Shown here: one piece after another, positions 1 through 54,331 of the stretch
How positions within the stretch are numbered: the first letter of the stretch is position 1
Layout: each line of letters begins with the position of its first letter
Source of the DNA: Bacteroidales bacterium
GTDB taxonomy: Bacteria; Bacteroidota; Bacteroidia; Bacteroidales; UBA3824
Assembly (NCBI GenBank): GCA_017962175.1
Contig: JAGCVU010000162.1
Coordinates: 1-54,331, forward strand
Length of the DNA: 54,331 nt
Direction: 5' to 3'
Program-made: the position numbers and the translations under genes
The notes under the pieces: model-generated
Databases searched by the model: none
The model's input: only the letters and a program-made list of their open reading frames with translations
What the model was told of the DNA's origin: nothing

Positions 1-1
1 A

Positions 2-487
2 GCCATCGGCACAGCCGAGACAATGCACTCTTGCAACCGTGGCGAAAACATCCTCATCATCTTTGTAAACAACGGCATCTACGGCATGACAGGCGGACAG
101 ATGGCTCCCACCACCCTCGAAGGCGCAAAAACAGCCACCTGTCCCTACGGTCGCGACGTTACCACAATGGGCTACCCGATCCGTATCACCGAATTAGTAG
201 CACAGTTGCCCGGCGTAAGGTATGTAACCCGTCAGAGCGTTCACACACCCGCCGCAGTACGCAAGGCCAAAGCCGCTATCAAAAAGGCATTCCAATACCA
301 GAGCGAAGGCAAACAAGGCACATGCTTTATCGAAGTGGTGTCAAACTGCAACAGCGGTTGGAAAATGACTCCCTCGCAAGCCAACAAGTGGATGGAAGAA
401 AACACCTTTAAATATTACGTGCCCGGCGACATCAAGGATGATTACAAACTTCTCCGCGAGGTAACCAACTTTAATAAAGAAAACTAA
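2..487 (+). CDS. 2-oxoacid:ferredoxin oxidoreductase, beta (TPP-binding) subunit, 3' part
   Basis: This is the C-terminal portion of the thiamine-pyrophosphate-binding beta subunit of a 2-oxoacid:ferredoxin oxidoreductase, which oxidatively decarboxylates a 2-oxoacid to its acyl-CoA and reduces ferredoxin in the cytoplasm. The frame is open from base 2, so the true start lies upstream of the window. The stretch FVNNGIYGMTGGQMAPTT is the typical end of the TPP/Mg-binding region, followed by the family's GRD and CFIEVVSNC segments. The gamma subunit follows 12 bases after the stop, which supports an alpha-beta-gamma operon. Substrate (2-oxoglutarate, branched-chain 2-oxoacid or another) cannot be decided from this fragment. 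Confidence 0.9.
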   Translation, partial: AIGTAETMHSCNRGENILIIFVNNGIYGMTGGQMAPTTLEGAKTATCPYGRDVTTMGYPIRITELVAQLPGVRYVTRQSVHTPAAVRKAKAAIKKAFQYQSEGKQGTCFIEVVSNCNSGWKMTPSQANKWMEENTFKYYVPGDIKDDYKLLREVTNFNKEN

Positions 488-499
488 GCACTTACCACA

Positions 500-1048
500 A
501 TGACAAACGAAGAAATAATAATAGCAGGATTCGGCGGTCAGGGCGTTCTCTCCATGGGCAAGATACTCGCATACAGCGGTATAATGCAGAATTTGGAAGT
601 AAGTTGGATGCCCTCATACGGACCCGAAATGCGAGGCGGAACAGCCAATGTTACCGTAATACTCAGCAACGAACGCATTTCGTCGCCCATCCTCAGCGCA
701 TACGACACCGCCATAATACTCAACCAACAGAGTCTCGACAAGTTTGAGCCCATGGTAAAACCCGGCGGCACACTTATCTACGACGACAACGGCATCTCCG
801 TTCCCCCGTCGCGCAAAGACATCAGCGTATACCTTGTGCAGGCAGCCAAAGCAGCATCAGAAAAGAATATGAGCAAGATATTCAATATGATAGTTCTCGG
901 CGGCTACCTCAAAGTAAACCCGATAGTATCGCTCGAAAACGTGGAGGCAGGACTCAAAAAATCTCTCCCCGAACGTCACCACAAACTCATCCCCGCCAAC
1001 ATCGAGGGATTAAAGTTGGGCGCCGAAATAATTCAAAAAATTAGGTAA
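500..1048 (+). CDS. 2-oxoacid:ferredoxin oxidoreductase, gamma subunit
   Basis: A 182-residue subunit of the same oxidoreductase. The N-terminus IIIAGFGGQGVLSMGKILAY is the hallmark of the family's gamma domain, and SYGPEMRGGTANVTVILS is the conserved segment that follows. The length is normal for a stand-alone gamma subunit. It starts 12 bases after the beta subunit and is the last gene of the operon, since a strong hairpin terminator follows 71 bases after its stop. It is expected to act with the alpha and beta subunits in reducing ferredoxin from 2-oxoacids. Substrate specificity cannot be read from this subunit. Confidence 0.92.
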   Translation: MTNEEIIIAGFGGQGVLSMGKILAYSGIMQNLEVSWMPSYGPEMRGGTANVTVILSNERISSPILSAYDTAIILNQQSLDKFEPMVKPGGTLIYDDNGISVPPSRKDISVYLVQAAKAASEKNMSKIFNMIVLGGYLKVNPIVSLENVEAGLKKSLPERHHKLIPANIEGLKLGAEIIQKIR

Positions 1049-1063
1049 TATTGGTGTTGGAGT

Positions 1064-1107
1064 GCGGACGGTTCGTCCGCCAACATAACGGCTCGTCCGC
1101 CTAACCC
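1064..1107. repeat. Two 20-bp direct repeats with a 7-bp hairpin
   Basis: Two imperfect 20-bp units beginning ACGG(T/C)TCGTCCGCC lie in tandem at 1068-1087 and 1088-1107. The first unit also closes a perfect hairpin, GCGGACG - GTT - CGTCCGC, at 1064-1080. The GC-rich block stands out from the surrounding AT-rich sequence. No T-run follows the hairpin, so it is not an ordinary terminator. It could be a small dispersed repeat or an RNA 3'-end stabiliser; role unknown. Confidence 0.6.
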
Positions 1108-1119
1108 ATCCCCTCCCAT

Positions 1120-1156
1120 AAAAAAATCCATAACGAGGTGTTATGGATTTTTTTTT
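1120..1156. terminator. Rho-independent terminator after the oxidoreductase operon
   Basis: A 15-bp perfect stem (AAAAAAATCCATAAC, loop GAGGT, GTTATGGATTTTTTT) runs on into further Ts to 1156. The A-tract on the left makes it potentially bidirectional. It separates the oxidoreductase operon from the dcw cluster. Confidence 0.88.
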
Positions 1157-1161
1157 GCACC

Positions 1162-1250
1162 TTATCAACACCCTGTGAATAACACAACATTCAAACTAAC
1201 AGTGTATTACATCACTTTATCCACAACTTATCCACAATACATGTGGAAAA
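1162..1250. promoter_or_regulatory. Cluster of DnaA-box-like 9-mers upstream of mraZ
   Basis: Two perfect DnaA-box consensus 9-mers TTATCCACA lie on the plus strand at 1217-1225 and 1228-1236. TTATTCACA (minus strand, 1174-1182) and TTTTCCACA (minus strand, 1242-1250) both fit the relaxed TTWTNCACA form. TTATCAACA at 1162-1170 is one base off. The last two boxes on opposite strands form the inverted repeat CCACA-ATACA-TGTGG (1232-1246). Five sites in 89 bases is far above chance. They could mark a replication origin or DnaA control of the dcw promoter. Confidence 0.6.
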
Positions 1251-1288
1251 ATATGTGGCAAAAAGTGGCAAAAAGTGGCTACAAATGG
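1243..1288 (+). promoter_or_regulatory. Phased GTGG repeats, probable MraZ operator
   Basis: GTGG tetramers occur at 1255, 1265 and 1275, with ATGG at 1285: exactly 10 bp apart, one helical turn. A further GTGG lies at 1243. The core unit is AAAAGTGGCA. Known MraZ operators are short direct repeats (TGGG or AAAGTG type) with 10-bp phasing just upstream of mraZ, bound by the ring-shaped MraZ oligomer. The array ends against the proposed -33 element, a good position for autoregulation. Assignment is inferred from spacing, motif and position. Confidence 0.72.
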
Positions 1289-1319
1289 TTGCATAATTCA
1301 AAAAAACACCATAATTTTG
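1288..1319 (+). promoter_or_regulatory. mraZ (dcw) promoter
   Basis: TAATTTTG at 1312-1319 fits the Bacteroidota -7 element TAnnTTTG, and GTTG at 1288-1291 lies 20 bp upstream as a -33 element. Transcription would begin near 1326, giving a leader of about 16 bases before mraZ. A 9-bp inverted repeat (AATTCAAAA at 1295-1303, TTTTGAATT at 1315-1323) overlaps the -7 box. Confidence 0.65.
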
Positions 1320-1341
1320 AATTGTTAAAAAACTACAAAAA

Positions 1342-1803
1342 ATGATGACGGTTTTTACAGGAGATTTTGACGTAAAGCTCGATGCCAAAGGACGTTTCTT
1401 GTTTCCCTCCTCGCTATTGCAGCAGATGGAAGAAAGCAACGAAGCCGCCTTCGTTGTCAAAAAAGATATTTACGAACCCTGTCTTACCGTTTACACCAAG
1501 CAAGAATGGCAACGTCAAGTAGAAACCATCCGCAAAAACCTCAACCCGTTTAACCGCGAACACAACATATTCTTACGCGAATTTTTCAAAGATACAGCCG
1601 AATGTGCATTAGATTCAAGCAACAGAATGGTTATTCCCAAACGTCTGGTGCAGTCGGTTAATCTCGAAAGCGAAATTTGTGTAATTGGTCTCGATACTAA
1701 AATCGAAATTTGGGACAAAAAACAATACGAAAAAAGTCATCCTTCTTCTGAAAATTTTGCAGAATTAGCAGAAAAAATTCTTGGAAACTTAGGAAATTTA
1801 TAA
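1342..1803 (+). CDS. mraZ: Transcriptional regulator MraZ
   Basis: A 153-residue MraZ/SpoVT-AbrB-fold DNA-binding protein, first gene of the dcw cluster, expected to bind direct repeats before its own gene and control the cluster. The two MraZ half-domains are visible: FTGDFDVKLDAKGRFLFPSSL near the start and ECALDSSNRMVIPKRLVQ about residues 93-110, each with the typical D(x)KGR/SNR-(F/V)-x-(F/I)P core. Two ATG codons are adjacent at 1342 and 1345; the first is used here. No strong Shine-Dalgarno site is seen, as is usual in this phylum. Phased GTGG boxes and a promoter lie just upstream, and rsmH follows. Confidence 0.95.
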   Translation: MMTVFTGDFDVKLDAKGRFLFPSSLLQQMEESNEAAFVVKKDIYEPCLTVYTKQEWQRQVETIRKNLNPFNREHNIFLREFFKDTAECALDSSNRMVIPKRLVQSVNLESEICVIGLDTKIEIWDKKQYEKSHPSSENFAELAEKILGNLGNL

Positions 1804-1811
1804 ATATTATT

Positions 1812-1819
1812 TACATTTG
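1812..1819 (+). promoter_or_regulatory. Possible internal -7 element before rsmH
   Basis: TACATTTG matches TAnnTTTG between mraZ and the rsmH start. No convincing -33 box at the right spacing was found, so this is a weak candidate for a second promoter that would let rsmH and downstream genes be expressed apart from mraZ. Confidence 0.3.
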
Positions 1820-1846
1820 CATAATTTTAACGAACAATTAACTAGA

Positions 1847-2767
1847 ATGGAACAAAAATATCACATACCGGTAATGCTGCAAGAGTGCATCGAAGGGTTA
1901 AATATTAACCCCGACGGCATATATGTTGACGTTACTTTCGGCGGTGGAGGACATTCCAGAGCCATTCTTGAAAAATTGTCGCCAAAAGGTCGCTTGATTG
2001 CGTTTGACCAAGATTCCGATGCCGCCAAAAATCTTCCCAACGACAAACGCATCACGTTCTATCAAACCAACTTTAAATATTTTGCAAATTTTCTAAATCT
2101 TGAAGGTGTAAAAGTTGACGGCATTTTAGCCGACCTTGGCGTATCGAGTCATCACTTCGACGATGAAAAACGTGGATTCTCGTTCCGCTTCGAAAACGCT
2201 CCGCTTGATATGCGTATGAATCAAAAGTCGGATTTCACAGCTTCGGCATTGTTGTCAACATATTCGCCCGAACAACTCAAAAACGTGTTTGCCGAATATG
2301 GAGAAATCAAAAACGCGTGGAAACTTGCACAAAACATTGCATCATACCGATCCACACACGCCATCAACACCACAGCCGACTTGATAGCTGCCGCCGGCAG
2401 CTGCATTCCCGCTCACAGCGAGAACAAATATCTCGCAACAGTGTTTCAGGCGCTCCGCATCGAGGTCAACGGCGAAATCGACGTTCTCGAAGAATTTCTA
2501 CTATCCACTCCCGATGTGGTAAACGAAGGAGGTCGTCTTGTAATTATGACCTACCACTCGCTCGAAGACCGCCCCGTAAAGAACTTTATCAAAGCGGGCA
2601 ACCTCCAGGGCATCGAACAGAAAGACGTATACGGAAACATCATAGCACCCTTCGCCGCTGTTAACCGCAAGGTAATAACACCGTCCGACGAAGAACTCTC
2701 TCTCAATCCACGCTCGCGTAGCGCAAAACTTCGCATAGCACAACGAAACGTACTTACTACTCATTAA
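1847..2767 (+). CDS. rsmH: 16S rRNA (cytosine-1402 N4)-methyltransferase RsmH
   Basis: RsmH (MraW) methylates N4 of C1402 in 16S rRNA using S-adenosylmethionine. The 306-residue protein begins MEQKYHIPVMLQECIEGL, and shows the SAM-binding DVTFGGGGHSRAIL motif, the ADLGVSSHHFDD motif, RGFSFR and the C-terminal MTYHSLEDRPVKNF and RSRSAKLR segments, all typical. An upstream TTG in frame at 1817 could add ten residues, but family alignments normally start close to the ATG at 1847, which is preferred. It is the usual second gene of the cluster. Confidence 0.95.
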   Translation: MEQKYHIPVMLQECIEGLNINPDGIYVDVTFGGGGHSRAILEKLSPKGRLIAFDQDSDAAKNLPNDKRITFYQTNFKYFANFLNLEGVKVDGILADLGVSSHHFDDEKRGFSFRFENAPLDMRMNQKSDFTASALLSTYSPEQLKNVFAEYGEIKNAWKLAQNIASYRSTHAINTTADLIAAAGSCIPAHSENKYLATVFQALRIEVNGEIDVLEEFLLSTPDVVNEGGRLVIMTYHSLEDRPVKNFIKAGNLQGIEQKDVYGNIIAPFAAVNRKVITPSDEELSLNPRSRSAKLRIAQRNVLTTH

Positions 2768-2779
2768 ATCAATACGATT

Positions 2780-3547
2780 ATGACAAACGATGTACTATTA
2801 GACGACGATTTCGACGACGATTTCTTCAATGAGATGAATAAACAGCAGTCAGAACCCGACAACAAGCCGGAAACTGACTACGAGCCGGAACATCTCAACG
2901 AAGCATACGACCGTGTGTCGAGCAACGGAGCTATGCCTGACCCCGCCGCATATGGTTTTGGCGAAACTGGTCGCGAACTCGACGACCCGTTTTCTAATCA
3001 TATGATGTCAGACTTTGGCAACGAGGCACAAGGTGGTTACGACTCTGAGTTAGGAGGTTTTGCACCCAATTCTGATTATGGCGAATCGTCTGAAAGCGAT
3101 GATGATATTTACAACGAGGAAGACGACGACGATCAAGTCCTCACGCTCATTCAAATGCTCAATAGCAAGAATGTACCATTTAAAAAGCTGATACACAAGA
3201 TTGTAAAGCCGATGGTATTTGTTGTTATTCTCAGTATTTTACTCACCACATACAACCGCATTGTAGAATACGACCTCACCAAGATTTCTCGTCTTACCAA
3301 ACAGCTCGAAAACATCAAGGGCGAGTCGATAATTCTTACCAACGAACTTGCAAGATTTTGCAAAGAGAGTGAAGTAGCAGAAAGAGTAGAATCGCAATCG
3401 CTCGGCATTCATGTGCGCAAAGAACCGTCGCAATATTTTGTGGCAGCCAAATATAATCGTCCCGATTCGCTCAAAAACGAACAAGAACTATTTGAAAAAC
3501 ACAGAAAAAATCTTCAGAAAAAACAACAGACAAATACTGCTCAATAA
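2780..3547 (+). CDS. ftsL: FtsL-like division protein with long acidic N-terminal extension
   Basis: This 255-residue protein occupies the ftsL position between rsmH and ftsI. Its C-terminal half has FtsL architecture: one membrane segment at about residues 144-158 (PMVFVVILSILLTTY), then a coiled coil rich in L/I heptads (about 165-200), then a short extracytoplasmic tail. FtsL bridges FtsQ-FtsB to the FtsW-FtsI synthase. The first 130 residues are unusual: predicted disordered and very acidic, with runs such as LLDDDFDDDFF and EEDDDD. Typical FtsL proteins are about 90-120 residues and have a short cytoplasmic tail. The identification rests on position and topology, since FtsL sequence is poorly conserved. 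Confidence 0.75.
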   Translation: MTNDVLLDDDFDDDFFNEMNKQQSEPDNKPETDYEPEHLNEAYDRVSSNGAMPDPAAYGFGETGRELDDPFSNHMMSDFGNEAQGGYDSELGGFAPNSDYGESSESDDDIYNEEDDDDQVLTLIQMLNSKNVPFKKLIHKIVKPMVFVVILSILLTTYNRIVEYDLTKISRLTKQLENIKGESIILTNELARFCKESEVAERVESQSLGIHVRKEPSQYFVAAKYNRPDSLKNEQELFEKHRKNLQKKQQTNTAQ

Positions 3548-3559
3548 AACTTTAACTAT

Positions 3560-5731
3560 ATGGAACAAGGAAACGAAATAAGGAAGAACATTATTAACAA
3601 GATGGTATTTGTTTACATATTCATCTTGTTTGTTATTTTGGCAATTATAGGGCAGATTATATATCTACAGTCGATACCCGCCGAAGAATGGGCCGACAAA
3701 CTAAAAACTGAGCGTACCGACATCAAGTACACCAAACGTGGCGACATTCTATCTTCCGACGGTTATTATTTGGCTGCATCGGTGCCTGTTTGCTCGGCAT
3801 TTTGGGATCTCAAAGTGCTCAAAAAAGACACTTTTAATAAATACATCGATACTCTCGCCGCTTGTATGAGCAGTTATTTTCAAGACCAAACAAAAGAAGC
3901 ATACAAACAAGAGTACATCAAAGCTCAGCAAGCCGGCAAACGTTATTACAAAATCAAAACCGGACTTACTACACAGCAGCTCAATTATATAAGTCAATTC
4001 CCAATATTCAGAATGCCTAAAAATAAATCGGGATTTATTCGTGAAACCGACTACAAACGCAAGGTTAACGACAATCTTATGGCTCGACGCACAATAGGCG
4101 GTCCCGACACCAACGGAATTTTCTCCATAGGTATCGAAGGTGCATACAACGATATTCTCAAAGGCAACAAATATGTTCAGCTGTCGCACAAACTTTCTAG
4201 TGGAGAGTTTGTTCCTTACAATATGTGGGAAGAGGAAGAAAAAGTTCCCGGATGCGACGTGGTAAGCTCTATCAACCTCAACATGCAAGACATGACCGAA
4301 AAAAGTCTCTTGCGTCAACTTCAAAAATACAACGCCAGAGCAGGCACGGCTGTGGTTATGGAGGTTAAAACCGGCAAAATTCGTTCTATGATAAGCCTTT
4401 TGCGCGATTCTGCCACAGGACGATACGCCGAAACCAAAAATCTTGCTGTGGGATACCGCTCAGCTCCCGGCTCCACGTTCAAACTTGCTTCTATGATAGC
4501 TATTTTGGAATCAGGAGCATACGACATCAACGACTCTATCGACACCGGCAACGGTGAAATGGCAGTTACGGGCAATGTTGTAATGCGCGACGACCACAAA
4601 GGCGGACTCGGCAAAATATCAGTTAGAGATATTTTCACACACTCGTCAAACGTGGGTTTTGGCATAATGGCTGTTACCGCATTCGACAACAATTCCGAAG
4701 ATAAATACATCGACCCACGGCTCAACAACCGAAACGCTCAACGAAACATAACTTATTTTTACGATTTGCTTTACAACATCAAGTTAAATCGTCCCACAGG
4801 CATTAGTATCAAAGGCGAAATGTCGCCAAACATTCCGTACCCCGGCATGAGAAGTAATTTTTCGTATGCCACTATGCCACAAAACGCTATTGGATACGAG
4901 TTGGAAGTTACGCCTTTGCAAACTCTTACACTTTATAATGCTGTTGCCAACAATGGTGTAATGCTTCGTCCGCAAGTAATGGAGTCGGCAAAACTCTATG
5001 GCGATGTAGTTCAAGAATTTGAACCCGAGGTAATTAACCCTTCTATTTGCAGCGAAACAACATTAAAAAAAGTTCAAAATATGCTTGTTGGCGTTGTGGA
5101 AGAGGGCACGGCTTCCAACATTAAATCTAACAAATACAAAATTGCAGGCAAAACAGGTACGGCACAAATATATAGAGGTCAGGTAAAAACCAACAAGCAC
5201 CAAGCCTCGTTTGTGGGATATTTTCCAGCCGACAATCCTAAATATTCGTGCATTGTGGTAATCTACGGACCCGAAGGATCAATCTACGGTAGCAGTGTGG
5301 CTGCGCCGGTGTTCAAAGAGATTGCCGACAAGATTTACACCTCCGACTACGATATGCAACGCAAAGAGTTTAACATAGCCAAACTTGAAGATTCACAATC
5401 AGTGCCCAACACACGCATTGGACATCGTGCCGTTGTTGACCGCATACTTTCGAGACTTCACGTAGAGGTGGTTACCGAAGAACAGTCAAATACCACTTGG
5501 GTGCAAACTCGTCCCACCGAAAATCACAACAAACTATATATCGACAGCTACACTCCCATTCACGGAACAATTCCCAACGTAAAAGGGATGGGTCTCAAAG
5601 ATGCGCTATACGTTTTGCGCAGTCTCGACCTTGCGGTTAAGGTGGTAGGTCACGGTGTTGTTAAACGACAAAGCATCGCACCCGACACACAAATCAAAAA
5701 GGGAATGAGTATAACAATTGAATTAGGATAA
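3560..5731 (+). CDS. ftsI: Division transpeptidase FtsI (PBP2x/PBP3 type) with PASTA domain
   Basis: A 723-residue class B penicillin-binding protein that cross-links septal peptidoglycan as partner of FtsW. An N-terminal membrane anchor (about residues 14-35, FVYIFILFVILAIIGQIIYL) is followed by the PBP dimerisation domain and the transpeptidase domain. The catalytic motifs are visible: SxxK as STFK with Ser305, SxN as SSN in THSSNVGFG, and KTGTA beginning at Lys531. A single PASTA domain lies at the C-terminus (about 660-723, IPNVKGMGLKDALYVL...). It starts 12 bases after ftsL and is followed by murE after 17 bases. Confidence 0.95.
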   Translation: MEQGNEIRKNIINKMVFVYIFILFVILAIIGQIIYLQSIPAEEWADKLKTERTDIKYTKRGDILSSDGYYLAASVPVCSAFWDLKVLKKDTFNKYIDTLAACMSSYFQDQTKEAYKQEYIKAQQAGKRYYKIKTGLTTQQLNYISQFPIFRMPKNKSGFIRETDYKRKVNDNLMARRTIGGPDTNGIFSIGIEGAYNDILKGNKYVQLSHKLSSGEFVPYNMWEEEEKVPGCDVVSSINLNMQDMTEKSLLRQLQKYNARAGTAVVMEVKTGKIRSMISLLRDSATGRYAETKNLAVGYRSAPGSTFKLASMIAILESGAYDINDSIDTGNGEMAVTGNVVMRDDHKGGLGKISVRDIFTHSSNVGFGIMAVTAFDNNSEDKYIDPRLNNRNAQRNITYFYDLLYNIKLNRPTGISIKGEMSPNIPYPGMRSNFSYATMPQNAIGYELEVTPLQTLTLYNAVANNGVMLRPQVMESAKLYGDVVQEFEPEVINPSICSETTLKKVQNMLVGVVEEGTASNIKSNKYKIAGKTGTAQIYRGQVKTNKHQASFVGYFPADNPKYSCIVVIYGPEGSIYGSSVAAPVFKEIADKIYTSDYDMQRKEFNIAKLEDSQSVPNTRIGHRAVVDRILSRLHVEVVTEEQSNTTWVQTRPTENHNKLYIDSYTPIHGTIPNVKGMGLKDALYVLRSLDLAVKVVGHGVVKRQSIAPDTQIKKGMSITIELG

Positions 5732-5748
5732 CATAAAAACAAAAGATT

Positions 5749-7215
5749 ATGCAACTGCAACAATTGATACACGGCATCAAAGCCGAACACACACAGGGCA
5801 ATCTTTCGGTAGATATTACTGAAATTACATCCGATTCGCGCAAAGCGGCTCCCGGAGTATGCTTTATTGCAGTTCCGGGTACTAAAACCGATGGACACGC
5901 TTACATTGCCGACACCATCAAGCAAGGCGTTTCAGCAGTGGTGTGTATGCATTTACCCGAAAATGCTCCCGAAAATGTGGCATTTGTTGTAGTAGCCGAC
6001 ACAGCCGACGCCATTGGCAAAATAGCATCCGAATTTTATGGTCGCCCCTCCGAGCATCTCACACTCGCAGGCGTAACCGGCACCAATGGCAAAACCACCA
6101 CCGCCACACTTTTATATAATATGTTCCGTCAAATGGGACACAAGGCGGGACTCCTATCCACAGTAGAAAACCGAATCGACGACAAGGTATATCCTGCCGT
6201 ACAAACCACTCCCGACCCCATCACTATCAACCGTCTTATGGCAGAAATGGTAGAATCGGGTTGTGAATACTGCTTTATGGAGGTAAGTTCGCACTCAATT
6301 GTGCAGAAACGCATCAGCGGATTAAACTTCCGTCTCGGCATATTCTCAAACATCACTCTCGACCACTTAGACTATCACAAAACATTCTTGGAGTATATCA
6401 AAGCCAAGAAACTATTTTTCGACAACCTTCCGTCCTCTGCCTTTGCCCTCACCAATGGCGACGACAAAAACGGTATGGTAATGGTTCAAAACACCAAAGC
6501 GCAGGTAAAAACCTACGGATTGAAAAACTTCTACGATTTTAAAGCCACTGTATTGGAGAGCAACTTTGAAGGAATGCTTCTCAATATCTGCGGCAAAGAG
6601 ATGTGGACATTCCTCCCCGGACAGTTCAACGCCTACAACGTTCTCGCCGTGTATAGTGCAGCGGTGTTGCTTGGTCAAAATCCCGACGACGTGCTCACAG
6701 CGCTCAGTGCCATGCGTTCGGTACGCGGACGTTTCGACATTGTAAACCTTGCAGGCATCACTGCCATTGTTGATTACGCTCACACTCCCGACGCCCTCGA
6801 AAACGTGCTCAAAACCATTGGACAAATTCGCATTGCGCCTCAAAAAATCATCACGGTATGCGGCTGTGGTGGCGACAGAGACAAGAGCAAACGTCCCATT
6901 ATGGCAAAAATAGCCGTTCAATACTCCGACAAGGTTATCCTCACATCCGACAACCCACGAACCGAAAATCCCGACGCAATTCTCGACGACATGTTCGCCG
7001 GATTAGATACACCTGCACTCAAATCTGCAGCAATACGCATCACCGACCGCCGCGCCGCAATACAGGCAGCATGTTTTGCCGCTCAAAAAGGCGACATCAT
7101 TCTCATTGCCGGCAAGGGTCACGAAACATATCAAGACGTTATGGGAGTAAAATCTCATTTCGACGACAAAGAAATTGTAACACAACAGTTAGAACTTTTA
7201 AATACAACTAAATAA
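5749..7215 (+). CDS. murE: UDP-MurNAc-L-Ala-D-Glu:meso-diaminopimelate ligase MurE
   Basis: MurE adds the third stem-peptide residue to UDP-MurNAc-L-Ala-D-Glu with ATP hydrolysis in the cytoplasm. The 488-residue protein has the Mur ligase ATP-binding loop GTNGKTT (residues 111-117), the EVSSHSI segment, the LDHLDYH metal/substrate region, and the C-terminal DNPR motif (residues 401-404, context TSDNPRTENP). DNPR contacts the carboxylate of meso-diaminopimelate, so the cell wall is predicted to be of the DAP type rather than lysine. No murF or ddl follows in this cluster. The mraY start lies one base beyond the stop, indicating tight coupling. Confidence 0.96.
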   Translation: MQLQQLIHGIKAEHTQGNLSVDITEITSDSRKAAPGVCFIAVPGTKTDGHAYIADTIKQGVSAVVCMHLPENAPENVAFVVVADTADAIGKIASEFYGRPSEHLTLAGVTGTNGKTTTATLLYNMFRQMGHKAGLLSTVENRIDDKVYPAVQTTPDPITINRLMAEMVESGCEYCFMEVSSHSIVQKRISGLNFRLGIFSNITLDHLDYHKTFLEYIKAKKLFFDNLPSSAFALTNGDDKNGMVMVQNTKAQVKTYGLKNFYDFKATVLESNFEGMLLNICGKEMWTFLPGQFNAYNVLAVYSAAVLLGQNPDDVLTALSAMRSVRGRFDIVNLAGITAIVDYAHTPDALENVLKTIGQIRIAPQKIITVCGCGGDRDKSKRPIMAKIAVQYSDKVILTSDNPRTENPDAILDDMFAGLDTPALKSAAIRITDRRAAIQAACFAAQKGDIILIAGKGHETYQDVMGVKSHFDDKEIVTQQLELLNTTK

Positions 7216-7216
7216 A

Positions 7217-8461
7217 ATGCTCTATTATCTCTTTAAATATTTGCAAGAATTCAACGTACCCGGCTCAGGATTGTTCAACTACATATCCTTCCGTTCGGGC
7301 ATGGCTGTTATCACATCGCTGCTTATCACCATGATTTTCGGCAAGCGTTTTATCAATTATATGCGCCGCCGTCAGATTGGCGAATCGGTTCGCGACCTTT
7401 ATCTCGACGGACAAAAACAAAAAACCGGCACTCCCACCATGGGCGGCATCATGATTATTGCAGCCATCATCGTTCCGGTGCTTCTTTTTGCTGAACTTGG
7501 CAACACCTATATATTATTGTTACTTTTCACCACAGTATGGCTCGGCTGCGTAGGTTTTGCCGATGATTATATAAAGGTGTTTAAGAAAAACAAAGACGGA
7601 CTTTCAAGTCGTGCTAAACTTGCTGCACAGATATTTCTCGGCATAGTTATCGGACTTTCAATCTATCTCAGTCCCGATATTCTGGTTCGCGAAAATCCCG
7701 AGTTGTCTACCGAGCAAGTGGAGCAATTTATTGAAGAAGACGGACTTACAGAAACCACCTATCTTCCCAACGATGTTAAATCGCTCAAAACCACATTGCC
7801 GTTTGTAAAAGACAACGAATTCGACTATTCTAAAATAGCATTCTTTGTGGATAGCAACCAATATCCATGGGTAGGATGGATAATTTTTATAGCCGTGGTC
7901 ACATTCATTATCACAGCAGTATCCAACGGAGCCAACATGACCGACGGATTAGACGGACTTGCATCAGGCACGTCGGCAGTATCGGCAGCCACCTTGTTGG
8001 TGTTTGCCTATCTATCGGGCAACGTTATATTTTCGCAATATCTAAAAATAATGTATCTACCCGGCATAGGCGAACTTGTGGTATTCTCGTCGGCATTTAT
8101 CGGTGCCACCATAGGTTTCCTTTGGTACAATGCATATCCGGCGCAGATATTTATGGGCGACACGGGCAGTCTCACCATAGGCGGCATCATAGCGGTGTTG
8201 GCAATACTCGTGCGCAAAGAGTTGCTCATTCCCATCTTCTGCGGTATTTTCTTAATTGAAAACATCAGCGTGATGGCTCAAGTGTGGTATTTTAAGCGCA
8301 CACTCAAAAAATATGGTTGCGGCATGCACCTATTTCTTATGGCGCCGTTGCACCATCATTATCAAAAGAAAGGAATTCCCGAGCCCAAAATAGTGGCAAG
8401 GTTTATAATAGTTGCCTTAATATTGGCAGTAATATCGGTTATAACATTAAAAATCAGATAA
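7217..8461 (+). CDS. mraY: Phospho-N-acetylmuramoyl-pentapeptide-transferase MraY
   Basis: MraY transfers phospho-MurNAc-pentapeptide to undecaprenyl phosphate to make lipid I at the inner membrane. The 414-residue polytopic protein shows KKTGTPTMGG-like (QKTGTPTMGG), the catalytic GFADDYIK aspartates, NGANMTDGLDGLA and FMGDTGSL motifs, and APLHHHYQKKG near the end. It is about 50 residues longer than the E. coli enzyme because of an insertion at about residues 155-220 (from PDILVREN to SNQYPW), which I recall as common in Bacteroidota MraY. It lies between murE and murD with minimal gaps. Confidence 0.96.
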   Translation: MLYYLFKYLQEFNVPGSGLFNYISFRSGMAVITSLLITMIFGKRFINYMRRRQIGESVRDLYLDGQKQKTGTPTMGGIMIIAAIIVPVLLFAELGNTYILLLLFTTVWLGCVGFADDYIKVFKKNKDGLSSRAKLAAQIFLGIVIGLSIYLSPDILVRENPELSTEQVEQFIEEDGLTETTYLPNDVKSLKTTLPFVKDNEFDYSKIAFFVDSNQYPWVGWIIFIAVVTFIITAVSNGANMTDGLDGLASGTSAVSAATLLVFAYLSGNVIFSQYLKIMYLPGIGELVVFSSAFIGATIGFLWYNAYPAQIFMGDTGSLTIGGIIAVLAILVRKELLIPIFCGIFLIENISVMAQVWYFKRTLKKYGCGMHLFLMAPLHHHYQKKGIPEPKIVARFIIVALILAVISVITLKIR

Positions 8462-8468
8462 ATAAAAA

Positions 8469-9803
8469 ATGGCAAAGAAAATATCAATACTCGGAGCAGG
8501 CGAAAGCGGAATCGGCGCTGCAATATTAGCACAGAAAAAAGGTTTCGAAGTGTTTGTATCCGACTGCGGTACAATCAAAGAAAATTATATAGAGCAATTG
8601 CAAAAATATAATATACCCTTTGAACAAGGTCATCATACCGAAGAAAAAATACTTTCATCAGACGAAGTAATCAAAAGTCCCGGTATAAGAAACAATGCAC
8701 CCTTGATACTAAAACTCGTAGAAAAGGGCATACCAGTGATTTCGGAGATAGAATTTGCGGCAAGATATACCAATGCCGTAAAAGTCTGCATTACCGGAAG
8801 CAATGGAAAAACAACTACCACCGAATTAATTTATAAAATTTTCAAGGACGCTGGACTAAATGTCGCCATCGCCGGAAACGTTGGCAAGAGTTTTGCACTA
8901 CAAGTTGCTGAAAAAGAGTACGATTACTACGTTATTGAACTTAGTAGTTTCCAACTCGACAACATGTACAACTTTAAAGCCGAGATAGCAATTCTGCTAA
9001 ATGTAACGCCCGATCACCTCGACCGTTACGACTACAAAATGCAGAACTACACCGACTCAAAGTTCAGAATTACTCAAAATCAAACCGCCGACGACCTGTT
9101 CATCTACTGCGCCGACGATCCGGTAACAGCCGAAGAAATCAAAAAACGCACGTTCTCTCAGAGACTCGCGCCGTTCTCCATTAAAAATGAACAAGTTACA
9201 GGTTCCTATATAAACAACGGAAATATGATAATTAAGCTTGAAAACAACGAAGCCGTTATCTCTACGGCAAACTTCTCTTTAGAAGGTCAGCACAACATGT
9301 ACAACAGTATGGCCGCCGGCATTGCCGCGATGGCTTGCAACATACGCAGCAACTCTATCCGTCAAAGTTTTGAAACTTTCAAAGGTTTGGAGCACCGTCT
9401 TGAGCATTTTCTGTCGGTTCGCGGCGTAGAATTTGTCAACGACTCTAAAGCCACCAACGTAAACTCAGTGTGGTACGCTTTGGAAAGCATCAAAACCAAA
9501 GTGATACTTATTCTCGGTGGCATCGACAAGGGCAACGACTACAGCGAACTATATGCGCTTGTTCGTCAGAAGGTTAAAGCAATTGTGGCTCTCGGCAAAA
9601 ACAACGAGCCTATTCACAAAGCATTTGATGGAATGGTAGAAGTGATCGACACTCAAAGCATGGAAAACTGCGTAAAAACCTGTTTCCTTCTTGCCGACAA
9701 GGGCGACACTGTATTGCTTTCGCCTGCGTGCGCTAGTTTCGACCTCTTTACTTGCTACGAAGACCGTGGCGAGCAATTCAAGGAGTGTGTGCGCAACCTT
9801 TAA
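8469..9803 (+). CDS. murD: UDP-N-acetylmuramoylalanine--D-glutamate ligase MurD
   Basis: MurD adds D-glutamate to UDP-MurNAc-L-alanine. The 444-residue protein begins with a nucleotide-binding ISILGAGESGIGAA loop, has the ATP loop GSNGKTTTTELI at about residues 110-121, the YYVIELSSFQLD and LNVTPDHLDRY motifs, GLEHRLE, and the C-terminal ligase domain with NDSKATNVNS and LSPACASFD. These motifs separate MurD from MurC, MurE and MurF. It begins 7 bases after mraY. No sign of truncation or fusion. Confidence 0.96.
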   Translation: MAKKISILGAGESGIGAAILAQKKGFEVFVSDCGTIKENYIEQLQKYNIPFEQGHHTEEKILSSDEVIKSPGIRNNAPLILKLVEKGIPVISEIEFAARYTNAVKVCITGSNGKTTTTELIYKIFKDAGLNVAIAGNVGKSFALQVAEKEYDYYVIELSSFQLDNMYNFKAEIAILLNVTPDHLDRYDYKMQNYTDSKFRITQNQTADDLFIYCADDPVTAEEIKKRTFSQRLAPFSIKNEQVTGSYINNGNMIIKLENNEAVISTANFSLEGQHNMYNSMAAGIAAMACNIRSNSIRQSFETFKGLEHRLEHFLSVRGVEFVNDSKATNVNSVWYALESIKTKVILILGGIDKGNDYSELYALVRQKVKAIVALGKNNEPIHKAFDGMVEVIDTQSMENCVKTCFLLADKGDTVLLSPACASFDLFTCYEDRGEQFKECVRNL

Positions 9804-9836
9804 TATTACTACTCGGAAACTCAAACATAACGGACA

Positions 9837-11060
9837 ATGAAAAAACAAATTTTTGGTATCTTCAAAGGCGACAAGTGGATATGGACTTGCTATATAGTGC
9901 TGCTATTAGCGTCGCTGATGTTTGTACACAGTACTACTGGTGCACTCGAATTTCAGCGGCATAGCAATCCGGTGCACTTTCTGATAAGCCAAGGCGGGTT
10001 TATCATTATGGCAATTGTTGCGGCATTGATAATGAGCAACCTTTCGTACAAAAAGCTCTTCAACCTTGCCAACATAGCCATAGGCGTAAGTTTAGTGCTA
10101 CTGTTTATAACTCTGGCTTTTGGCGACGCCACCAACGACGCCAAACGATGGCTCAAAATTCCAATCATCGACCAGACTATACAAACATCCGACATTGCCA
10201 AGCTGTGTTTAACCATATTCATAGCCAAAGTAATGTCTACGCACCAACGCGATGATGAAGATATCAAAAAAGGCGCCATCTATTCAGCTGTGGCAATAGC
10301 AGCAGTATGTCTATTGATACTTCCTGCCAACCTTTCAACAGCATTGCTCATCGGAATCACTTCGGTGATGTTGCTTATCATTGCCCGTGTAAAACTAAAA
10401 CACATTTTGTTAGTTGGCAGCGGACTCGGAATTTTTGTTTTTCTATTAATAATAGTACTCGGCAAAACAGGCACTTTTAACCGTGCCGAAACTTGGGTAA
10501 ATCGTATCGAAGCATACGTTCAGAGCGATGATGCTCAAGACAAAAAAGACACTTTCCAAGCCGACCAAGCCAAAATAGCCATATCGCGAGGAGGTCTAAT
10601 AGGTCAGGGTTCTGGAGCAAGTATGCAGAAAAACGTGCTGCCCCACCCCTATTCCGACTTTATTTTTGCATCAATAATCGAAGAACGCGGACTACTTGCC
10701 GGACTTGGTATCATTGTGCTCTACGTCATAATGATGCACAGATGCGTTATCTCAGCCAAATACCAGTCGAGCGCCTTTCCTGCCTTTCTCTGCATTGGGC
10801 TTGCACTAAATATTATAATGCAAGCCGTGTCGAATATGGTGGTGGCGGTAAACCTTGTGCCGGTAACAGGTCAGCCGTTGCCCATGGTTAGTATGGGCGG
10901 AACGTCGCTGATAATTTCATCTGTATCGGTAGGTATAATATTGAATATCAGCAGATATTCAGAACAACATGGTAAAGAAAAGGAAAAAGAAGAGGTGGAG
11001 GAGAGCGACCGCGAACAAAATATCGAGGACATCACCGACTACCCGTTTGTAATAGGTTAA
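9837..11060 (+). CDS. ftsW: Septal peptidoglycan polymerase FtsW (SEDS family)
   Basis: FtsW polymerises glycan strands from lipid II at the septum together with FtsI. The 407-residue protein has about ten membrane segments and the SEDS signatures: DATNDAKRWLKIP, the DFIFASIIEERGLLAG segment (contains the conserved E-x-G region), and the C-terminal PVTGQPLPMVSMGGTS loop. The cytoplasmic C-terminal tail (about residues 380-407) is highly charged, with a KEKEKEEVEESD run. Its place between murD and murG in the cluster distinguishes it from RodA, which usually sits with mreCD/mrdA. Confidence 0.94.
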   Translation: MKKQIFGIFKGDKWIWTCYIVLLLASLMFVHSTTGALEFQRHSNPVHFLISQGGFIIMAIVAALIMSNLSYKKLFNLANIAIGVSLVLLFITLAFGDATNDAKRWLKIPIIDQTIQTSDIAKLCLTIFIAKVMSTHQRDDEDIKKGAIYSAVAIAAVCLLILPANLSTALLIGITSVMLLIIARVKLKHILLVGSGLGIFVFLLIIVLGKTGTFNRAETWVNRIEAYVQSDDAQDKKDTFQADQAKIAISRGGLIGQGSGASMQKNVLPHPYSDFIFASIIEERGLLAGLGIIVLYVIMMHRCVISAKYQSSAFPAFLCIGLALNIIMQAVSNMVVAVNLVPVTGQPLPMVSMGGTSLIISSVSVGIILNISRYSEQHGKEKEKEEVEESDREQNIEDITDYPFVIG

Positions 11061-11078
11061 CCATTAACACAGAGCATT

Positions 11079-12185
11079 ATGAAAGTACTTATAGGAGGCG
11101 GAGGCACAGGCGGACACGTTTTTCCTGCCATTGCTATTGCTCAGGCTATAAAAAAAGCCGCACCCGACACCGAAATACTATTTGTGGGCGCACAAGACAA
11201 AATTGAGATGGAGAAAGTGCCTGCTGCGGGATTCAAAATCATAGGACTTCCGGCGGCGGGTTTGCAACGTAAACTCACTCTCAAAAACCTTGCTCTGCCA
11301 TTCAAACTGCTCAAATGCGCACGCATGTCGAAAAAAATCATCAAAGATTTTCAGCCCGACATAGCTGTTGGTGTTGGAGGATATGCCTCAGGACCAATTC
11401 TCCGTGCTGCATCTAAAGCAGGAGTGCCAATAATGCTACAAGAACAAAACTCTCACGCAGGACTCACCAACAAGATGCTTGCCGACAAGGCTGTTAAAAT
11501 TTTTACCGCCTACAAAAATATGGACAAGTATTTCGACCCTGCCAAAACAATGCTCACAGGCAATCCTGTACGCGCCGACATTGCCGAAAACACTGCTACT
11601 CGCGAAGAGGCCATAGAGCATTTCAACCTCAATCCCGACAAAAAAACATTGCTCATAATCGGCGGAAGTCTCGGTGCCGGCACTATCAACAAGAGCATGC
11701 TCAAATTTGCCGAAAAATTTCAAACCGAAAGCAACATTCAGATTATTTGGCAAACCGGCAAATACTATTGGAACGACATCGAAGCCGCAATGAAAACCAA
11801 AAACTGCCCCGACATACATCCCACGGCATTTGTTAAACGCATGGATTTGGCTTACAAGGCTGCTGATGTGGTGGTTTCGCGTTCGGGTGCATTGTCGGTT
11901 TCCGAGTTGTGTCTTGCTGCCAAACCTGTTATTTTCATACCTTCGCCCAACGTTGCCGAAGACCATCAAACCAAAAATGCAATGGCTCTTGTTAACGAAA
12001 ACGCTGCCGACATCATCAAAGACAGCGAGGCAGAACAACTTTTTTTCGATAAAGTACAAAATTTATGTAATGATAGCGAAACAATGCATACATATTCAAA
12101 AAATATTTATAAATTAGCAGTTAAAAACTCGGCGGATATTATCGCCGAAGAAGTAATAAAATATGCTAATAATAAATTAAAATAA
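11079..12185 (+). CDS. murG: UDP-GlcNAc transferase MurG
   Basis: MurG transfers GlcNAc from UDP-GlcNAc to lipid I, forming lipid II at the cytoplasmic face of the membrane. The 368-residue GT-B fold protein has the N-terminal glycine-rich GGGGTGGHVFPAIAIAQA loop, the second conserved LQEQNSHAGLTNK segment, and the C-terminal-domain motifs IIGGSLGA and SRSGALSVSE, followed by FIPSPNVAEDHQTKNA. Length and motif order are standard. It starts 18 bases after ftsW; a lipoprotein gene rather than murC follows. Confidence 0.95.
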   Translation: MKVLIGGGGTGGHVFPAIAIAQAIKKAAPDTEILFVGAQDKIEMEKVPAAGFKIIGLPAAGLQRKLTLKNLALPFKLLKCARMSKKIIKDFQPDIAVGVGGYASGPILRAASKAGVPIMLQEQNSHAGLTNKMLADKAVKIFTAYKNMDKYFDPAKTMLTGNPVRADIAENTATREEAIEHFNLNPDKKTLLIIGGSLGAGTINKSMLKFAEKFQTESNIQIIWQTGKYYWNDIEAAMKTKNCPDIHPTAFVKRMDLAYKAADVVVSRSGALSVSELCLAAKPVIFIPSPNVAEDHQTKNAMALVNENAADIIKDSEAEQLFFDKVQNLCNDSETMHTYSKNIYKLAVKNSADIIAEEVIKYANNKLK

Positions 12186-12216
12186 GAATAACGAATTATA
12201 ACAAAAAACATTACTC

Positions 12217-13101
12217 ATGAAACGTATTACTACATTGATAATAGCTGCCGCAGCAATTGTTTCCACAGCCGCGCTCCAAAGCTGCAACAACGCGCCCTAT
12301 CAAAAAACCAACGCCAAAAACCGTATGGCAAGCGTTACCGTTCAGGCGCTCAATAATATGTCTGAAATCTACTCCGAAATCGAAGAAGTGGCTATCAAAA
12401 ACGAATTTGACAACGCTCTTGCCAATGTGCTTTCGCATCAAGACGCCAACTACAACCCGGTAGTGGTCACCAACGAAGAACTTCGTCAAAAAATCGACAT
12501 CTTCAACCTTTACCGCATTGCATTGCACGAATACACAAAACTTACAAGTGCCGAGTCTACGCTAAAATCGCTCTCACCTTTTAGCAACGCTTGCGCCAAC
12601 ATCACATCTAAATTCCGCACAGCCAACGACTCTACACTTCACGAAAAAGCTAACATCATCAATTCATACATCACATCGCAGCGTTACAACACCGACAAGG
12701 TGATGAACATTCTCATCAATATGCTTGATGAAATTTGGCAAAAAGACTCCAAAGATTGGAACAATCTGCTCAACGAATCATTTGCCAACTATCAGTTAGC
12801 TGTCAACAACATTCCCGAAGATAGTTTCAACGAGGAAAAACTCGCTAAATATGTTTACCAACCTTACGACGGCAAAACAGCTCTTGTGGAGGCATACAAA
12901 CTCAACCTCATCAAAGAACGCTACGACTATGTTCGCGGATTTGTCAACAGCCAAGACAACATTACCACAGCACTTAAATATCTCTGCGAAATATCCAACG
13001 CACTGCTCAAGGCTCGCGACGTGGAAGAAATCGACAACGACATCAGCAAAGCCGAAGCTGCTCTCAAAGCTTGTGATTTTGGACAAAAAGAACTAGAATA
13101 A
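12217..13101 (+). CDS. Uncharacterised lipoprotein inserted in the dcw cluster
   Basis: I do not recognise this 294-residue protein. It has a lipoprotein signal peptide: MKRITTLIIAAAAIVS, then a lipobox-like ALQSC with the acylated Cys near residue 23, followed by a short NNAPYQKT linker. The remainder is predicted mostly alpha-helical, hydrophilic and rich in N, E, K and A, with no transmembrane segment and no catalytic motif seen. It begins 31 bases after murG and its TAA overlaps the murC ATG by one base (TAATG), so it is translationally coupled to murC. In most dcw clusters murC follows murG directly. An envelope-division role is inferred only from position. Confidence 0.85.
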   Translation: MKRITTLIIAAAAIVSTAALQSCNNAPYQKTNAKNRMASVTVQALNNMSEIYSEIEEVAIKNEFDNALANVLSHQDANYNPVVVTNEELRQKIDIFNLYRIALHEYTKLTSAESTLKSLSPFSNACANITSKFRTANDSTLHEKANIINSYITSQRYNTDKVMNILINMLDEIWQKDSKDWNNLLNESFANYQLAVNNIPEDSFNEEKLAKYVYQPYDGKTALVEAYKLNLIKERYDYVRGFVNSQDNITTALKYLCEISNALLKARDVEEIDNDISKAEAALKACDFGQKELE

Positions 13102-14507
13102 TGAACCAGTTTGAAAACATAAAATACGTCTACCTGCTCGGCATTGGCGGCATAGGTATGAGCGCTCTCGCAAGATATTTCAACGAGGGCGGTTTCGAAG
13201 TTTATGGCTACGACCTCACCGAATCGCCACTTACCAAACAGTTGCAAAGCGAAGGCATTACCATCACTTACACCGACGACACCGAACAAATTCCCGACAA
13301 AATTGTGCTCGATGTTAAAAGCACAATGGTAATATTCACGCCTGCCATACCCAAAAACAACAAGCATTTCTGCTTTTTCTCCGAAGGCGAATACCTTATG
13401 CTCAAACGTGCCAAGGTATTAGGAATCATTGCCAACGGATACAAAACTATTGCAGTTTCGGGCACTCACGGCAAAACCACCAACTCTTGCACCATAGCCA
13501 ACATTTTTCAAGAGTCGGGCTTAGACAGCTTTGCATTTCTCGGTGGAATATCCAAAAATATCGACAGCAATCTGTTGCTTCCTCGCAAGCAAGAGAGTTT
13601 CTCCAATCCGGAAACACTGCTTGTGGCAGAGGCCGACGAGTACGACAAATCCTTTTTGTGGCTCAATCCATTTGCCACCATCATCACATACGTTGACGCC
13701 GACCATCTCGACATATACAAAAACCGCGATGAAATCATAACCACTTTCAATCAGTTTGCACAGTCAACACACCGCAACGGATTTGTGGTTGTCAACAAAA
13801 AAATCGATAATCTTATCGACACCGCCGGAATACGCAAAATCACATATTCCGACACCGACACCACAGCCGACTACTACGCCGAAAATATCCGCTTAGACAA
13901 CGGCACATACACCATCGACGCACACACTCCATCGGGTGTGGTTGCCGACATTACCATTGGAGCAAAAGGTCGTGTAAATATTGAAAACACAATGGCTTGC
14001 ATTGCAGCTTGTGAAAACATAGGCATCAAAATGTCGGGCATCAAAAAAGGAATAGCCACATTCCGAGGCGTTAAACGTCGTATGGATATTCACGTACAAA
14101 AACCCGATTTTGTATACATCGACGACTATGCTCACCATCCTCGCGAATTGGAAGCCACAATCACATCGGCCAAGCAATTATTTCCGGGCAAAAAATCGTT
14201 GGGCATTTTCCAGCCCCATTTGTTCACAAGAACAAGAGATTTTGCCGAAGGATTTGCGCAAAGCCTTGATTTACTTGACGATGTAATTCTTATGGATATC
14301 TATCCGGCACGTGAAAAACCCATCGAAGGTGTCACATCCAAAATGATAGCCGACTTGATGAAAAACAAAAATGTTATAATTTTAAACGAATTATCACAAA
14401 TAATTAGCTACATACAGCAAAAAAATGTAAAACTTTTATTATCTTTGGGCGCGGGAAATATCGACAAAATCGTAAAGCCGCTTACAGAGGCATTTTCAAA
14501 TCTCTAA
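13101..14507 (+). CDS. murC: UDP-N-acetylmuramate--L-alanine ligase MurC
   Basis: MurC adds L-alanine to UDP-MurNAc, the first stem-peptide step. The 468-residue protein has an N-terminal LLGIGGIGMSALARYF loop, the MurC-type ATP loop SGTHGKTTNSC (about residues 120-130), EADEYDKSFL, the TYVDADHLD segment, VKRRMDIH, YIDDYAHHPRE and FQPHLFTRTRDF. The TVHGKTT/GTHGKTT form and DYAHHP are diagnostic for MurC. The start ATG overlaps the stop of the preceding lipoprotein gene by one base. Confidence 0.96.
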   Translation: MNQFENIKYVYLLGIGGIGMSALARYFNEGGFEVYGYDLTESPLTKQLQSEGITITYTDDTEQIPDKIVLDVKSTMVIFTPAIPKNNKHFCFFSEGEYLMLKRAKVLGIIANGYKTIAVSGTHGKTTNSCTIANIFQESGLDSFAFLGGISKNIDSNLLLPRKQESFSNPETLLVAEADEYDKSFLWLNPFATIITYVDADHLDIYKNRDEIITTFNQFAQSTHRNGFVVVNKKIDNLIDTAGIRKITYSDTDTTADYYAENIRLDNGTYTIDAHTPSGVVADITIGAKGRVNIENTMACIAACENIGIKMSGIKKGIATFRGVKRRMDIHVQKPDFVYIDDYAHHPRELEATITSAKQLFPGKKSLGIFQPHLFTRTRDFAEGFAQSLDLLDDVILMDIYPAREKPIEGVTSKMIADLMKNKNVIILNELSQIISYIQQKNVKLLLSLGAGNIDKIVKPLTEAFSNL

Positions 14508-14520
14508 ATCAGGCGTAAAA

Positions 14521-15315
14521 GTGAACAAGGGCACGTTAAAAAATATCGGAATTATAATGGCAGCAGTTGTTTTCGCAGCTGCTATAATATACTCATCGTC
14601 AAAATTCCGCGACACTTTATGCGGTGCTATCGACATCAACATCAAGGATTCAAACCAAATCAGTTTCATATCTCGCAATGATGTTTTGCAGTTGATACAC
14701 AACCCTTCGCACGAAATTCTCGGCACGCCGCTCAACGATATCGACATCAACGATATGGAAATTTACCTTCAGCAGCAACCCTACATCCGTCAAGCCGACA
14801 TATACAAAACTGTCAACGGACACCTGAAAGTAGACATCCAACAGCGCAAACCCATAGTTGAAATCATCACTGCCACCAACAAAAACTACTACATCGACGA
14901 AGACGGAACAATTTTCCCGGGTAGTCAAAAAGGCAAAGCTCCTAATGTAATGGTGGCTAACGGCTTTATCAGCGACAAATACAACTTCGACAAGCACCAC
15001 ACTTACAATATTTACAACGAAAACATCAAGACGTCAAAAGAAGCTGAGATATTTCGTCTGGCACGATATATTGCCAAAGACGAATTTTGGCGCGACCAAG
15101 TAGAGCAGATATACGTCAATGAGTCAAACGAATACGAAATTGTACCTCTTGTAGGTCCAAAATTATTAGAAATTGGTTCTATCGACAACTACGACGAAAA
15201 GCTCTTCTATCTTAAAAACTTCTTTACCAACGGATTGAAAAAAACCGGTTGGAACAAATACCAGTCGGTAAGTGTAAAATACAAAGGACAGATAGTATGC
15301 AGCAAAGCAATATAA
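14521..15315 (+). CDS. ftsQ: Cell division protein FtsQ
   Basis: FtsQ is a single-pass membrane protein that links the FtsB-FtsL pair to the divisome. The start codon is GTG (14521). A membrane helix lies at about residues 9-24 (IGIIMAAVVFAAAIIYSS), followed by a POTRA-like region (about 35-100: SRNDVLQLIHNPSHE..., PYIRQADIYKTVNGHLKV) and a beta-rich FtsQ domain with QRKPIVEI and YYIDEDGTIFPGS, both typical. Length (264 residues) and position between murC and ftsA agree. Sequence conservation is low across the family, so position carries weight. Confidence 0.9.
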   Translation: MNKGTLKNIGIIMAAVVFAAAIIYSSSKFRDTLCGAIDINIKDSNQISFISRNDVLQLIHNPSHEILGTPLNDIDINDMEIYLQQQPYIRQADIYKTVNGHLKVDIQQRKPIVEIITATNKNYYIDEDGTIFPGSQKGKAPNVMVANGFISDKYNFDKHHTYNIYNENIKTSKEAEIFRLARYIAKDEFWRDQVEQIYVNESNEYEIVPLVGPKLLEIGSIDNYDEKLFYLKNFFTNGLKKTGWNKYQSVSVKYKGQIVCSKAI

Positions 15316-15357
15316 ATTACAAGGAAATAACAATAATTAGAAACTAATATAAAAACT

Positions 15358-16695
15358 ATGCCGTGTAACAATATCATCACAGCCATCGACATTGGCACGT
15401 CGAAAACAGTGGCCATAGCCGGCACAAAAGACGACCAAGGAAGAGTGAAAATACTCGGAATCGGCGAAGCCGAGACTAAGGGTGTAATCCGTGGCACAGT
15501 GCAGAACATTATGTCTGCGAGAGATTCCATCAAAGAAGCAGTTGAAAAATGCCAGAAAGCAGCCAACGTACAATTCAAATACGTGTATGTAGGCATCGAC
15601 GGACGCAACATCTGCGGTCAGGTAAACAGCCACTCCAAAATCATAACCGACATCATCACCGACGACGACATTAAGCAGCTTACCGAAGAACTCAACCAAA
15701 TTTCGGCAGGACAAGACGAAAATATTATCCATGTGATTCCACAAGGCTACTCTGTCGACAACAACGCCGTTGGACTCAACCCCAAAGGCTACAACGGTCG
15801 CAAGCTCGAAGGCACTTTCTACGTGGTAAAAGGCAAAGACAAGGCCGTTAATAATATTCGTCAAGCTGTGGAAATGGCTGGATTAAAAATTATCAAGCTC
15901 ATTCTCGAACCTTTGGCATCGGCAGAAGCCGTTTTATCTAAAGACGAGAAAGAAGTGGGCGTGATACTTGCCGACATAGGCGCCGGCACTGCCGACATAG
16001 CTGTTTTTCAAGACAACATTCTGCGCTACACAAGCGTAGTGCCACTCGGAGGCAAAGCCATTACCAACGATATCAAAAAAGGTTGCGGTGTGCTTGAACG
16101 TCAAGCTGAGCAAATCAAAGTACAATACGGAGCAGCGTTGTCGCAAAAAGACTTCGCCAAAAAAGCTGTTACTGTTAAAGGTGTTAACGGAAAATCTAAA
16201 GAGATACCTTTCACCGCGATAGCATCTATCATCAATGCCCGTGTAGAGGAGATTCTCGGCGGCATAGCCAACGAAATTGACACCATCAGAAACCAGACAC
16301 AACTGAGCGCAGGTTTGGTACTCACTGGCGGCACTTCAAAACTCAAGAGCCTTGTGCAGCTTGCCAAATTCCGTTTGTCGATCGAAACTCGCACCGGAAC
16401 TCCGCTGTATATCAACCCCGAATATTCTACCGAAGGATATGCAGCAGCCGTTGGTCTTATTATAAAAGGTATGGAATATACCGAAAGCATTCTCGAACAA
16501 CGTCGTCTCAAAGCCGAAAAAGAAAAAGCAGCCGAACAGCAGCAAACCTCTCAGGCTACCAAACCCGACGACAAAGCTAAAGACAACTCCAAAGCAAAAA
16601 CCAAAGACGATAACGACGATAAAGGAGGTATCCGCGGCTGGTTCGACAGTCTCATCGGCAAAATATTCTCAGAGCCAAACGATAGCAAAATGTAA
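15358..16695 (+). CDS. ftsA: Cell division protein FtsA
   Basis: FtsA is an actin-like ATPase that tethers FtsZ to the membrane. The 445-residue protein has the phosphate-1 loop AIDIGTSKTVAIAG, the SHDS-like IIHVIPQGYSVDN region, the phosphate-2 loop LADIGAGTADIAVF, and the adenosine loop LTGGTSKLKSL. A charged low-complexity linker of about 40 residues (KAEKEKAAEQQQ... to KDDNDDKGG) precedes the C-terminal amphipathic helix IRGWFDSLIGKIF, the expected membrane-targeting sequence. It lies 30 bases before ftsZ. Confidence 0.96.
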   Translation: MPCNNIITAIDIGTSKTVAIAGTKDDQGRVKILGIGEAETKGVIRGTVQNIMSARDSIKEAVEKCQKAANVQFKYVYVGIDGRNICGQVNSHSKIITDIITDDDIKQLTEELNQISAGQDENIIHVIPQGYSVDNNAVGLNPKGYNGRKLEGTFYVVKGKDKAVNNIRQAVEMAGLKIIKLILEPLASAEAVLSKDEKEVGVILADIGAGTADIAVFQDNILRYTSVVPLGGKAITNDIKKGCGVLERQAEQIKVQYGAALSQKDFAKKAVTVKGVNGKSKEIPFTAIASIINARVEEILGGIANEIDTIRNQTQLSAGLVLTGGTSKLKSLVQLAKFRLSIETRTGTPLYINPEYSTEGYAAAVGLIIKGMEYTESILEQRRLKAEKEKAAEQQQTSQATKPDDKAKDNSKAKTKDDNDDKGGIRGWFDSLIGKIFSEPNDSKM

Positions 16696-16725
16696 CTTGA
16701 AACCATTAACTAAAAGGAAGACAAA

Positions 16726-18063
16726 ATGACCCCGGAAATAGACAACGAAACTCTTGGTTTTATCTGTGAACCCACGAGAAACAATATAATTAAAGTAATC
16801 GGTGTAGGTGGAGGCGGAGGCAACGCTGCCAACTACATGTTCAATTATGGTATTCACGATGTTGACTTCATCATTGCCAACACCGACCAACAGGCACTCA
16901 ACGCAAGCCCGATTCAGGTAAAAGTTCCCCTTGGCGAAAAACTCACCGAAGGTCTCGGAGCGGGCAACAATCCTGAAAACGGCAAACAAGCAGCTATCGA
17001 AAGTATCGAAAAACTCAAAACCGCTCTCGACACAGGCACCAAGATGCTATTTGTCACAGCCGGAATGGGCGGCGGCACAGGCACAGGAGCAGCTCCTATC
17101 ATTGCCAAAACCGCCAAAGATATGGGCATACTTACAGTGGCTATCGTTACCATACCATTCAGATACGAAGGACCCAAACGTGTAAAACAAGCTCTCACCG
17201 GTCTGGAACAGTTGTCGCAAGGTGTTGACGCAATGCTGGTTATCGACAACGAGAAAATCCGCGAAATGTATGGCAACATGCCGGCACGTCAGGCTTTCTC
17301 CAAAGCCGATGACATCTTAACAATGGCTGCCAAAGGTATTGCAGAAATAATCACCGTTCCGGGCGAAATCAACGTCGACTTTGCCGATGTTAAAACTGTG
17401 ATGGAAGATAGCGGCGTAGCTTTGATGGGACGTGGCGAGGCCGACGGCGAAAACCGTGCTCTCGATGCCATCAAAGGCGCACTCAACTCTCCATTGCTCA
17501 ACAACAACGACATTCGCGGTGCCAAAAACCTGCTCGTAAACATCATATCATCGTCAGAGCGTCCCACCACACTCGAAGAGGTAGGCACTATCAACGAACA
17601 CGTACAAGCAGCAGCCGGCGAAAGCGCAAACCTTATCTGGGGACAAACCACCGACGAAAATCTCGGTTCTAAGATATGCGTCACCCTTATTGCCACAGGT
17701 TTCGACAAACAAGAAATTCTCAATCCATACGAACATCCATCGGCTCCAAAACCGGCGCCCAAACCCGAAGTCAAGGTTGAAGAACCCGCCAAGGCAGACA
17801 CCGAAAGCGAAAACACCGACAACCAAGACGAAACCGACAACGCCGACAGCACCACCGAAGGCGAAACTACCGAAAACGAAACCGCCGACGAAGAAGAAAA
17901 AATCAGCGAAGTGGTGATACAGAGCAAGTTTCAGAAAATAAACTTTGCCGATATTCAAAATCTTGAAGAAATCGAAAACTGTCCCGCCTTTGAACGCAAG
18001 GGCATAAAGCTGTCGTTCGATGTTCCAAAAGACGCTAAGAAATTTCCGTTGGTAGAGGATTAA
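16726..18063 (+). CDS. ftsZ: Cell division GTPase FtsZ
   Basis: FtsZ polymerises into the division ring. The 445-residue protein has the nucleotide-binding GVGGGGGNAANYM region, the tubulin signature GGGTGTG (residues 115-121), the PFRYEGPKR segment, and the catalytic T7 region DFADVKTVMEDSG. A linker of roughly 80 residues rich in E, D, T and N (about 340-410) leads to a C-terminal tail with CPAFERKGIKLSFD, which resembles the conserved PAFxRK-type peptide that binds FtsA in this phylum. No terminator is visible after the stop, so transcription may run into the signalling genes downstream. Confidence 0.97.
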   Translation: MTPEIDNETLGFICEPTRNNIIKVIGVGGGGGNAANYMFNYGIHDVDFIIANTDQQALNASPIQVKVPLGEKLTEGLGAGNNPENGKQAAIESIEKLKTALDTGTKMLFVTAGMGGGTGTGAAPIIAKTAKDMGILTVAIVTIPFRYEGPKRVKQALTGLEQLSQGVDAMLVIDNEKIREMYGNMPARQAFSKADDILTMAAKGIAEIITVPGEINVDFADVKTVMEDSGVALMGRGEADGENRALDAIKGALNSPLLNNNDIRGAKNLLVNIISSSERPTTLEEVGTINEHVQAAAGESANLIWGQTTDENLGSKICVTLIATGFDKQEILNPYEHPSAPKPAPKPEVKVEEPAKADTESENTDNQDETDNADSTTEGETTENETADEEEKISEVVIQSKFQKINFADIQNLEEIENCPAFERKGIKLSFDVPKDAKKFPLVED

Positions 18064-18160
18064 CTGCAAGAGCTCTAAAATTAGATACAAAAACAAATAA
18101 CAATGGCACTTTTATTGCAGTAAAAACAGCATAAAAATTAAATCTAAACAGTCAAAGCCT

Positions 18161-19312
18161 ATGACACCTGAACTCGGTTCAAAATTATTCGACATCGCTT
18201 ATCCCCTATTTCAGAGGATAACCAATGATGACTTTGAATATGTATACCGCGGATATTTCACTCACAACATCACCAAAAAGATACTCTTTTTGGCAGATAC
18301 CAACATTGCCAAAGTAACATATCAGCAGTCTACTTTGCAAAAACGAATCTACTACATTATGGTGGAGGGATTGCAAAACATCACACGGCATCAAGACGAA
18401 ATAGCCAATCTTAACACCGAAAAATATCCGGGCATTTTTGCCATACAGAAAAACGGAGAGAGATACTACATCTCCACCGGCAACATTGTGGCAAACGACA
18501 AGATACCCGCATTGCAAGAAAAACTCGACACTATCAACAGCCTGAATCAAGACGAACTCAAAAAATTTCACCGTGAAATGCTCACCACCGGTAGCATGAG
18601 CGACAAAGGTGGCGCAGGTCTCGGTCTTATCGAAATGAGCCGCAAATCGGGCAACAAATTGCTATATAGTTTTGAACAGTTAGACGACGAGTACACATAC
18701 TTCTACTTGCAAACTCTAATTCCCACCGACTCTTCGTTTGGTGCCACCGACATCAACGGACAGCAGTCAAAGGGACACAGTTCGCTCGATAGTGTAAAAC
18801 AACTTCACAAGCAGATGAACAACGAAAATCTGTTGTTATATTTCAACGGATTCTTCAATCAAGAAAACCTTCTCAGCCTGTTGGCAATCATCAAGGGCCG
18901 CATGAATATGCCCCTTACCACCATCAAGGTTTCCAACGTTATGGTTGAGATGCTCCAAAACATCATCAAGCACGGCAGCAAACAAAACAGTTCAGCAGGC
19001 ATTTCGGGCGTATTCTTCATGGGTCAAACCGGCAAAGACATTATGCTCACCGCCGGCAACATTATCAAAAACGAAGCAAAAGACGTAATCGCCGAACGCC
19101 TCGAATTTGTTAACGGAATGTCAAAAGACGAACTGAGCGACTACTACGACGACATCCTTCTTGACTTCGACACCGCCGACGCCAAAAAGACCGGTCTTGG
19201 ATTCTCCGACCTCAGAATCAAAAGCGATCGTCCGCTCAAATACCGTTTTATGAACATCAACGACGACGAACAGTTCTACATATTACAGACAGCAGTAACA
19301 ATTAAAAACTAA
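18161..19312 (+). CDS. Tandem SiaB-type protein kinase (two DUF6272 domains fused)
   Basis: The 383-residue protein contains two copies of a SiaB-like, GHKL-fold kinase domain. In Pseudomonas SiaB phosphorylates SiaC. Copy 1 (about residues 1-190) has the N-box EGLQNITRH (Glu69, Asn73), STGNIVAN, and the glycine box DKGGAGLGLIEM (148-159). Copy 2 (about 215-383) has EMLQNIIKH (Glu263, Asn267), TAGNIIKN, and a weaker glycine box KKTGLGFSDL (342-351). The N-boxes lie 194 residues apart in equivalent positions, pointing to internal duplication. Single-domain homologues are about 180 residues. siaC follows after 16 bases. Both copies keep N-box residues; copy 2's glycine box lacks the GG pair, so it may be the less active one. 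Confidence 0.82.
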   Translation: MTPELGSKLFDIAYPLFQRITNDDFEYVYRGYFTHNITKKILFLADTNIAKVTYQQSTLQKRIYYIMVEGLQNITRHQDEIANLNTEKYPGIFAIQKNGERYYISTGNIVANDKIPALQEKLDTINSLNQDELKKFHREMLTTGSMSDKGGAGLGLIEMSRKSGNKLLYSFEQLDDEYTYFYLQTLIPTDSSFGATDINGQQSKGHSSLDSVKQLHKQMNNENLLLYFNGFFNQENLLSLLAIIKGRMNMPLTTIKVSNVMVEMLQNIIKHGSKQNSSAGISGVFFMGQTGKDIMLTAGNIIKNEAKDVIAERLEFVNGMSKDELSDYYDDILLDFDTADAKKTGLGFSDLRIKSDRPLKYRFMNINDDEQFYILQTAVTIKN

Positions 19313-19328
19313 ATAATCCCACCGAAAT

Positions 19329-19703
19329 ATGGAAAAATTATTCATCGAAGAAACAGAAGACACCCCGGAAATCATCCTCGATCCGGAGCAAAACATATTC
19401 AAAATATCTAAAATATCTGTGCCCGAAAACGCACTCGACTTTTACAAACCCGTACTCGATTGGCTCAAAGAATACGCCGAAAGACCCAACGTGCAAACCG
19501 TATTCGAATTCGACCTCGAATATGTTAACACCGCTTCGAGCAAGCAAGTAATTCAGGTAATTCTTTCGCTTCAAAAAGTAGCTGAAAAGAGCGACGTAAA
19601 AGTTAGATGGTACTACGAATCTATCGACGAGGACATGAAAGCTCTCGGCAACCGTTACAAAAAACTTGTAAACGTTCCGTTCGAATTAGTGGAAATAGAG
19701 TAA
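19329..19703 (+). CDS. siaC: SiaC-family regulatory phosphoprotein (DUF1987)
   Basis: A 124-residue protein matching the DUF1987/SiaC family: LFIEETEDTPEIILDP at the N-terminus, PVLDWLKEYAERP, FEFDLEYVNTASSKQV, and the C-terminal YYESIDEDMKALG segment. In Pseudomonas, as I recall, SiaC is phosphorylated on Thr68 by SiaB, dephosphorylated by the PP2C phosphatase SiaA, and in its unphosphorylated form activates the diguanylate cyclase SiaD. Here Thr68 is present in the same NT(x)SS context and at the same number. The adjacent tandem SiaB-like gene is the likely kinase. No SiaA or SiaD is found in the window, so the output partner is unknown. Confidence 0.88.
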   Translation: MEKLFIEETEDTPEIILDPEQNIFKISKISVPENALDFYKPVLDWLKEYAERPNVQTVFEFDLEYVNTASSKQVIQVILSLQKVAEKSDVKVRWYYESIDEDMKALGNRYKKLVNVPFELVEIE

Positions 19704-19728
19704 GATATAACAATAAGAATGTTAGTTG

Positions 19729-19766
19729 GCCGCGCAAAACAAAATTTTGTGCGGCGTTTTTTTTTG
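19729..19766 (+). terminator. Rho-independent terminator after siaC
   Basis: An 11-bp stem (GCCGCGCAAAA, loop CAAAA, TTTTGTGCGGC, one G-U pair) is followed by a run of nine Ts. It ends the siaB-siaC transcript before the histidine kinase genes. Confidence 0.9.
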
Positions 19767-19790
19767 TATCAAAAAAAATCACTATATTTG
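19763..19790 (+). promoter_or_regulatory. Promoter for the histidine kinase pair
   Basis: TATATTTG at 19783-19790 matches the -7 element TAnnTTTG. A TTTG at 19763-19766, inside the terminator's T-run, lies 16 bp upstream, slightly shorter than the usual 19-21 bp. Start of transcription would be near 19797, about 26 bases before the ATG. Confidence 0.6.
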
Positions 19791-19822
19791 TTTTTTCAAA
19801 CAATCATCACCTATTTAGGGCA

Positions 19823-21844
19823 ATGACCGACTACGAAACCATCGACATATCCGAGTTTGAACGACTCAAAGAAGAAAACGCAACCCTGCGCACTATGCTC
19901 AGGAGGTATATGATATTTGGCGAATACGGCAAGTTTAGCAATCTTGAAGCCGACTTGTCGCAACAACTAAACTATACCGAAAAAATCAACTCGTTGCTTT
20001 TCAACAATATGCTCACGGCTGCTTTTGCCGGCGACATCGTTTACAACGACGAACTCGACCCTGAAGATTTTGTAATCACCCGTGTGAATCCCACTTTTGT
20101 GCAATTTGCAAAAACTCCGCCCGACGAAATCATCGGTCGTCGTGCTTCACAAACCAAATTGTTCAACGCAGAAAACTGGATTCCGCTCCTTGGCAGAGCC
20201 GCCCATTCGCCTATTCCCTGCGAAGACACCGTTACCGACGGCAACAAGTCGTATCAAGTCACGGCATTTGCATCCAAAGAAGGTTCGGTAATTGTAATGT
20301 TCCAAAATATCGACCTTCGTGCCGAAGCCGAAACCAAAATTCGCGAAAACCTCCGCTTTACGCAGATGATGATTGATGCAATACCCACGCCGGTATTCTA
20401 CAAAGATATGGAAGGTCGTTACCTTCTCTGCAATAAAAGCTACGCCACCAACGTGCTTGGAGTTTCGCCCGACACTGTTATCGGCAAAACAGCTTTGCAG
20501 CTCGACACTTTCTTCCCAAAAGAGTACGCCGATTTTTACCAAGAAAAAGACATTCAGCTTATTAAAGACAAAGGCATACAGATTTACGAAGGTCCTATAA
20601 AATGTGCCGACGGAGTTGTTCGCGAATACATTGTAAATAAAACTCTTATCAAAAACAATAGCGGCGAATTTGCAGGCATTCTCGGTGTAATGCAAGATAT
20701 TGACCGAATGATAACCGCACGCCGCGAACTTGCCGAAAGCGAAATCCGCTACAAAACACTTTTCAATGGCATTGGGCAACCCATCATCGTAGTAGACACC
20801 GACGGCAATATCATTATGCTCAACTCCACCGCTGTAGAACTTTTCGATGTTGACGGCAAAGATATTACAACGGGTAGCGATATACCAGCCAACCAACTCA
20901 TCGACATGAATCTCATCAAAGAGGTGGCTCGTCAAGGCAAAATCCTTACACGAAAAGTATGCGTCACTATCAATGGCGAGGAGCGATGGTATCTCAGCAC
21001 AATGCAACCCATCAACGACTTTTTCGGCGAACAAGTTATCCAGATTATCTCAAACGACATCACCGAAATCAAGCACTACCAAACAGAACTACTCGGTCAG
21101 AAAAAGAAAGCCGAGGAGTCAAACAACCTTAAAACTGTGTTCCTTGCCAACATTGCACACGAAACCCGCACACCTGTAAACATCATCAACGGTTTTGTGC
21201 AAATGATTCAAAGCGGAATGTCTGCCGACAAACACAAAGACTATCTCAACCTCATAAATTCTAACTGCAAAAAACTACTCGGCATCATCGACGACATTGT
21301 AGAACTCTCTATGATTGAGACAGGTCAGAAAAAACTAAGGCACGAAATATGCAGTATCAATAGCATTGTAGAAGAGTCTTCGTCGTATCTGCAACAGCTC
21401 ATTGACGAATCGGGCAAAGACATCAAAACCGAAAAGAGCAAGCCCGCCAAAGATACCGACAGCCTTGTGTACGCCGACTCAATGTGCATCAGCCAAATTT
21501 TCAAAAAACTGATCACCAATGCGGTAACATTCACCAACGAAGGCAAAATTGTAATAGGCAGCAACATTATAACCGGCAACGACGGCTCGCCAGAAATAGC
21601 ATTCTTTGTTTCCGACACAGGCATCGGCATTGCCGAAGAAAAATTGAGCGTAATATTCGAGCGTTTCCGTCAAGGCGACGAAGGTGCAGCACGACAGTAT
21701 GGAGGCAACGGTCTCGGCCTGTCGATTGCTAACGAACTTGTTAAACGAATGGGAGGAAGAATAGAAGTAAAATCCGTACTCAACTCCGGATCCACATTCA
21801 CCTTCTATATACCATATAAGAAGGCGGGAATTACCCAGCCATAA
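19823..21844 (+). CDS. Cytoplasmic PAS-domain sensor histidine kinase
   Basis: A 673-residue histidine kinase without membrane segments, signal peptide or receiver domain. About three PAS-like regions precede the kinase core (around residues 45-150, 170-285 with IPTPVFYKDMEGRYLLCNKS, and 300-400 with PIIVVDTDGNIIMLN). The HisKA motif is NIAHETRTPVNII with His446; the ATPase domain has ITNAVTFTNEG (N-box), SDTGIGIAEE (G1), FERFRQGDEG (F) and GNGLGLSIANELV (G2), all intact. The frame stays open back to 19607 inside siaC, but the ATG at 19823 follows a promoter and is preferred. The next gene begins 11 bases later; no response regulator is nearby. Confidence 0.92.
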   Translation: MTDYETIDISEFERLKEENATLRTMLRRYMIFGEYGKFSNLEADLSQQLNYTEKINSLLFNNMLTAAFAGDIVYNDELDPEDFVITRVNPTFVQFAKTPPDEIIGRRASQTKLFNAENWIPLLGRAAHSPIPCEDTVTDGNKSYQVTAFASKEGSVIVMFQNIDLRAEAETKIRENLRFTQMMIDAIPTPVFYKDMEGRYLLCNKSYATNVLGVSPDTVIGKTALQLDTFFPKEYADFYQEKDIQLIKDKGIQIYEGPIKCADGVVREYIVNKTLIKNNSGEFAGILGVMQDIDRMITARRELAESEIRYKTLFNGIGQPIIVVDTDGNIIMLNSTAVELFDVDGKDITTGSDIPANQLIDMNLIKEVARQGKILTRKVCVTINGEERWYLSTMQPINDFFGEQVIQIISNDITEIKHYQTELLGQKKKAEESNNLKTVFLANIAHETRTPVNIINGFVQMIQSGMSADKHKDYLNLINSNCKKLLGIIDDIVELSMIETGQKKLRHEICSINSIVEESSSYLQQLIDESGKDIKTEKSKPAKDTDSLVYADSMCISQIFKKLITNAVTFTNEGKIVIGSNIITGNDGSPEIAFFVSDTGIGIAEEKLSVIFERFRQGDEGAARQYGGNGLGLSIANELVKRMGGRIEVKSVLNSGSTFTFYIPYKKAGITQP

Positions 21845-21855
21845 ATTTTACAACA

Positions 21856-24800
21856 ATGAAAAGAATAGTAGCATACATAGCGGCAATCATAATTTCGTCG
21901 GTGGCACTCAACGCATCGGCGCAAGAAGAATCCATAGCCGATCAATACAAGTCGCTCACCGACCAATACAACGAATATATCAACACCGAACCATTTGTGG
22001 CATTGGAGTTTGCGGCTCAGGCAAAACAAATGGCAGAACAGTGGGGCGACTCTTCAAGCATTGCTACTGCATACAAAAACATCGGATTCGGCTACTATAA
22101 AACAAGAGTTTACTATCTTGCCATCGAAGCTCAGTTCAAGGCATACGAGATATACTCCAAACTTGCTCAAAACGACAAAATGGCTCTCTGCCAAATCGAC
22201 ATAGCCCGCACATACTACGCACAAGAGGCATACGACCTTGCCGAAGAATATTGCTCAAAGGCAATCGACATCTGCCGACAATTCAAATATCCCAACATTC
22301 AGGCAACAGCACTCACTCTTTTGGGCGACATCACAATCAAAAACGACGAAGACGATGCTCTTAAAAACCTAATTGCCGCCCGCACTCTCTACGAAGATCT
22401 TGAGGCTGAAGACAAAATACTAGAAACCAACATAAAAATAGCTCAGGCATACGCCATTATCAATGAGCAAGATAGCGCATTAGAAATTCTCGACGAGTGT
22501 TTAGAAAAATACCAGCAGAAAAAAGACCTTTATGGCATTGCCAACACAATGGAAACCTACGCCTACGTGTACATCACCGACGACAATGCCCCCAAAGCAG
22601 CTGAGTCGCTCAAATCGGCATACGAAAACTATCACAAGGCAGGACGTCAGCATGAGTCGCTTGTGGCTCGCACCAGATTGGCATCGTTGCAGATTGAATA
22701 CAATATGGACGAACAAGCTCGCACCAATGCCGAGGCAGTGCTTCACGATGCCGAAATGGAAGAATTAAACTCCGGCATATCTGAATTGCGAATCAAAAAC
22801 AAAGCTTGCGACATTTTGCGCACTTTCTTCAAACGTCACGCTATGTACGAAAAGGCGCTACAATACAGCGAACGCTACGCACAAACCTCCGACAGCATAT
22901 TTGAGCAGAAAAAGAAAGAGCAGTTTTCTGAATTTCAAGTTAGTCTCGAAAGCCAGAAACAACAGAAAGAAATCGAAGCCATCCAGTATCAAGCCGAACG
23001 CGACAAGTTTAACCTCGAACGCCAGCAAAACAATCGAAACATAATTTTCCTCGTTGTGGTGATACTCCTTGTTATTATAGTGGTAGTTATCTACTACTTC
23101 CGTTACAAAGAGAAAAACAACCACAACAAACAGTTGTCTGACTCAAACCAACGAATGCAGATAGAAATTCAGGAACGCAAACTTGCCGAAGCCGAATTGC
23201 GCAACAGCGAAGAAAAATACCGACTTCTTTTCCGCAAAACTCCTATCGGCATCATTCAGTTCAACGACAATTTCAAAATCACCACCGCCAACGAGCGTAT
23301 TGCACAGATTTTCAACCTCAAAAATAAAAACGTTGCAGGTCAGGATATTACATCGGTGGTTCCTCAAGAGGTTTTACGCGGATTCGACGTTTCATCCGAT
23401 TCGTCAACTCAGAGCGACAAGATTTCAAAACAAGAATACGAAATCAATACCGACAGCGGCAAGGTGTACGCTTCTATCACACTCAAGCCTTACCACTACA
23501 GCACCGGTCGCGAAGTGGAAAAAGGCGGAATTATGATTGTGGAAGACATCACCGACCGCAAATTAGCCGAGCAGAATGCCTCTCAACTATCGCAAAAGCA
23601 ATCATCCATACTCAACATTCTGCCAGAAACCATTTTCAATATCGACCAAAACGGCACATTCACCTACGCCAAAATTCCGGGCGACAACGATGCTGAAAAA
23701 CAATATGTAGGTCGCAATATGCGCGATAAGTTTGATGCCGACATTCTTTTGCAGTTTCTGGTTGCATACAACGAGGCTCAAAACAATGAAGACCCGCAAT
23801 ACGTTGAGTATCAGAAAGACGGCAAATATTACGAAGCTCGTTTTGCACAAAGTAGCAACAACACAGTTTTGCTCACCATCCGCGACATTCCGGCTATCAG
23901 AAACATCGGCGGCAATGGCAACGGCGACATCAACACAGCCTCAAAAGCCAAGAGCGAACTGTTGCTCAATATGACTCAAAACACAAAGCAACCCATCGAA
24001 AACATAATAGTTACCGCCGAAAACCTTGCCGCCAACGCCACTCTTCCTGAAAACTCTGTCAAAGCCACAGGCATTCTCAAAGATGCGGTATCTGTACACG
24101 AAACTCTCACCGAAATTTGGAATCTTGCCCGCATAGAATCGGGCAAAAATCTATACACACGCATTGCCGACCCCAGACGCATTGCCGACGATATTTACAA
24201 CCTTTTTAAACAAAACGCCGAAGAAAAGAATCTTGAATACACTCTCGAAGTTGCACCAGACACTCCCAAAATGCTTATTGCCGATGGTGTTAAACTTCGT
24301 CAAATTCTTTTCAACCTTGTAAGCAACGCCATCAAATTTACCGACAATGGTAGCGTTAAACTCAATATTGATTGTAAAGACACTTCCGACACACACACCA
24401 CACTTGTATTAACCGTTGCCGACACAGGAGTTGGTATTTCAAAGCAAGTGGCTGATACAATGTTTATTGCCGGCGAAAACGTCAACCGCTCGTCGGGTAC
24501 AGAACTTACAGCCCGTCTTGTAGAAAACCTCAAAGGCACTATCACTGTTGACAGCACACCGGGATTAGGTTCTACATTTACTGTAACAATCAAAGACATA
24601 AGTATTTACAACACCGACAGCGAAGAAGCAAAAGACATCATCGACATAGCCTCCACCACTAAGGCAAAGAAGAAAAACGCATCGCAGCATGAGTTTATCG
24701 AAATGCTCAAAGCCAAGATTATTCCGGAATATCGCCAGCTCAAGAAAAATATATCTTTCGATAGTTTGCTCAAATTTGCCGAAGAGTTTCGCACCACGGC

Positions 24801-24942
24801 ACAGCAACATCAGATGGACAAGGCTGCGTCGATGGCCACAAGCATTATCCACTCTATCAAAAACTTCGACATCAATGCCATCACTATATCGATGCGCAAG
24901 GTAGAAAGCTACATAATAGAGCTTGTAAAACCGCAAGAATAG
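21856..24942 (+). CDS. TPR-PAS membrane sensor with degenerate histidine kinase core (pseudokinase)
   Basis: A 1028-residue protein. A signal peptide (MKRIVAYIAAIIISSVALNA...) leads into an exported TPR domain (about residues 25-340), a coiled coil, one membrane helix (about 395-415), two PAS domains (about 440-700), then a HisKA/HATPase-like core. The phospho-acceptor His is replaced by Gln708: LLNMTQNTKQP stands where MSHEIRTP is expected. The N-box (LVSNAIKFTDNG) and G1 (VADTGVGIS) remain, but the G2 loop is altered to GTELTARLV. The last 100 residues are helical and Hpt-like (ASMATSIIHSIKNF). It probably senses through the TPR part but cannot autophosphorylate on the usual His. It is co-directional with, and 11 bases after, an intact kinase. 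Confidence 0.88.
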   Translation: MKRIVAYIAAIIISSVALNASAQEESIADQYKSLTDQYNEYINTEPFVALEFAAQAKQMAEQWGDSSSIATAYKNIGFGYYKTRVYYLAIEAQFKAYEIYSKLAQNDKMALCQIDIARTYYAQEAYDLAEEYCSKAIDICRQFKYPNIQATALTLLGDITIKNDEDDALKNLIAARTLYEDLEAEDKILETNIKIAQAYAIINEQDSALEILDECLEKYQQKKDLYGIANTMETYAYVYITDDNAPKAAESLKSAYENYHKAGRQHESLVARTRLASLQIEYNMDEQARTNAEAVLHDAEMEELNSGISELRIKNKACDILRTFFKRHAMYEKALQYSERYAQTSDSIFEQKKKEQFSEFQVSLESQKQQKEIEAIQYQAERDKFNLERQQNNRNIIFLVVVILLVIIVVVIYYFRYKEKNNHNKQLSDSNQRMQIEIQERKLAEAELRNSEEKYRLLFRKTPIGIIQFNDNFKITTANERIAQIFNLKNKNVAGQDITSVVPQEVLRGFDVSSDSSTQSDKISKQEYEINTDSGKVYASITLKPYHYSTGREVEKGGIMIVEDITDRKLAEQNASQLSQKQSSILNILPETIFNIDQNGTFTYAKIPGDNDAEKQYVGRNMRDKFDADILLQFLVAYNEAQNNEDPQYVEYQKDGKYYEARFAQSSNNTVLLTIRDIPAIRNIGGNGNGDINTASKAKSELLLNMTQNTKQPIENIIVTAENLAANATLPENSVKATGILKDAVSVHETLTEIWNLARIESGKNLYTRIADPRRIADDIYNLFKQNAEEKNLEYTLEVAPDTPKMLIADGVKLRQILFNLVSNAIKFTDNGSVKLNIDCKDTSDTHTTLVLTVADTGVGISKQVADTMFIAGENVNRSSGTELTARLVENLKGTITVDSTPGLGSTFTVTIKDISIYNTDSEEAKDIIDIASTTKAKKKNASQHEFIEMLKAKIIPEYRQLKKNISFDSLLKFAEEFRTTAQQHQMDKAASMATSIIHSIKNFDINAITISMRKVESYIIELVKPQE

Positions 24943-24966
24943 CGGCATTATATATTTGGCTTACAG

Positions 24967-25308
24967 TTATTTGACAAGTGGTGCAACACCTTCTATCACC
25001 ACGATTTTTTGCAGCGATCCTAATTTAAACGCTTCGTAAACCTTGCCGCGCACCTTCACCTTTGTGCCAACAGGCGGCAATACTGTGCGGTTTTCATCTG
25101 CCACAACAGTGATTTCACCACTTTTGTCGGCTACCTTAAAGGTTTTTACTATAAAAAGGTTGGTTGTGTTTACTACACGTCCTTTAATCTGTACCGCAGA
25201 TTCGTGGTAACGGTAGGGCTGCGAATTGATATTGGCTATTTTTTCGGTGGCGCATCCTGTGCAAATCATTGCCATGCACGCCATTGCTAAAACTGATTTG
25301 ATACTCAT
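24967..25308 (-). CDS. Small lipoprotein with OB-fold-like domain
   Basis: A 113-residue putative lipoprotein. The signal peptide MSIKSVLAMACMAMICTGC places the acylated Cys at about residue 19. The mature part has an OB-fold-like pattern: SAVQIKGRVVNTT, FKVADKSGEITVVADE, PPVGTKVKVRGKVYEAF, and a final LQKIVVIEG strand, similar to exported OB/tRNA_anti-like proteins. An ATG at 25308 is preferred over an in-frame GTG at 25314. It converges with the TPR sensor gene, with 24 bases between their stops and no clear terminator. Function unknown. Confidence 0.8.
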   Translation of the reverse strand: MSIKSVLAMACMAMICTGCATEKIANINSQPYRYHESAVQIKGRVVNTTNLFIVKTFKVADKSGEITVVADENRTVLPPVGTKVKVRGKVYEAFKLGSLQKIVVIEGVAPLVK

Positions 25309-25396
25309 CGGCACTTATTTTTATTAGAGAAACAAAATTTACAACAAAAATCGTAAATTTTTCGCAATTTAAAGTTATACCGTACACATATTTTAC

Positions 25397-25404
25397 TATA
25401 TTTG
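25397..25404 (+). promoter_or_regulatory. -7 promoter element before the HerA-like ATPase gene
   Basis: TATATTTG matches TAnnTTTG, 23 bases before the ATG at 25428. No clear TTTG -33 box is present at the proper spacing. Confidence 0.5.
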
Positions 25405-25427
25405 TAGAAACAAAAAAACATCAAACC

Positions 25428-27020
25428 ATGTACACAAATCAGAACTTATACATAGCTCACTGCGCCGATGGACCTATCAATCTTATAGGCAAAATGGCAA
25501 ACCGCCACGGCTTAATTGCCGGTGCAACAGGTACAGGCAAAACCGTTAGCCTTCAAGTTGTAGCCGAGACATTCTCACAGGCAGGCGTTCCCTGCTTTGC
25601 AGCAGATATGAAAGGCGACCTTTCGGGCATTAGTCAAACAGGAAATATGTCGGGCTTTATCGAAAAACGCTGCGCCGAGTTCAATATCGAAAATCCAACA
25701 TTTCACGGCTGCCCCACACGCTTTTACGATGTTTACGGCGAACAAGGCATTCCAATGCGCACCACCATTTCGGCTATGGGTCCTCAATTGCTCGGTCGTT
25801 TGTTTGAACTAAACGAAACTCAAACAGGCGTTCTCAATATCATCTTTAAAATTGCCGACGACAACGAGTTACTATTAATCGACCTCAAAGACCTCCGCAC
25901 CATTATAGATTTTGTAGGACAAAACACCTCAAAATTCACCACCACTTACGGCAACATTTCCACAGCAAGTCTCGGTGCTATCAGCCGTGCAATACTTGCC
26001 ATTGAAAGCGAAGGCGGCGACAAATTCTTTGGAGAACCTGCCTTCGACATAGAAGACCTCATCGACACCGACAAAGGTCTCGGCGTGGTTAACGTCCTTG
26101 CTGCCGATAAGTTAATGATGCACCCAAAACTATACTCCACATTCCTTTTGTGGATGATGACCGAATTGTATTCGCGTCTTCCCGAAGTTGGCGATATGGA
26201 ATTGCCCAAACTCGTATTCTTCTTCGACGAGGCTCACATGCTATTTGAAGGCACATCAAAGGCTTTGGTAGAAAAAATGGAACAAATAATCCGTTTAATT
26301 CGCTCCAAAGGCGTTGGTATTTACTTCATTACACAATCGCCTTCAGATATTCCCGACGATATTCTCGGACAGCTTGGCAACCGCATACAGCACGCTCTAC
26401 GCGCATTTACACCCAAAGATCAAAAGGCAGTTAAAGCCGCAGCACAGACATTCCGTGCCAATCCAGCGTTCGACACCACTGAAGCCATCACAAACCTTGG
26501 CACTGGCGAGGCTCTTGTTTCGTTCTTAGACCAAAGCGGCTCACCGTCAATAGTTCAAAAAGCAAAAATACTTTTCCCATTGAGCCAAATTGGAGCTGTA
26601 ACACCCGAACAACGAGCTCAAATCCGCGCTGCAGTACCTTCAAGAATCAAAGAATACGAAAACTATTTCGACCGCGAAAGTGCCTACGAGGTAATAGTGG
26701 CAGCCCAAGAAGAAGCCGCACGCGAAGCCGAAAAACAGCGCGAACTTGAAGAAAAAGAGAAAGAAAAAGCTCGCTTAGAAAAAGAAAAAGCAAAAAAAGA
26801 AAAAGAGAAAGCCAAATCGTCGTCGAATTTCAAGCGCACAATATTTGGCACATTAATCACCACAGCGGGCACAGCCATGGCTCGCAACATTGGAAAATCA
26901 GTTGCAAAGAGCATTACAGGCAGTTCATCTACCAAAAAATCAACATCTTCTACCAAGAAGAAATCCTCATCATCGGGAGGCGGCTTGCTTGGCTCAATAC
27001 TCAAAAACATATTCAAATAG
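25428..27020 (+). CDS. HerA/YjgR-like ATPase (DUF853 family)
   Basis: A 530-residue P-loop ATPase of the HerA/FtsK-like superfamily, DUF853 (E. coli YjgR) type. Walker A is GATGTGKT (residues 32-39); Walker B is VFFFDEAH with Asp267-Glu268. IYFITQSPSDIPDDILGQLG and RIQHALRAFTP are typical family segments. The region after residue 425 is a highly charged K/E coiled coil and then a Ser/Lys-rich tail ending SSSGGGLLGSILKNIFK. The substrate of this family is not established; DNA translocation is inferred from the HerA relationship. It stands alone between a convergent lipoprotein gene and the sulfatase-modifying-factor-like pair. Confidence 0.9.
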   Translation: MYTNQNLYIAHCADGPINLIGKMANRHGLIAGATGTGKTVSLQVVAETFSQAGVPCFAADMKGDLSGISQTGNMSGFIEKRCAEFNIENPTFHGCPTRFYDVYGEQGIPMRTTISAMGPQLLGRLFELNETQTGVLNIIFKIADDNELLLIDLKDLRTIIDFVGQNTSKFTTTYGNISTASLGAISRAILAIESEGGDKFFGEPAFDIEDLIDTDKGLGVVNVLAADKLMMHPKLYSTFLLWMMTELYSRLPEVGDMELPKLVFFFDEAHMLFEGTSKALVEKMEQIIRLIRSKGVGIYFITQSPSDIPDDILGQLGNRIQHALRAFTPKDQKAVKAAAQTFRANPAFDTTEAITNLGTGEALVSFLDQSGSPSIVQKAKILFPLSQIGAVTPEQRAQIRAAVPSRIKEYENYFDRESAYEVIVAAQEEAAREAEKQRELEEKEKEKARLEKEKAKKEKEKAKSSSNFKRTIFGTLITTAGTAMARNIGKSVAKSITGSSSTKKSTSSTKKKSSSSGGGLLGSILKNIFK

Positions 27021-27029
27021 GCTCACTTT

Positions 27030-27065
27030 TTGCAACAATACAGCAAAGCAAACCTTGCAACAATA
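27030..27065. repeat. Pair of 11-bp direct repeats
   Basis: TTGCAACAATA occurs at 27030-27040 and again at 27055-27065, 25 bp apart start to start, in the intergenic region after the HerA-like gene. Perfect 11-mers at this distance are unlikely by chance, but no function can be assigned. Confidence 0.5.
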
Positions 27066-27098
27066 TATAAAAAAGTTTAAAAAGGCAACATAAAAAAT

Positions 27099-27113
27099 TT
27101 GCAAACGTTTGTT
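27099..27113. promoter_or_regulatory. LacI-type palindrome before the SUMF1-like genes
   Basis: CAAACGTTTG (27102-27111) is a perfect 10-bp palindrome within TTGCAAACGTTTGTT. A central CG flanked by such arms is typical of LacI/CcpA-family operators (TGNAANCGNTNNCA). It lies 52 bases before the ATG of the first SUMF1-like gene. Regulator identity is unknown. Confidence 0.45.
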
Positions 27114-27163
27114 TAAAGTAGCAAAACCATTTTAAAAGACAAAGAATAAACTAACAAATAATA

Positions 27164-28084
27164 ATGAGAAAGATGAATAGACTTACCATTCTGACAGCAT
27201 TGATCTGTTTGTCGCTCAGCGTTCAGGCACAGCCCCAGATGATCAAGGTAGAGGGAGGCAGCTACTCTATGGGCAACCCGGGGACAACCGCGCCCAAAGG
27301 CGACGCCGACGAGCGTCCCGTACACGATGTAAAGATAAACTCCTTTTACATAGGCAAATACGAAGTTACCGTTAAGGAATACAAGCAATTTGTCAACGAT
27401 GCCAAGGGATCAAGATACTTCCCCGGCAAGCGCGGTGTACACCAGATGCCAGCCATTCCCGACTCGGCATGGCTCGTGGAGCATCCCGACACCAAAAAGT
27501 ACTATCCTCTGCCCACTCAAAAATGGTGGGGTTGGGTAGATGAATATCCTATCCACAAAATTTCGTGGTACGATGCAGTGGCATATTGCAACTGGCTTAG
27601 CGACAAAGAAGGATTAGATAAATGCTACGTTGAAAACGAGGACGGCGGTATCGACTGCGACCTCACCAAAAACGGCTACCGTCTGCCCACCGAAGCCGAA
27701 TGGGAATACGCAGCTCGCGGCGGCAAAATGTCGAAACACACAGCATATGCCGGTAGCGCTTCGCCTGCAGCAGTAGCTTGGTACGATGAAACCACAAAAC
27801 TGCGCGGTCCTCAGAAAGTTGGTACAAAAACTCCTAACGAACTCGGTATCTACGATATGAGCGGCAACGTTTGGGAATGGTGCACCGACTTCTATGCCAA
27901 AGACTTTTACGCCAAGAGCAAAAAAGACAACCCCGTAAATACCAATCTGTCGCCCTACCGTGTAATCCGTGGCGGCGGATGGCACTACAACGCCGACTAC
28001 GCCACACTTACCAGTCGTGACGGTCCTGAGCCTGCGTTTGCCAACTTCAATTACGGTATGCGTCTTGCTCGCAACGCTCAATAA
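27164..28084 (+). CDS. Exported formylglycine-generating-enzyme-like (SUMF1/EgtB/PvdO fold) protein A
   Basis: A 306-residue exported protein with a signal peptide ending VQAQ and an FGE-sulfatase domain: IKVEGGSYSMG, FYIGKYEVTVKEYKQF, SWYDAVAYCNWLS, YRLPTEAEWEYAARGG, GIYDMSGNVWEWC and RVIRGGGWHYNADY. True formylglycine-generating enzymes carry two catalytic cysteines after the RGGS segment; here that position (about residues 264-280) has none, so sulfatase activation is unlikely. The family also includes non-catalytic and structural members such as GldK-type gliding/secretion proteins. A second copy follows after 29 bases, evidently a tandem duplication. ATG at 27164 is used; a second lies three codons later. 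Confidence 0.88.
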   Translation: MRKMNRLTILTALICLSLSVQAQPQMIKVEGGSYSMGNPGTTAPKGDADERPVHDVKINSFYIGKYEVTVKEYKQFVNDAKGSRYFPGKRGVHQMPAIPDSAWLVEHPDTKKYYPLPTQKWWGWVDEYPIHKISWYDAVAYCNWLSDKEGLDKCYVENEDGGIDCDLTKNGYRLPTEAEWEYAARGGKMSKHTAYAGSASPAAVAWYDETTKLRGPQKVGTKTPNELGIYDMSGNVWEWCTDFYAKDFYAKSKKDNPVNTNLSPYRVIRGGGWHYNADYATLTSRDGPEPAFANFNYGMRLARNAQ

Positions 28085-28113
28085 TTTTTATTAGCGGTCA
28101 TAAATTTAAGCGG

Positions 28114-28914
28114 ATGAAAGCAACTCAGTTTATAGCATTATCGGCATTGCTGCTTGCTACGGTATGGCAGCAATTGTCGTTTGCTCAAACATCAAACCCG
28201 CCAGATATGGTTTTTGTAAAAGGCGGACAATTTAAGATGGGCTGCGCTCAGGCTGGCGGCGACGAAATCCCCGTGCACAACGTACACCTGAACGACTTCT
28301 ATATCGGCAAATACGAAGTGACCGTGGCGCAATACAGAGCGTTCTGCAACGCTACAGGACACACATTTCCAGCTCCTCCACCTGCAGGTTGGTACGAAGA
28401 ACACGACAAAGCTATCAAATGGCAGTGGAACGATACCTACCCTATCGTAAACGTTTCGTATTTTGATGCTAAAGCATATTGCAAATGGTTAAGCGAAACC
28501 ACAGGCGAAAAATACGACCTTCCCACCGAAGCTCAATGGGAATATGCAGCTCGTGGCGGTCAACAAACCAAAAACTACACCTACGCTGGTAGCAACGACA
28601 TCGACGAAGTGGCTTGGTACGACGAAACCACCAACGAAAAAGGTGTAAAACAAGTAGGAAGGCTTAAACCAAACGAACTTGGCATTTACGATATGAGTGG
28701 CAACGTGTGGGAATGGTGTCTCGATTTTTACGGCAAATATTCTGCAGGTACACAACGCGACCCACAAGGTCCATCACGTGGCGATTTCCGCGTAGTGCGT
28801 GGTGGCAGTTGGTATTATGTCGACGATATGGCACGCGTTACCGGTCGCGACGGTCCAAAACCCACATTCCAAGATTTCAATTACGGATTTAGGGTGGTTA
28901 AAAATAGGAAATAA
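28114..28914 (+). CDS. Exported formylglycine-generating-enzyme-like (SUMF1/EgtB/PvdO fold) protein B
   Basis: A 266-residue paralogue of the preceding gene, with a signal peptide ending LSFAQ. Conserved segments are MVFVKGGQFKMG, FYIGKYEVTVAQYRAF, SYFDAKAYCKWLS, YDLPTEAQWEYAARGG, GIYDMSGNVWEWC and RVVRGGSWYYVDDM. It lacks an insertion of about 40 residues present in copy A around residues 75-105. As in copy A the catalytic cysteine pair of true formylglycine-generating enzymes is absent from the C-terminal loop. Both probably act in the periplasm or outside the cell; no sulfatase gene is near. The 3' side ends in a perfect palindrome shared with a convergent gene. Confidence 0.88.
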   Translation: MKATQFIALSALLLATVWQQLSFAQTSNPPDMVFVKGGQFKMGCAQAGGDEIPVHNVHLNDFYIGKYEVTVAQYRAFCNATGHTFPAPPPAGWYEEHDKAIKWQWNDTYPIVNVSYFDAKAYCKWLSETTGEKYDLPTEAQWEYAARGGQQTKNYTYAGSNDIDEVAWYDETTNEKGVKQVGRLKPNELGIYDMSGNVWEWCLDFYGKYSAGTQRDPQGPSRGDFRVVRGGSWYYVDDMARVTGRDGPKPTFQDFNYGFRVVKNRK

Positions 28915-28924
28915 CCACATTTCC

Positions 28925-28953
28925 GTAGAGACGTCATAATATGGCGTCTCTAC
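28925..28953. repeat. GTAGAGACG palindrome between convergent genes
   Basis: A 9-bp perfect inverted repeat, GTAGAGACG (28925-28933) and CGTCTCTAC (28945-28953), with an 11-base loop. The right arm includes the stop codon of the DUF4924 gene. No T-run follows. Its GAGACG/CGTCTC core also forms the terminator stem at 36259-36280. It may act as a 3'-end structure for both convergent transcripts or be a dispersed palindromic repeat. Confidence 0.65.
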
Positions 28954-29492
28954 AATTCCAATTTATCATTTTCCCACATTACATATTTGGCACTCAATAT
29001 CGCCAACAAACGGCTGATTTTCTGTACGCCAAACATCGTATCGTTTGATATTTCTTTGTGCTGTAGTTTTAGCAACAATATCATATACATCATTTGCACG
29101 CAAACCTCAATTTCAGAAACACCATCGCTGTGTGTTTTTTGAATACTTTGCCCAATTACTGGAGCGGCATCTTGATATGCAGCTTTGTAATCGGGGTGAA
29201 GCGGCGAACGAAGTAGACGCAAATGAAGGTCGTGCATATCATCGATAATATTGAGCACCTCGCGAAGATGTCCCTTTTGCTCAATACCCTCATTTTTCAT
29301 CAGAGCAAGAATATTGTCGTACCAATACTCAATATCCTTAATAGTTTCGGGAGTTTGGGTATATTGCGATATTATTTTTTGCTTTACAATTTCAAAATCG
29401 CATTTGCAGGCACGCATCATATCTTCTACCTGAAACATATAGAGCACATACTCTGCAATGTTTTCTTTACGTTTTTTTTGAGCAATTATCAT
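28950..29492 (-). CDS. DUF4924 family protein
   Basis: A 180-residue cytoplasmic protein matching my recollection of the Bacteroidota DUF4924 family: an N-terminal MIIAQKKRKENIAEYVLYMFQVEDMMRAC, and the helical LREVLNIIDDMHDLHLRLL and EIEVCVQMMYMILLLKL segments. It has no signal peptide and no membrane segment. The start ATG overlaps the stop of the upstream exported-protein gene by four bases (ATGA), so the two are translationally coupled. The function of the family is unknown. Confidence 0.8.
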   Translation of the reverse strand: MIIAQKKRKENIAEYVLYMFQVEDMMRACKCDFEIVKQKIISQYTQTPETIKDIEYWYDNILALMKNEGIEQKGHLREVLNIIDDMHDLHLRLLRSPLHPDYKAAYQDAAPVIGQSIQKTHSDGVSEIEVCVQMMYMILLLKLQHKEISNDTMFGVQKISRLLAILSAKYVMWENDKLEL

Positions 29493-29884
29493 TGGGTATC
29501 AGTTTTAATAATGTTTTTATCAGTGGGACGTGCAGATATTCTGTACACTTGACTGCGATTCCCTTGTCGGTCTTCAAGATAGATATCAAACGTGCTGTTT
29601 ACATCTTTCTGGGTATAGAAAGTGTAATATACCGATGCCGAATCGTAATCTCGCACCTGAGTAGTGCCTGTAACGCCCTCGCCGTAACGAATAATAAATT
29701 TGAGTTTGTCGGGAGAATGGAAACCAGTATCAAACCTAACACACACTTTAACCGGATATTCGCCGCCATTGTCAGTTTCGTAGTAGCGAATGTTCACTAG
29801 TTGGGCACGAAGTTGTCCAAAAGCACTATCCGACAACATCACAGCTGTCAGCAAAAACAATATGCCCAACAATTTTTTACCCAC
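29489..29884 (-). CDS. Small exported protein of unknown function
   Basis: I do not recognise this 131-residue protein. It has a signal peptide (MGKKLLGILFLLTAVMLSDSAFGQ) and a beta-rich mature part: AQLVNIRYYETDNGG, YPVKVCVRFDTGFHSPDKLKFIIRYG, SASVYYTFYTQKD and FDIYLEDRQGNRS, the pattern of a small immunoglobulin-like or fibronectin-like domain. It is the first gene of a two-gene unit with DUF4924 and overlaps it by four bases. A TAnnTTTG element lies upstream. Confidence 0.78.
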   Translation of the reverse strand: MGKKLLGILFLLTAVMLSDSAFGQLRAQLVNIRYYETDNGGEYPVKVCVRFDTGFHSPDKLKFIIRYGEGVTGTTQVRDYDSASVYYTFYTQKDVNSTFDIYLEDRQGNRSQVYRISARPTDKNIIKTDTQ

Positions 29885-29912
29885 TGATTGATACAGATTA
29901 AAAATTCAGCGG

Positions 29913-29920
29913 CAAAATTA
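29913..29920 (-). promoter_or_regulatory. -7 promoter element for the minus-strand exported protein/DUF4924 unit
   Basis: Read on the minus strand the site is TAATTTTG (TAnnTTTG), 28 bases upstream of the ATG. A T-rich tract about 18-25 bp upstream could serve as -33 but is not a clean TTTG. Confidence 0.5.
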
Positions 29921-29935
29921 TGAGTTTTTTTTGTA

Positions 29936-29977
29936 TAAAAAAACACAACCGTCCGGAAATAAATCCTGACGGCTGTG
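29936..29977 (-). terminator. Rho-independent terminator of gdhA
   Basis: On the minus strand a long stem (CACAGCCGTCAGG, loop of about eight bases, CCGGACGGTTGTG, with one mismatch and one G-U pair) is followed by a run of eight Ts. It lies about 30 bases after the gdhA stop. Confidence 0.87.
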
Positions 29978-30006
29978 TAATATGAATTTTTATGATATGG
30001 ACTGGA

Positions 30007-31477
<1,471 letters not shown>

Positions 31478-31495
31478 GCAAGGGTTTTTATTTCT

Positions 31496-32464
31496 TTATA
31501 GCGATGCTATTTCGGAAGGGGCGAGACCGGTGGCAGCGGCGATTTCTTCAACAGACATTTTGCCCGATGATTTTAAAAAGCGAGCCATATCTTTCATTGC
31601 TTCAGCTCGACCTTCTTGCAATCCTGCGGCACGACCCTCTGCTCGACCTTCTGCTCGACCTTCTGCTCGACCCTCTGCTCGACCCTCTGCACGACCCTCT
31701 GCACGTCCTTCTTGTAATCCTTTTTCGCGACCTTCTTGCCAACCCTCTTCGTGTCCATCTTCGCGAGCGGTTTCAAATATATCAAGGGTATCGCGGTAAC
31801 GCTTAAGGGATTTTTCGTACTCATCGCGCTTAGTGCCGGTTAGATGCGACACTTCGGCTATGTCAGCTAATTTATTAAAAACTGCATTCTGGGCAGCCCA
31901 TGGCATACGTTCTAATATGTACATATTCTTAAAGATATAAATCCATTTTTCAAAATTAGTTTCACATTCATCCTGTCCTTTGGTAAAAAGCGGAAGTTGA
32001 AGAAAGGTCATGCGGATGTCCTTAGAAAAAACATTTTTGTGCTTAACATTCATAAGCATTACATCGGTGCGGAAGTCGGGCATATCGGGCAAGGAGAAAT
32101 TCATAAAGGCGACAAAATATACAGCCTTGATGTCATAACGCCACGTTTTGCCGCTTTCGCCCTGACGCGATATGGCGCGGGCTACATAGTAGAGACTACG
32201 TTTTTTAAAGTAGCCTTGCTTTTTGTTTTGCATCTCTACTATTATCTTGCTACCATCGTCGGTGGTGCAGAGTACATCGTATATAAGAGTGCGGTCGTCT
32301 TCGTAGTCTGATACTTGTTCTTTATCAGAAAGCGACAAATCTACAATATGTTCCTCGCCCTCCAAAAGGGTATTAAGAAAATCCAATAGTAACGGCTTGC
32401 TTATCTCCTGTCCAAAGATAATCTTAAAGCCTACATCGGTATATGGGTTAATAAATCGACTCAT
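31496..32464 (-). CDS. Rpn/PD-(D/E)XK nuclease family transposase-like protein
   Basis: A 322-residue protein of the Rpn (recombination-promoting nuclease)/PD-(D/E)XK transposase family. It begins with the family's RFINPYTDVGFKIIFGQE segment. The nuclease core is visible as IYDVLCTTDDGSKIIVEMQNK: an Asp, then an ExQ in place of ExK, typical for the family. A helical region leads to a repetitive C-terminus made of about seven EGRA units plus related QEGR units (about residues 245-290). These proteins are widespread in Bacteroidota and often present in many copies. It has its own promoter and a perfect inverted repeat across the transcription start. No terminal inverted repeats of a mobile element were seen. 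Confidence 0.88.
   Translation of the reverse strand: MSRFINPYTDVGFKIIFGQEISKPLLLDFLNTLLEGEEHIVDLSLSDKEQVSDYEDDRTLIYDVLCTTDDGSKIIVEMQNKKQGYFKKRSLYYVARAISRQGESGKTWRYDIKAVYFVAFMNFSLPDMPDFRTDVMLMNVKHKNVFSKDIRMTFLQLPLFTKGQDECETNFEKWIYIFKNMYILERMPWAAQNAVFNKLADIAEVSHLTGTKRDEYEKSLKRYRDTLDIFETAREDGHEEGWQEGREKGLQEGRAEGRAEGRAEGRAEGRAEGRAEGRAAGLQEGRAEAMKDMARFLKSSGKMSVEEIAAATGLAPSEIASL
31632..31715. repeat. 12-bp tandem repeats coding for EGRA units
   Basis: On the plus strand units of the form CGACC(T/C)TCTGC(T/A) repeat about seven times in tandem, coding on the minus strand for EGRA repeats in the Rpn-like protein. Units differ mainly at two positions. The repeat length is a multiple of three, so gain or loss of units would keep the frame. 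Confidence 0.85.
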
Positions 32465-32474
32465 GGGTTAAATT

Positions 32475-32517
32475 GTTTTATAGTGCAAAACTATAAAACT
32501 GTTTTGGAATTAGCAAA
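32475..32517 (-). promoter_or_regulatory. Promoter of the Rpn-like gene with overlapping 10-bp inverted repeat
   Basis: On the minus strand TTTG (32517-32514) and TAGTTTTG (32493-32486) are separated by 20 bp, a textbook Bacteroidota promoter. A perfect 10-bp inverted repeat (GTTTTATAGT at 32475-32484 and ACTATAAAAC at 32490-32499, 5-base spacer) covers the -7 box and the expected start of transcription. It could be an operator or a 5' hairpin in the mRNA. Confidence 0.65.
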
Positions 32518-32532
32518 TTTAAAATAGCCATA

Positions 32533-32565
32533 AAAAAGGGCGTACACAATGTACGACCTTTTTTT
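32533..32565. terminator. Bidirectional-type hairpin between rpn-like gene and etfB
   Basis: A-run, then GGGCGTACA, a short CAA loop, TGTACGACC and a T-run form a stem of about nine pairs with one mismatch. It lies between two divergent genes, so it insulates etfB from upstream transcription rather than ending a known gene. Confidence 0.6.
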
Positions 32566-32574
32566 AATTATTTT

Positions 32575-32604
32575 TTTGTATATCTTCTTTTTTTATTAAT
32601 ATTG
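32575..32604 (+). promoter_or_regulatory. Promoter of etfB-etfA-acyl-CoA dehydrogenase operon
   Basis: TTTG at 32575-32578 and TAATATTG at 32597-32604 (one mismatch to TAnnTTTG) with 18-bp spacing. The predicted start is near 32611, leaving a leader of about 26 bases before the etfB ATG. Confidence 0.5.
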
Positions 32605-32636
32605 CGGCAAATTAATTTTTACGAAAACATAATACA

Positions 32637-33449
32637 ATGAAAGGATTTAAAATTATTGTCCTTGCCAAGCAAGTGCCCGACACGCACAATGTGGGCAAAG
32701 ACGCTATGAAGGAAGACGGTACTATGAACCGCGCCGCCCTGCCCGCTATCATAAATCCCGAGGACATGAACGCCCTCGAGCAGGCTCTCAGAATCAAAGA
32801 CCAATATCCCGAAACTCAGATTACCGTGCTCACTATGGGTTTGCCCAAGGCTGCCGAAGTGCTTCAAGAAGGCCTTTACCGCGGTGCCGACAAAGGTATT
32901 CTGCTCACCGACCGTAAACTTGGTGGTTCGGATACCCTTGCTACAAGCTATGCCATTGCACAGGCTATCAAAAACGTAGGCGACTACGATATGGTGCTCT
33001 GCGGACGTCAGGCTATCGACGGCGACACAGCACAGGTAGGACCGCAGGCTGCCGAAAAACTCGGTATTCCGCAAGTTACCTACGCCGAAGAAATCGAAAA
33101 CATTTCGGAAAGTTCCATCACAATACGCCGCCGCTTGGAATCGGGCGTTGAAACCGTTAAAGCTCCCTTCCCCGTGCTCATTACAGTACACGGCTCAGCT
33201 GCTCCCTGCCGCACACGCAACGCCAAATTCTATATGAAAAACAAAAACGACGAGTCGAAAATTACCACTTGGGGCGCCGACGACATCAAAGTTGAAGACG
33301 ACAAAGTAGGTAAGGCAGGTTCGCCCACCACAGTTAAAAAAATCGACGCCGTAGTTTTGCAGGCCAAAGAATCTAAGAAACTCTCTGATTCGGATGCCGA
33401 CATCGACGTTTTAATTAAAGATTTATTGTCTAACCACATTCTTGGATAA
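32637..33449 (+). CDS. etfB: Electron transfer flavoprotein, beta subunit
   Basis: A 270-residue EtfB, which with EtfA carries electrons from acyl-CoA dehydrogenases. It shows KIIVLAKQVPDTH at the start, MNALEQALRIKD, the nucleotide-binding region DMVLCGRQAIDGDTAQVGPQ, and the beta-family signature around VKAPFPVLITVHGSAAPCRTRN. The length is normal. It is the first gene of a three-gene operon with etfA 8 bases downstream. Whether this ETF is the classical or the bifurcating type is not clear from the sequence alone. Confidence 0.94.
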   Translation: MKGFKIIVLAKQVPDTHNVGKDAMKEDGTMNRAALPAIINPEDMNALEQALRIKDQYPETQITVLTMGLPKAAEVLQEGLYRGADKGILLTDRKLGGSDTLATSYAIAQAIKNVGDYDMVLCGRQAIDGDTAQVGPQAAEKLGIPQVTYAEEIENISESSITIRRRLESGVETVKAPFPVLITVHGSAAPCRTRNAKFYMKNKNDESKITTWGADDIKVEDDKVGKAGSPTTVKKIDAVVLQAKESKKLSDSDADIDVLIKDLLSNHILG

Positions 33450-33457
33450 TACTCACA

Positions 33458-34510
33458 ATGAACAACTTATTTGTATTTTGCGAAACTGAGAACGGCGTTG
33501 TGGCAGACGTCAGCCTCGAATTGCTTTCAAAAGGCAAAAAACTCGCACAGACACTTGGCTGCAAACTCGAAGCCATTGCCGTAGATTACAACCTTTATAA
33601 TATAGGACGACAGATTTTTAAATACGGCATTGACGTTATCCACGTGGCCGACGACCGTAAACTTGCTCCCTATCAAACACTTCCCACACAAAAAATCATC
33701 TGCGACCTTGTTAAGCAAGAACAACCGCAGATTATGCTCTTTGGTGCTACAAGCATTGGCCGCGACCTTGCTCCCCGTGTGGCAAGCGCTCTCCGTTGTG
33801 GTTTAACAGCCGACTGCACAAGTCTCGAAATCGGCGACCACGAAGAAAAGAAAACCATCAAAGAAGAAAATGGCGAAATCAAGCAAATTGTTACACCTTA
33901 TAAAGATTTGCTTTATCAAATACGTCCCGCATTTGGCGGCAACATTATTGCCACTATCTTAAACCTCCACACACGTCCTCAGATGGCTACCGTTCGCGAA
34001 GGCGTTATGAAAAAAGAGGTTTTCGACGAAAATTACAAAGGCGAAATCAAAAAAATCGATTGGCAGAAATCTGTTACCGACCTTGACTTTGCCGTAGAAA
34101 TCATCTCACGCCATATTGAGAAATCGAAAATCAACCTCAAAGCCGCTCCTGTAATTGTGGCTGGTGGCTACGGTGTTGGCAGTAAAGAAAACTTCCAATT
34201 GCTCCACGAACTTGCCGAAGTACTTGGCGGACAGGTAGGCGCAAGCCGTGCAGCCGTTGACGCAGGATTCTGCGAGCATGAACGTCAAATTGGTCAAACA
34301 GGCGTTACAGTACGTCCCAAACTCTACATCGCTTGCGGTATCAGCGGACAGGTACAGCACCGCGCAGGTATGCAGGAATCGTCGATAATTGTATCTATCA
34401 ACACCGACGAAAACGCTCCTATCAACGCTATTGCCGACTATGTGGTAACTGGCGACGTGGCTACCGTTTTGCCCAAAATGATAAAATATTACAAAGCAAA
34501 CTCTAAATAA
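33458..34510 (+). CDS. etfA: Electron transfer flavoprotein, alpha subunit
   Basis: A 350-residue EtfA. The C-terminal FAD-binding domain is clear: VIVAGGYGVGSKENFQLLHELAEVLGG, QVGASRAAVDAGF, QIGQTGVTVRPKLYIACGISGQVQH, and the final NTDENAPINAIADYVVTGD segment. It accepts electrons from the acyl-CoA dehydrogenase encoded next and passes them to a quinone or other acceptor. Spacing to etfB is 8 bases and to the dehydrogenase gene 9 bases. Confidence 0.95.
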   Translation: MNNLFVFCETENGVVADVSLELLSKGKKLAQTLGCKLEAIAVDYNLYNIGRQIFKYGIDVIHVADDRKLAPYQTLPTQKIICDLVKQEQPQIMLFGATSIGRDLAPRVASALRCGLTADCTSLEIGDHEEKKTIKEENGEIKQIVTPYKDLLYQIRPAFGGNIIATILNLHTRPQMATVREGVMKKEVFDENYKGEIKKIDWQKSVTDLDFAVEIISRHIEKSKINLKAAPVIVAGGYGVGSKENFQLLHELAEVLGGQVGASRAAVDAGFCEHERQIGQTGVTVRPKLYIACGISGQVQHRAGMQESSIIVSINTDENAPINAIADYVVTGDVATVLPKMIKYYKANSK

Positions 34511-34519
34511 TCAGGAAAA

Positions 34520-36226
34520 ATGGCAAATTTTTATAACGATAACGAAGATCTTAAATTTCATCTCGGACATCCGTTGATGAAACGCATCATCGACCTCAGG
34601 GAAGACAACGAATATTCCGACGCCGCCAAATACGACTACGCCCCCAAGAATTTTGAGGACGCTATGGACTCGGTGGAGAAGGTAATGGAGATATGCGGCG
34701 AAGTATGTGCCGACGTGATTGCACCCAACGCCGAAGCCAACGACCTCGAAGGTCACTCTATCGAAAACGACCATCTTAAATACAACCCCTACACCACAGC
34801 CGACTTCCAGGCACTCTTGAAAGCCGGAGCATGGGGTATCACAATGCCCCGCAAATACGACGGCTTGAACATGCCCAACGTTCCCTACATTATGGTAGGC
34901 GAAATGGTATCGCGTGCCGACGGCGGATTTGCCAACTTCTGGGGATTGCAAGACTGCGCTGAAACCATCCTCGAATTTGCTTCTGAGGAAATCAAGGCAG
35001 AATACCTTCCCAAACTTGCCAAAGGCGCAACCCTCTCGATGGTGCTCACCGAACCCGACGCAGGCTCCGACTTGCAGGCTGTTCAGCTCAAAGCTAAATA
35101 CGACGAGGAGTCGGGCATGTGGCTCTTGAACGGTGTTAAACGCTTTATCACCAACGGCGACGCTGACATTCAGTTAGTTCTTGCCCGCAGTGTAGAAGGC
35201 ACAACCGACGGACGTGGTCTTTCGCTCTTTGTTTACGACAAAGACAAACATTGCGAAATTGTACGCCGTGTAGAAAACAAATTCGGTATACACGGTTCGC
35301 CCACTTGCGAAATGGTATTCAAAGATGCTCCCGCAAAACTTATCGGCGACGAACGTCTCGGCCTTATCAAATACGTTATGAGCCTTATGTACGGCGCACG
35401 TCTTGGTGTAGGCGGACAGTCGGTAGGTATTTCTGAGGCTGCATATCGCGAGGCTCTCAAATATGCTCACGAACGCGAACAGTTTAAGAAACCCATCATT
35501 GAGTTCCCCGCTGTATACCAATTGCTTGGCAATATGAACGCCAAAATCAAAGGTATGCGTTCGCTCCTCTACGAAACAGCACGTTTTGTGGATATGAGCA
35601 AATTGCTTCAAGAGAAGAAAAAACTCGGCACACTTCCCACCGAACTTCGCAACGACCTCAAATATTTCTCCAAAATGGCCGACGCTTACACCCCGCTGTT
35701 GAAACTCTTCTCATCAGAATGGTGTAACTCAATTTGTTACGATGCGCTCCAAATTCACGGAGGTTCGGGCTATATGAAAGATTTCCCCATTGAGCGTATG
35801 GTTCGCGACGCACGTATCACCACCATCTACGAAGGCACATCGCAGCTTCAGGTAGTTGCCGCTATCAAAGGCGTTACCACAGGCGTATTTGCTGAGCGCA
35901 TGGCAGAATACGACAAGATGTTGGAAGAATCTGGCAAGTTCGCCGCTCAAAAAGCCAAACTTCTTGAACTCACCGAAGATTACAAGGCAGCCATCGAAAA
36001 AGTTACCGCTCTCAAAAATCAGGATTACCTCGATTTCCAAGCACGCAACCTTGTAGAAATGGCAGGCAACATCATCGTATCATACCTTCTCTTTACCGAC
36101 GCCCTCCGTGGCGAACAGTTTGAGAAACCCGCCAACGCATTCTTCAAACTCGCCTACGCCGACAACAAACAGCGCAAAACGTATATCGACAACGGCGAAG
36201 AAAGCGATTTGGATAATTACAGATAA
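34520..36226 (+). CDS. Acyl-CoA dehydrogenase
   Basis: A 568-residue FAD-dependent acyl-CoA dehydrogenase that introduces a trans-2 double bond into an acyl-CoA. Family signatures are MVLTEPDAGSDLQAVQ, GVKRFITNGD, NKFGIHGSPTCEM, QIHGGSGYMKDFPIERMVRDARITTIYEGTSQLQ, with the probable catalytic Glu438 in YEGTS. It is longer than a classical 380-residue enzyme because of N- and C-terminal extensions, like the roughly 570-600-residue bacterial group with a C-terminal helical domain. Electrons go to the EtfAB encoded upstream. A strong terminator follows. Substrate chain length is unknown. Confidence 0.93.
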   Translation: MANFYNDNEDLKFHLGHPLMKRIIDLREDNEYSDAAKYDYAPKNFEDAMDSVEKVMEICGEVCADVIAPNAEANDLEGHSIENDHLKYNPYTTADFQALLKAGAWGITMPRKYDGLNMPNVPYIMVGEMVSRADGGFANFWGLQDCAETILEFASEEIKAEYLPKLAKGATLSMVLTEPDAGSDLQAVQLKAKYDEESGMWLLNGVKRFITNGDADIQLVLARSVEGTTDGRGLSLFVYDKDKHCEIVRRVENKFGIHGSPTCEMVFKDAPAKLIGDERLGLIKYVMSLMYGARLGVGGQSVGISEAAYREALKYAHEREQFKKPIIEFPAVYQLLGNMNAKIKGMRSLLYETARFVDMSKLLQEKKKLGTLPTELRNDLKYFSKMADAYTPLLKLFSSEWCNSICYDALQIHGGSGYMKDFPIERMVRDARITTIYEGTSQLQVVAAIKGVTTGVFAERMAEYDKMLEESGKFAAQKAKLLELTEDYKAAIEKVTALKNQDYLDFQARNLVEMAGNIIVSYLLFTDALRGEQFEKPANAFFKLAYADNKQRKTYIDNGEESDLDNYR

Positions 36227-36258
36227 AAATTAGATTATTTCATATTGTATCTAGTGTT

Positions 36259-36289
36259 GAGACGTGCTTTCGCACGTCTCTTTTTTTTT
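36259..36289 (+). terminator. Rho-independent terminator after the acyl-CoA dehydrogenase gene
   Basis: A perfect 9-bp stem, GAGACGTGC - TTTC - GCACGTCTC, followed by nine Ts. It lies 32 bases after the dehydrogenase stop. Confidence 0.93.
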
Positions 36290-36355
36290 CATTTTTTTAA
36301 TATTCGCATAATGCCGTTTTCAAAAAAAAATCTCCGCAATACAGAATTATTTTTT

Positions 36356-36363
36356 TACATTTG
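36356..36363 (+). promoter_or_regulatory. -7 promoter element for the envelope gene run
   Basis: TACATTTG matches TAnnTTTG, 29 bases before the GTG start of the acyltransferase gene. A T-rich tract lies further upstream but no clean -33 TTTG. A three-codon mini-ORF (ATG CAT CAA TAG, 36382-36393) lies in the leader and its stop overlaps the GTG start. Confidence 0.5.
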
Positions 36364-36392
36364 CACCCGAAAATATTTATAATGCATCAATA

Positions 36393-37214
36393 GTGGAAAA
36401 CCGCAACAAGCTAATATATATCGACTCCGTAATCAAGAACTTCAATCCGAAGCTCCACAAGAGGTTGCCACGGTTTGTTATCCGCATGATTGAAAAGATC
36501 ATCCGTCAGGACAAAATCAACCGCGTGCTTACTCTTTACGGACATTTGGACGGTCCTGAGTTTATCGAGGCGGTTTTCAAAGATTTTAATGTAGACATTA
36601 TTGAACACGGCGTTGAGAATGTAGAAAAAGGTCAGCGTATGATGTTTGTGGCAAATCATCCTCTTGGCGGACTCGATGGTTTGGCTGTTATTTATTCTAT
36701 CTGCAAAAACTTTGGACATAGCAGAGCCATTGTCAACAATCTGTTGCTCTATATCGAAAGTCTCAAAAGCGTGTTCTGCGGCGTAAACGTCTACGGACAC
36801 AACACTCCCACTATACTCAAAGGCATAGAGGATTTGTACCAAGACCAAAACGAAAACATCTGCGCTTTCCCTGCCGGCTTGGTTTCGAGACGTATCAACG
36901 GCGTTATCACCGACTTAGAATGGAAAAACAAGTTTATAAGCATGGCAGTGCAATACAAATTGCCCATTGTGCCGGTGTATGTAGATGCTCAAAACAGCAG
37001 TTTCTTTTATTCGGTGGCAAACATCCGCAAAAAACTCGGCATCAAATTCAATTACGAACTTGTGCTATTGCCCGGCGAAGTATTTAAATATCACGACAAA
37101 CCAATCAATCTATATTACGGCGAACCAATTATGCCATCTGTATTATCAGAGATAAAGGGTTCTGCCGAACGTACTCAATACGTACGCAAAATGACCTATA
37201 TGCTAAAACCATAA
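36393..37214 (+). CDS. glsA: Lysophospholipid-type acyltransferase, probable glycine-lipid O-acyltransferase GlsA
   Basis: A 273-residue PlsC-family acyltransferase. The catalytic motif is NHPLGGLDG with His89 and Asp95, an H(x5)D spacing typical of the OlsA/GlsA-related subgroup rather than HxxxxD of PlsC; FPAGLVSR is the acceptor-binding motif. The next gene is a GNAT-type N-acyltransferase. That pair makes glycine lipids in Bacteroides thetaiotaomicron (GlsB N-acylates glycine, GlsA adds the second, ester-linked acyl chain), so the same role is inferred here. The start is GTG, supported by the distance from the promoter. A general lysophospholipid acyltransferase remains possible. Confidence 0.72.
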   Translation: MENRNKLIYIDSVIKNFNPKLHKRLPRFVIRMIEKIIRQDKINRVLTLYGHLDGPEFIEAVFKDFNVDIIEHGVENVEKGQRMMFVANHPLGGLDGLAVIYSICKNFGHSRAIVNNLLLYIESLKSVFCGVNVYGHNTPTILKGIEDLYQDQNENICAFPAGLVSRRINGVITDLEWKNKFISMAVQYKLPIVPVYVDAQNSSFFYSVANIRKKLGIKFNYELVLLPGEVFKYHDKPINLYYGEPIMPSVLSEIKGSAERTQYVRKMTYMLKP

Positions 37215-37232
37215 CTAATCTTTTTAAAAGAA

Positions 37233-38168
37233 ATGGAAGACATCATAGCACCCATCGACAAACAACTGCTGCTCAGCGAGCTAACCGACGAACGTTTCGT
37301 CAGAGACACCAACTACGGCGGCAACAAGATATATATTGTAAATGCGCACAATGCTCCCAACACTATGCGCGAGATAGGCCGTCTGCGCGAACTTGCTTTT
37401 CGTCAGGCTGGCGGAGGCACTGGCAAATCGTGCGACATCGACGAATGCGACACCCGCGAAATTCCTTACCAACAGCTTATTGTTTGGAGCGAAGAAATGG
37501 GCGAAATACTTGGCGGATACCGCTTTATCGACTGTTCACTGCCAATTTACGACAAGGACGGCAAACCTGAATTGTCTACCGCTGAAATTTTCAACTTCTC
37601 AGACACCTTTATTAATAACTACTTGCCCAACACAATTGAGCTTGGACGTAGTTTTGTGCAACCAAAATTTCAGAGCCGTCAATATTTCAAACAAGCAATA
37701 TATGCGTTAGACAATCTTTGGGACGGACTCGGCGCCATTTACATTCTCAACCGCGACCATATCAAATATTTCTTTGGCAAGATGACAATGTACACGTCGT
37801 TTAATCAGACCGCTCGCGATTATCTTCTCGCATTTCTCAAGCTCTATTTCAACGACAGCGACAATCTTGTAACACCAATTAATGAAATAAAACCGGCGCT
37901 CACACCCGAACAGATAGCCGAGGCGTTCCCCAACAAAAACTATAAAGACGACTTCAAATGTCTCAACCGTCTTGTGCGCGACCTTGGAGAAAACATTCCA
38001 CCGATGTTCAACGCCTATATGAACCTTTCATCTACAATGAAACTTTTCGGAACCGCCCCCAACCCATATTTCGGCGACGTGGAAGAAACAGGAATACTCA
38101 TCACCGTTGATGATGTTTACCAAGACAAAAAGGCAAGACACATCGACACATTTAAACCAAAGAACTAA
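37233..38168 (+). CDS. glsB: GNAT-type N-acyltransferase, probable glycine N-acyltransferase GlsB
   Basis: A 311-residue protein of the OlsB/GlsB family (often annotated hemolysin-like or GNAT acyltransferase). Recognisable segments are REIGRLRELAFRQAGGGTGK, CDTREIPYQQLIVW, EILGGYRFIDC, TIELGRSFVQPKFQSRQ and LWDGLGAIYILNRD. OlsB/GlsB enzymes transfer a 3-hydroxyacyl group from acyl-ACP to the amino group of ornithine or glycine to make the lyso-lipid. It lies 18 bases after the PlsC-like gene; in B. thetaiotaomicron, as I recall, the order is glsB-glsA. Amino-acid substrate is inferred from the phylum. Confidence 0.72.
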   Translation: MEDIIAPIDKQLLLSELTDERFVRDTNYGGNKIYIVNAHNAPNTMREIGRLRELAFRQAGGGTGKSCDIDECDTREIPYQQLIVWSEEMGEILGGYRFIDCSLPIYDKDGKPELSTAEIFNFSDTFINNYLPNTIELGRSFVQPKFQSRQYFKQAIYALDNLWDGLGAIYILNRDHIKYFFGKMTMYTSFNQTARDYLLAFLKLYFNDSDNLVTPINEIKPALTPEQIAEAFPNKNYKDDFKCLNRLVRDLGENIPPMFNAYMNLSSTMKLFGTAPNPYFGDVEETGILITVDDVYQDKKARHIDTFKPKN

Positions 38169-38180
38169 AACATCCTAGCT

Positions 38181-40148
38181 ATGAAGAAGTTAGACATATT
38201 CACCATAAAGAGTTTCATAGGACCGCTGATAGCCACATTTTTCATCTCGCTGTTTGTGTTGCTTATGCAATTTTTGTGGAAATATATCGACGAGCTTGTA
38301 GGCAAGGGTCTTGAAGCATCGGTAATTGCTGAATTGCTTTTTTACGCATCTATCACCTTAGTACCTATGGCTCTGCCGCTTGCAATTCTTTTGGCGTCGA
38401 TTATGACCTTTGGAAACCTCGGTGAAAAATTTGAGCTAACAGCCATCAAAGCCGCCGGCATTTCGTTGCAGCGTGCTATGCGTCCGCTGATTATTTTTAG
38501 CGTGATGATTAGTTTCGGTGCGTTTATTATTGCCAACGACATTATTCCGATGGCAAGTCTCAAAATGCACTCATTATTATGGAGTATCAAGCAGCAACGA
38601 CCCGAGATGAACATCAAGCCGGGCATTTTCAACAACGACCTTGGCGAGGTAAGCATACGCATAAGCAAGAAAGACCCCGTTACCAATATGATGTACGACT
38701 TCCGCATCTACGATCATCAGCTCGGCAAGGGCAATTATATGGTAACATTGGCAGATTCGGGCAGCGTAAAAATGACCGACGACAACCGCTACCTAATTCT
38801 TACACTTTATAGCGGAGTAACCTATCAGGAAGACGAAGACAAAAGCGGCACTGCCGAAAAGAAATACGCTCACCGTATCAACACATTCGACCAGCAAACT
38901 ATAATGCAAAGTATGGCCGGATTCGACTTTGACCGTTCAGACGAGAGCCTTTTCCGCAACAACTATCAGGTAATGAACCTTTACCAATTGAAACATACCG
39001 GAGATTCGTTGCAAGGTGCATTTTTAGACAATGCATACGGCTTGAGCAATACTCTCACCAACTCTTATTACCTTAAAAGTGCAAAACACACTCATCAAGC
39101 ATACTCGGATTCTATAAAAGCCGAATTGGCAAGATACAACAACCAACCAAGCGAACAGTTTATCAACGTTCACGACCTTGAGCGAACCGACATCAATAGC
39201 AATCAAGACACTGCATTTCTTCGTAGAGATTCTATCACAAAAGTGCTGATTGCACGTCACAAAGATAGTTTACGAAACATTTATTCCGTATCGCCCGAAG
39301 ATATCAAGGTGATTATCAATCTTGATAGTCTACTTCAGTCGTTTCCTGACGACAAATACAAGCAAGTAAAAGAAAAAACCAAAGAATTTGCTAACGAAAC
39401 TCGCACTTTTATTTCGCGCAACGCCGAAGATGTGCAGAGCAAACAGAAAACTATGGCAAAATACCGCAACGCATGGCATCAAAAAATTACTCTGTCAATC
39501 GCTTGTTTGATATTCTTCTTTATTGGTGCACCGCTTGGAGCCATTATTCGCAAAGGCGGATTTGGATTGCCCATTGTAGTTTCGGTTTTGGTGTTTATTA
39601 TCTATTACATAATATCCACAGCCGGTATGAAAATGTCGCGCGAAGGCATTTGGCAACCATGGCAAGGTATGTGGCTAAGCACAATAGTGATTTTGCCGTT
39701 AGGAGTATTCCTCACCTACAAAGCCACTGTTGACGCACAATTATTCAACAAAGAGGCTTGGACACGAGTTTGGGACAAAGTGGTAGGATTCTTTAAGATA
39801 TTTGGCAAACTCAGCGACACCGGCAACAATACCGGCAATTACCCCGTGCGTTCTTACTGCCTGAATATCGGTATCATAGCCTCAATTATAGCATTGGCAT
39901 TTGCCTTTACGCCCACTAAAAACGCATCGTTCATATTCGGTGGATTGGCATTAGTATTAGCCGGTGTAACATTTGTAATCAACAAAAAACACGGATTTAA
40001 ACATAAGTTTGTAATATTGGCGGTGGTATTGGCATTGGCAGGAATTATCATTGCCGCAGTAACATACAAGAAAAAAGTGCATAAATTTACTACCAAACCG
40101 GCAACAACAATGGTAGAAAATCTGCCACACCTTAATATATTAAGTTAA
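38181..40148 (+). CDS. LptF/LptG family lipopolysaccharide export permease
   Basis: A 655-residue inner-membrane permease of the LptF/LptG (YjgP/YjgQ) family, which with the LptB ATPase extracts lipopolysaccharide from the inner membrane. N-terminal membrane helices include FIGPLIATFFISLFVLLMQF, followed by VPMALPLAILLASIMTFGNLGEKFELTAIKAAGIS, the family signature. A periplasmic beta-jellyroll-like domain (about residues 125-300), then a charged helical stretch, and C-terminal helices with FFIGAPLGAIIRKGGFGLP follow. It is longer than the usual 360-residue form, with extra helices at the end. A related OstA-like gene lies 3 kb downstream. Confidence 0.9.
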   Translation: MKKLDIFTIKSFIGPLIATFFISLFVLLMQFLWKYIDELVGKGLEASVIAELLFYASITLVPMALPLAILLASIMTFGNLGEKFELTAIKAAGISLQRAMRPLIIFSVMISFGAFIIANDIIPMASLKMHSLLWSIKQQRPEMNIKPGIFNNDLGEVSIRISKKDPVTNMMYDFRIYDHQLGKGNYMVTLADSGSVKMTDDNRYLILTLYSGVTYQEDEDKSGTAEKKYAHRINTFDQQTIMQSMAGFDFDRSDESLFRNNYQVMNLYQLKHTGDSLQGAFLDNAYGLSNTLTNSYYLKSAKHTHQAYSDSIKAELARYNNQPSEQFINVHDLERTDINSNQDTAFLRRDSITKVLIARHKDSLRNIYSVSPEDIKVIINLDSLLQSFPDDKYKQVKEKTKEFANETRTFISRNAEDVQSKQKTMAKYRNAWHQKITLSIACLIFFFIGAPLGAIIRKGGFGLPIVVSVLVFIIYYIISTAGMKMSREGIWQPWQGMWLSTIVILPLGVFLTYKATVDAQLFNKEAWTRVWDKVVGFFKIFGKLSDTGNNTGNYPVRSYCLNIGIIASIIALAFAFTPTKNASFIFGGLALVLAGVTFVINKKHGFKHKFVILAVVLALAGIIIAAVTYKKKVHKFTTKPATTMVENLPHLNILS

Positions 40149-41363
40149 ATGATGGATACAATAAAACTAAACACAATAGAAGAAGCAATTGAAGATTTCC
40201 GTCAAGGAAAAATCATAATAATTGTTGACGACGAAGACCGCGAAAACGAAGGCGACTTTATCACTGCCGCCGAAACTATCACCGAGGAGAAAATCAATTT
40301 TATGCTCCAATATGGTCGCGGTGTGCTCTGTTCGCCAATTACCATTTCGCGTGCAAGAGAATTAAAATTGCAACATCAAGTAGAAGACAACACATCGGTA
40401 CTTGGCACACCATTTACCGTAACGGTCGACAAAATAGAAGGTTGCACCACAGGCGTTTCTGTTCACGACCGCACTGCCACCATCAAGGCTCTTGCCGACC
40501 CCGATTCCAAACCCGAAACATTTGCTCGTCCCGGACATATCAATCCGCTTTACGCACAAGACCGTGGAGTGCTTGCCCGCGCCGGACACACCGAAGCTTC
40601 GGTAGATATGGCACGTTTGGCAGGTCTTTATCCCGCAGCGGCATTAATCGAGATACTCAACACCGACGGCACAATGGCTCGTTTGCCGCAATTGATTGAA
40701 GTGGCTAAGCAATTCAACCTCAAAATAATAACCATCCGCGACCTTATTGCATTCCGTCTAAAAACCGAAACCACAGTAGAAGCTTCGCCTCAGGTAAATA
40801 TGCCAACACGTTACGGCGAATTTAAAATGACAGTTTTCCGTCAGATTAGCAATGGTTTAGAACATTCGGCACTTGTAAAAGGCACTTGGGAAAAAGACGA
40901 ACCGATACTTGTGCGCGTTCACTCATCGTGTGCCACTGGAGATATTTTTGGTTCAATGCGTTGCGATTGCGGCGACCAACTTCATCAAGCTATGATGCGC
41001 ATAAGTCAAGAAGGTAAAGGCATACTTCTCTATATGAATCAAGAGGGACGTGGCATTGGTCTTTTTAACAAAATAAAAGCCTACAAACTACAAGAACAAG
41101 GCTACGACACTGTTGACGCCAATGTTCATCTTGGATTCGACCCCGACCAACGAGACTATGGCACAGGTGCAGAAATTCTTCGCAAACTTGGAGTTACCAA
41201 AATGCGCTTGCTCACCAACAATCCCGTAAAACGTGTAGGATTAGAGGCTTACGGATTAGAAATTGTAGAAAACGTTCCCATCGAGATACCGCCAAACCAA
41301 TTTGACAAAAAATACCTCATCACCAAACGCGACCGCATGGGACATACATTAAGCAACCTATAA
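40149..41363 (+). CDS. ribBA: Bifunctional DHBP synthase/GTP cyclohydrolase II RibBA
   Basis: A 404-residue fusion enzyme for riboflavin synthesis. Residues 1-205 are 3,4-dihydroxy-2-butanone-4-phosphate synthase: [70 protein letters not shown]. Residues about 210-404 are GTP cyclohydrolase II with the zinc site [31 protein letters not shown] and [13 protein letters not shown]. Both active sites appear intact. The start ATG directly follows the stop of the permease gene. No FMN riboswitch is seen. Confidence 0.96.
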
Positions 41364-41384
41364 ACCACATTAAAAGTAAATAAA

Positions 41385-43004
41385 GTGAAAAAGTTTCTGT
41401 CCGCCATATTGTTGATTATCGCCTGCACTTTGCAATCGGCCGCACAGACCAACCCCAAGATCGAGATTGTAAACTCCAACACACTCGAAGTAAACGAGAC
41501 ATACGGACCCGACATCAAAATCTTGCGAGGCGATGTGGCGTTTTACCACGACAGCGCATATATGTATTGCGACAGTGCACTCTACAACAACAAAGAAAAC
41601 TTTTTTAAGGCATTCGGACGAATTCACATCGAGCGTCTGATGTCAGACAACGACACTGTTCACCTTTGGAGCGACTCGGCTTCATACGACGGCAACACTA
41701 AACTTGCCACCGCCCGCCGCAATGTTAAAATGACACGCGACAGCATGGTGATGCTTACCGAAAACCTCGATTTTGATATGACCGCCAACGTGGCTTACTA
41801 TTTCGACGGAGGCACCACTTTCTCAGGCGAAGACACCCTTATATCAGATTACGGGCATTTCTACCCAAACACCAACGACCTTAAGTACACCAAAGATGTA
41901 GAAATTCACAATCCCGACTATCTGATGCGTTCCGACACGCTTACATACAACATCAAAACCAAGATTTCAAACTTCATTGGTCCTACCGAAATCATCAGCG
42001 ACAGCGATTACCTATACACCGAGCGTGGATGGTTTAACCATATTACCGACCAAGGTCAACTCACCAAGCACAACTATATGACCAGCAACGAACGACGACT
42101 CGATGCCGACACCATATTCTACGACCGCGCTCGCAACTACGGATACGGACGCAGCAATGTGGAAATCACCGACACCGTTAAGGCCATCAAACTGCTTGGC
42201 GACGAGGCTCATTACTACGATCAAGACCAAAAAAGTATTCTCACCAAAAAGGCGTTGATGATATATTATTCCGACATCGACACGCTGTATCTGCACGCCG
42301 ACACCATCTGCTCGTATATGGTTCCGTTTGTAGACCAGCCCGATTCGCTATATCGAATGGTAAAGGCGTATCACAAAACCAAAATGTTTCGTCGCGACAT
42401 TCAGGCTATGTGCGATAGTATGGTTTACGATTTTAGCGACAGCACTATCACAATGAACCGCAATCCTGTAATCTGGCACAACGAAAACCAAATCACCGCC
42501 GAAAATATGAAGTTCTACACGTCAAATAATCATATCGACATGGTGGAACTGCTCAACAAAGCGTTTGTGATTTCGCAGGTTGACTCGCTCAACCATTACA
42601 ACCAAATCTTCGGCAAAAATATGGTGGCATACTTAGACAGCAACAAAATTCAGGAGGTAGAAGTGATTTCCGAAGCCAACACCGTGTATTACACCGTAGA
42701 AGATAGTATAGCCACTGGTATGAATATTATTTCGAGCCAAGATATGAACATTCACTTCACCAAAGGCAAGGTTGACAAAATCTGGTTTTATAAAAAGCCA
42801 AAAGGCACCATCTACCCGCTTGAAGGTCTCACAAAGCGTCAGCAGTTTCTCGATGGATTTGTTTGGTACGACAAGCACCGTCCACACAAACGCGACGATG
42901 TATTTGTTTGGGGCGAAATCACTGAAAAGCCCATCACTGCGCAACAATTAGAAGAAGAAGAAAAAGCCGCCAAAGAAGCGGAAGAAGAAATGGAAGAATT
43001 TTAA
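41385..43004 (+). CDS. OstA/LptA-like exported protein
   Basis: A 539-residue exported protein with OstA/LptA-like organic-solvent-tolerance repeats, the fold of periplasmic LPS-transport proteins. A GTG start leads a signal peptide (MKKFLSAILLIIACTLQSAAQ). The beta-jellyroll pattern is clear: NTLEVNETYGPDIKILRGDVAFYHDSAYMYCDSALYN, IHIERLMSDNDTVHLWSD, and many later strands with D-T/S-I/L-Y. The C-terminal 20 residues are mostly Glu, Lys and Ala. It follows ribBA after 21 bases and lies in the same run as an LptF/G permease, so a role in LPS transport or outer-membrane assembly is inferred. Confidence 0.85.
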   Translation: MKKFLSAILLIIACTLQSAAQTNPKIEIVNSNTLEVNETYGPDIKILRGDVAFYHDSAYMYCDSALYNNKENFFKAFGRIHIERLMSDNDTVHLWSDSASYDGNTKLATARRNVKMTRDSMVMLTENLDFDMTANVAYYFDGGTTFSGEDTLISDYGHFYPNTNDLKYTKDVEIHNPDYLMRSDTLTYNIKTKISNFIGPTEIISDSDYLYTERGWFNHITDQGQLTKHNYMTSNERRLDADTIFYDRARNYGYGRSNVEITDTVKAIKLLGDEAHYYDQDQKSILTKKALMIYYSDIDTLYLHADTICSYMVPFVDQPDSLYRMVKAYHKTKMFRRDIQAMCDSMVYDFSDSTITMNRNPVIWHNENQITAENMKFYTSNNHIDMVELLNKAFVISQVDSLNHYNQIFGKNMVAYLDSNKIQEVEVISEANTVYYTVEDSIATGMNIISSQDMNIHFTKGKVDKIWFYKKPKGTIYPLEGLTKRQQFLDGFVWYDKHRPHKRDDVFVWGEITEKPITAQQLEEEEKAAKEAEEEMEEF

Positions 43005-43016
43005 AACGACATAAAA

Positions 43017-43262
43017 ATGAATAGATTTATAAAAACGGCAACATTATTGCTAATTATATTTTCGGTAGCGGCAGCGTGCTCCACATCTGCCAACCAAAAC
43101 GCAGTAGATAGTGCCACGGCAGATTCATTACGCAAAGATTCTTTAGCCAAGTCGATAATTAGAACCAAAGATTCGATAGCCAGAACCGCCGCCGAAAAAA
43201 CAGCTTCAACCGACTGCGACACCACAGTTATTGATTTGATAATTCAGGATTTTGATAAATAA
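43017..43262 (+). CDS. Small lipoprotein
   Basis: An 81-residue predicted lipoprotein: signal MNRFIKTATLLLIIFSVAAAC with lipobox VAAAC and acylated Cys at residue 21. The mature part is a short helical, S/A/D/K-rich sequence containing repeated DSLRKDSLAKS-like units, ending DTTVIDLIIQDFDK. No family is recognised. It lies 12 bases after the OstA-like gene and 12 bases before the M23 hydrolase gene, so it is in their transcription unit. Confidence 0.75.
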   Translation: MNRFIKTATLLLIIFSVAAACSTSANQNAVDSATADSLRKDSLAKSIIRTKDSIARTAAEKTASTDCDTTVIDLIIQDFDK

Positions 43263-43274
43263 TATAGTAAAACA

Positions 43275-44219
43275 GTGAAAAAGATAATCCTTTCGTTAGC
43301 CGCAGCATTGTGCTGCATTGCCGGAGCGAACGCCGCACCCGCCGCCGATACGCTCAAATCTTCTATCGACACCATCGGCAACAAAACAGCAATCGACACT
43401 CTTGCCACAGCCGACAAATACCGCAAAGTGGTTCTCTTTAACGACAACACTTGGGCTTATATCGACATCGACCGTCCTGCCATTTCTGACGACGATTTTG
43501 CCGACAATTGGGACATCGAAAGCATTCATATTTGCAAGGATATTCCCGTTTCGTCGTTGCCTGCCGAAATAGACCTTGCCCTTGTAGACAGCACTCACGG
43601 CTATTGCGCACCCATTACAGGTCGCATTAGTTCAGGATTTAAATTTCGCAAAACCCGCAATCACAACGGCACCGACATTCCCCTAACAGTAGGCGACACT
43701 ATCCGCGCAGCATTCGACGGCAAAGTTCGCGTGGTACGCACAGTGGGCAACGCCGGAGGATACGGCAATCTTATGGTAATTCGCCATCCCAATGGTTTGG
43801 AAACATATTACGCTCACCTTTCGGGCTTTATTGCCAAAGAAGAAGAACTTGTAAAAGCCGGCGAACCGATAGCCCTTGGCGGCAACACAGGTCGCAGCAC
43901 TGGTCCTCACTTGCATTTTGAGGTTCGCTATATGGGCAAACCATTCGATTCAGAGAGAATTTTTGATTTTTCTACCGGCGAATTACGCGATTCTATCTTT
44001 ACACTCAAACGTCATTACTTCAACATCTACTCGCACTACGGCATGACCGACGCCGAATCGGCAGCCACACAAGAGCGAGTTTACCACACCGTACGCAGTG
44101 GCGACACTCTCGGAGCAATTGCCCGAAAATACAACACCACAGTGGCGCGTATCTGCAAACTCAACGGCATTAGCCAAAATAAAATTCTTCGTCTTGGACA
44201 AAAATTAGCTGTAAGATAA
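43275..44219 (+). CDS. M23 peptidoglycan endopeptidase with LysM domain
   Basis: A 314-residue exported zinc metallopeptidase. It has a GTG start, a signal peptide (ending GANAAPA), an M23/LytM domain (about residues 110-220) with HNGTDIPL, GYGNLMVIRHPNGLETYYAHLS and TGPHLHFEV zinc-site motifs, and a C-terminal LysM domain (about 270-314: YHTVRSGDTLGAIARKYNT, ICKLNGI, LRLGQKL). The catalytic His residues look intact, so it should cleave peptidoglycan cross-bridges or act as a division hydrolase. It sits in a run of envelope genes. Confidence 0.93.
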   Translation: MKKIILSLAAALCCIAGANAAPAADTLKSSIDTIGNKTAIDTLATADKYRKVVLFNDNTWAYIDIDRPAISDDDFADNWDIESIHICKDIPVSSLPAEIDLALVDSTHGYCAPITGRISSGFKFRKTRNHNGTDIPLTVGDTIRAAFDGKVRVVRTVGNAGGYGNLMVIRHPNGLETYYAHLSGFIAKEEELVKAGEPIALGGNTGRSTGPHLHFEVRYMGKPFDSERIFDFSTGELRDSIFTLKRHYFNIYSHYGMTDAESAATQERVYHTVRSGDTLGAIARKYNTTVARICKLNGISQNKILRLGQKLAVR

Positions 44220-44232
44220 TTACAACAAATAA

Positions 44233-45933
44233 ATGATATTTCAGATACTTACATTTCTCGGAGGATTAGCCCTATTGATGTTCGGTCTTAAAAACATGAC
44301 CGAAAGCCTCCAAAAATTAGCCGGCGACAGTCTCAGCAAGTTTCTCGGCATAATGGGCAAAAATCGTTTCACCGGACTACTTTCCGGCGCAGGCATTACC
44401 GCCGCCATACAATCGTCGACCGCCACCACTCTTTTGACGGTGACATTCGTAAACGCGGGACTCTTTACCCTCAACCAAGCCATTCCCATCATCATGGGCG
44501 CAAACATAGGCACCACCATCACAGCGTGGATTATGAGCCTTGGTTTTTCGTTCGACATGGGCAAAATTGTTTACCCAATTTTTGTAATTGGCATCGTTTG
44601 TATCTATATGAAACGCAGCAAGGCACGCACCTTGGGCGAATTTGTTTTCGGTCTTGCGTTTCTGTTTTTTGGATTAACCATTCTCAAATCAAACGCTGAA
44701 GCAATGGATTTGGGACACAACGACACTGTAATCAACTTTTTTAAAACCACCAACGGACATTGGTATTCAGGATTATTATTCCTGTTGGTTGGCGGAATAT
44801 TAACATTTTGCGTACAGTCGTCGGCAGCCATTGTAGCCTTTACACAGTTGCTCTGTGCCAGCGGAGTGTTGCAAATAGATCAAGGCATTGCCCTTGTGCT
44901 TGGCGAAAACATCGGTACCACGCTCACATCCAACATTTCGGCAATGAAAGCCTCCACTTCGGCTCGACGGGCAGCATTGGCGCACCTTATGTTCAACCTT
45001 TTTGGTGTAATTTGGGTGTTTGCATTATTTACACCGTTTACCAATTTTGTAGCATACGTATGGGGATTCGGCTCGTTTGAAAATCTCCAAACCGAACAAT
45101 TACCCAAATATATTGCTGCATTCCACACCTCGTTTAACGTATGCAACGTATTGTTGCTCATTGGCTTGGTTAATTATATGGAAAAAATCATTGCCAAGAT
45201 TATCAAAAAAACCGACGAAGACGAAGCCGAAGGCAAACTCAAATATATTGGAAGCAATTCGTATGTGCAAATTGGCGATACAGGTATGACCGCCGCCGAA
45301 TTAGAGACCCTCGAAATGGGTCGCCGTATGCAAAAAATGTTTGGTTTTGTGGAGCAACTTATTCAAGAGCCCACTAACAAGAGCAAAGAATACGAGGCTC
45401 TCTACAACCGCGTGCTCAAATACGAAACCATCAGCGACAATATGGAGATTGAAATTTCGAAGTATCTTGCCAAGATAGGTAAAAACCACCTTAGTAACGA
45501 TGCCAAAGAAAAAACTCGTGTAATACTCAAAGTAATCTCCGAACTTGAATCCATTGGCGACAGCGGTGCCAACATTGCCCGAAGCATTCAACGACGCTAC
45601 GACAGCAAAGCCGAATGTACCGATTATCAAAAAGATAGCATTGTTAAGATGTACACCATTGTAAGCGATGCTATGGCGCAAATGACCTACATAATAGAAA
45701 AATTCAGCACCATTCAACGCAGCGAAATCGAAAAATCGTTCCAAATTGAAGACCGCATCAACCGTCTCCGTGCTGAACTCCGCGAAGAAAACATCGAAAA
45801 CATCACCACCAAAAAACGTTACGAGTATACCAGCGGATTGTTCTATATGGAAATAATCAACGGTTTAGAAAAAATCGGCGACTTTATTATCAATATTGTT
45901 CAAGAATATAAACGATTGAGATTCAAGAAGTAA
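44233..45933 (+). CDS. Na/Pi cotransporter family protein with PhoU-like domain
   Basis: A 566-residue membrane protein of the Na/Pi cotransporter (NptA/YjbB) family. Two inverted repeats in the membrane domain carry the QSS motifs: GAGITAAIQSSTATTLL and FCVQSSAAIVAFTQLL, each followed by GANIGTTITAW or GENIGTTLTSN. The cytoplasmic C-terminal third (about residues 350-560) is PhoU-like and helical (ETISDNMEIEISKYLAKIG, LESIGDSGANIARSI). It is predicted to move phosphate with sodium, or to respond to phosphate. The next small gene starts 3 bases after the stop. Confidence 0.92.
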   Translation: MIFQILTFLGGLALLMFGLKNMTESLQKLAGDSLSKFLGIMGKNRFTGLLSGAGITAAIQSSTATTLLTVTFVNAGLFTLNQAIPIIMGANIGTTITAWIMSLGFSFDMGKIVYPIFVIGIVCIYMKRSKARTLGEFVFGLAFLFFGLTILKSNAEAMDLGHNDTVINFFKTTNGHWYSGLLFLLVGGILTFCVQSSAAIVAFTQLLCASGVLQIDQGIALVLGENIGTTLTSNISAMKASTSARRAALAHLMFNLFGVIWVFALFTPFTNFVAYVWGFGSFENLQTEQLPKYIAAFHTSFNVCNVLLLIGLVNYMEKIIAKIIKKTDEDEAEGKLKYIGSNSYVQIGDTGMTAAELETLEMGRRMQKMFGFVEQLIQEPTNKSKEYEALYNRVLKYETISDNMEIEISKYLAKIGKNHLSNDAKEKTRVILKVISELESIGDSGANIARSIQRRYDSKAECTDYQKDSIVKMYTIVSDAMAQMTYIIEKFSTIQRSEIEKSFQIEDRINRLRAELREENIENITTKKRYEYTSGLFYMEIINGLEKIGDFIINIVQEYKRLRFKK

Positions 45934-45936
45934 ACA

Positions 45937-46242
45937 ATGCGCACAGCACACAAAATATCATATTTGATTACAGCCATAATTATGGCTGTGCTTGTGCTGT
46001 GCATTCCCGTTGCCAAACAATATCACCCTATTGTGCACAAATGCTGCCACAACGAGGGCGGCGAACATCATTGCGACTGTCCTGTATGTTGTTTTCAACT
46101 ATCTACATTCAGCGTTCAGGAAGATGTTGATTGTGAACAAACCGCCGATATTGTTTGCAACATATACTTTCCCCCAACACTTTGCGGTTATAGTCGCAAC
46201 TATCATCGCAGTATCATAATTCGCGGTCCGCCAATAAATTAA
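45937..46242 (+). CDS. Small Cys/His-rich membrane-anchored protein
   Basis: A 101-residue protein with one N-terminal membrane segment or signal (about residues 7-26, ISYLITAIIMAVLVLCIPVA) and a Cys/His cluster: CCHNEGGEHHCDCPVCC at about residues 36-52, with further Cys near 65, 72 and 83. This is a likely metal-binding site. No family is recognised. It lies 3 bases after the Na/Pi gene and 55 bases before a TonB-dependent receptor, which is followed by a His-rich lipoprotein. A role in zinc or copper handling is inferred from context and composition. Confidence 0.7.
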   Translation: MRTAHKISYLITAIIMAVLVLCIPVAKQYHPIVHKCCHNEGGEHHCDCPVCCFQLSTFSVQEDVDCEQTADIVCNIYFPPTLCGYSRNYHRSIIIRGPPIN

Positions 46243-46285
46243 AAGAAACAGGCAAAAACGTTTATCCTCATTTTCTTTTAATTTA
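46235..46285. repeat. 14-bp perfect inverted repeat before the TonB receptor gene
   Basis: TAAATTAAAAGAAA (46235-46248) and TTTCTTTTAATTTA (46272-46285) pair perfectly across a 23-base loop. The left arm contains the stop codon of the Cys/His-rich gene and the right arm ends 12 bases before the receptor ATG. It could be an mRNA hairpin controlling receptor translation, a weak terminator/attenuator, or a repressor site. Confidence 0.65.
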
Positions 46286-46297
46286 AACACAAAACCA

Positions 46298-48487
46298 ATG
46301 CAAAGCAAATTTTGCGCTGCGGCTGCGGTGTTATGTGCATTGTGCATTATATCAAACACATACGGACAAAATGACACTATGCCCGTGGTGCGTCTTGGCA
46401 CAGCCGTTGTAAAACGCGCTGGCACCGAGCGTGTGCGCAATACAGCACAAACCGTTGAAACCGCCGACCGCGATTACATAACCCGAAACATGGGTGGAAG
46501 TCTTTCGGAAAGTCTTGAAAACCTTCCGGGCGTATCGTCTATCAATATTGGCTCGGGACAAGGCAAGCCCGTTATCCGCGGACTTAGTTTCAATCGTGTT
46601 GCCGTAATTGAAGACAACATCAAGCACCAAGCACAGCAATGGGGCAGCGATCACGGTTTAGAAATAGACCAATACGCACTTCAAAATGCACAAGTGATAA
46701 AAGGTGCATCGTCGCTCGAATATGGGTCTGACGCTATCGGCGGAGTAATAAGGCTGTCAACAGCACGTATACCAAAGCAACACAGCGTTTTAGCCGATGC
46801 CATGCTCACCGCCAAAAGCAACAACCGTTATCTGGGCGTTTCGGCAGGAGTAAGCGGCAGAAGCGACAAGTTTTTTGCATCGCTACGCATTACGGCGCAA
46901 GATTATGCCGATTTTTGTGTGCCAAAAGATTTTGTAAACATCTATTCGTATCGCATCAACCTCAACAACGGACGTTTGCGCAATACCGCCGGACGAGAAT
47001 ACGATGCCAATGCCGCATTTGGATTTATCTCCAATGGATGGCGACATCGCATAATTATCTCTGATGTAAACTCTTACAGCGGATTTTTTGCCAACGCCCA
47101 CGGTTTAGAGCCGCGCAATGTAGATACCGAAACTCACGACAAGAGCATTCGCGATATTTTGCAACCGTCGCAAAGTGTAAATCATTTTCGCGCTGCATAC
47201 AATTTAGAACGTTGGACATCGCAATATTCTCTTTCGGCAGACCTTGGCTATCAAAACAACTACCGCACCGAAAGTAGTCCATACGTAAGCCACTGTTATA
47301 TGCCCGAAACGTGTCCCGAAACCTACAAAGGCGACCCCGACATTGAGTATCTCTACAACAAAGATGTGTACACGGCAGGCATAAAAACCAATTTTATGAT
47401 TAACAGGCTTGCCATCAAAACGGGCTTATCGTCGGAATATCAAAAGAATAGAATCGACGGACGTGCTTTTATAATTCCTGCATTCAATAATTTGCAAAGC
47501 GGAATATACGCCTCTGCCAATTACCAAATCAACAATGTTGGCTACCATATCAACAGCATTATTTTTGAAGGCGGCATTCGCTACGATTTGGGACATCTTG
47601 AAACCGAGCCTTACAGCGATTGGTTTCGGTCCGAAGGCGAATATGTGCAACGTGCCAAAGCCATTGACCGAAATTTCAACGACATATCTTGGCTACTCGG
47701 CGCCACATTGCAAAGCGGAAAATTCACATTCAAAACCAATATCGGCAAAAGTTTCCGCATTCCATCGGCACAGGAATTGGCTTGCAACGGCGTTAACTAT
47801 CACCATTTTAGCTACGAAAAAGGCAATCCCGACCTTCATAGCGAATCGTCGTATCAAATCGACGGCGAAATCTACTACACATCACGTCTTTGGATGTTTG
47901 TATTTTCGCCATTTGCAGGATATTTTACCAATTACATTTTTCTCGACCCCACTCCCCTATTCGACCGATTTTATGGCTGTGGAAATCAAATCTACAACTA
48001 TCAAGAATGTAGCGTAATGCGTCACGGTGGCGAATTTACCATAAAATTCTGTGCCGACAACCGCGACATTCCCGGGCACAACGGTAAAATAGAGGCTGAG
48101 GCAACGATGGAATATGTAAAAGTGCGTCAAACATCGGGCAACAAAAAAGGCTACGGATTACCATTTGCTCCTCCCCCATCTATCAGACTTTCAACAGAAT
48201 ACACACGGGTAATGACACCCAAAATAGAAGTCTCAATAGGTGCAGAAGGCAAGGCAGTGGCAAAACAAAGCGACATTGTGCCGCCCGAAAATCCCACCGA
48301 CGGATATTTTACAACAGGAATTTCTGCCGGCACTACATTTAAACACGGCTCTCGCTCTATATCAATCTCTATGAGGATAAACAACCTGTTAAACACTGAG
48401 TATTACGAGCATACATCGTTTTACCGACTTATCAACTTGCCCGCACAAGGCAGAAACTTTATTATCAATTTATCTTTTAATTTATAA
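46298..48487 (+). CDS. TonB-dependent outer-membrane receptor (probable zinc or other metal uptake)
   Basis: A 729-residue TonB-dependent receptor. It has a signal peptide (ending SNTYGQ), a plug domain (about residues 30-145: GGSLSESLENLPGVSSINIGSGQ, PVIRGLSFNRVAVIEDN, GASSLEYGSDAIGGVIRLS) and a 22-strand-type barrel ending in an aromatic-terminal strand (NFIINLSFNL). It lacks the carboxypeptidase-like N-terminal domain of SusC-type glycan receptors, so metal or small-ligand uptake is more likely. Flanking His- and Cys-rich proteins support zinc or a similar metal. No SusD partner is present. Confidence 0.88.
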   Translation: MQSKFCAAAAVLCALCIISNTYGQNDTMPVVRLGTAVVKRAGTERVRNTAQTVETADRDYITRNMGGSLSESLENLPGVSSINIGSGQGKPVIRGLSFNRVAVIEDNIKHQAQQWGSDHGLEIDQYALQNAQVIKGASSLEYGSDAIGGVIRLSTARIPKQHSVLADAMLTAKSNNRYLGVSAGVSGRSDKFFASLRITAQDYADFCVPKDFVNIYSYRINLNNGRLRNTAGREYDANAAFGFISNGWRHRIIISDVNSYSGFFANAHGLEPRNVDTETHDKSIRDILQPSQSVNHFRAAYNLERWTSQYSLSADLGYQNNYRTESSPYVSHCYMPETCPETYKGDPDIEYLYNKDVYTAGIKTNFMINRLAIKTGLSSEYQKNRIDGRAFIIPAFNNLQSGIYASANYQINNVGYHINSIIFEGGIRYDLGHLETEPYSDWFRSEGEYVQRAKAIDRNFNDISWLLGATLQSGKFTFKTNIGKSFRIPSAQELACNGVNYHHFSYEKGNPDLHSESSYQIDGEIYYTSRLWMFVFSPFAGYFTNYIFLDPTPLFDRFYGCGNQIYNYQECSVMRHGGEFTIKFCADNRDIPGHNGKIEAEATMEYVKVRQTSGNKKGYGLPFAPPPSIRLSTEYTRVMTPKIEVSIGAEGKAVAKQSDIVPPENPTDGYFTTGISAGTTFKHGSRSISISMRINNLLNTEYYEHTSFYRLINLPAQGRNFIINLSFNL

Positions 48488-48500
48488 AAATTTATCAACA

Positions 48501-49058
48501 ATGAAAAACTTTTTTAAACTTACTTATATTACATTAGCACTTTCAGCACTTACACTCTCAGCTTGCAACAAAGATGACGATGAAATAGACCTTGAAAAAC
48601 CCACCATTGACATTTCGTTTGCCGGAGCATTTCCTCAGAACGGTTCTGAACTGCATTTTGGCGAAAGTTTTACGCTCAACATCCGTCTTGCCGACAATAT
48701 GGAACTTGGAGCATACAGCGTAAACATTCACAGCAATTTTGACCATCACTCGCACTCTACCGAAGAAGGCGAAGAAGAACACCATCACGACGAGGAAGAA
48801 CATCATCACCACGATGGCGAAGAAGGCGACGGATTTTTCTTTTCGCAAGATTACACAATTCCCGCTGGATTAAAGGAATACAATGTTACCAACACCATTG
48901 AAATACCGGCACACGCACCCGACGGCGACGAGTATCAAGGTGGCGACTATCACTTTATGATAACAGTTACCGACAAAGCTGGATTTTCAGTGTTTAAATC
49001 TGTAGAAATTCATATTCACGACGAACATGATGAAGATCATGATCACGATGAACACTAA
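48501..49058 (+). CDS. His-rich DUF4625-type lipoprotein
   Basis: A 185-residue lipoprotein: signal MKNFFKLTYITLALSALTLSAC with acylated Cys22. The mature protein has an Ig-like DUF4625 pattern (EKPTIDISFAGAFPQNGSELHFGESFTLNIRL) and two metal-binding-type His/Glu/Asp clusters: HHHDEEEHHHHDGEEGD (about 90-108) and a C-terminal DEHDEDHDHDEH. It follows a TonB-dependent receptor by 13 bases and could capture zinc or another divalent metal at the cell surface for it. It ends two bases before the stop of the convergent chemotaxis-receptor gene. Confidence 0.82.
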   Translation: MKNFFKLTYITLALSALTLSACNKDDDEIDLEKPTIDISFAGAFPQNGSELHFGESFTLNIRLADNMELGAYSVNIHSNFDHHSHSTEEGEEEHHHDEEEHHHHDGEEGDGFFFSQDYTIPAGLKEYNVTNTIEIPAHAPDGDEYQGGDYHFMITVTDKAGFSVFKSVEIHIHDEHDEDHDHDEH

Positions 49059-49060
49059 TC

Positions 49061-50854
49061 TTACTTAAAGTAATTGATAGCATTACGCAGATTGTCGGCC
49101 TGAGTTGCCAAATTGTCGGCACTTGCGGCAAGCATCTCCGACGACGAAGCGTTGATTTTAACAGTGCCGTTGAGTTTCTGAATAATGTTATTAACCTGAT
49201 TTGCACCCGCACTCTGTTCCATACTTGCATTAGTAATTTCGTTGACAAGAGTGCGAGTGTTTTCTATCTTTGGGATAGTCTGCTGCATCACAGTGCTTGC
49301 CTCCTCCGACAGTTGAAGGCTCTTTTGCGACATCTCTACAATATCATCGGCAGCACTCTTTGATTTTTCGGCAAGCGAACGAACCTCTTTTGCCACCACT
49401 GCGAAACCTTTGCCGTATTCACCGGCGCGAGCTGCCTCTACTGCGGCGTTAAGAGCAAGTATGTTGGTTTGGAAAGCAATTTCGTTGATAATAGAAATAG
49501 CCTCGGCAATAGATTTATTGTTTTCTAATAGGCTGTTGATTTTTACCACAACCTCATTAAACTTGTTGCAGGCATCTTGGCTTACATTGTTGGTCTGCTT
49601 AGCGTTGTAGGTATTTTGTTCAATATTCGAAGTCATCTCTTGCATAGTGGCAGAAAGGTCTTCGATATTGTTGCTCTGCGACATAGAACCCTGCATAACC
49701 TGCTGCGAAGTGGCATTAACCTGCTCGGAATTGGCAGCAAGATTTTCGGAACCAGCCTTGATAGTGTCAACAATTCCGGCAAGTTTTGTACTCATATCGC
49801 GGATGTCGTCGCACATTTCGCCAATCTCGTCGTTAGATTTATAGTCGATACGGCTTTTGAGTTGTCCATTAGAAATATCTTTGATAGCTGTAGAAAGTTG
49901 CGCAAGGGGATTTGAGAGCATACGTTTGAGGCATACAACCACCACGATGGCAATTATAGCAATCACAAACACAAGGAAAATAACCATAACTCGGAGGTTT
50001 TCGGTGGCAGCGCTTTTAAGTTCCGAATCGGGAAGGCTACCGATAACAAACCATCCTGGAGTGCCTTCGATTTTGCGGCTCATAGTGTAAAGATAATCAC
50101 CCGAGGCGGCATCTTTGCAATATTTGATGCAATCCTCACCACGCAGCACAGCCTCGCCCACCTCTTCGAGACCGGGGTAAACAGTTTTGCCATCGCTTAT
50201 GAGATTGAAATTCATAATCAAATCGTCGTAAATGCTGCCGATAATCACTGCCTTTTCGTCTACCATAAAAGTAACGCCATTATTGCCAAACTTACATTCT
50301 GACACCACTTTTTTAAGAGTGTTGAGACTAACATTGGCACAGAAAGCACCCACTATCTTGCCATCGCGCTTGATGGGCACGGCAAGAGTGTATTTTTTTT
50401 CGCCGGTAGATTTAGAAATGTCGGGACTTGTCATAGAAAAGTCCTTACCAAGTTGAAAAATATTCTTAAAATATTGACGGTCGGCGATATTGGCCTTAGA
50501 AAAACCCTTTCCATTAATGTAGTAACTGCCATCGGGATATGCCACAAACATCATCGAAAAATACTCTTTTTTGTCTTTGGCAATAGCGTCAAGACGTTTT
50601 GAATACTGTTTTTCGTCCATTGATGTAAAAATCTGTTCCGAAGCAATCCATTTAAGTTCGTCGGTCATAGTGGCGAGTTTATCAGTTACCTCCTGAGCAG
50701 ATTTAGCCGAAAGTTCCTGCATACAGTATTCAAAGAAAGTTTTCTGAGATTTAAAATTAATATGATAACTTACCGCCATCATAATTATCAATGTGATAGC
50801 CACAATGGGGATAATTATCCTAAGTATCTTTGAGTAAACAGAAGTTCTTTTCAT
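49061..50854 (-). CDS. Methyl-accepting chemotaxis protein with Cache-type sensor
   Basis: A 597-residue chemoreceptor. Membrane helix 1 (about residues 8-28, [19 protein letters not shown]) and helix 2 (about 285-305, [21 protein letters not shown]) frame an extracytoplasmic dCache-like domain. A HAMP domain (about 310-360) and the coiled-coil signalling domain follow, with the highly conserved tip [20 protein letters not shown] and [16 protein letters not shown] (about 460-495). An in-frame start at 50893 is possible, but the ATG at 50854 starts MKRTSVYSK and is preferred. No cheA, cheW, flagellar or gliding gene is present in the window. Confidence 0.94.
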
Positions 50855-50932
50855 AGGTGTACGATTTAATGGTGATCGAGAGTAAATATACAAATTACGT
50901 GCCTTTTAACAAAGGGATAACATTTGATTAAC

Positions 50933-50940
50933 CAAATATA
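50933..50940 (-). promoter_or_regulatory. -7 promoter element for the chemoreceptor gene
   Basis: On the minus strand TATATTTG matches TAnnTTTG, giving a leader of about 70 bases. No clean -33 TTTG was found. Confidence 0.4.
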
Positions 50941-50986
50941 CGGAATATGTGCGGATTAATAATCTGGACTGATGTTAATTAATTGT

Positions 50987-51020
50987 TAAAAAAAAGAGCC
51001 ACAATAACTGCGGCCCTTTT
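50987..51020 (-). terminator. Rho-independent terminator of grpE-dnaJ
   Basis: On the minus strand AAAAGGGCCGC and GTGGCTCTTTT form a stem with two non-Watson-Crick pairs around a seven-base loop, with further Ts after it. It lies about 30 bases after the dnaJ stop. Confidence 0.75.
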
Positions 51021-51049
51021 ATGGTGATAGTTGTATTTATTCTGATAAA

Positions 51050-52207
51050 TTATCCACGATTAAATAGTCGGTCGAAAAAGCCCGACTTTTGGGAATCTTC
51101 TGTTCCGGGCTTAAACGAATCAGATTTCTGGAAACCTTCTACCATTTTTTGCTCATCTTTGGTGAGTTTTTTAGGAATCCAAACATTGACAATGGCAAGC
51201 AAATCGCCACGACCGTAAGAGCCGTATGTGGGCAAACCCTTTCCTTTTAAACGGAGCACCTTGCCAGGCTGAGTTCCTGGGTCAATTTTTACTTTTACCT
51301 TGCCATCTATTGTGGGAATTTCGGCAGTGGCGCCGAGTATTGCGTCGGGAACACTGATGCTGAGGTTGTAAATCAAATTGTTGTCTTCGCGGGTGAGTTG
51401 CGGATCTTGTTCTTCTTCAAAAACAACAAGAAGGTCGCCATTTTCGCCGCCGTGTTTGGGTGCGTTACCCTTGTTAGGGACGGTCATCTGCATACCGTCT
51501 GCCACACCTGCGGGAATATTGATAGAGATAACCTCTTCGCCAAGCACTACGCCATCGCCACCACAATCTTTACATTTTTTGGCAATGATTTTTCCAGTGC
51601 CGCCGCACGCCGAACATGTGGTTTGTGTTTGCATGCGTCCAAGAATTGTGTTGCGCACTTGGGTTACCACACCTGTGCCGTGACATGTGGGACATGTATT
51701 CATACTTGAACCTGCCTCGGCACCTGTTCCGTTGCACGATTTGCAAGCACAATATTTTTTAACCTTGATTTTCTTTTCGCATCCGTTGGCAATGTCTTTG
51801 AGGCTGAGTTTCACTTTTACGCGCAGGCTACTGCCTTTGTTGACACGTTGACCGCGTCCGCCACCGAAACCACTGCCGCCGCCAAAGCCGCCGCCGAAAC
51901 CAAAGCCGCTAAAGATATCGCCAAAGTGGCTGAATATGTCTTCCATATCCATTGAGAAACCACCGGCACCACCTGCGCCGCCCATTCCTGCGTGTCCGAA
52001 TTGGTCGTAGCGGGCACGTTTTTGGTCGTCGCTAAGCACCTCGTAAGCCTCGGCTGCCTCTTTAAATTTTTCTTCCGCCTCCTTGTCGCCGGGATTGCGG
52101 TCGGGGTGATATTTGAGCGCGAGTTGACGGTAGGCCTTTTTAAGTTCGTCCTTAGTGGCGTTTTTGCCTACGCCAAGCACTTCGTAATAATCTCTTTTTT
52201 CTGCCAT
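51050..52207 (-). CDS. dnaJ: Chaperone DnaJ (Hsp40)
   Basis: A 385-residue type I DnaJ, co-chaperone that delivers clients to DnaK and stimulates its ATPase. The J domain has YHPDRNPGD with His34-Pro35-Asp36. A Gly/Phe-rich region (about 75-115) follows, then the zinc-binding domain with four CxxCxGxG-type repeats: [24 protein letters not shown] and CKDCGGDG. The C-terminal client-binding domains contain [12 protein letters not shown] and [19 protein letters not shown]. It starts 14 bases after grpE in a two-gene operon. Confidence 0.97.
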
Positions 52208-52221
52208 TGTTGTAGTTTTAT

Positions 52222-52863
52222 TTATTCACCAACCACGACTTTTGCATAGCGTATCACCTTGTCGTGCAGGTAATAGCCTTTTTCAATAACGTCGATAATC
52301 TTGCCTTTGAGGTCTTCGCTCGGTGCTGCAAACTTGGTAACAGCCTCGTGAAGGTCGGTGTCGAGTTCTTTGTTGAGAGCCTCAATCTCTTTGATACCAC
52401 GTTTTTCGAGAAATTCTTTGAACTTTTTGTAAATCAAATCAATACCCTCTTTTACAGCGTTGATATCTTGAGCCGATTCAAGACTCTTGATGGCACGTTC
52501 CATATTGTCTACCACAGGGAGAATACCTTTGATAACGTCTTCCTCGGCATATTTGGTAAGATCCATCTTCTCTTTGAGAGTGCGCTTGCGATAGTTGTCG
52601 AACTCTGCCATCAGGCGCAAGTAGCGGTCGTTGAGTTCGTCGTATTTTTTTTGAAGATCGCCGCCATTGTCAGTATCTTGAGCGGTGGTGTCAGTGTCAT
52701 TCGCTGCCGTTTTGTCCTGACTGTTGTCAGTTTCTGACGTTTTGTCATCGGCATTACCACCTTCGGGCTGTGATTTTTGCTCGTCGGTGAGTTCTGTGTT
52801 TTCTTGCTCTTCCATTTTAACTTCCTTATTATAAGAACTATGGTGTCTTTTTCGTTTGCTCAT
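52222..52863 (-). CDS. grpE: Nucleotide exchange factor GrpE
   Basis: GrpE releases ADP from DnaK. The C-terminal part carries family segments: [57 protein letters not shown] and [23 protein letters not shown]. The N-terminal 60 residues are acidic, Gln/Thr/Asp-rich and probably disordered. The ATG at 52863 ([10 protein letters not shown]) gives 213 residues; another at 52815 (MEEQENTE) is possible, and the reading frame is open back to 52959 without further support. It precedes dnaJ in the same operon. Confidence 0.94.
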
Positions 52864-52978
52864 ATTTGTATATGTTTTTAATATCTGCATATATAGGTTC
52901 AAATAGTTTGCCACACGACCGCAAAATGACAAATTGGCAGTATTAAAATTTGCTTTCAATAATTAAAATGCGTACCTT

Positions 52979-52986
52979 TACATTCG
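52979..52986 (+). promoter_or_regulatory. -7-like element for the C1 peptidase gene
   Basis: TACATTCG is one base off TAnnTTTG and lies 18 bases before the ATG at 53005. The region also holds the grpE promoter on the other strand. Confidence 0.4.
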
Positions 52987-53004
52987 CAAATTAAATAAAA
53001 CACT

Positions 53005-54069
53005 ATGAAAAATACACTTATATTATTAGTAGCAATATCAACAGCCCTTTCGGCAACGGCTCAAAAAGGATTAACATTTATTGAAACCAATCGCTTATGG
53101 TGTCCTGAGGTGCAAGATCAAGCGCAATCGGGCACATGTTGGTGTTTTTCAACGCTCTCGTTTCTTGAAAGCGAGATGAAAGCCGCCGGTGCAGAGGATA
53201 TTCCAAACCTTTCAGAAATGTTTGTGGTGCGATATTCGTATCTCGACAAGGCTAAAAAATACGTTATGATGCACGGCAACACCAATTTTTCGGAAGGCGG
53301 ATTTTTTTACGACAACATTTACGCTATGAAAAATTATGGTCTCGTGCCCGAAGATGCGTATCCCAACACTCTAAGAAAAGGCGCAAGTATCTATCACTTT
53401 GGATTTTCGGGCAAAATGAAAACCTTTATTGATTCGGTGGCTACCGACGACAACAAAATCATCGATCCAAAATGGTTTGAGATTTTTACCCAAAAAACCG
53501 ATAATTTTCTTGGCACAGTGCCGCAAGAATTTGAATACAAAGGCAAAACTTACACTCCCAAAACCTTTGCACAAGAGGTTGTGAAACTCAACCCCGATGA
53601 TTATGTGCAAATAACATCGTTTACCCATCACCCATTTTACGAATATTGCATCTTGGAATTGCCCGACAATTGGCGCTGGGGACAGTTTTATAATGTGCCA
53701 ATCGATGATTTGGTGGCCGCCATTGACAGTTCGTTGGCACAAGGACACACAGTGGTATGGTCGTCCGATGTATCAGAAACAGGTTTTAACGAAAGCAAGG
53801 GTTACGCCACCATGCCACGCCACACCGAGGTAACGCAAGAGAGCCGTCAAGCCGATTTTGAAAGCCGCAGAACCACCGACGACCACGGTATGCAGATAAT
53901 AGGCACAGCCAAAGACCTTGATGGCAATAAATTTTACATTGTAAAAAATAGTTGGGGCAACTACAACAAATTTGGCGGATATCTTTACGCCTCAGAAGAA
54001 TTTGTACGAGCCAAAACTACGGGCATAATGATAAACAAAAACGTTTGCCAATTTTTATTTCAAAATTAA
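53005..54069 (+). CDS. Exported C1-family (bleomycin hydrolase-like) cysteine peptidase
   Basis: A 354-residue papain-family peptidase with signal peptide MKNTLILLVAISTALSATAQ. The active site is clear: QAQSGTCWCFSTLSFLESE with catalytic Cys45, DDHGMQIIG with His294, and VKNSWGNYNKFGGY with Asn315. It resembles the bleomycin hydrolase/aminopeptidase C branch, but is shorter than PepC (about 450 residues) and is exported, so it probably degrades peptides in the periplasm or outside the cell. The last 15 bases overlap the 3' end of a convergent transporter gene. Confidence 0.9.
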   Translation: MKNTLILLVAISTALSATAQKGLTFIETNRLWCPEVQDQAQSGTCWCFSTLSFLESEMKAAGAEDIPNLSEMFVVRYSYLDKAKKYVMMHGNTNFSEGGFFYDNIYAMKNYGLVPEDAYPNTLRKGASIYHFGFSGKMKTFIDSVATDDNKIIDPKWFEIFTQKTDNFLGTVPQEFEYKGKTYTPKTFAQEVVKLNPDDYVQITSFTHHPFYEYCILELPDNWRWGQFYNVPIDDLVAAIDSSLAQGHTVVWSSDVSETGFNESKGYATMPRHTEVTQESRQADFESRRTTDDHGMQIIGTAKDLDGNKFYIVKNSWGNYNKFGGYLYASEEFVRAKTTGIMINKNVCQFLFQN

Positions 54070-54331
54070 GAATGCACCCGAAACTATGAGCGCGAGGCCT
54101 ATCCATCGGGTGGGCGGAACGTTTTCGTGAAAAACGAAGACGGCTGCCAACATTCCAAACACGTAACTAAAACTTATTAAGGGATAGGCAATTGAAAAAT
54201 CCACATGCTTAAGGATATAAAACCACAGCACGGTGGCACCGCCCATACATAGTCCCGAAAATAGCAAATTCCAATTAGTGAGATAATCTTTGATTATTGG
54301 CCATGTGAAGGCGAACTTAGGGGCGTCTTTC
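54055..54331 (-). CDS. EamA/SMR-type small-molecule transporter, C-terminal part
   Basis: The frame is open from the window edge to a stop at 54055, coding for about 91 residues. Three membrane helices are visible: LLFSGLCMGGATVLWFYIL, AYPLISFSYVFGMLAAVFVF and WIGLALIVSGAFLILK, with FHENVPPTRW between the last two, as in the C-terminal half of EamA or small multidrug resistance transporters. The start is outside the window. Substrate unknown. The 3' end overlaps the convergent peptidase gene by 15 bases. Confidence 0.8.
   Translation of the reverse strand, partial: KDAPKFAFTWPIIKDYLTNWNLLFSGLCMGGATVLWFYILKHVDFSIAYPLISFSYVFGMLAAVFVFHENVPPTRWIGLALIVSGAFLILK

Follow-up and report, generated by a model that had tools for sequence, protein, structure and literature searches.

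In B. subtilis, DnaA binds the ftsL promoter region, as detected by ChIP (Goranov et al. 2005, cited in PMC8203912), and the ftsL operon includes rsmH and pbpB (excerpt of PMC11019786). The presence of DnaA at a division-operon promoter is already known, from the ftsL region of B. subtilis and from ftsZ in Caulobacter. The DnaA boxes within ftsQA of E. coli, according to the available text of PMC8203912, have been shown not to control ftsZ transcription. In E. coli, as in Mycoplasma genitalium, MraZ is described as a repressor (excerpt of PMC8475190), and the MraZ site in the Mollicutes is given as (AAAGTGKN3)3 (excerpt of PMC5282649).

The window analysed here, the whole stretch of 54,331 nucleotides, is a single contig (C13) of a Bacteroidales MAG that comprises 298 contigs and 3.83 Mb, and whose closest named relatives are mostly MAGs from ruminant and horse gut. 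Upstream of mraZ it carries an 89-bp cluster of box sequences which, judged from its sequence and placement, is likely to consist of DnaA sites in the mraZ–dcw regulatory region, just 5' of the MraZ operator and promoter. The features of the locus are as follows.

1123..1156, plus strand: hairpin and T-run, AAAATCCATAAC-GAGGT-GTTATGGATTTTTTTT, recognised by eye; probable terminator of the 2-oxoacid:ferredoxin oxidoreductase genes
1162..1170, plus strand: distal DnaA-type box TTATCAACA, converging with the box at 1174-1182 across a CCC spacer
1174..1182, minus strand: distal DnaA-type box TTATTCACA, by sequence match
1217..1225, plus strand: proximal DnaA box TTATCCACA, first member of a tandem pair; alignment column TTATCMACA in 7/7 aligned genomes
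1228..1236, plus strand: proximal DnaA box TTATCCACA, second member of the tandem pair, starting 11 bp from the first
1242..1250, minus strand: inverted DnaA box TTTTCCACA, by sequence match
1255..1288, plus strand: predicted MraZ operator (AAAGTGGCAA)n, with GTGG at 1255, 1265 and 1275 and ATGG at 1285 (10-bp period)
1289..1319, plus strand: what we take, by eye, to be probably a promoter of the Bacteroidota type, TTG at 1289-1291, 20 nt, then TAATTTTG at 1312-1319
1342..1803, plus strand: mraZ, start ATG at 1342 or 1345 (Pfam PF02381, 4.6e-27)
1817..18063, plus strand: dcw cluster under the mraZ promoter, from Pfam matches and ORFs

The 5' neighbours of the box cluster are the 2-oxoacid:ferredoxin oxidoreductase genes; a simple terminator scan did not call the hairpin at 1123-1156. 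The dcw cluster lies on a single strand and contains rsmH/mraW, an ftsL-like gene, a gene for a penicillin-binding protein with transpeptidase and PASTA domains, Mur-synthesis genes, ftsA and ftsZ. Directly after ftsZ and on the same strand, genes for a DUF6272 protein and two PAS-type histidine kinases occupy 18161-24942. Elsewhere in the window are two tandem genes for FGE-sulfatase (formylglycine-generating enzyme-like) proteins (27164-28914) and, on the minus strand, a PD-(D/E)XK nuclease family transposase gene (31496-32464). No Rfam RNA was found in the window.

All five DnaA-type 9-mers were recovered exactly where the original prediction had placed them, at a density far above chance. 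Sites matching TTWTNCACA are not in excess across the window as a whole (five seen, about eight expected); four of these five are packed into 77 bp, and the densest 100 bp in 300 Markov shuffles of the window held two. Single copies of TTATCCACA show no clear enrichment genome-wide (65 against 54 in the reversed control), and two same-strand copies within 30 bp occur only at the mraZ site in the 3.83-Mb draft genome and nowhere in the reversed control. At the predicted origins of the group TTATCAACA, which had been regarded as a near-match, ranks among the two most frequent types of box. The convergent pair at 1162-1182 reads TTATCAACA-CCC-TGTGAATAA, and in two relatives (G017 and G005) bases within the pair are changed with the CCC spacer constant.

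The array between the boxes and mraZ did not figure in the original prediction. It is laid out as GTGGCAAAAA-GTGGCAAAAA-GTGGCTACAA-ATGG; its GTG-core repeats, at least three in number, recur every 10 bp ahead of mraZ, and such an array would be expected by chance 0.09 times. In sequence it matches the operator published for MraZ, (AAAGTGKN3)3, as quoted from PMC5282649, and is thus a predicted MraZ operator. An array of this kind lies upstream of mraZ in 78 of 80 named loci. The DnaA boxes end just 5' of the GTGG repeats and overlap neither operator nor promoter. The Bacteroidota promoter consensus is TTTG / TAnnTTTG. A sigma-70 scan gave no useful match; the promoter is probably of the Bacteroidota type, and its TTG-20-TAATTTTG arrangement is retained across the close clade with the exception of one genome (G010).

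The boxes lie in the regulatory region of the gene and are conserved in relatives, both across the order and across the class. Of 79 named Bacteroidales loci, 59 have a plus-strand match to TT(A/T)T(C/T)(A/C)ACA between -150 and -60 of mraZ, against a Markov mean of 1.1 (maximum 4 in 300) and 11 on the opposite strand; a control stretch at -300 to -210 holds a box in 2 of 78 loci. An order-level sample gave a box in 44 of 54 genomes (0.26 expected). Among other Bacteroidia orders, 18 of 29 genomes carry a box in the same place and orientation (mean 0.3, maximum 3), often reading TTTTCAACA and in one case TTTTCCACA. Boxes most usually read AAAAGTTAT(C/T)AACAA, terminating at or near the first GTGG repeat. 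Sampling about 0.9 Mb of sequence turned up ten copies of the extended version, AGTTAT(C/T)AACAA, four of these being mraZ promoters and one the predicted origin of a genus-mate (G003). In most relatives the box is a single one bearing A at position 6, which by E. coli standards is a weak DnaA box. In the close clade of the window a tandem pair stands in place of the single box, accompanied in most genomes by an inverted box; the position corresponding to 1242-1250 is TTATCCACA or TTATCAACA in five genomes (G006, G017, G015, G003 and G010), and the distal convergent pair occurs in three of seven, G017 and G005 included.

The element is dispensable: within the genus, one sister clade (L009-L019) has mostly lost the mraZ boxes, with MraZ, the array and DnaA kept. 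In the box-losing clade, domain IV of DnaA is of the AKDIASARQ type as against RKREIVQARQ. Some of its members still carry boxes at nadA, the gene beside the predicted origin described below, so that a lost DnaA specificity does not fully explain the loss at mraZ. The divergent RAKDIASARQ-type domain IV was seen in dnaA of this clade, clade B, at L293, L295, L296, L298, L299 and L302-L305. Three clade B genomes (G004, G013 and G016) have no boxes upstream of nadA either, which may mean that the origin of these genomes has been relocated or altered.

Several observations indirectly connect the mraZ boxes to DnaA itself. DnaA domain IV retains the D-H-(S/A)-T-V signature. The variants found at mraZ, TTATCAACA, TTATTAACA, TTATCCACA, TTTTCAACA and TTTTCCACA, are the variants found at the nadA-side origins. 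Furthermore, the choice of C or T at position 5 covaries between mraZ boxes and origin boxes (rho 0.69 over 31 genomes); averaged by family, 19 families give rho 0.74 with p 3e-4, a value to be taken as a guide since families are not fully independent, and the partial rho is 0.72 given the neutral ATYAA context, a measure of C/T preference outside boxes. Genomes of the close clade also have a TTATTAACA-type 9-mer upstream of dnaA, at a distance of 212-273 bp, as expected for DnaA autoregulation.

These observations weigh against the foremost rival explanation, that the element is bound not by DnaA but by some other regulator, or provides MraZ with an outer contact. The distance from box to repeat is commonest at 11 bp (36 of 56), about one helical turn, and the group's usual GTTAT(C/T)AACAA departs from the E. 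coli optimum. That distance is nevertheless variable (11-14 and 27-28 bp), and the box sequence does not resemble AAAGTGG. In the close clade, moreover, copies occur in tandem, inverted and convergent arrangements, like those of origins, and the boxes share both their covarying variants with the origins and their vocabulary with the region upstream of dnaA. We regard this explanation as unlikely.

Slightly less probable again is that the boxes mainly titrate DnaA, in the manner of datA in E. coli, leaving dcw transcription unaffected. Titration sites for DnaA are known in E. coli, and the five boxes in the window are more than one promoter needs. However, most of the class has one box, in a fixed place and orientation beside the MraZ operator, as would be more natural for a promoter element than for a sink.

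The original prediction also entertained a replication origin at the cluster. Closed order-mates were scanned for clusters of TTATNNACA pairs. G246 is closed in one contig of 3.196 Mb. Its skew is positive over roughly the first 1.6 Mb and, beyond 1.8 Mb, mostly negative; across about 0-8 kb it is negative before and positive after, and at 7.8-8.5 kb, upstream of nadA, lies a cluster of four TTATCAACA boxes and one TTATCCACA. The mraZ of G246, at 642 kb, has positive skew on both sides. In G183 (closed, 4.81 Mb) skew changes from -0.08 to +0.07 across 17-kb stretches meeting at nadA (2.482 Mb), and is negative on both sides of mraZ at 1.807 Mb. Thus in both genomes mraZ lies deep within one replichore, and the skew has the same sign on either side of the gene. 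The genome of the window itself has eight boxes 201-518 bp upstream of nadA (C243:2757-3082, L165), where 2000 shuffles averaged 0.4 and never exceeded 4, in a layout identical in three relatives (G003, G005 and G017). At least three boxes lie upstream of nadA in 24 of 54 genomes, where 155 boxes were counted in total against 18 expected. The Bacteroidales replication origin is accordingly predicted directly upstream of nadA, and that of the present genome at the nadA-side cluster on C243, an assignment by homology as the contigs cannot be ordered.

Clusters of boxes upstream of nadA were also seen at L152-L158, L162, L163 and L167. In another closed genome, G128, nadA has no boxes; about five TTATTAACA-type boxes lie instead within 112 bp at about 8627-8739 of L180 (G128:C1:2988628-2988739), a candidate for a relocated origin or some other DnaA target. 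Coding strands in the genus are C-rich, with a third-position GC skew near -0.3 (the window, and contigs C24 and C36 of G003), so that GC skew there reflects gene direction more than replication direction; in the genus-mate G003 it follows gene direction and is weakly informative on the origin.

An origin at mraZ would account for several DnaA boxes beside an AT-rich stretch, as an oriC is expected to have, in a phylum in which dnaA is not an origin marker (PMC4755523, from its available text), yet it was rejected as highly improbable, because in G246 and G183 the skew changes at nadA and not at mraZ, the eight boxes on C243 are a stronger candidate, and only one box lies at mraZ in most relatives. 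Of the two conditions that the original prediction had named for its refutation, one is borne out, in that a skew minimum and a DnaA cluster do lie elsewhere; the other is not, as the boxes at mraZ are conserved in relatives.

The alternative put forward originally, a dcw promoter regulated by DnaA, fares better: conservation across order and class and covariation with origin boxes both support it, the binding of DnaA and its regulatory effect being the inferred part. Weighing against it are the loss of the boxes in the sister clade, the lone and weak box of most relatives, and the ftsQA boxes of E. coli with their lack of control over ftsZ. On balance, and with some hesitation, we favour a composite present across the class Bacteroidia, in which DnaA and MraZ would occupy adjacent sites at the dcw promoter as a conserved replication–division circuit. 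The cluster itself is probably a part of the mraZ–dcw promoter that responds to DnaA: DnaA would bind the mraZ boxes and serve the division and cell-wall operon as a transcription factor, in concert with the adjacent MraZ or in opposition to it. As the boxes lie upstream of operator and promoter without overlap, we lean slightly towards DnaA activating transcription, or relieving repression by MraZ, rather than repressing directly. Expression of dcw would then track the level or the nucleotide state of DnaA.

A search of the open literature for DnaA together with mraZ in Bacteroidota returned nothing, which is weak evidence of novelty; nor was a description of the composite with MraZ, or of its class-wide conservation, found in the open papers searched. 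Such an arrangement may couple DNA copying to cell division across the class. A DnaA box beside an MraZ operator would be a simple and genetically testable link between replication and division, Bacteroides strains being manipulable. The predicted nadA-side origin, for its part, would aid peak-to-trough estimates of growth rate in a group in which the position of dnaA is no guide to the origin.

A number of parallels can be drawn with described systems. As at ftsL of B. subtilis, DnaA is placed at the promoter region of a division operon in the same gene cluster, in vivo there and through predicted boxes here; the phylum is different, and a composite with an MraZ operator is undescribed for B. 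subtilis in the available text of PMC8203912 and PMC11019786. The operon proteins RsmH and PbpB of B. subtilis are reported as unchanged after replication arrest (excerpt of PMC11019786). The Caulobacter promoters of ftsZ, mipZ and gcrA (PMC8203912, in the text available) likewise have DnaA at division genes, although the promoter concerned is that of ftsZ rather than mraZ, and DnaA dependence is experimental there and sequence-inferred here. The MraZ operators of E. coli and the Mollicutes share the GTG-core direct repeats upstream of mraZ, and the (AAAGTGKN3)3 of the Mollicutes has the same 10-bp period as the array at 1255-1288; the excerpts of PMC8475190 and PMC5282649 report no adjacent DnaA box for either. 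Finally, the predicted oriC of Prevotella intermedia (excerpt of PMC4755523) also has multiple DnaA boxes distant from dnaA, but in closed relatives of the present genome the mraZ cluster is without a skew transition, whereas the nadA-side cluster has one.

Follow-up and report, generated by a model that had tools for sequence, protein, structure and literature searches.

In the control of Pseudomonas biofilms, a kinase-substrate switch made of SiaB and SiaC acts on an enzyme that makes c-di-GMP, and to our knowledge the activation of a diguanylate cyclase is the only role described for SiaC. The switch belongs to the SiaABCD system of Pseudomonas aeruginosa (PMC7647112, PMC8457831). Our search of the literature found no work on DUF6272, the family of SiaB, nor on SiaC in Bacteroidota. 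The SpoIIAB-SpoIIAA-SpoIIE and RsbW-RsbV-RsbU switches of Bacillus follow the same logic of a GHKL kinase, a STAS-like substrate and a PP2C phosphatase.

The locus described here lies in a metagenome-assembled genome (MAG) of a Bacteroidales bacterium (298 contigs, 92% complete, 8% contamination; labelled G000 below), and the window is the whole of its contig C13, 54,331 nucleotides in length. It was compared with a genus set of 18 genomes, 16 of which (the window and 15 others) have contigs reaching far enough to be informative on gene order, while those of L085 and L091 end too soon to inform on linkage to ftsZ; further samples comprised 59 relatives and 296 genomes from across the phylum. 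The named relatives come from the rumen, other stomach compartments and the hindgut of yak, goat, sheep, deer and horse. The order in the window is ftsQ-ftsA-ftsZ, SiaBB, SiaC, a PAS-PAS histidine kinase and a TPR-PAS-HATPase protein, with the following features:

16726..18063, plus strand: ftsZ, the last gene of the dcw cluster (Pfam Tubulin/FtsZ_C), an upstream neighbour that is not part of the switch
18104..18119, plus strand: sigma54-type (-24/-12) promoter TGGCACTTTTATTGCA, a consensus match 57 bp before SiaBB
18161..19312, plus strand: SiaBB, a fused tandem SiaB-like GHKL protein kinase of 383 aa, with lobe 1 at aa 58-183 and lobe 2 at aa 253-375
19329..19703, plus strand: SiaC, a STAS-like substrate (PF09345, 4e-35) with putative phospho-acceptor T68, codon 19530-19532
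19729..19764, plus strand: intrinsic-terminator-like hairpin and T-tract 3' of siaC, with an 11-bp stem and nine T (-17.2 kcal/mol, z -2.8)
19783..19790, plus strand: TATATTTG, a promoter-like box before the histidine kinase
19823..21844, plus strand: PAS-PAS-HisKA-HATPase histidine kinase of 673 aa (Pfam; H-box His present), an accessory specific to one subclade
21856..24942, plus strand: TPR-PAS-HATPase pseudo-histidine kinase of 1028 aa (Pfam; H-box His replaced by Gln708), likewise subclade-specific

Coordinates and Pfam matches thus agree with the gene set given by the initial annotation (tandem SiaB, SiaC, PAS histidine kinase and TPR-PAS sensor, all on the plus strand), which also placed it correctly, right after ftsZ; ftsQ-ftsA-ftsZ lie directly upstream. 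Like P. aeruginosa SiaABCD, the locus has a SiaB-family kinase, a SiaC with T68, adjacent SiaB and SiaC genes and PP2C proteins encoded in the genome. In contrast to SiaABCD, two SiaB lobes are fused in tandem, the PP2C is encoded away from the module, the genus yields no SiaD or other GGDEF protein, and the module has a sigma54-type promoter and a site behind ftsZ. Because an operon-linked SiaA and a SiaD are missing, though SiaB and SiaC are present, the module does not count as a SiaABCD system, yet would work like SiaABC. From the Bacillus switches it differs in that its proteins belong to the DUF6272 and DUF1987/SiaC families instead of RsbW and RsbV, and in that it has no linked sigma factor.

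We consider it fairly probable that SiaB and SiaC form a self-contained phospho-switch driven by RpoN and encoded in the segment 18104-19703, with an unlinked PP2C and a non-cyclase output, and that the kinase pair downstream is a later neighbour. The parts discerned by sequence are a tandem SiaB-like kinase, a SiaC with a predicted phospho-threonine, a conserved sigma54-type promoter and a genus in which no GGDEF domain is found; from these we infer the activity of the switch, its direction, the identity of its phosphatase and the use of its promoter.

The tandem SiaB, its substrate and their promoter

SiaBB matches DUF6272/SiaB (PF19788) in two stretches (E=2.7e-66), and its AlphaFold model (pLDDT 81, pTM 0.81) aligns to P. 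aeruginosa SiaB (6kko_A) with Z 14.5. Among 48 tandem proteins the Glu and Asn of the N-box are invariant in both lobes (E69/N73 and E263/N267 in the window), whereas the G2 box is intact only in lobe 1 (KGGAGLGL, versus xKKTGLGF in lobe 2). SiaBB would be expected to phosphorylate SiaC at T68, probably via lobe 1, and lobe 2 may serve as a fused dimer partner or as a regulatory lobe. Both lobes of the model also align to the anti-sigma kinases SpoIIAB, RsbW and UsfX with Z about 9, which, along with the STAS-like nature of SiaC, would suit a partner switch of the sigma/anti-sigma type, where SiaBB sequesters another protein and frees it when SiaC is unphosphorylated. However, the closer match is P. 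aeruginosa SiaB, which is not an anti-sigma factor, and no sigma factor gene is linked to the module, so that we regard such a partner switch as improbable.

The SiaC of the window aligns with P. aeruginosa SiaC (6kko_C) so that the T68 columns match, confirming the residue number given earlier, and this column holds T or S in 56/56 SiaC proteins. The pairing of SiaB with SiaC is supported, in the sense of a Rosetta stone, by the existence of natural single-chain SiaB-SiaB-SiaC fusions in two other Bacteroidales genomes. The fold predicted for one of these, from G053, is confident (pLDDT 89, pTM 0.76); in structure searches with this model, the SiaB of 6kko is listed by Foldseek and absent from the VIA-align list.

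The spacer of 98 bp before SiaBB holds TGGCACTTTTATTGCA; nowhere else does the window match TGGCAYN5TTGCW exactly, with 0.15 matches expected by shuffling. The genus consensus TGGCA[CT]TTTTATTGCA is found before SiaBB in 18/18 genomes, mostly 44–88 bp away, and it is the sole conserved block in an 85-nt alignment of the spacers; a slightly relaxed pattern gives 25 matches over 875 kb of loci, and 18 of them are the site before SiaBB. The element has the form TGGCAC-N5-TTGC(A/T) with GG-N10-GC and fits the published sigma54 consensus TGGCAC-N5-7-TTGCT (PMC12316311). Orthologs in the outgroup carry GGCATTTT(T/A)ATTGCT upstream in 4/7 cases, in two of them about 270 bp upstream, and the motif was not found upstream of the other three. 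RpoN is encoded in 15/18 genus genomes, the three without a match being 92, 61 and 64% complete; no such gene was found in the incomplete MAG to which the window belongs. A search by the GAFTGA motif revealed no enhancer-binding protein in the loci examined. Since the sigma54-type element is conserved, co-transcription with ftsZ is not favoured as the sole route of expression, and we infer that the module brought its own sigma54 promoter along when it moved behind ftsZ. The conservation of this promoter before SiaBB throughout the genus set is a new observation of this work.

The position behind ftsZ and the kinase pair downstream

All 16 informative genus genomes share the order ftsZ-SiaBB-SiaC, and no ftsZ-linked copy of SiaBB was found outside the genus in a scan of the collection. 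In the SiaBB tree the ftsZ-linked proteins form a monophyletic clade (17/17, support 1.0), which in turn forms a clade with the outgroups (24/24, support 1.0). The nearest SiaBB orthologs beyond the genus are 57-64% identical, and none of them adjoins ftsZ. The SiaBB of contig C8 was considered as an ftsZ-linked ortholog of the module and rejected, its neighbours being threonine synthase/aspartokinase-like genes and a Cache-MCP gene. The place behind ftsZ would then be the result of a relocation, the module in the outgroup adjoining a YfiR-PAS-PAS-PP2C phosphatase instead, and the segment 18104-19703 has the look of an RpoN operon, complete in itself, that came to lie there.

The position suggested to the initial annotation a role in division or wall synthesis, and a switch that controls cell division, with SiaC or SiaBB acting on FtsZ or on another enzyme of division or wall synthesis, would make the linkage functional. 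The linkage is retained in all informative genomes while the genes downstream vary, and no gene of the locus is more constrained than SiaBB and SiaC: across the genus, identity to the window proteins is 79-98% for SiaC and 69-98% for SiaBB, above FtsQ (43-91%), FtsA (45-94%) and MurC (62-83%), and in distant members of the genus the FtsZ core (65-73%) is also less conserved than the two. Set against the FtsZ core, the two are in most cases the better conserved. There is, moreover, the precedent of SpoIIE, a Bacillus PP2C that works together with FtsZ (PMC5373596, PMC4714977). On the other hand, this precedent is an analogy and synteny within one genus is weak evidence, the outgroup orthologs are not beside ftsZ, and the module's own sigma54-type promoter is older than the ftsZ linkage; hence the position lends no support to the proposed role in division or wall synthesis, and we find control of cell division quite unlikely. 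A broader version, in which a tandem SiaB-SiaC switch under sigma54 has been recruited either to the neighbouring division machinery or to a wholly new class of targets, replacing the control of c-di-GMP, also appears unlikely to us.

The same annotation saw the module as joined to the two genes that follow and suggested a possible tie to sensing by the TPR-PAS protein. The first of these opens mechanically at 19607, inside siaC, while conservation sets its start at 19823; this start and the H-box are conserved in six genomes. The second lacks the phospho-acceptor His that the first possesses: Gln708 stands at the H-box site in 6/6 genomes that carry the protein, and its G2 box is degenerate, by which sequence features it is a conserved pseudokinase. 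The pair follows siaC in 6/18 genus genomes, belonging to one subclade, and was not found after siaC in the remaining ones. Of the gene order that had been proposed for a survey of Bacteroidota (ftsZ-siaB-siaB-siaC followed by the histidine kinase), the part up to siaC is upheld, within the genus only, and the kinase part is confined to the subclade. As to the joining, the genes are neighbours on the same strand, but in the window the intrinsic-terminator-like hairpin separates siaC from the kinase, and behind it stands TATATTTG, matching TAnnTTTG, which we take to be the Bacteroidota -7 promoter box. Hairpins resembling that of the window occur in three relatives and are absent from two (L078 and L079), where the kinase starts a few bases past siaC and the two genes may be coupled. 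This arrangement, together with the common strand and the adjacency in six genomes, is what speaks for the PAS histidine kinase and the TPR-PAS pseudokinase as the input of the SiaBC switch. Against it stand the lack of the pair behind siaC in the rest of the genus set, the terminator and separate promoter-like box in the window, and the different phospho-chemistry of histidine kinases and SiaB/SiaC, with no receiver domain to connect them. We therefore give little credence to a functional tie between the switch and these two genes, which would rather be a later neighbour with its own transcription unit in the window.

The phosphatase and the output of the switch

The initial annotation described the module as lacking both SiaA and SiaD, and proposed a search of the genome for PP2C and GGDEF genes. 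The window itself has no match to either domain. In the genome at large, matches to PP2C (SpoIIE) number about 50, alongside 17 SiaC and 18 SiaB domains, all of these counts being upper bounds, as contigs C66 and C79 resemble two versions of one region. The claim that SiaA is lacking thus applies to the neighbourhood and fails for the genome, where a candidate cognate PP2C is encoded elsewhere. In four outgroup genomes the genes for a NUDIX protein, an M14 peptidase, a PP2C, an ATP-grasp-like protein (on the opposite strand), SiaBB and SiaC follow one another; the PP2C has 780-899 aa and PAS domains, and in one long form that was scanned also a YfiR/DUF4154 domain. Within the genus the NUDIX-PP2C pair is kept away from SiaBB in seven genomes (G000:C147, from 27907 to the contig end, and six more), and on one contig of G003 about 136 kb separate it from SiaBB; the phosphatase of this type is full-length in G003 and G005. 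The N-terminal part of this PP2C is matched in 18/18 genus genomes with varying strength, by the coiled coil alone in the three most diverged, and the visible frame on C147, which runs to the contig end, ends in the PP2C motifs GDFYW and DCTGHG. Judged by its linkage in the outgroups, the YfiR-PAS-PAS-PP2C of C147 is likely the cognate SiaA-like phosphatase, and this presumed membrane protein would dephosphorylate SiaC upon a periplasmic or redox-type signal.

The absence of SiaD, on the other hand, holds genome-wide: GGDEF is found neither in the window's own MAG nor in any of the 18 genomes of the genus. Of the 59 sampled relatives, 35 bear SiaB matches and none of these has GGDEF; the single relative with GGDEF is a genome without SiaB. 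Across the phylum SiaC occurs in 18/296 genomes, and the five that belong to the class Bacteroidia are all without GGDEF while the other 13 all have it; in G183 and G191, which represent other classes, SiaC adjoins GGDEF, as read off the coordinates. The lack of GGDEF in the genus argues that SiaC probably has an output other than a diguanylate cyclase; together with the SiaB-bearing relatives it supports the suggestion, made from the window, that the SiaBC switch was rewired to a non-cyclase output. Unphosphorylated SiaC would then bind some other target.

The SiaC neighbourhoods that we examined contain no recurrent output gene; the neighbours seen there are an ABC exporter, an AMP-binding enzyme, UbiD, an arabinofuranosidase and an M28 peptidase. 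A second set in the same genome (G000:C137) has the order PP2C-SiaB-SiaC-ABC-2 exporter and shares with the ftsZ module the A-B-C components and the GGDEF-free genome; it differs in its single SiaB lobe, its adjacent PP2C and the ABC exporter gene that comes next. A set of this type is matched in the relative G003 by gene size and order.

A genome with up to 17 SiaC and 18 SiaB domains and about 50 PP2C matches, and with no GGDEF, implies that SiaC has other targets there. The module behind ftsZ would be a clean system for finding them, since its boundaries are defined, its sigma54 promoter and cognate phosphatase are both probable, and natural SiaB-SiaB-SiaC fusions back the pairing.

Other genes of the window and chemoreceptor-like proteins

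Between murG and murC, the dcw cluster contains a protein without a Pfam match, which is also found in several relatives. A transposase gene adjoins that of glutamate dehydrogenase, and two chemoreceptor-like proteins were found, one of which lies immediately 3' of another SiaBB (the fused tandem SiaB-like kinase) on contig C8.

12217-13101, plus strand, 294-aa protein
31496-32464, minus strand, PD-(D/E)XK nuclease family transposase
49061-50893, minus strand, Cache-HAMP-MCP chemoreceptor-like protein
Locus L039, 3472-5283, Cache-HAMP-MCP chemoreceptor-like protein

Fusions and near-duplicate SiaBB-SiaC regions

Natural SiaB-SiaB-SiaC fusions in one chain (518-519 aa) occur in two other Bacteroidales genomes (loci L094/L065 and L104). 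Downstream of another SiaBB-SiaC pair, a PP2C of hybrid-sensor-like type is encoded:

Locus L031, 3947-7915, single 1322-aa protein (two-component-propeller, Y_Y_Y, GAF and PP2C)

The SiaBB-SiaC regions on contigs C66 and C79 of the window's own genome (L032, L033) are syntenic near-duplicates, which suggests that this MAG contains a second strain.

A SiaABC set with an exporter

On contig C137 of the same genome (L026), a full PP2C-SiaB-SiaC set is followed by an ABC-2 exporter gene, and the relative G003 carries a set of similar size (L108). The C137 set is a candidate instance of an exporter under SiaABC control.
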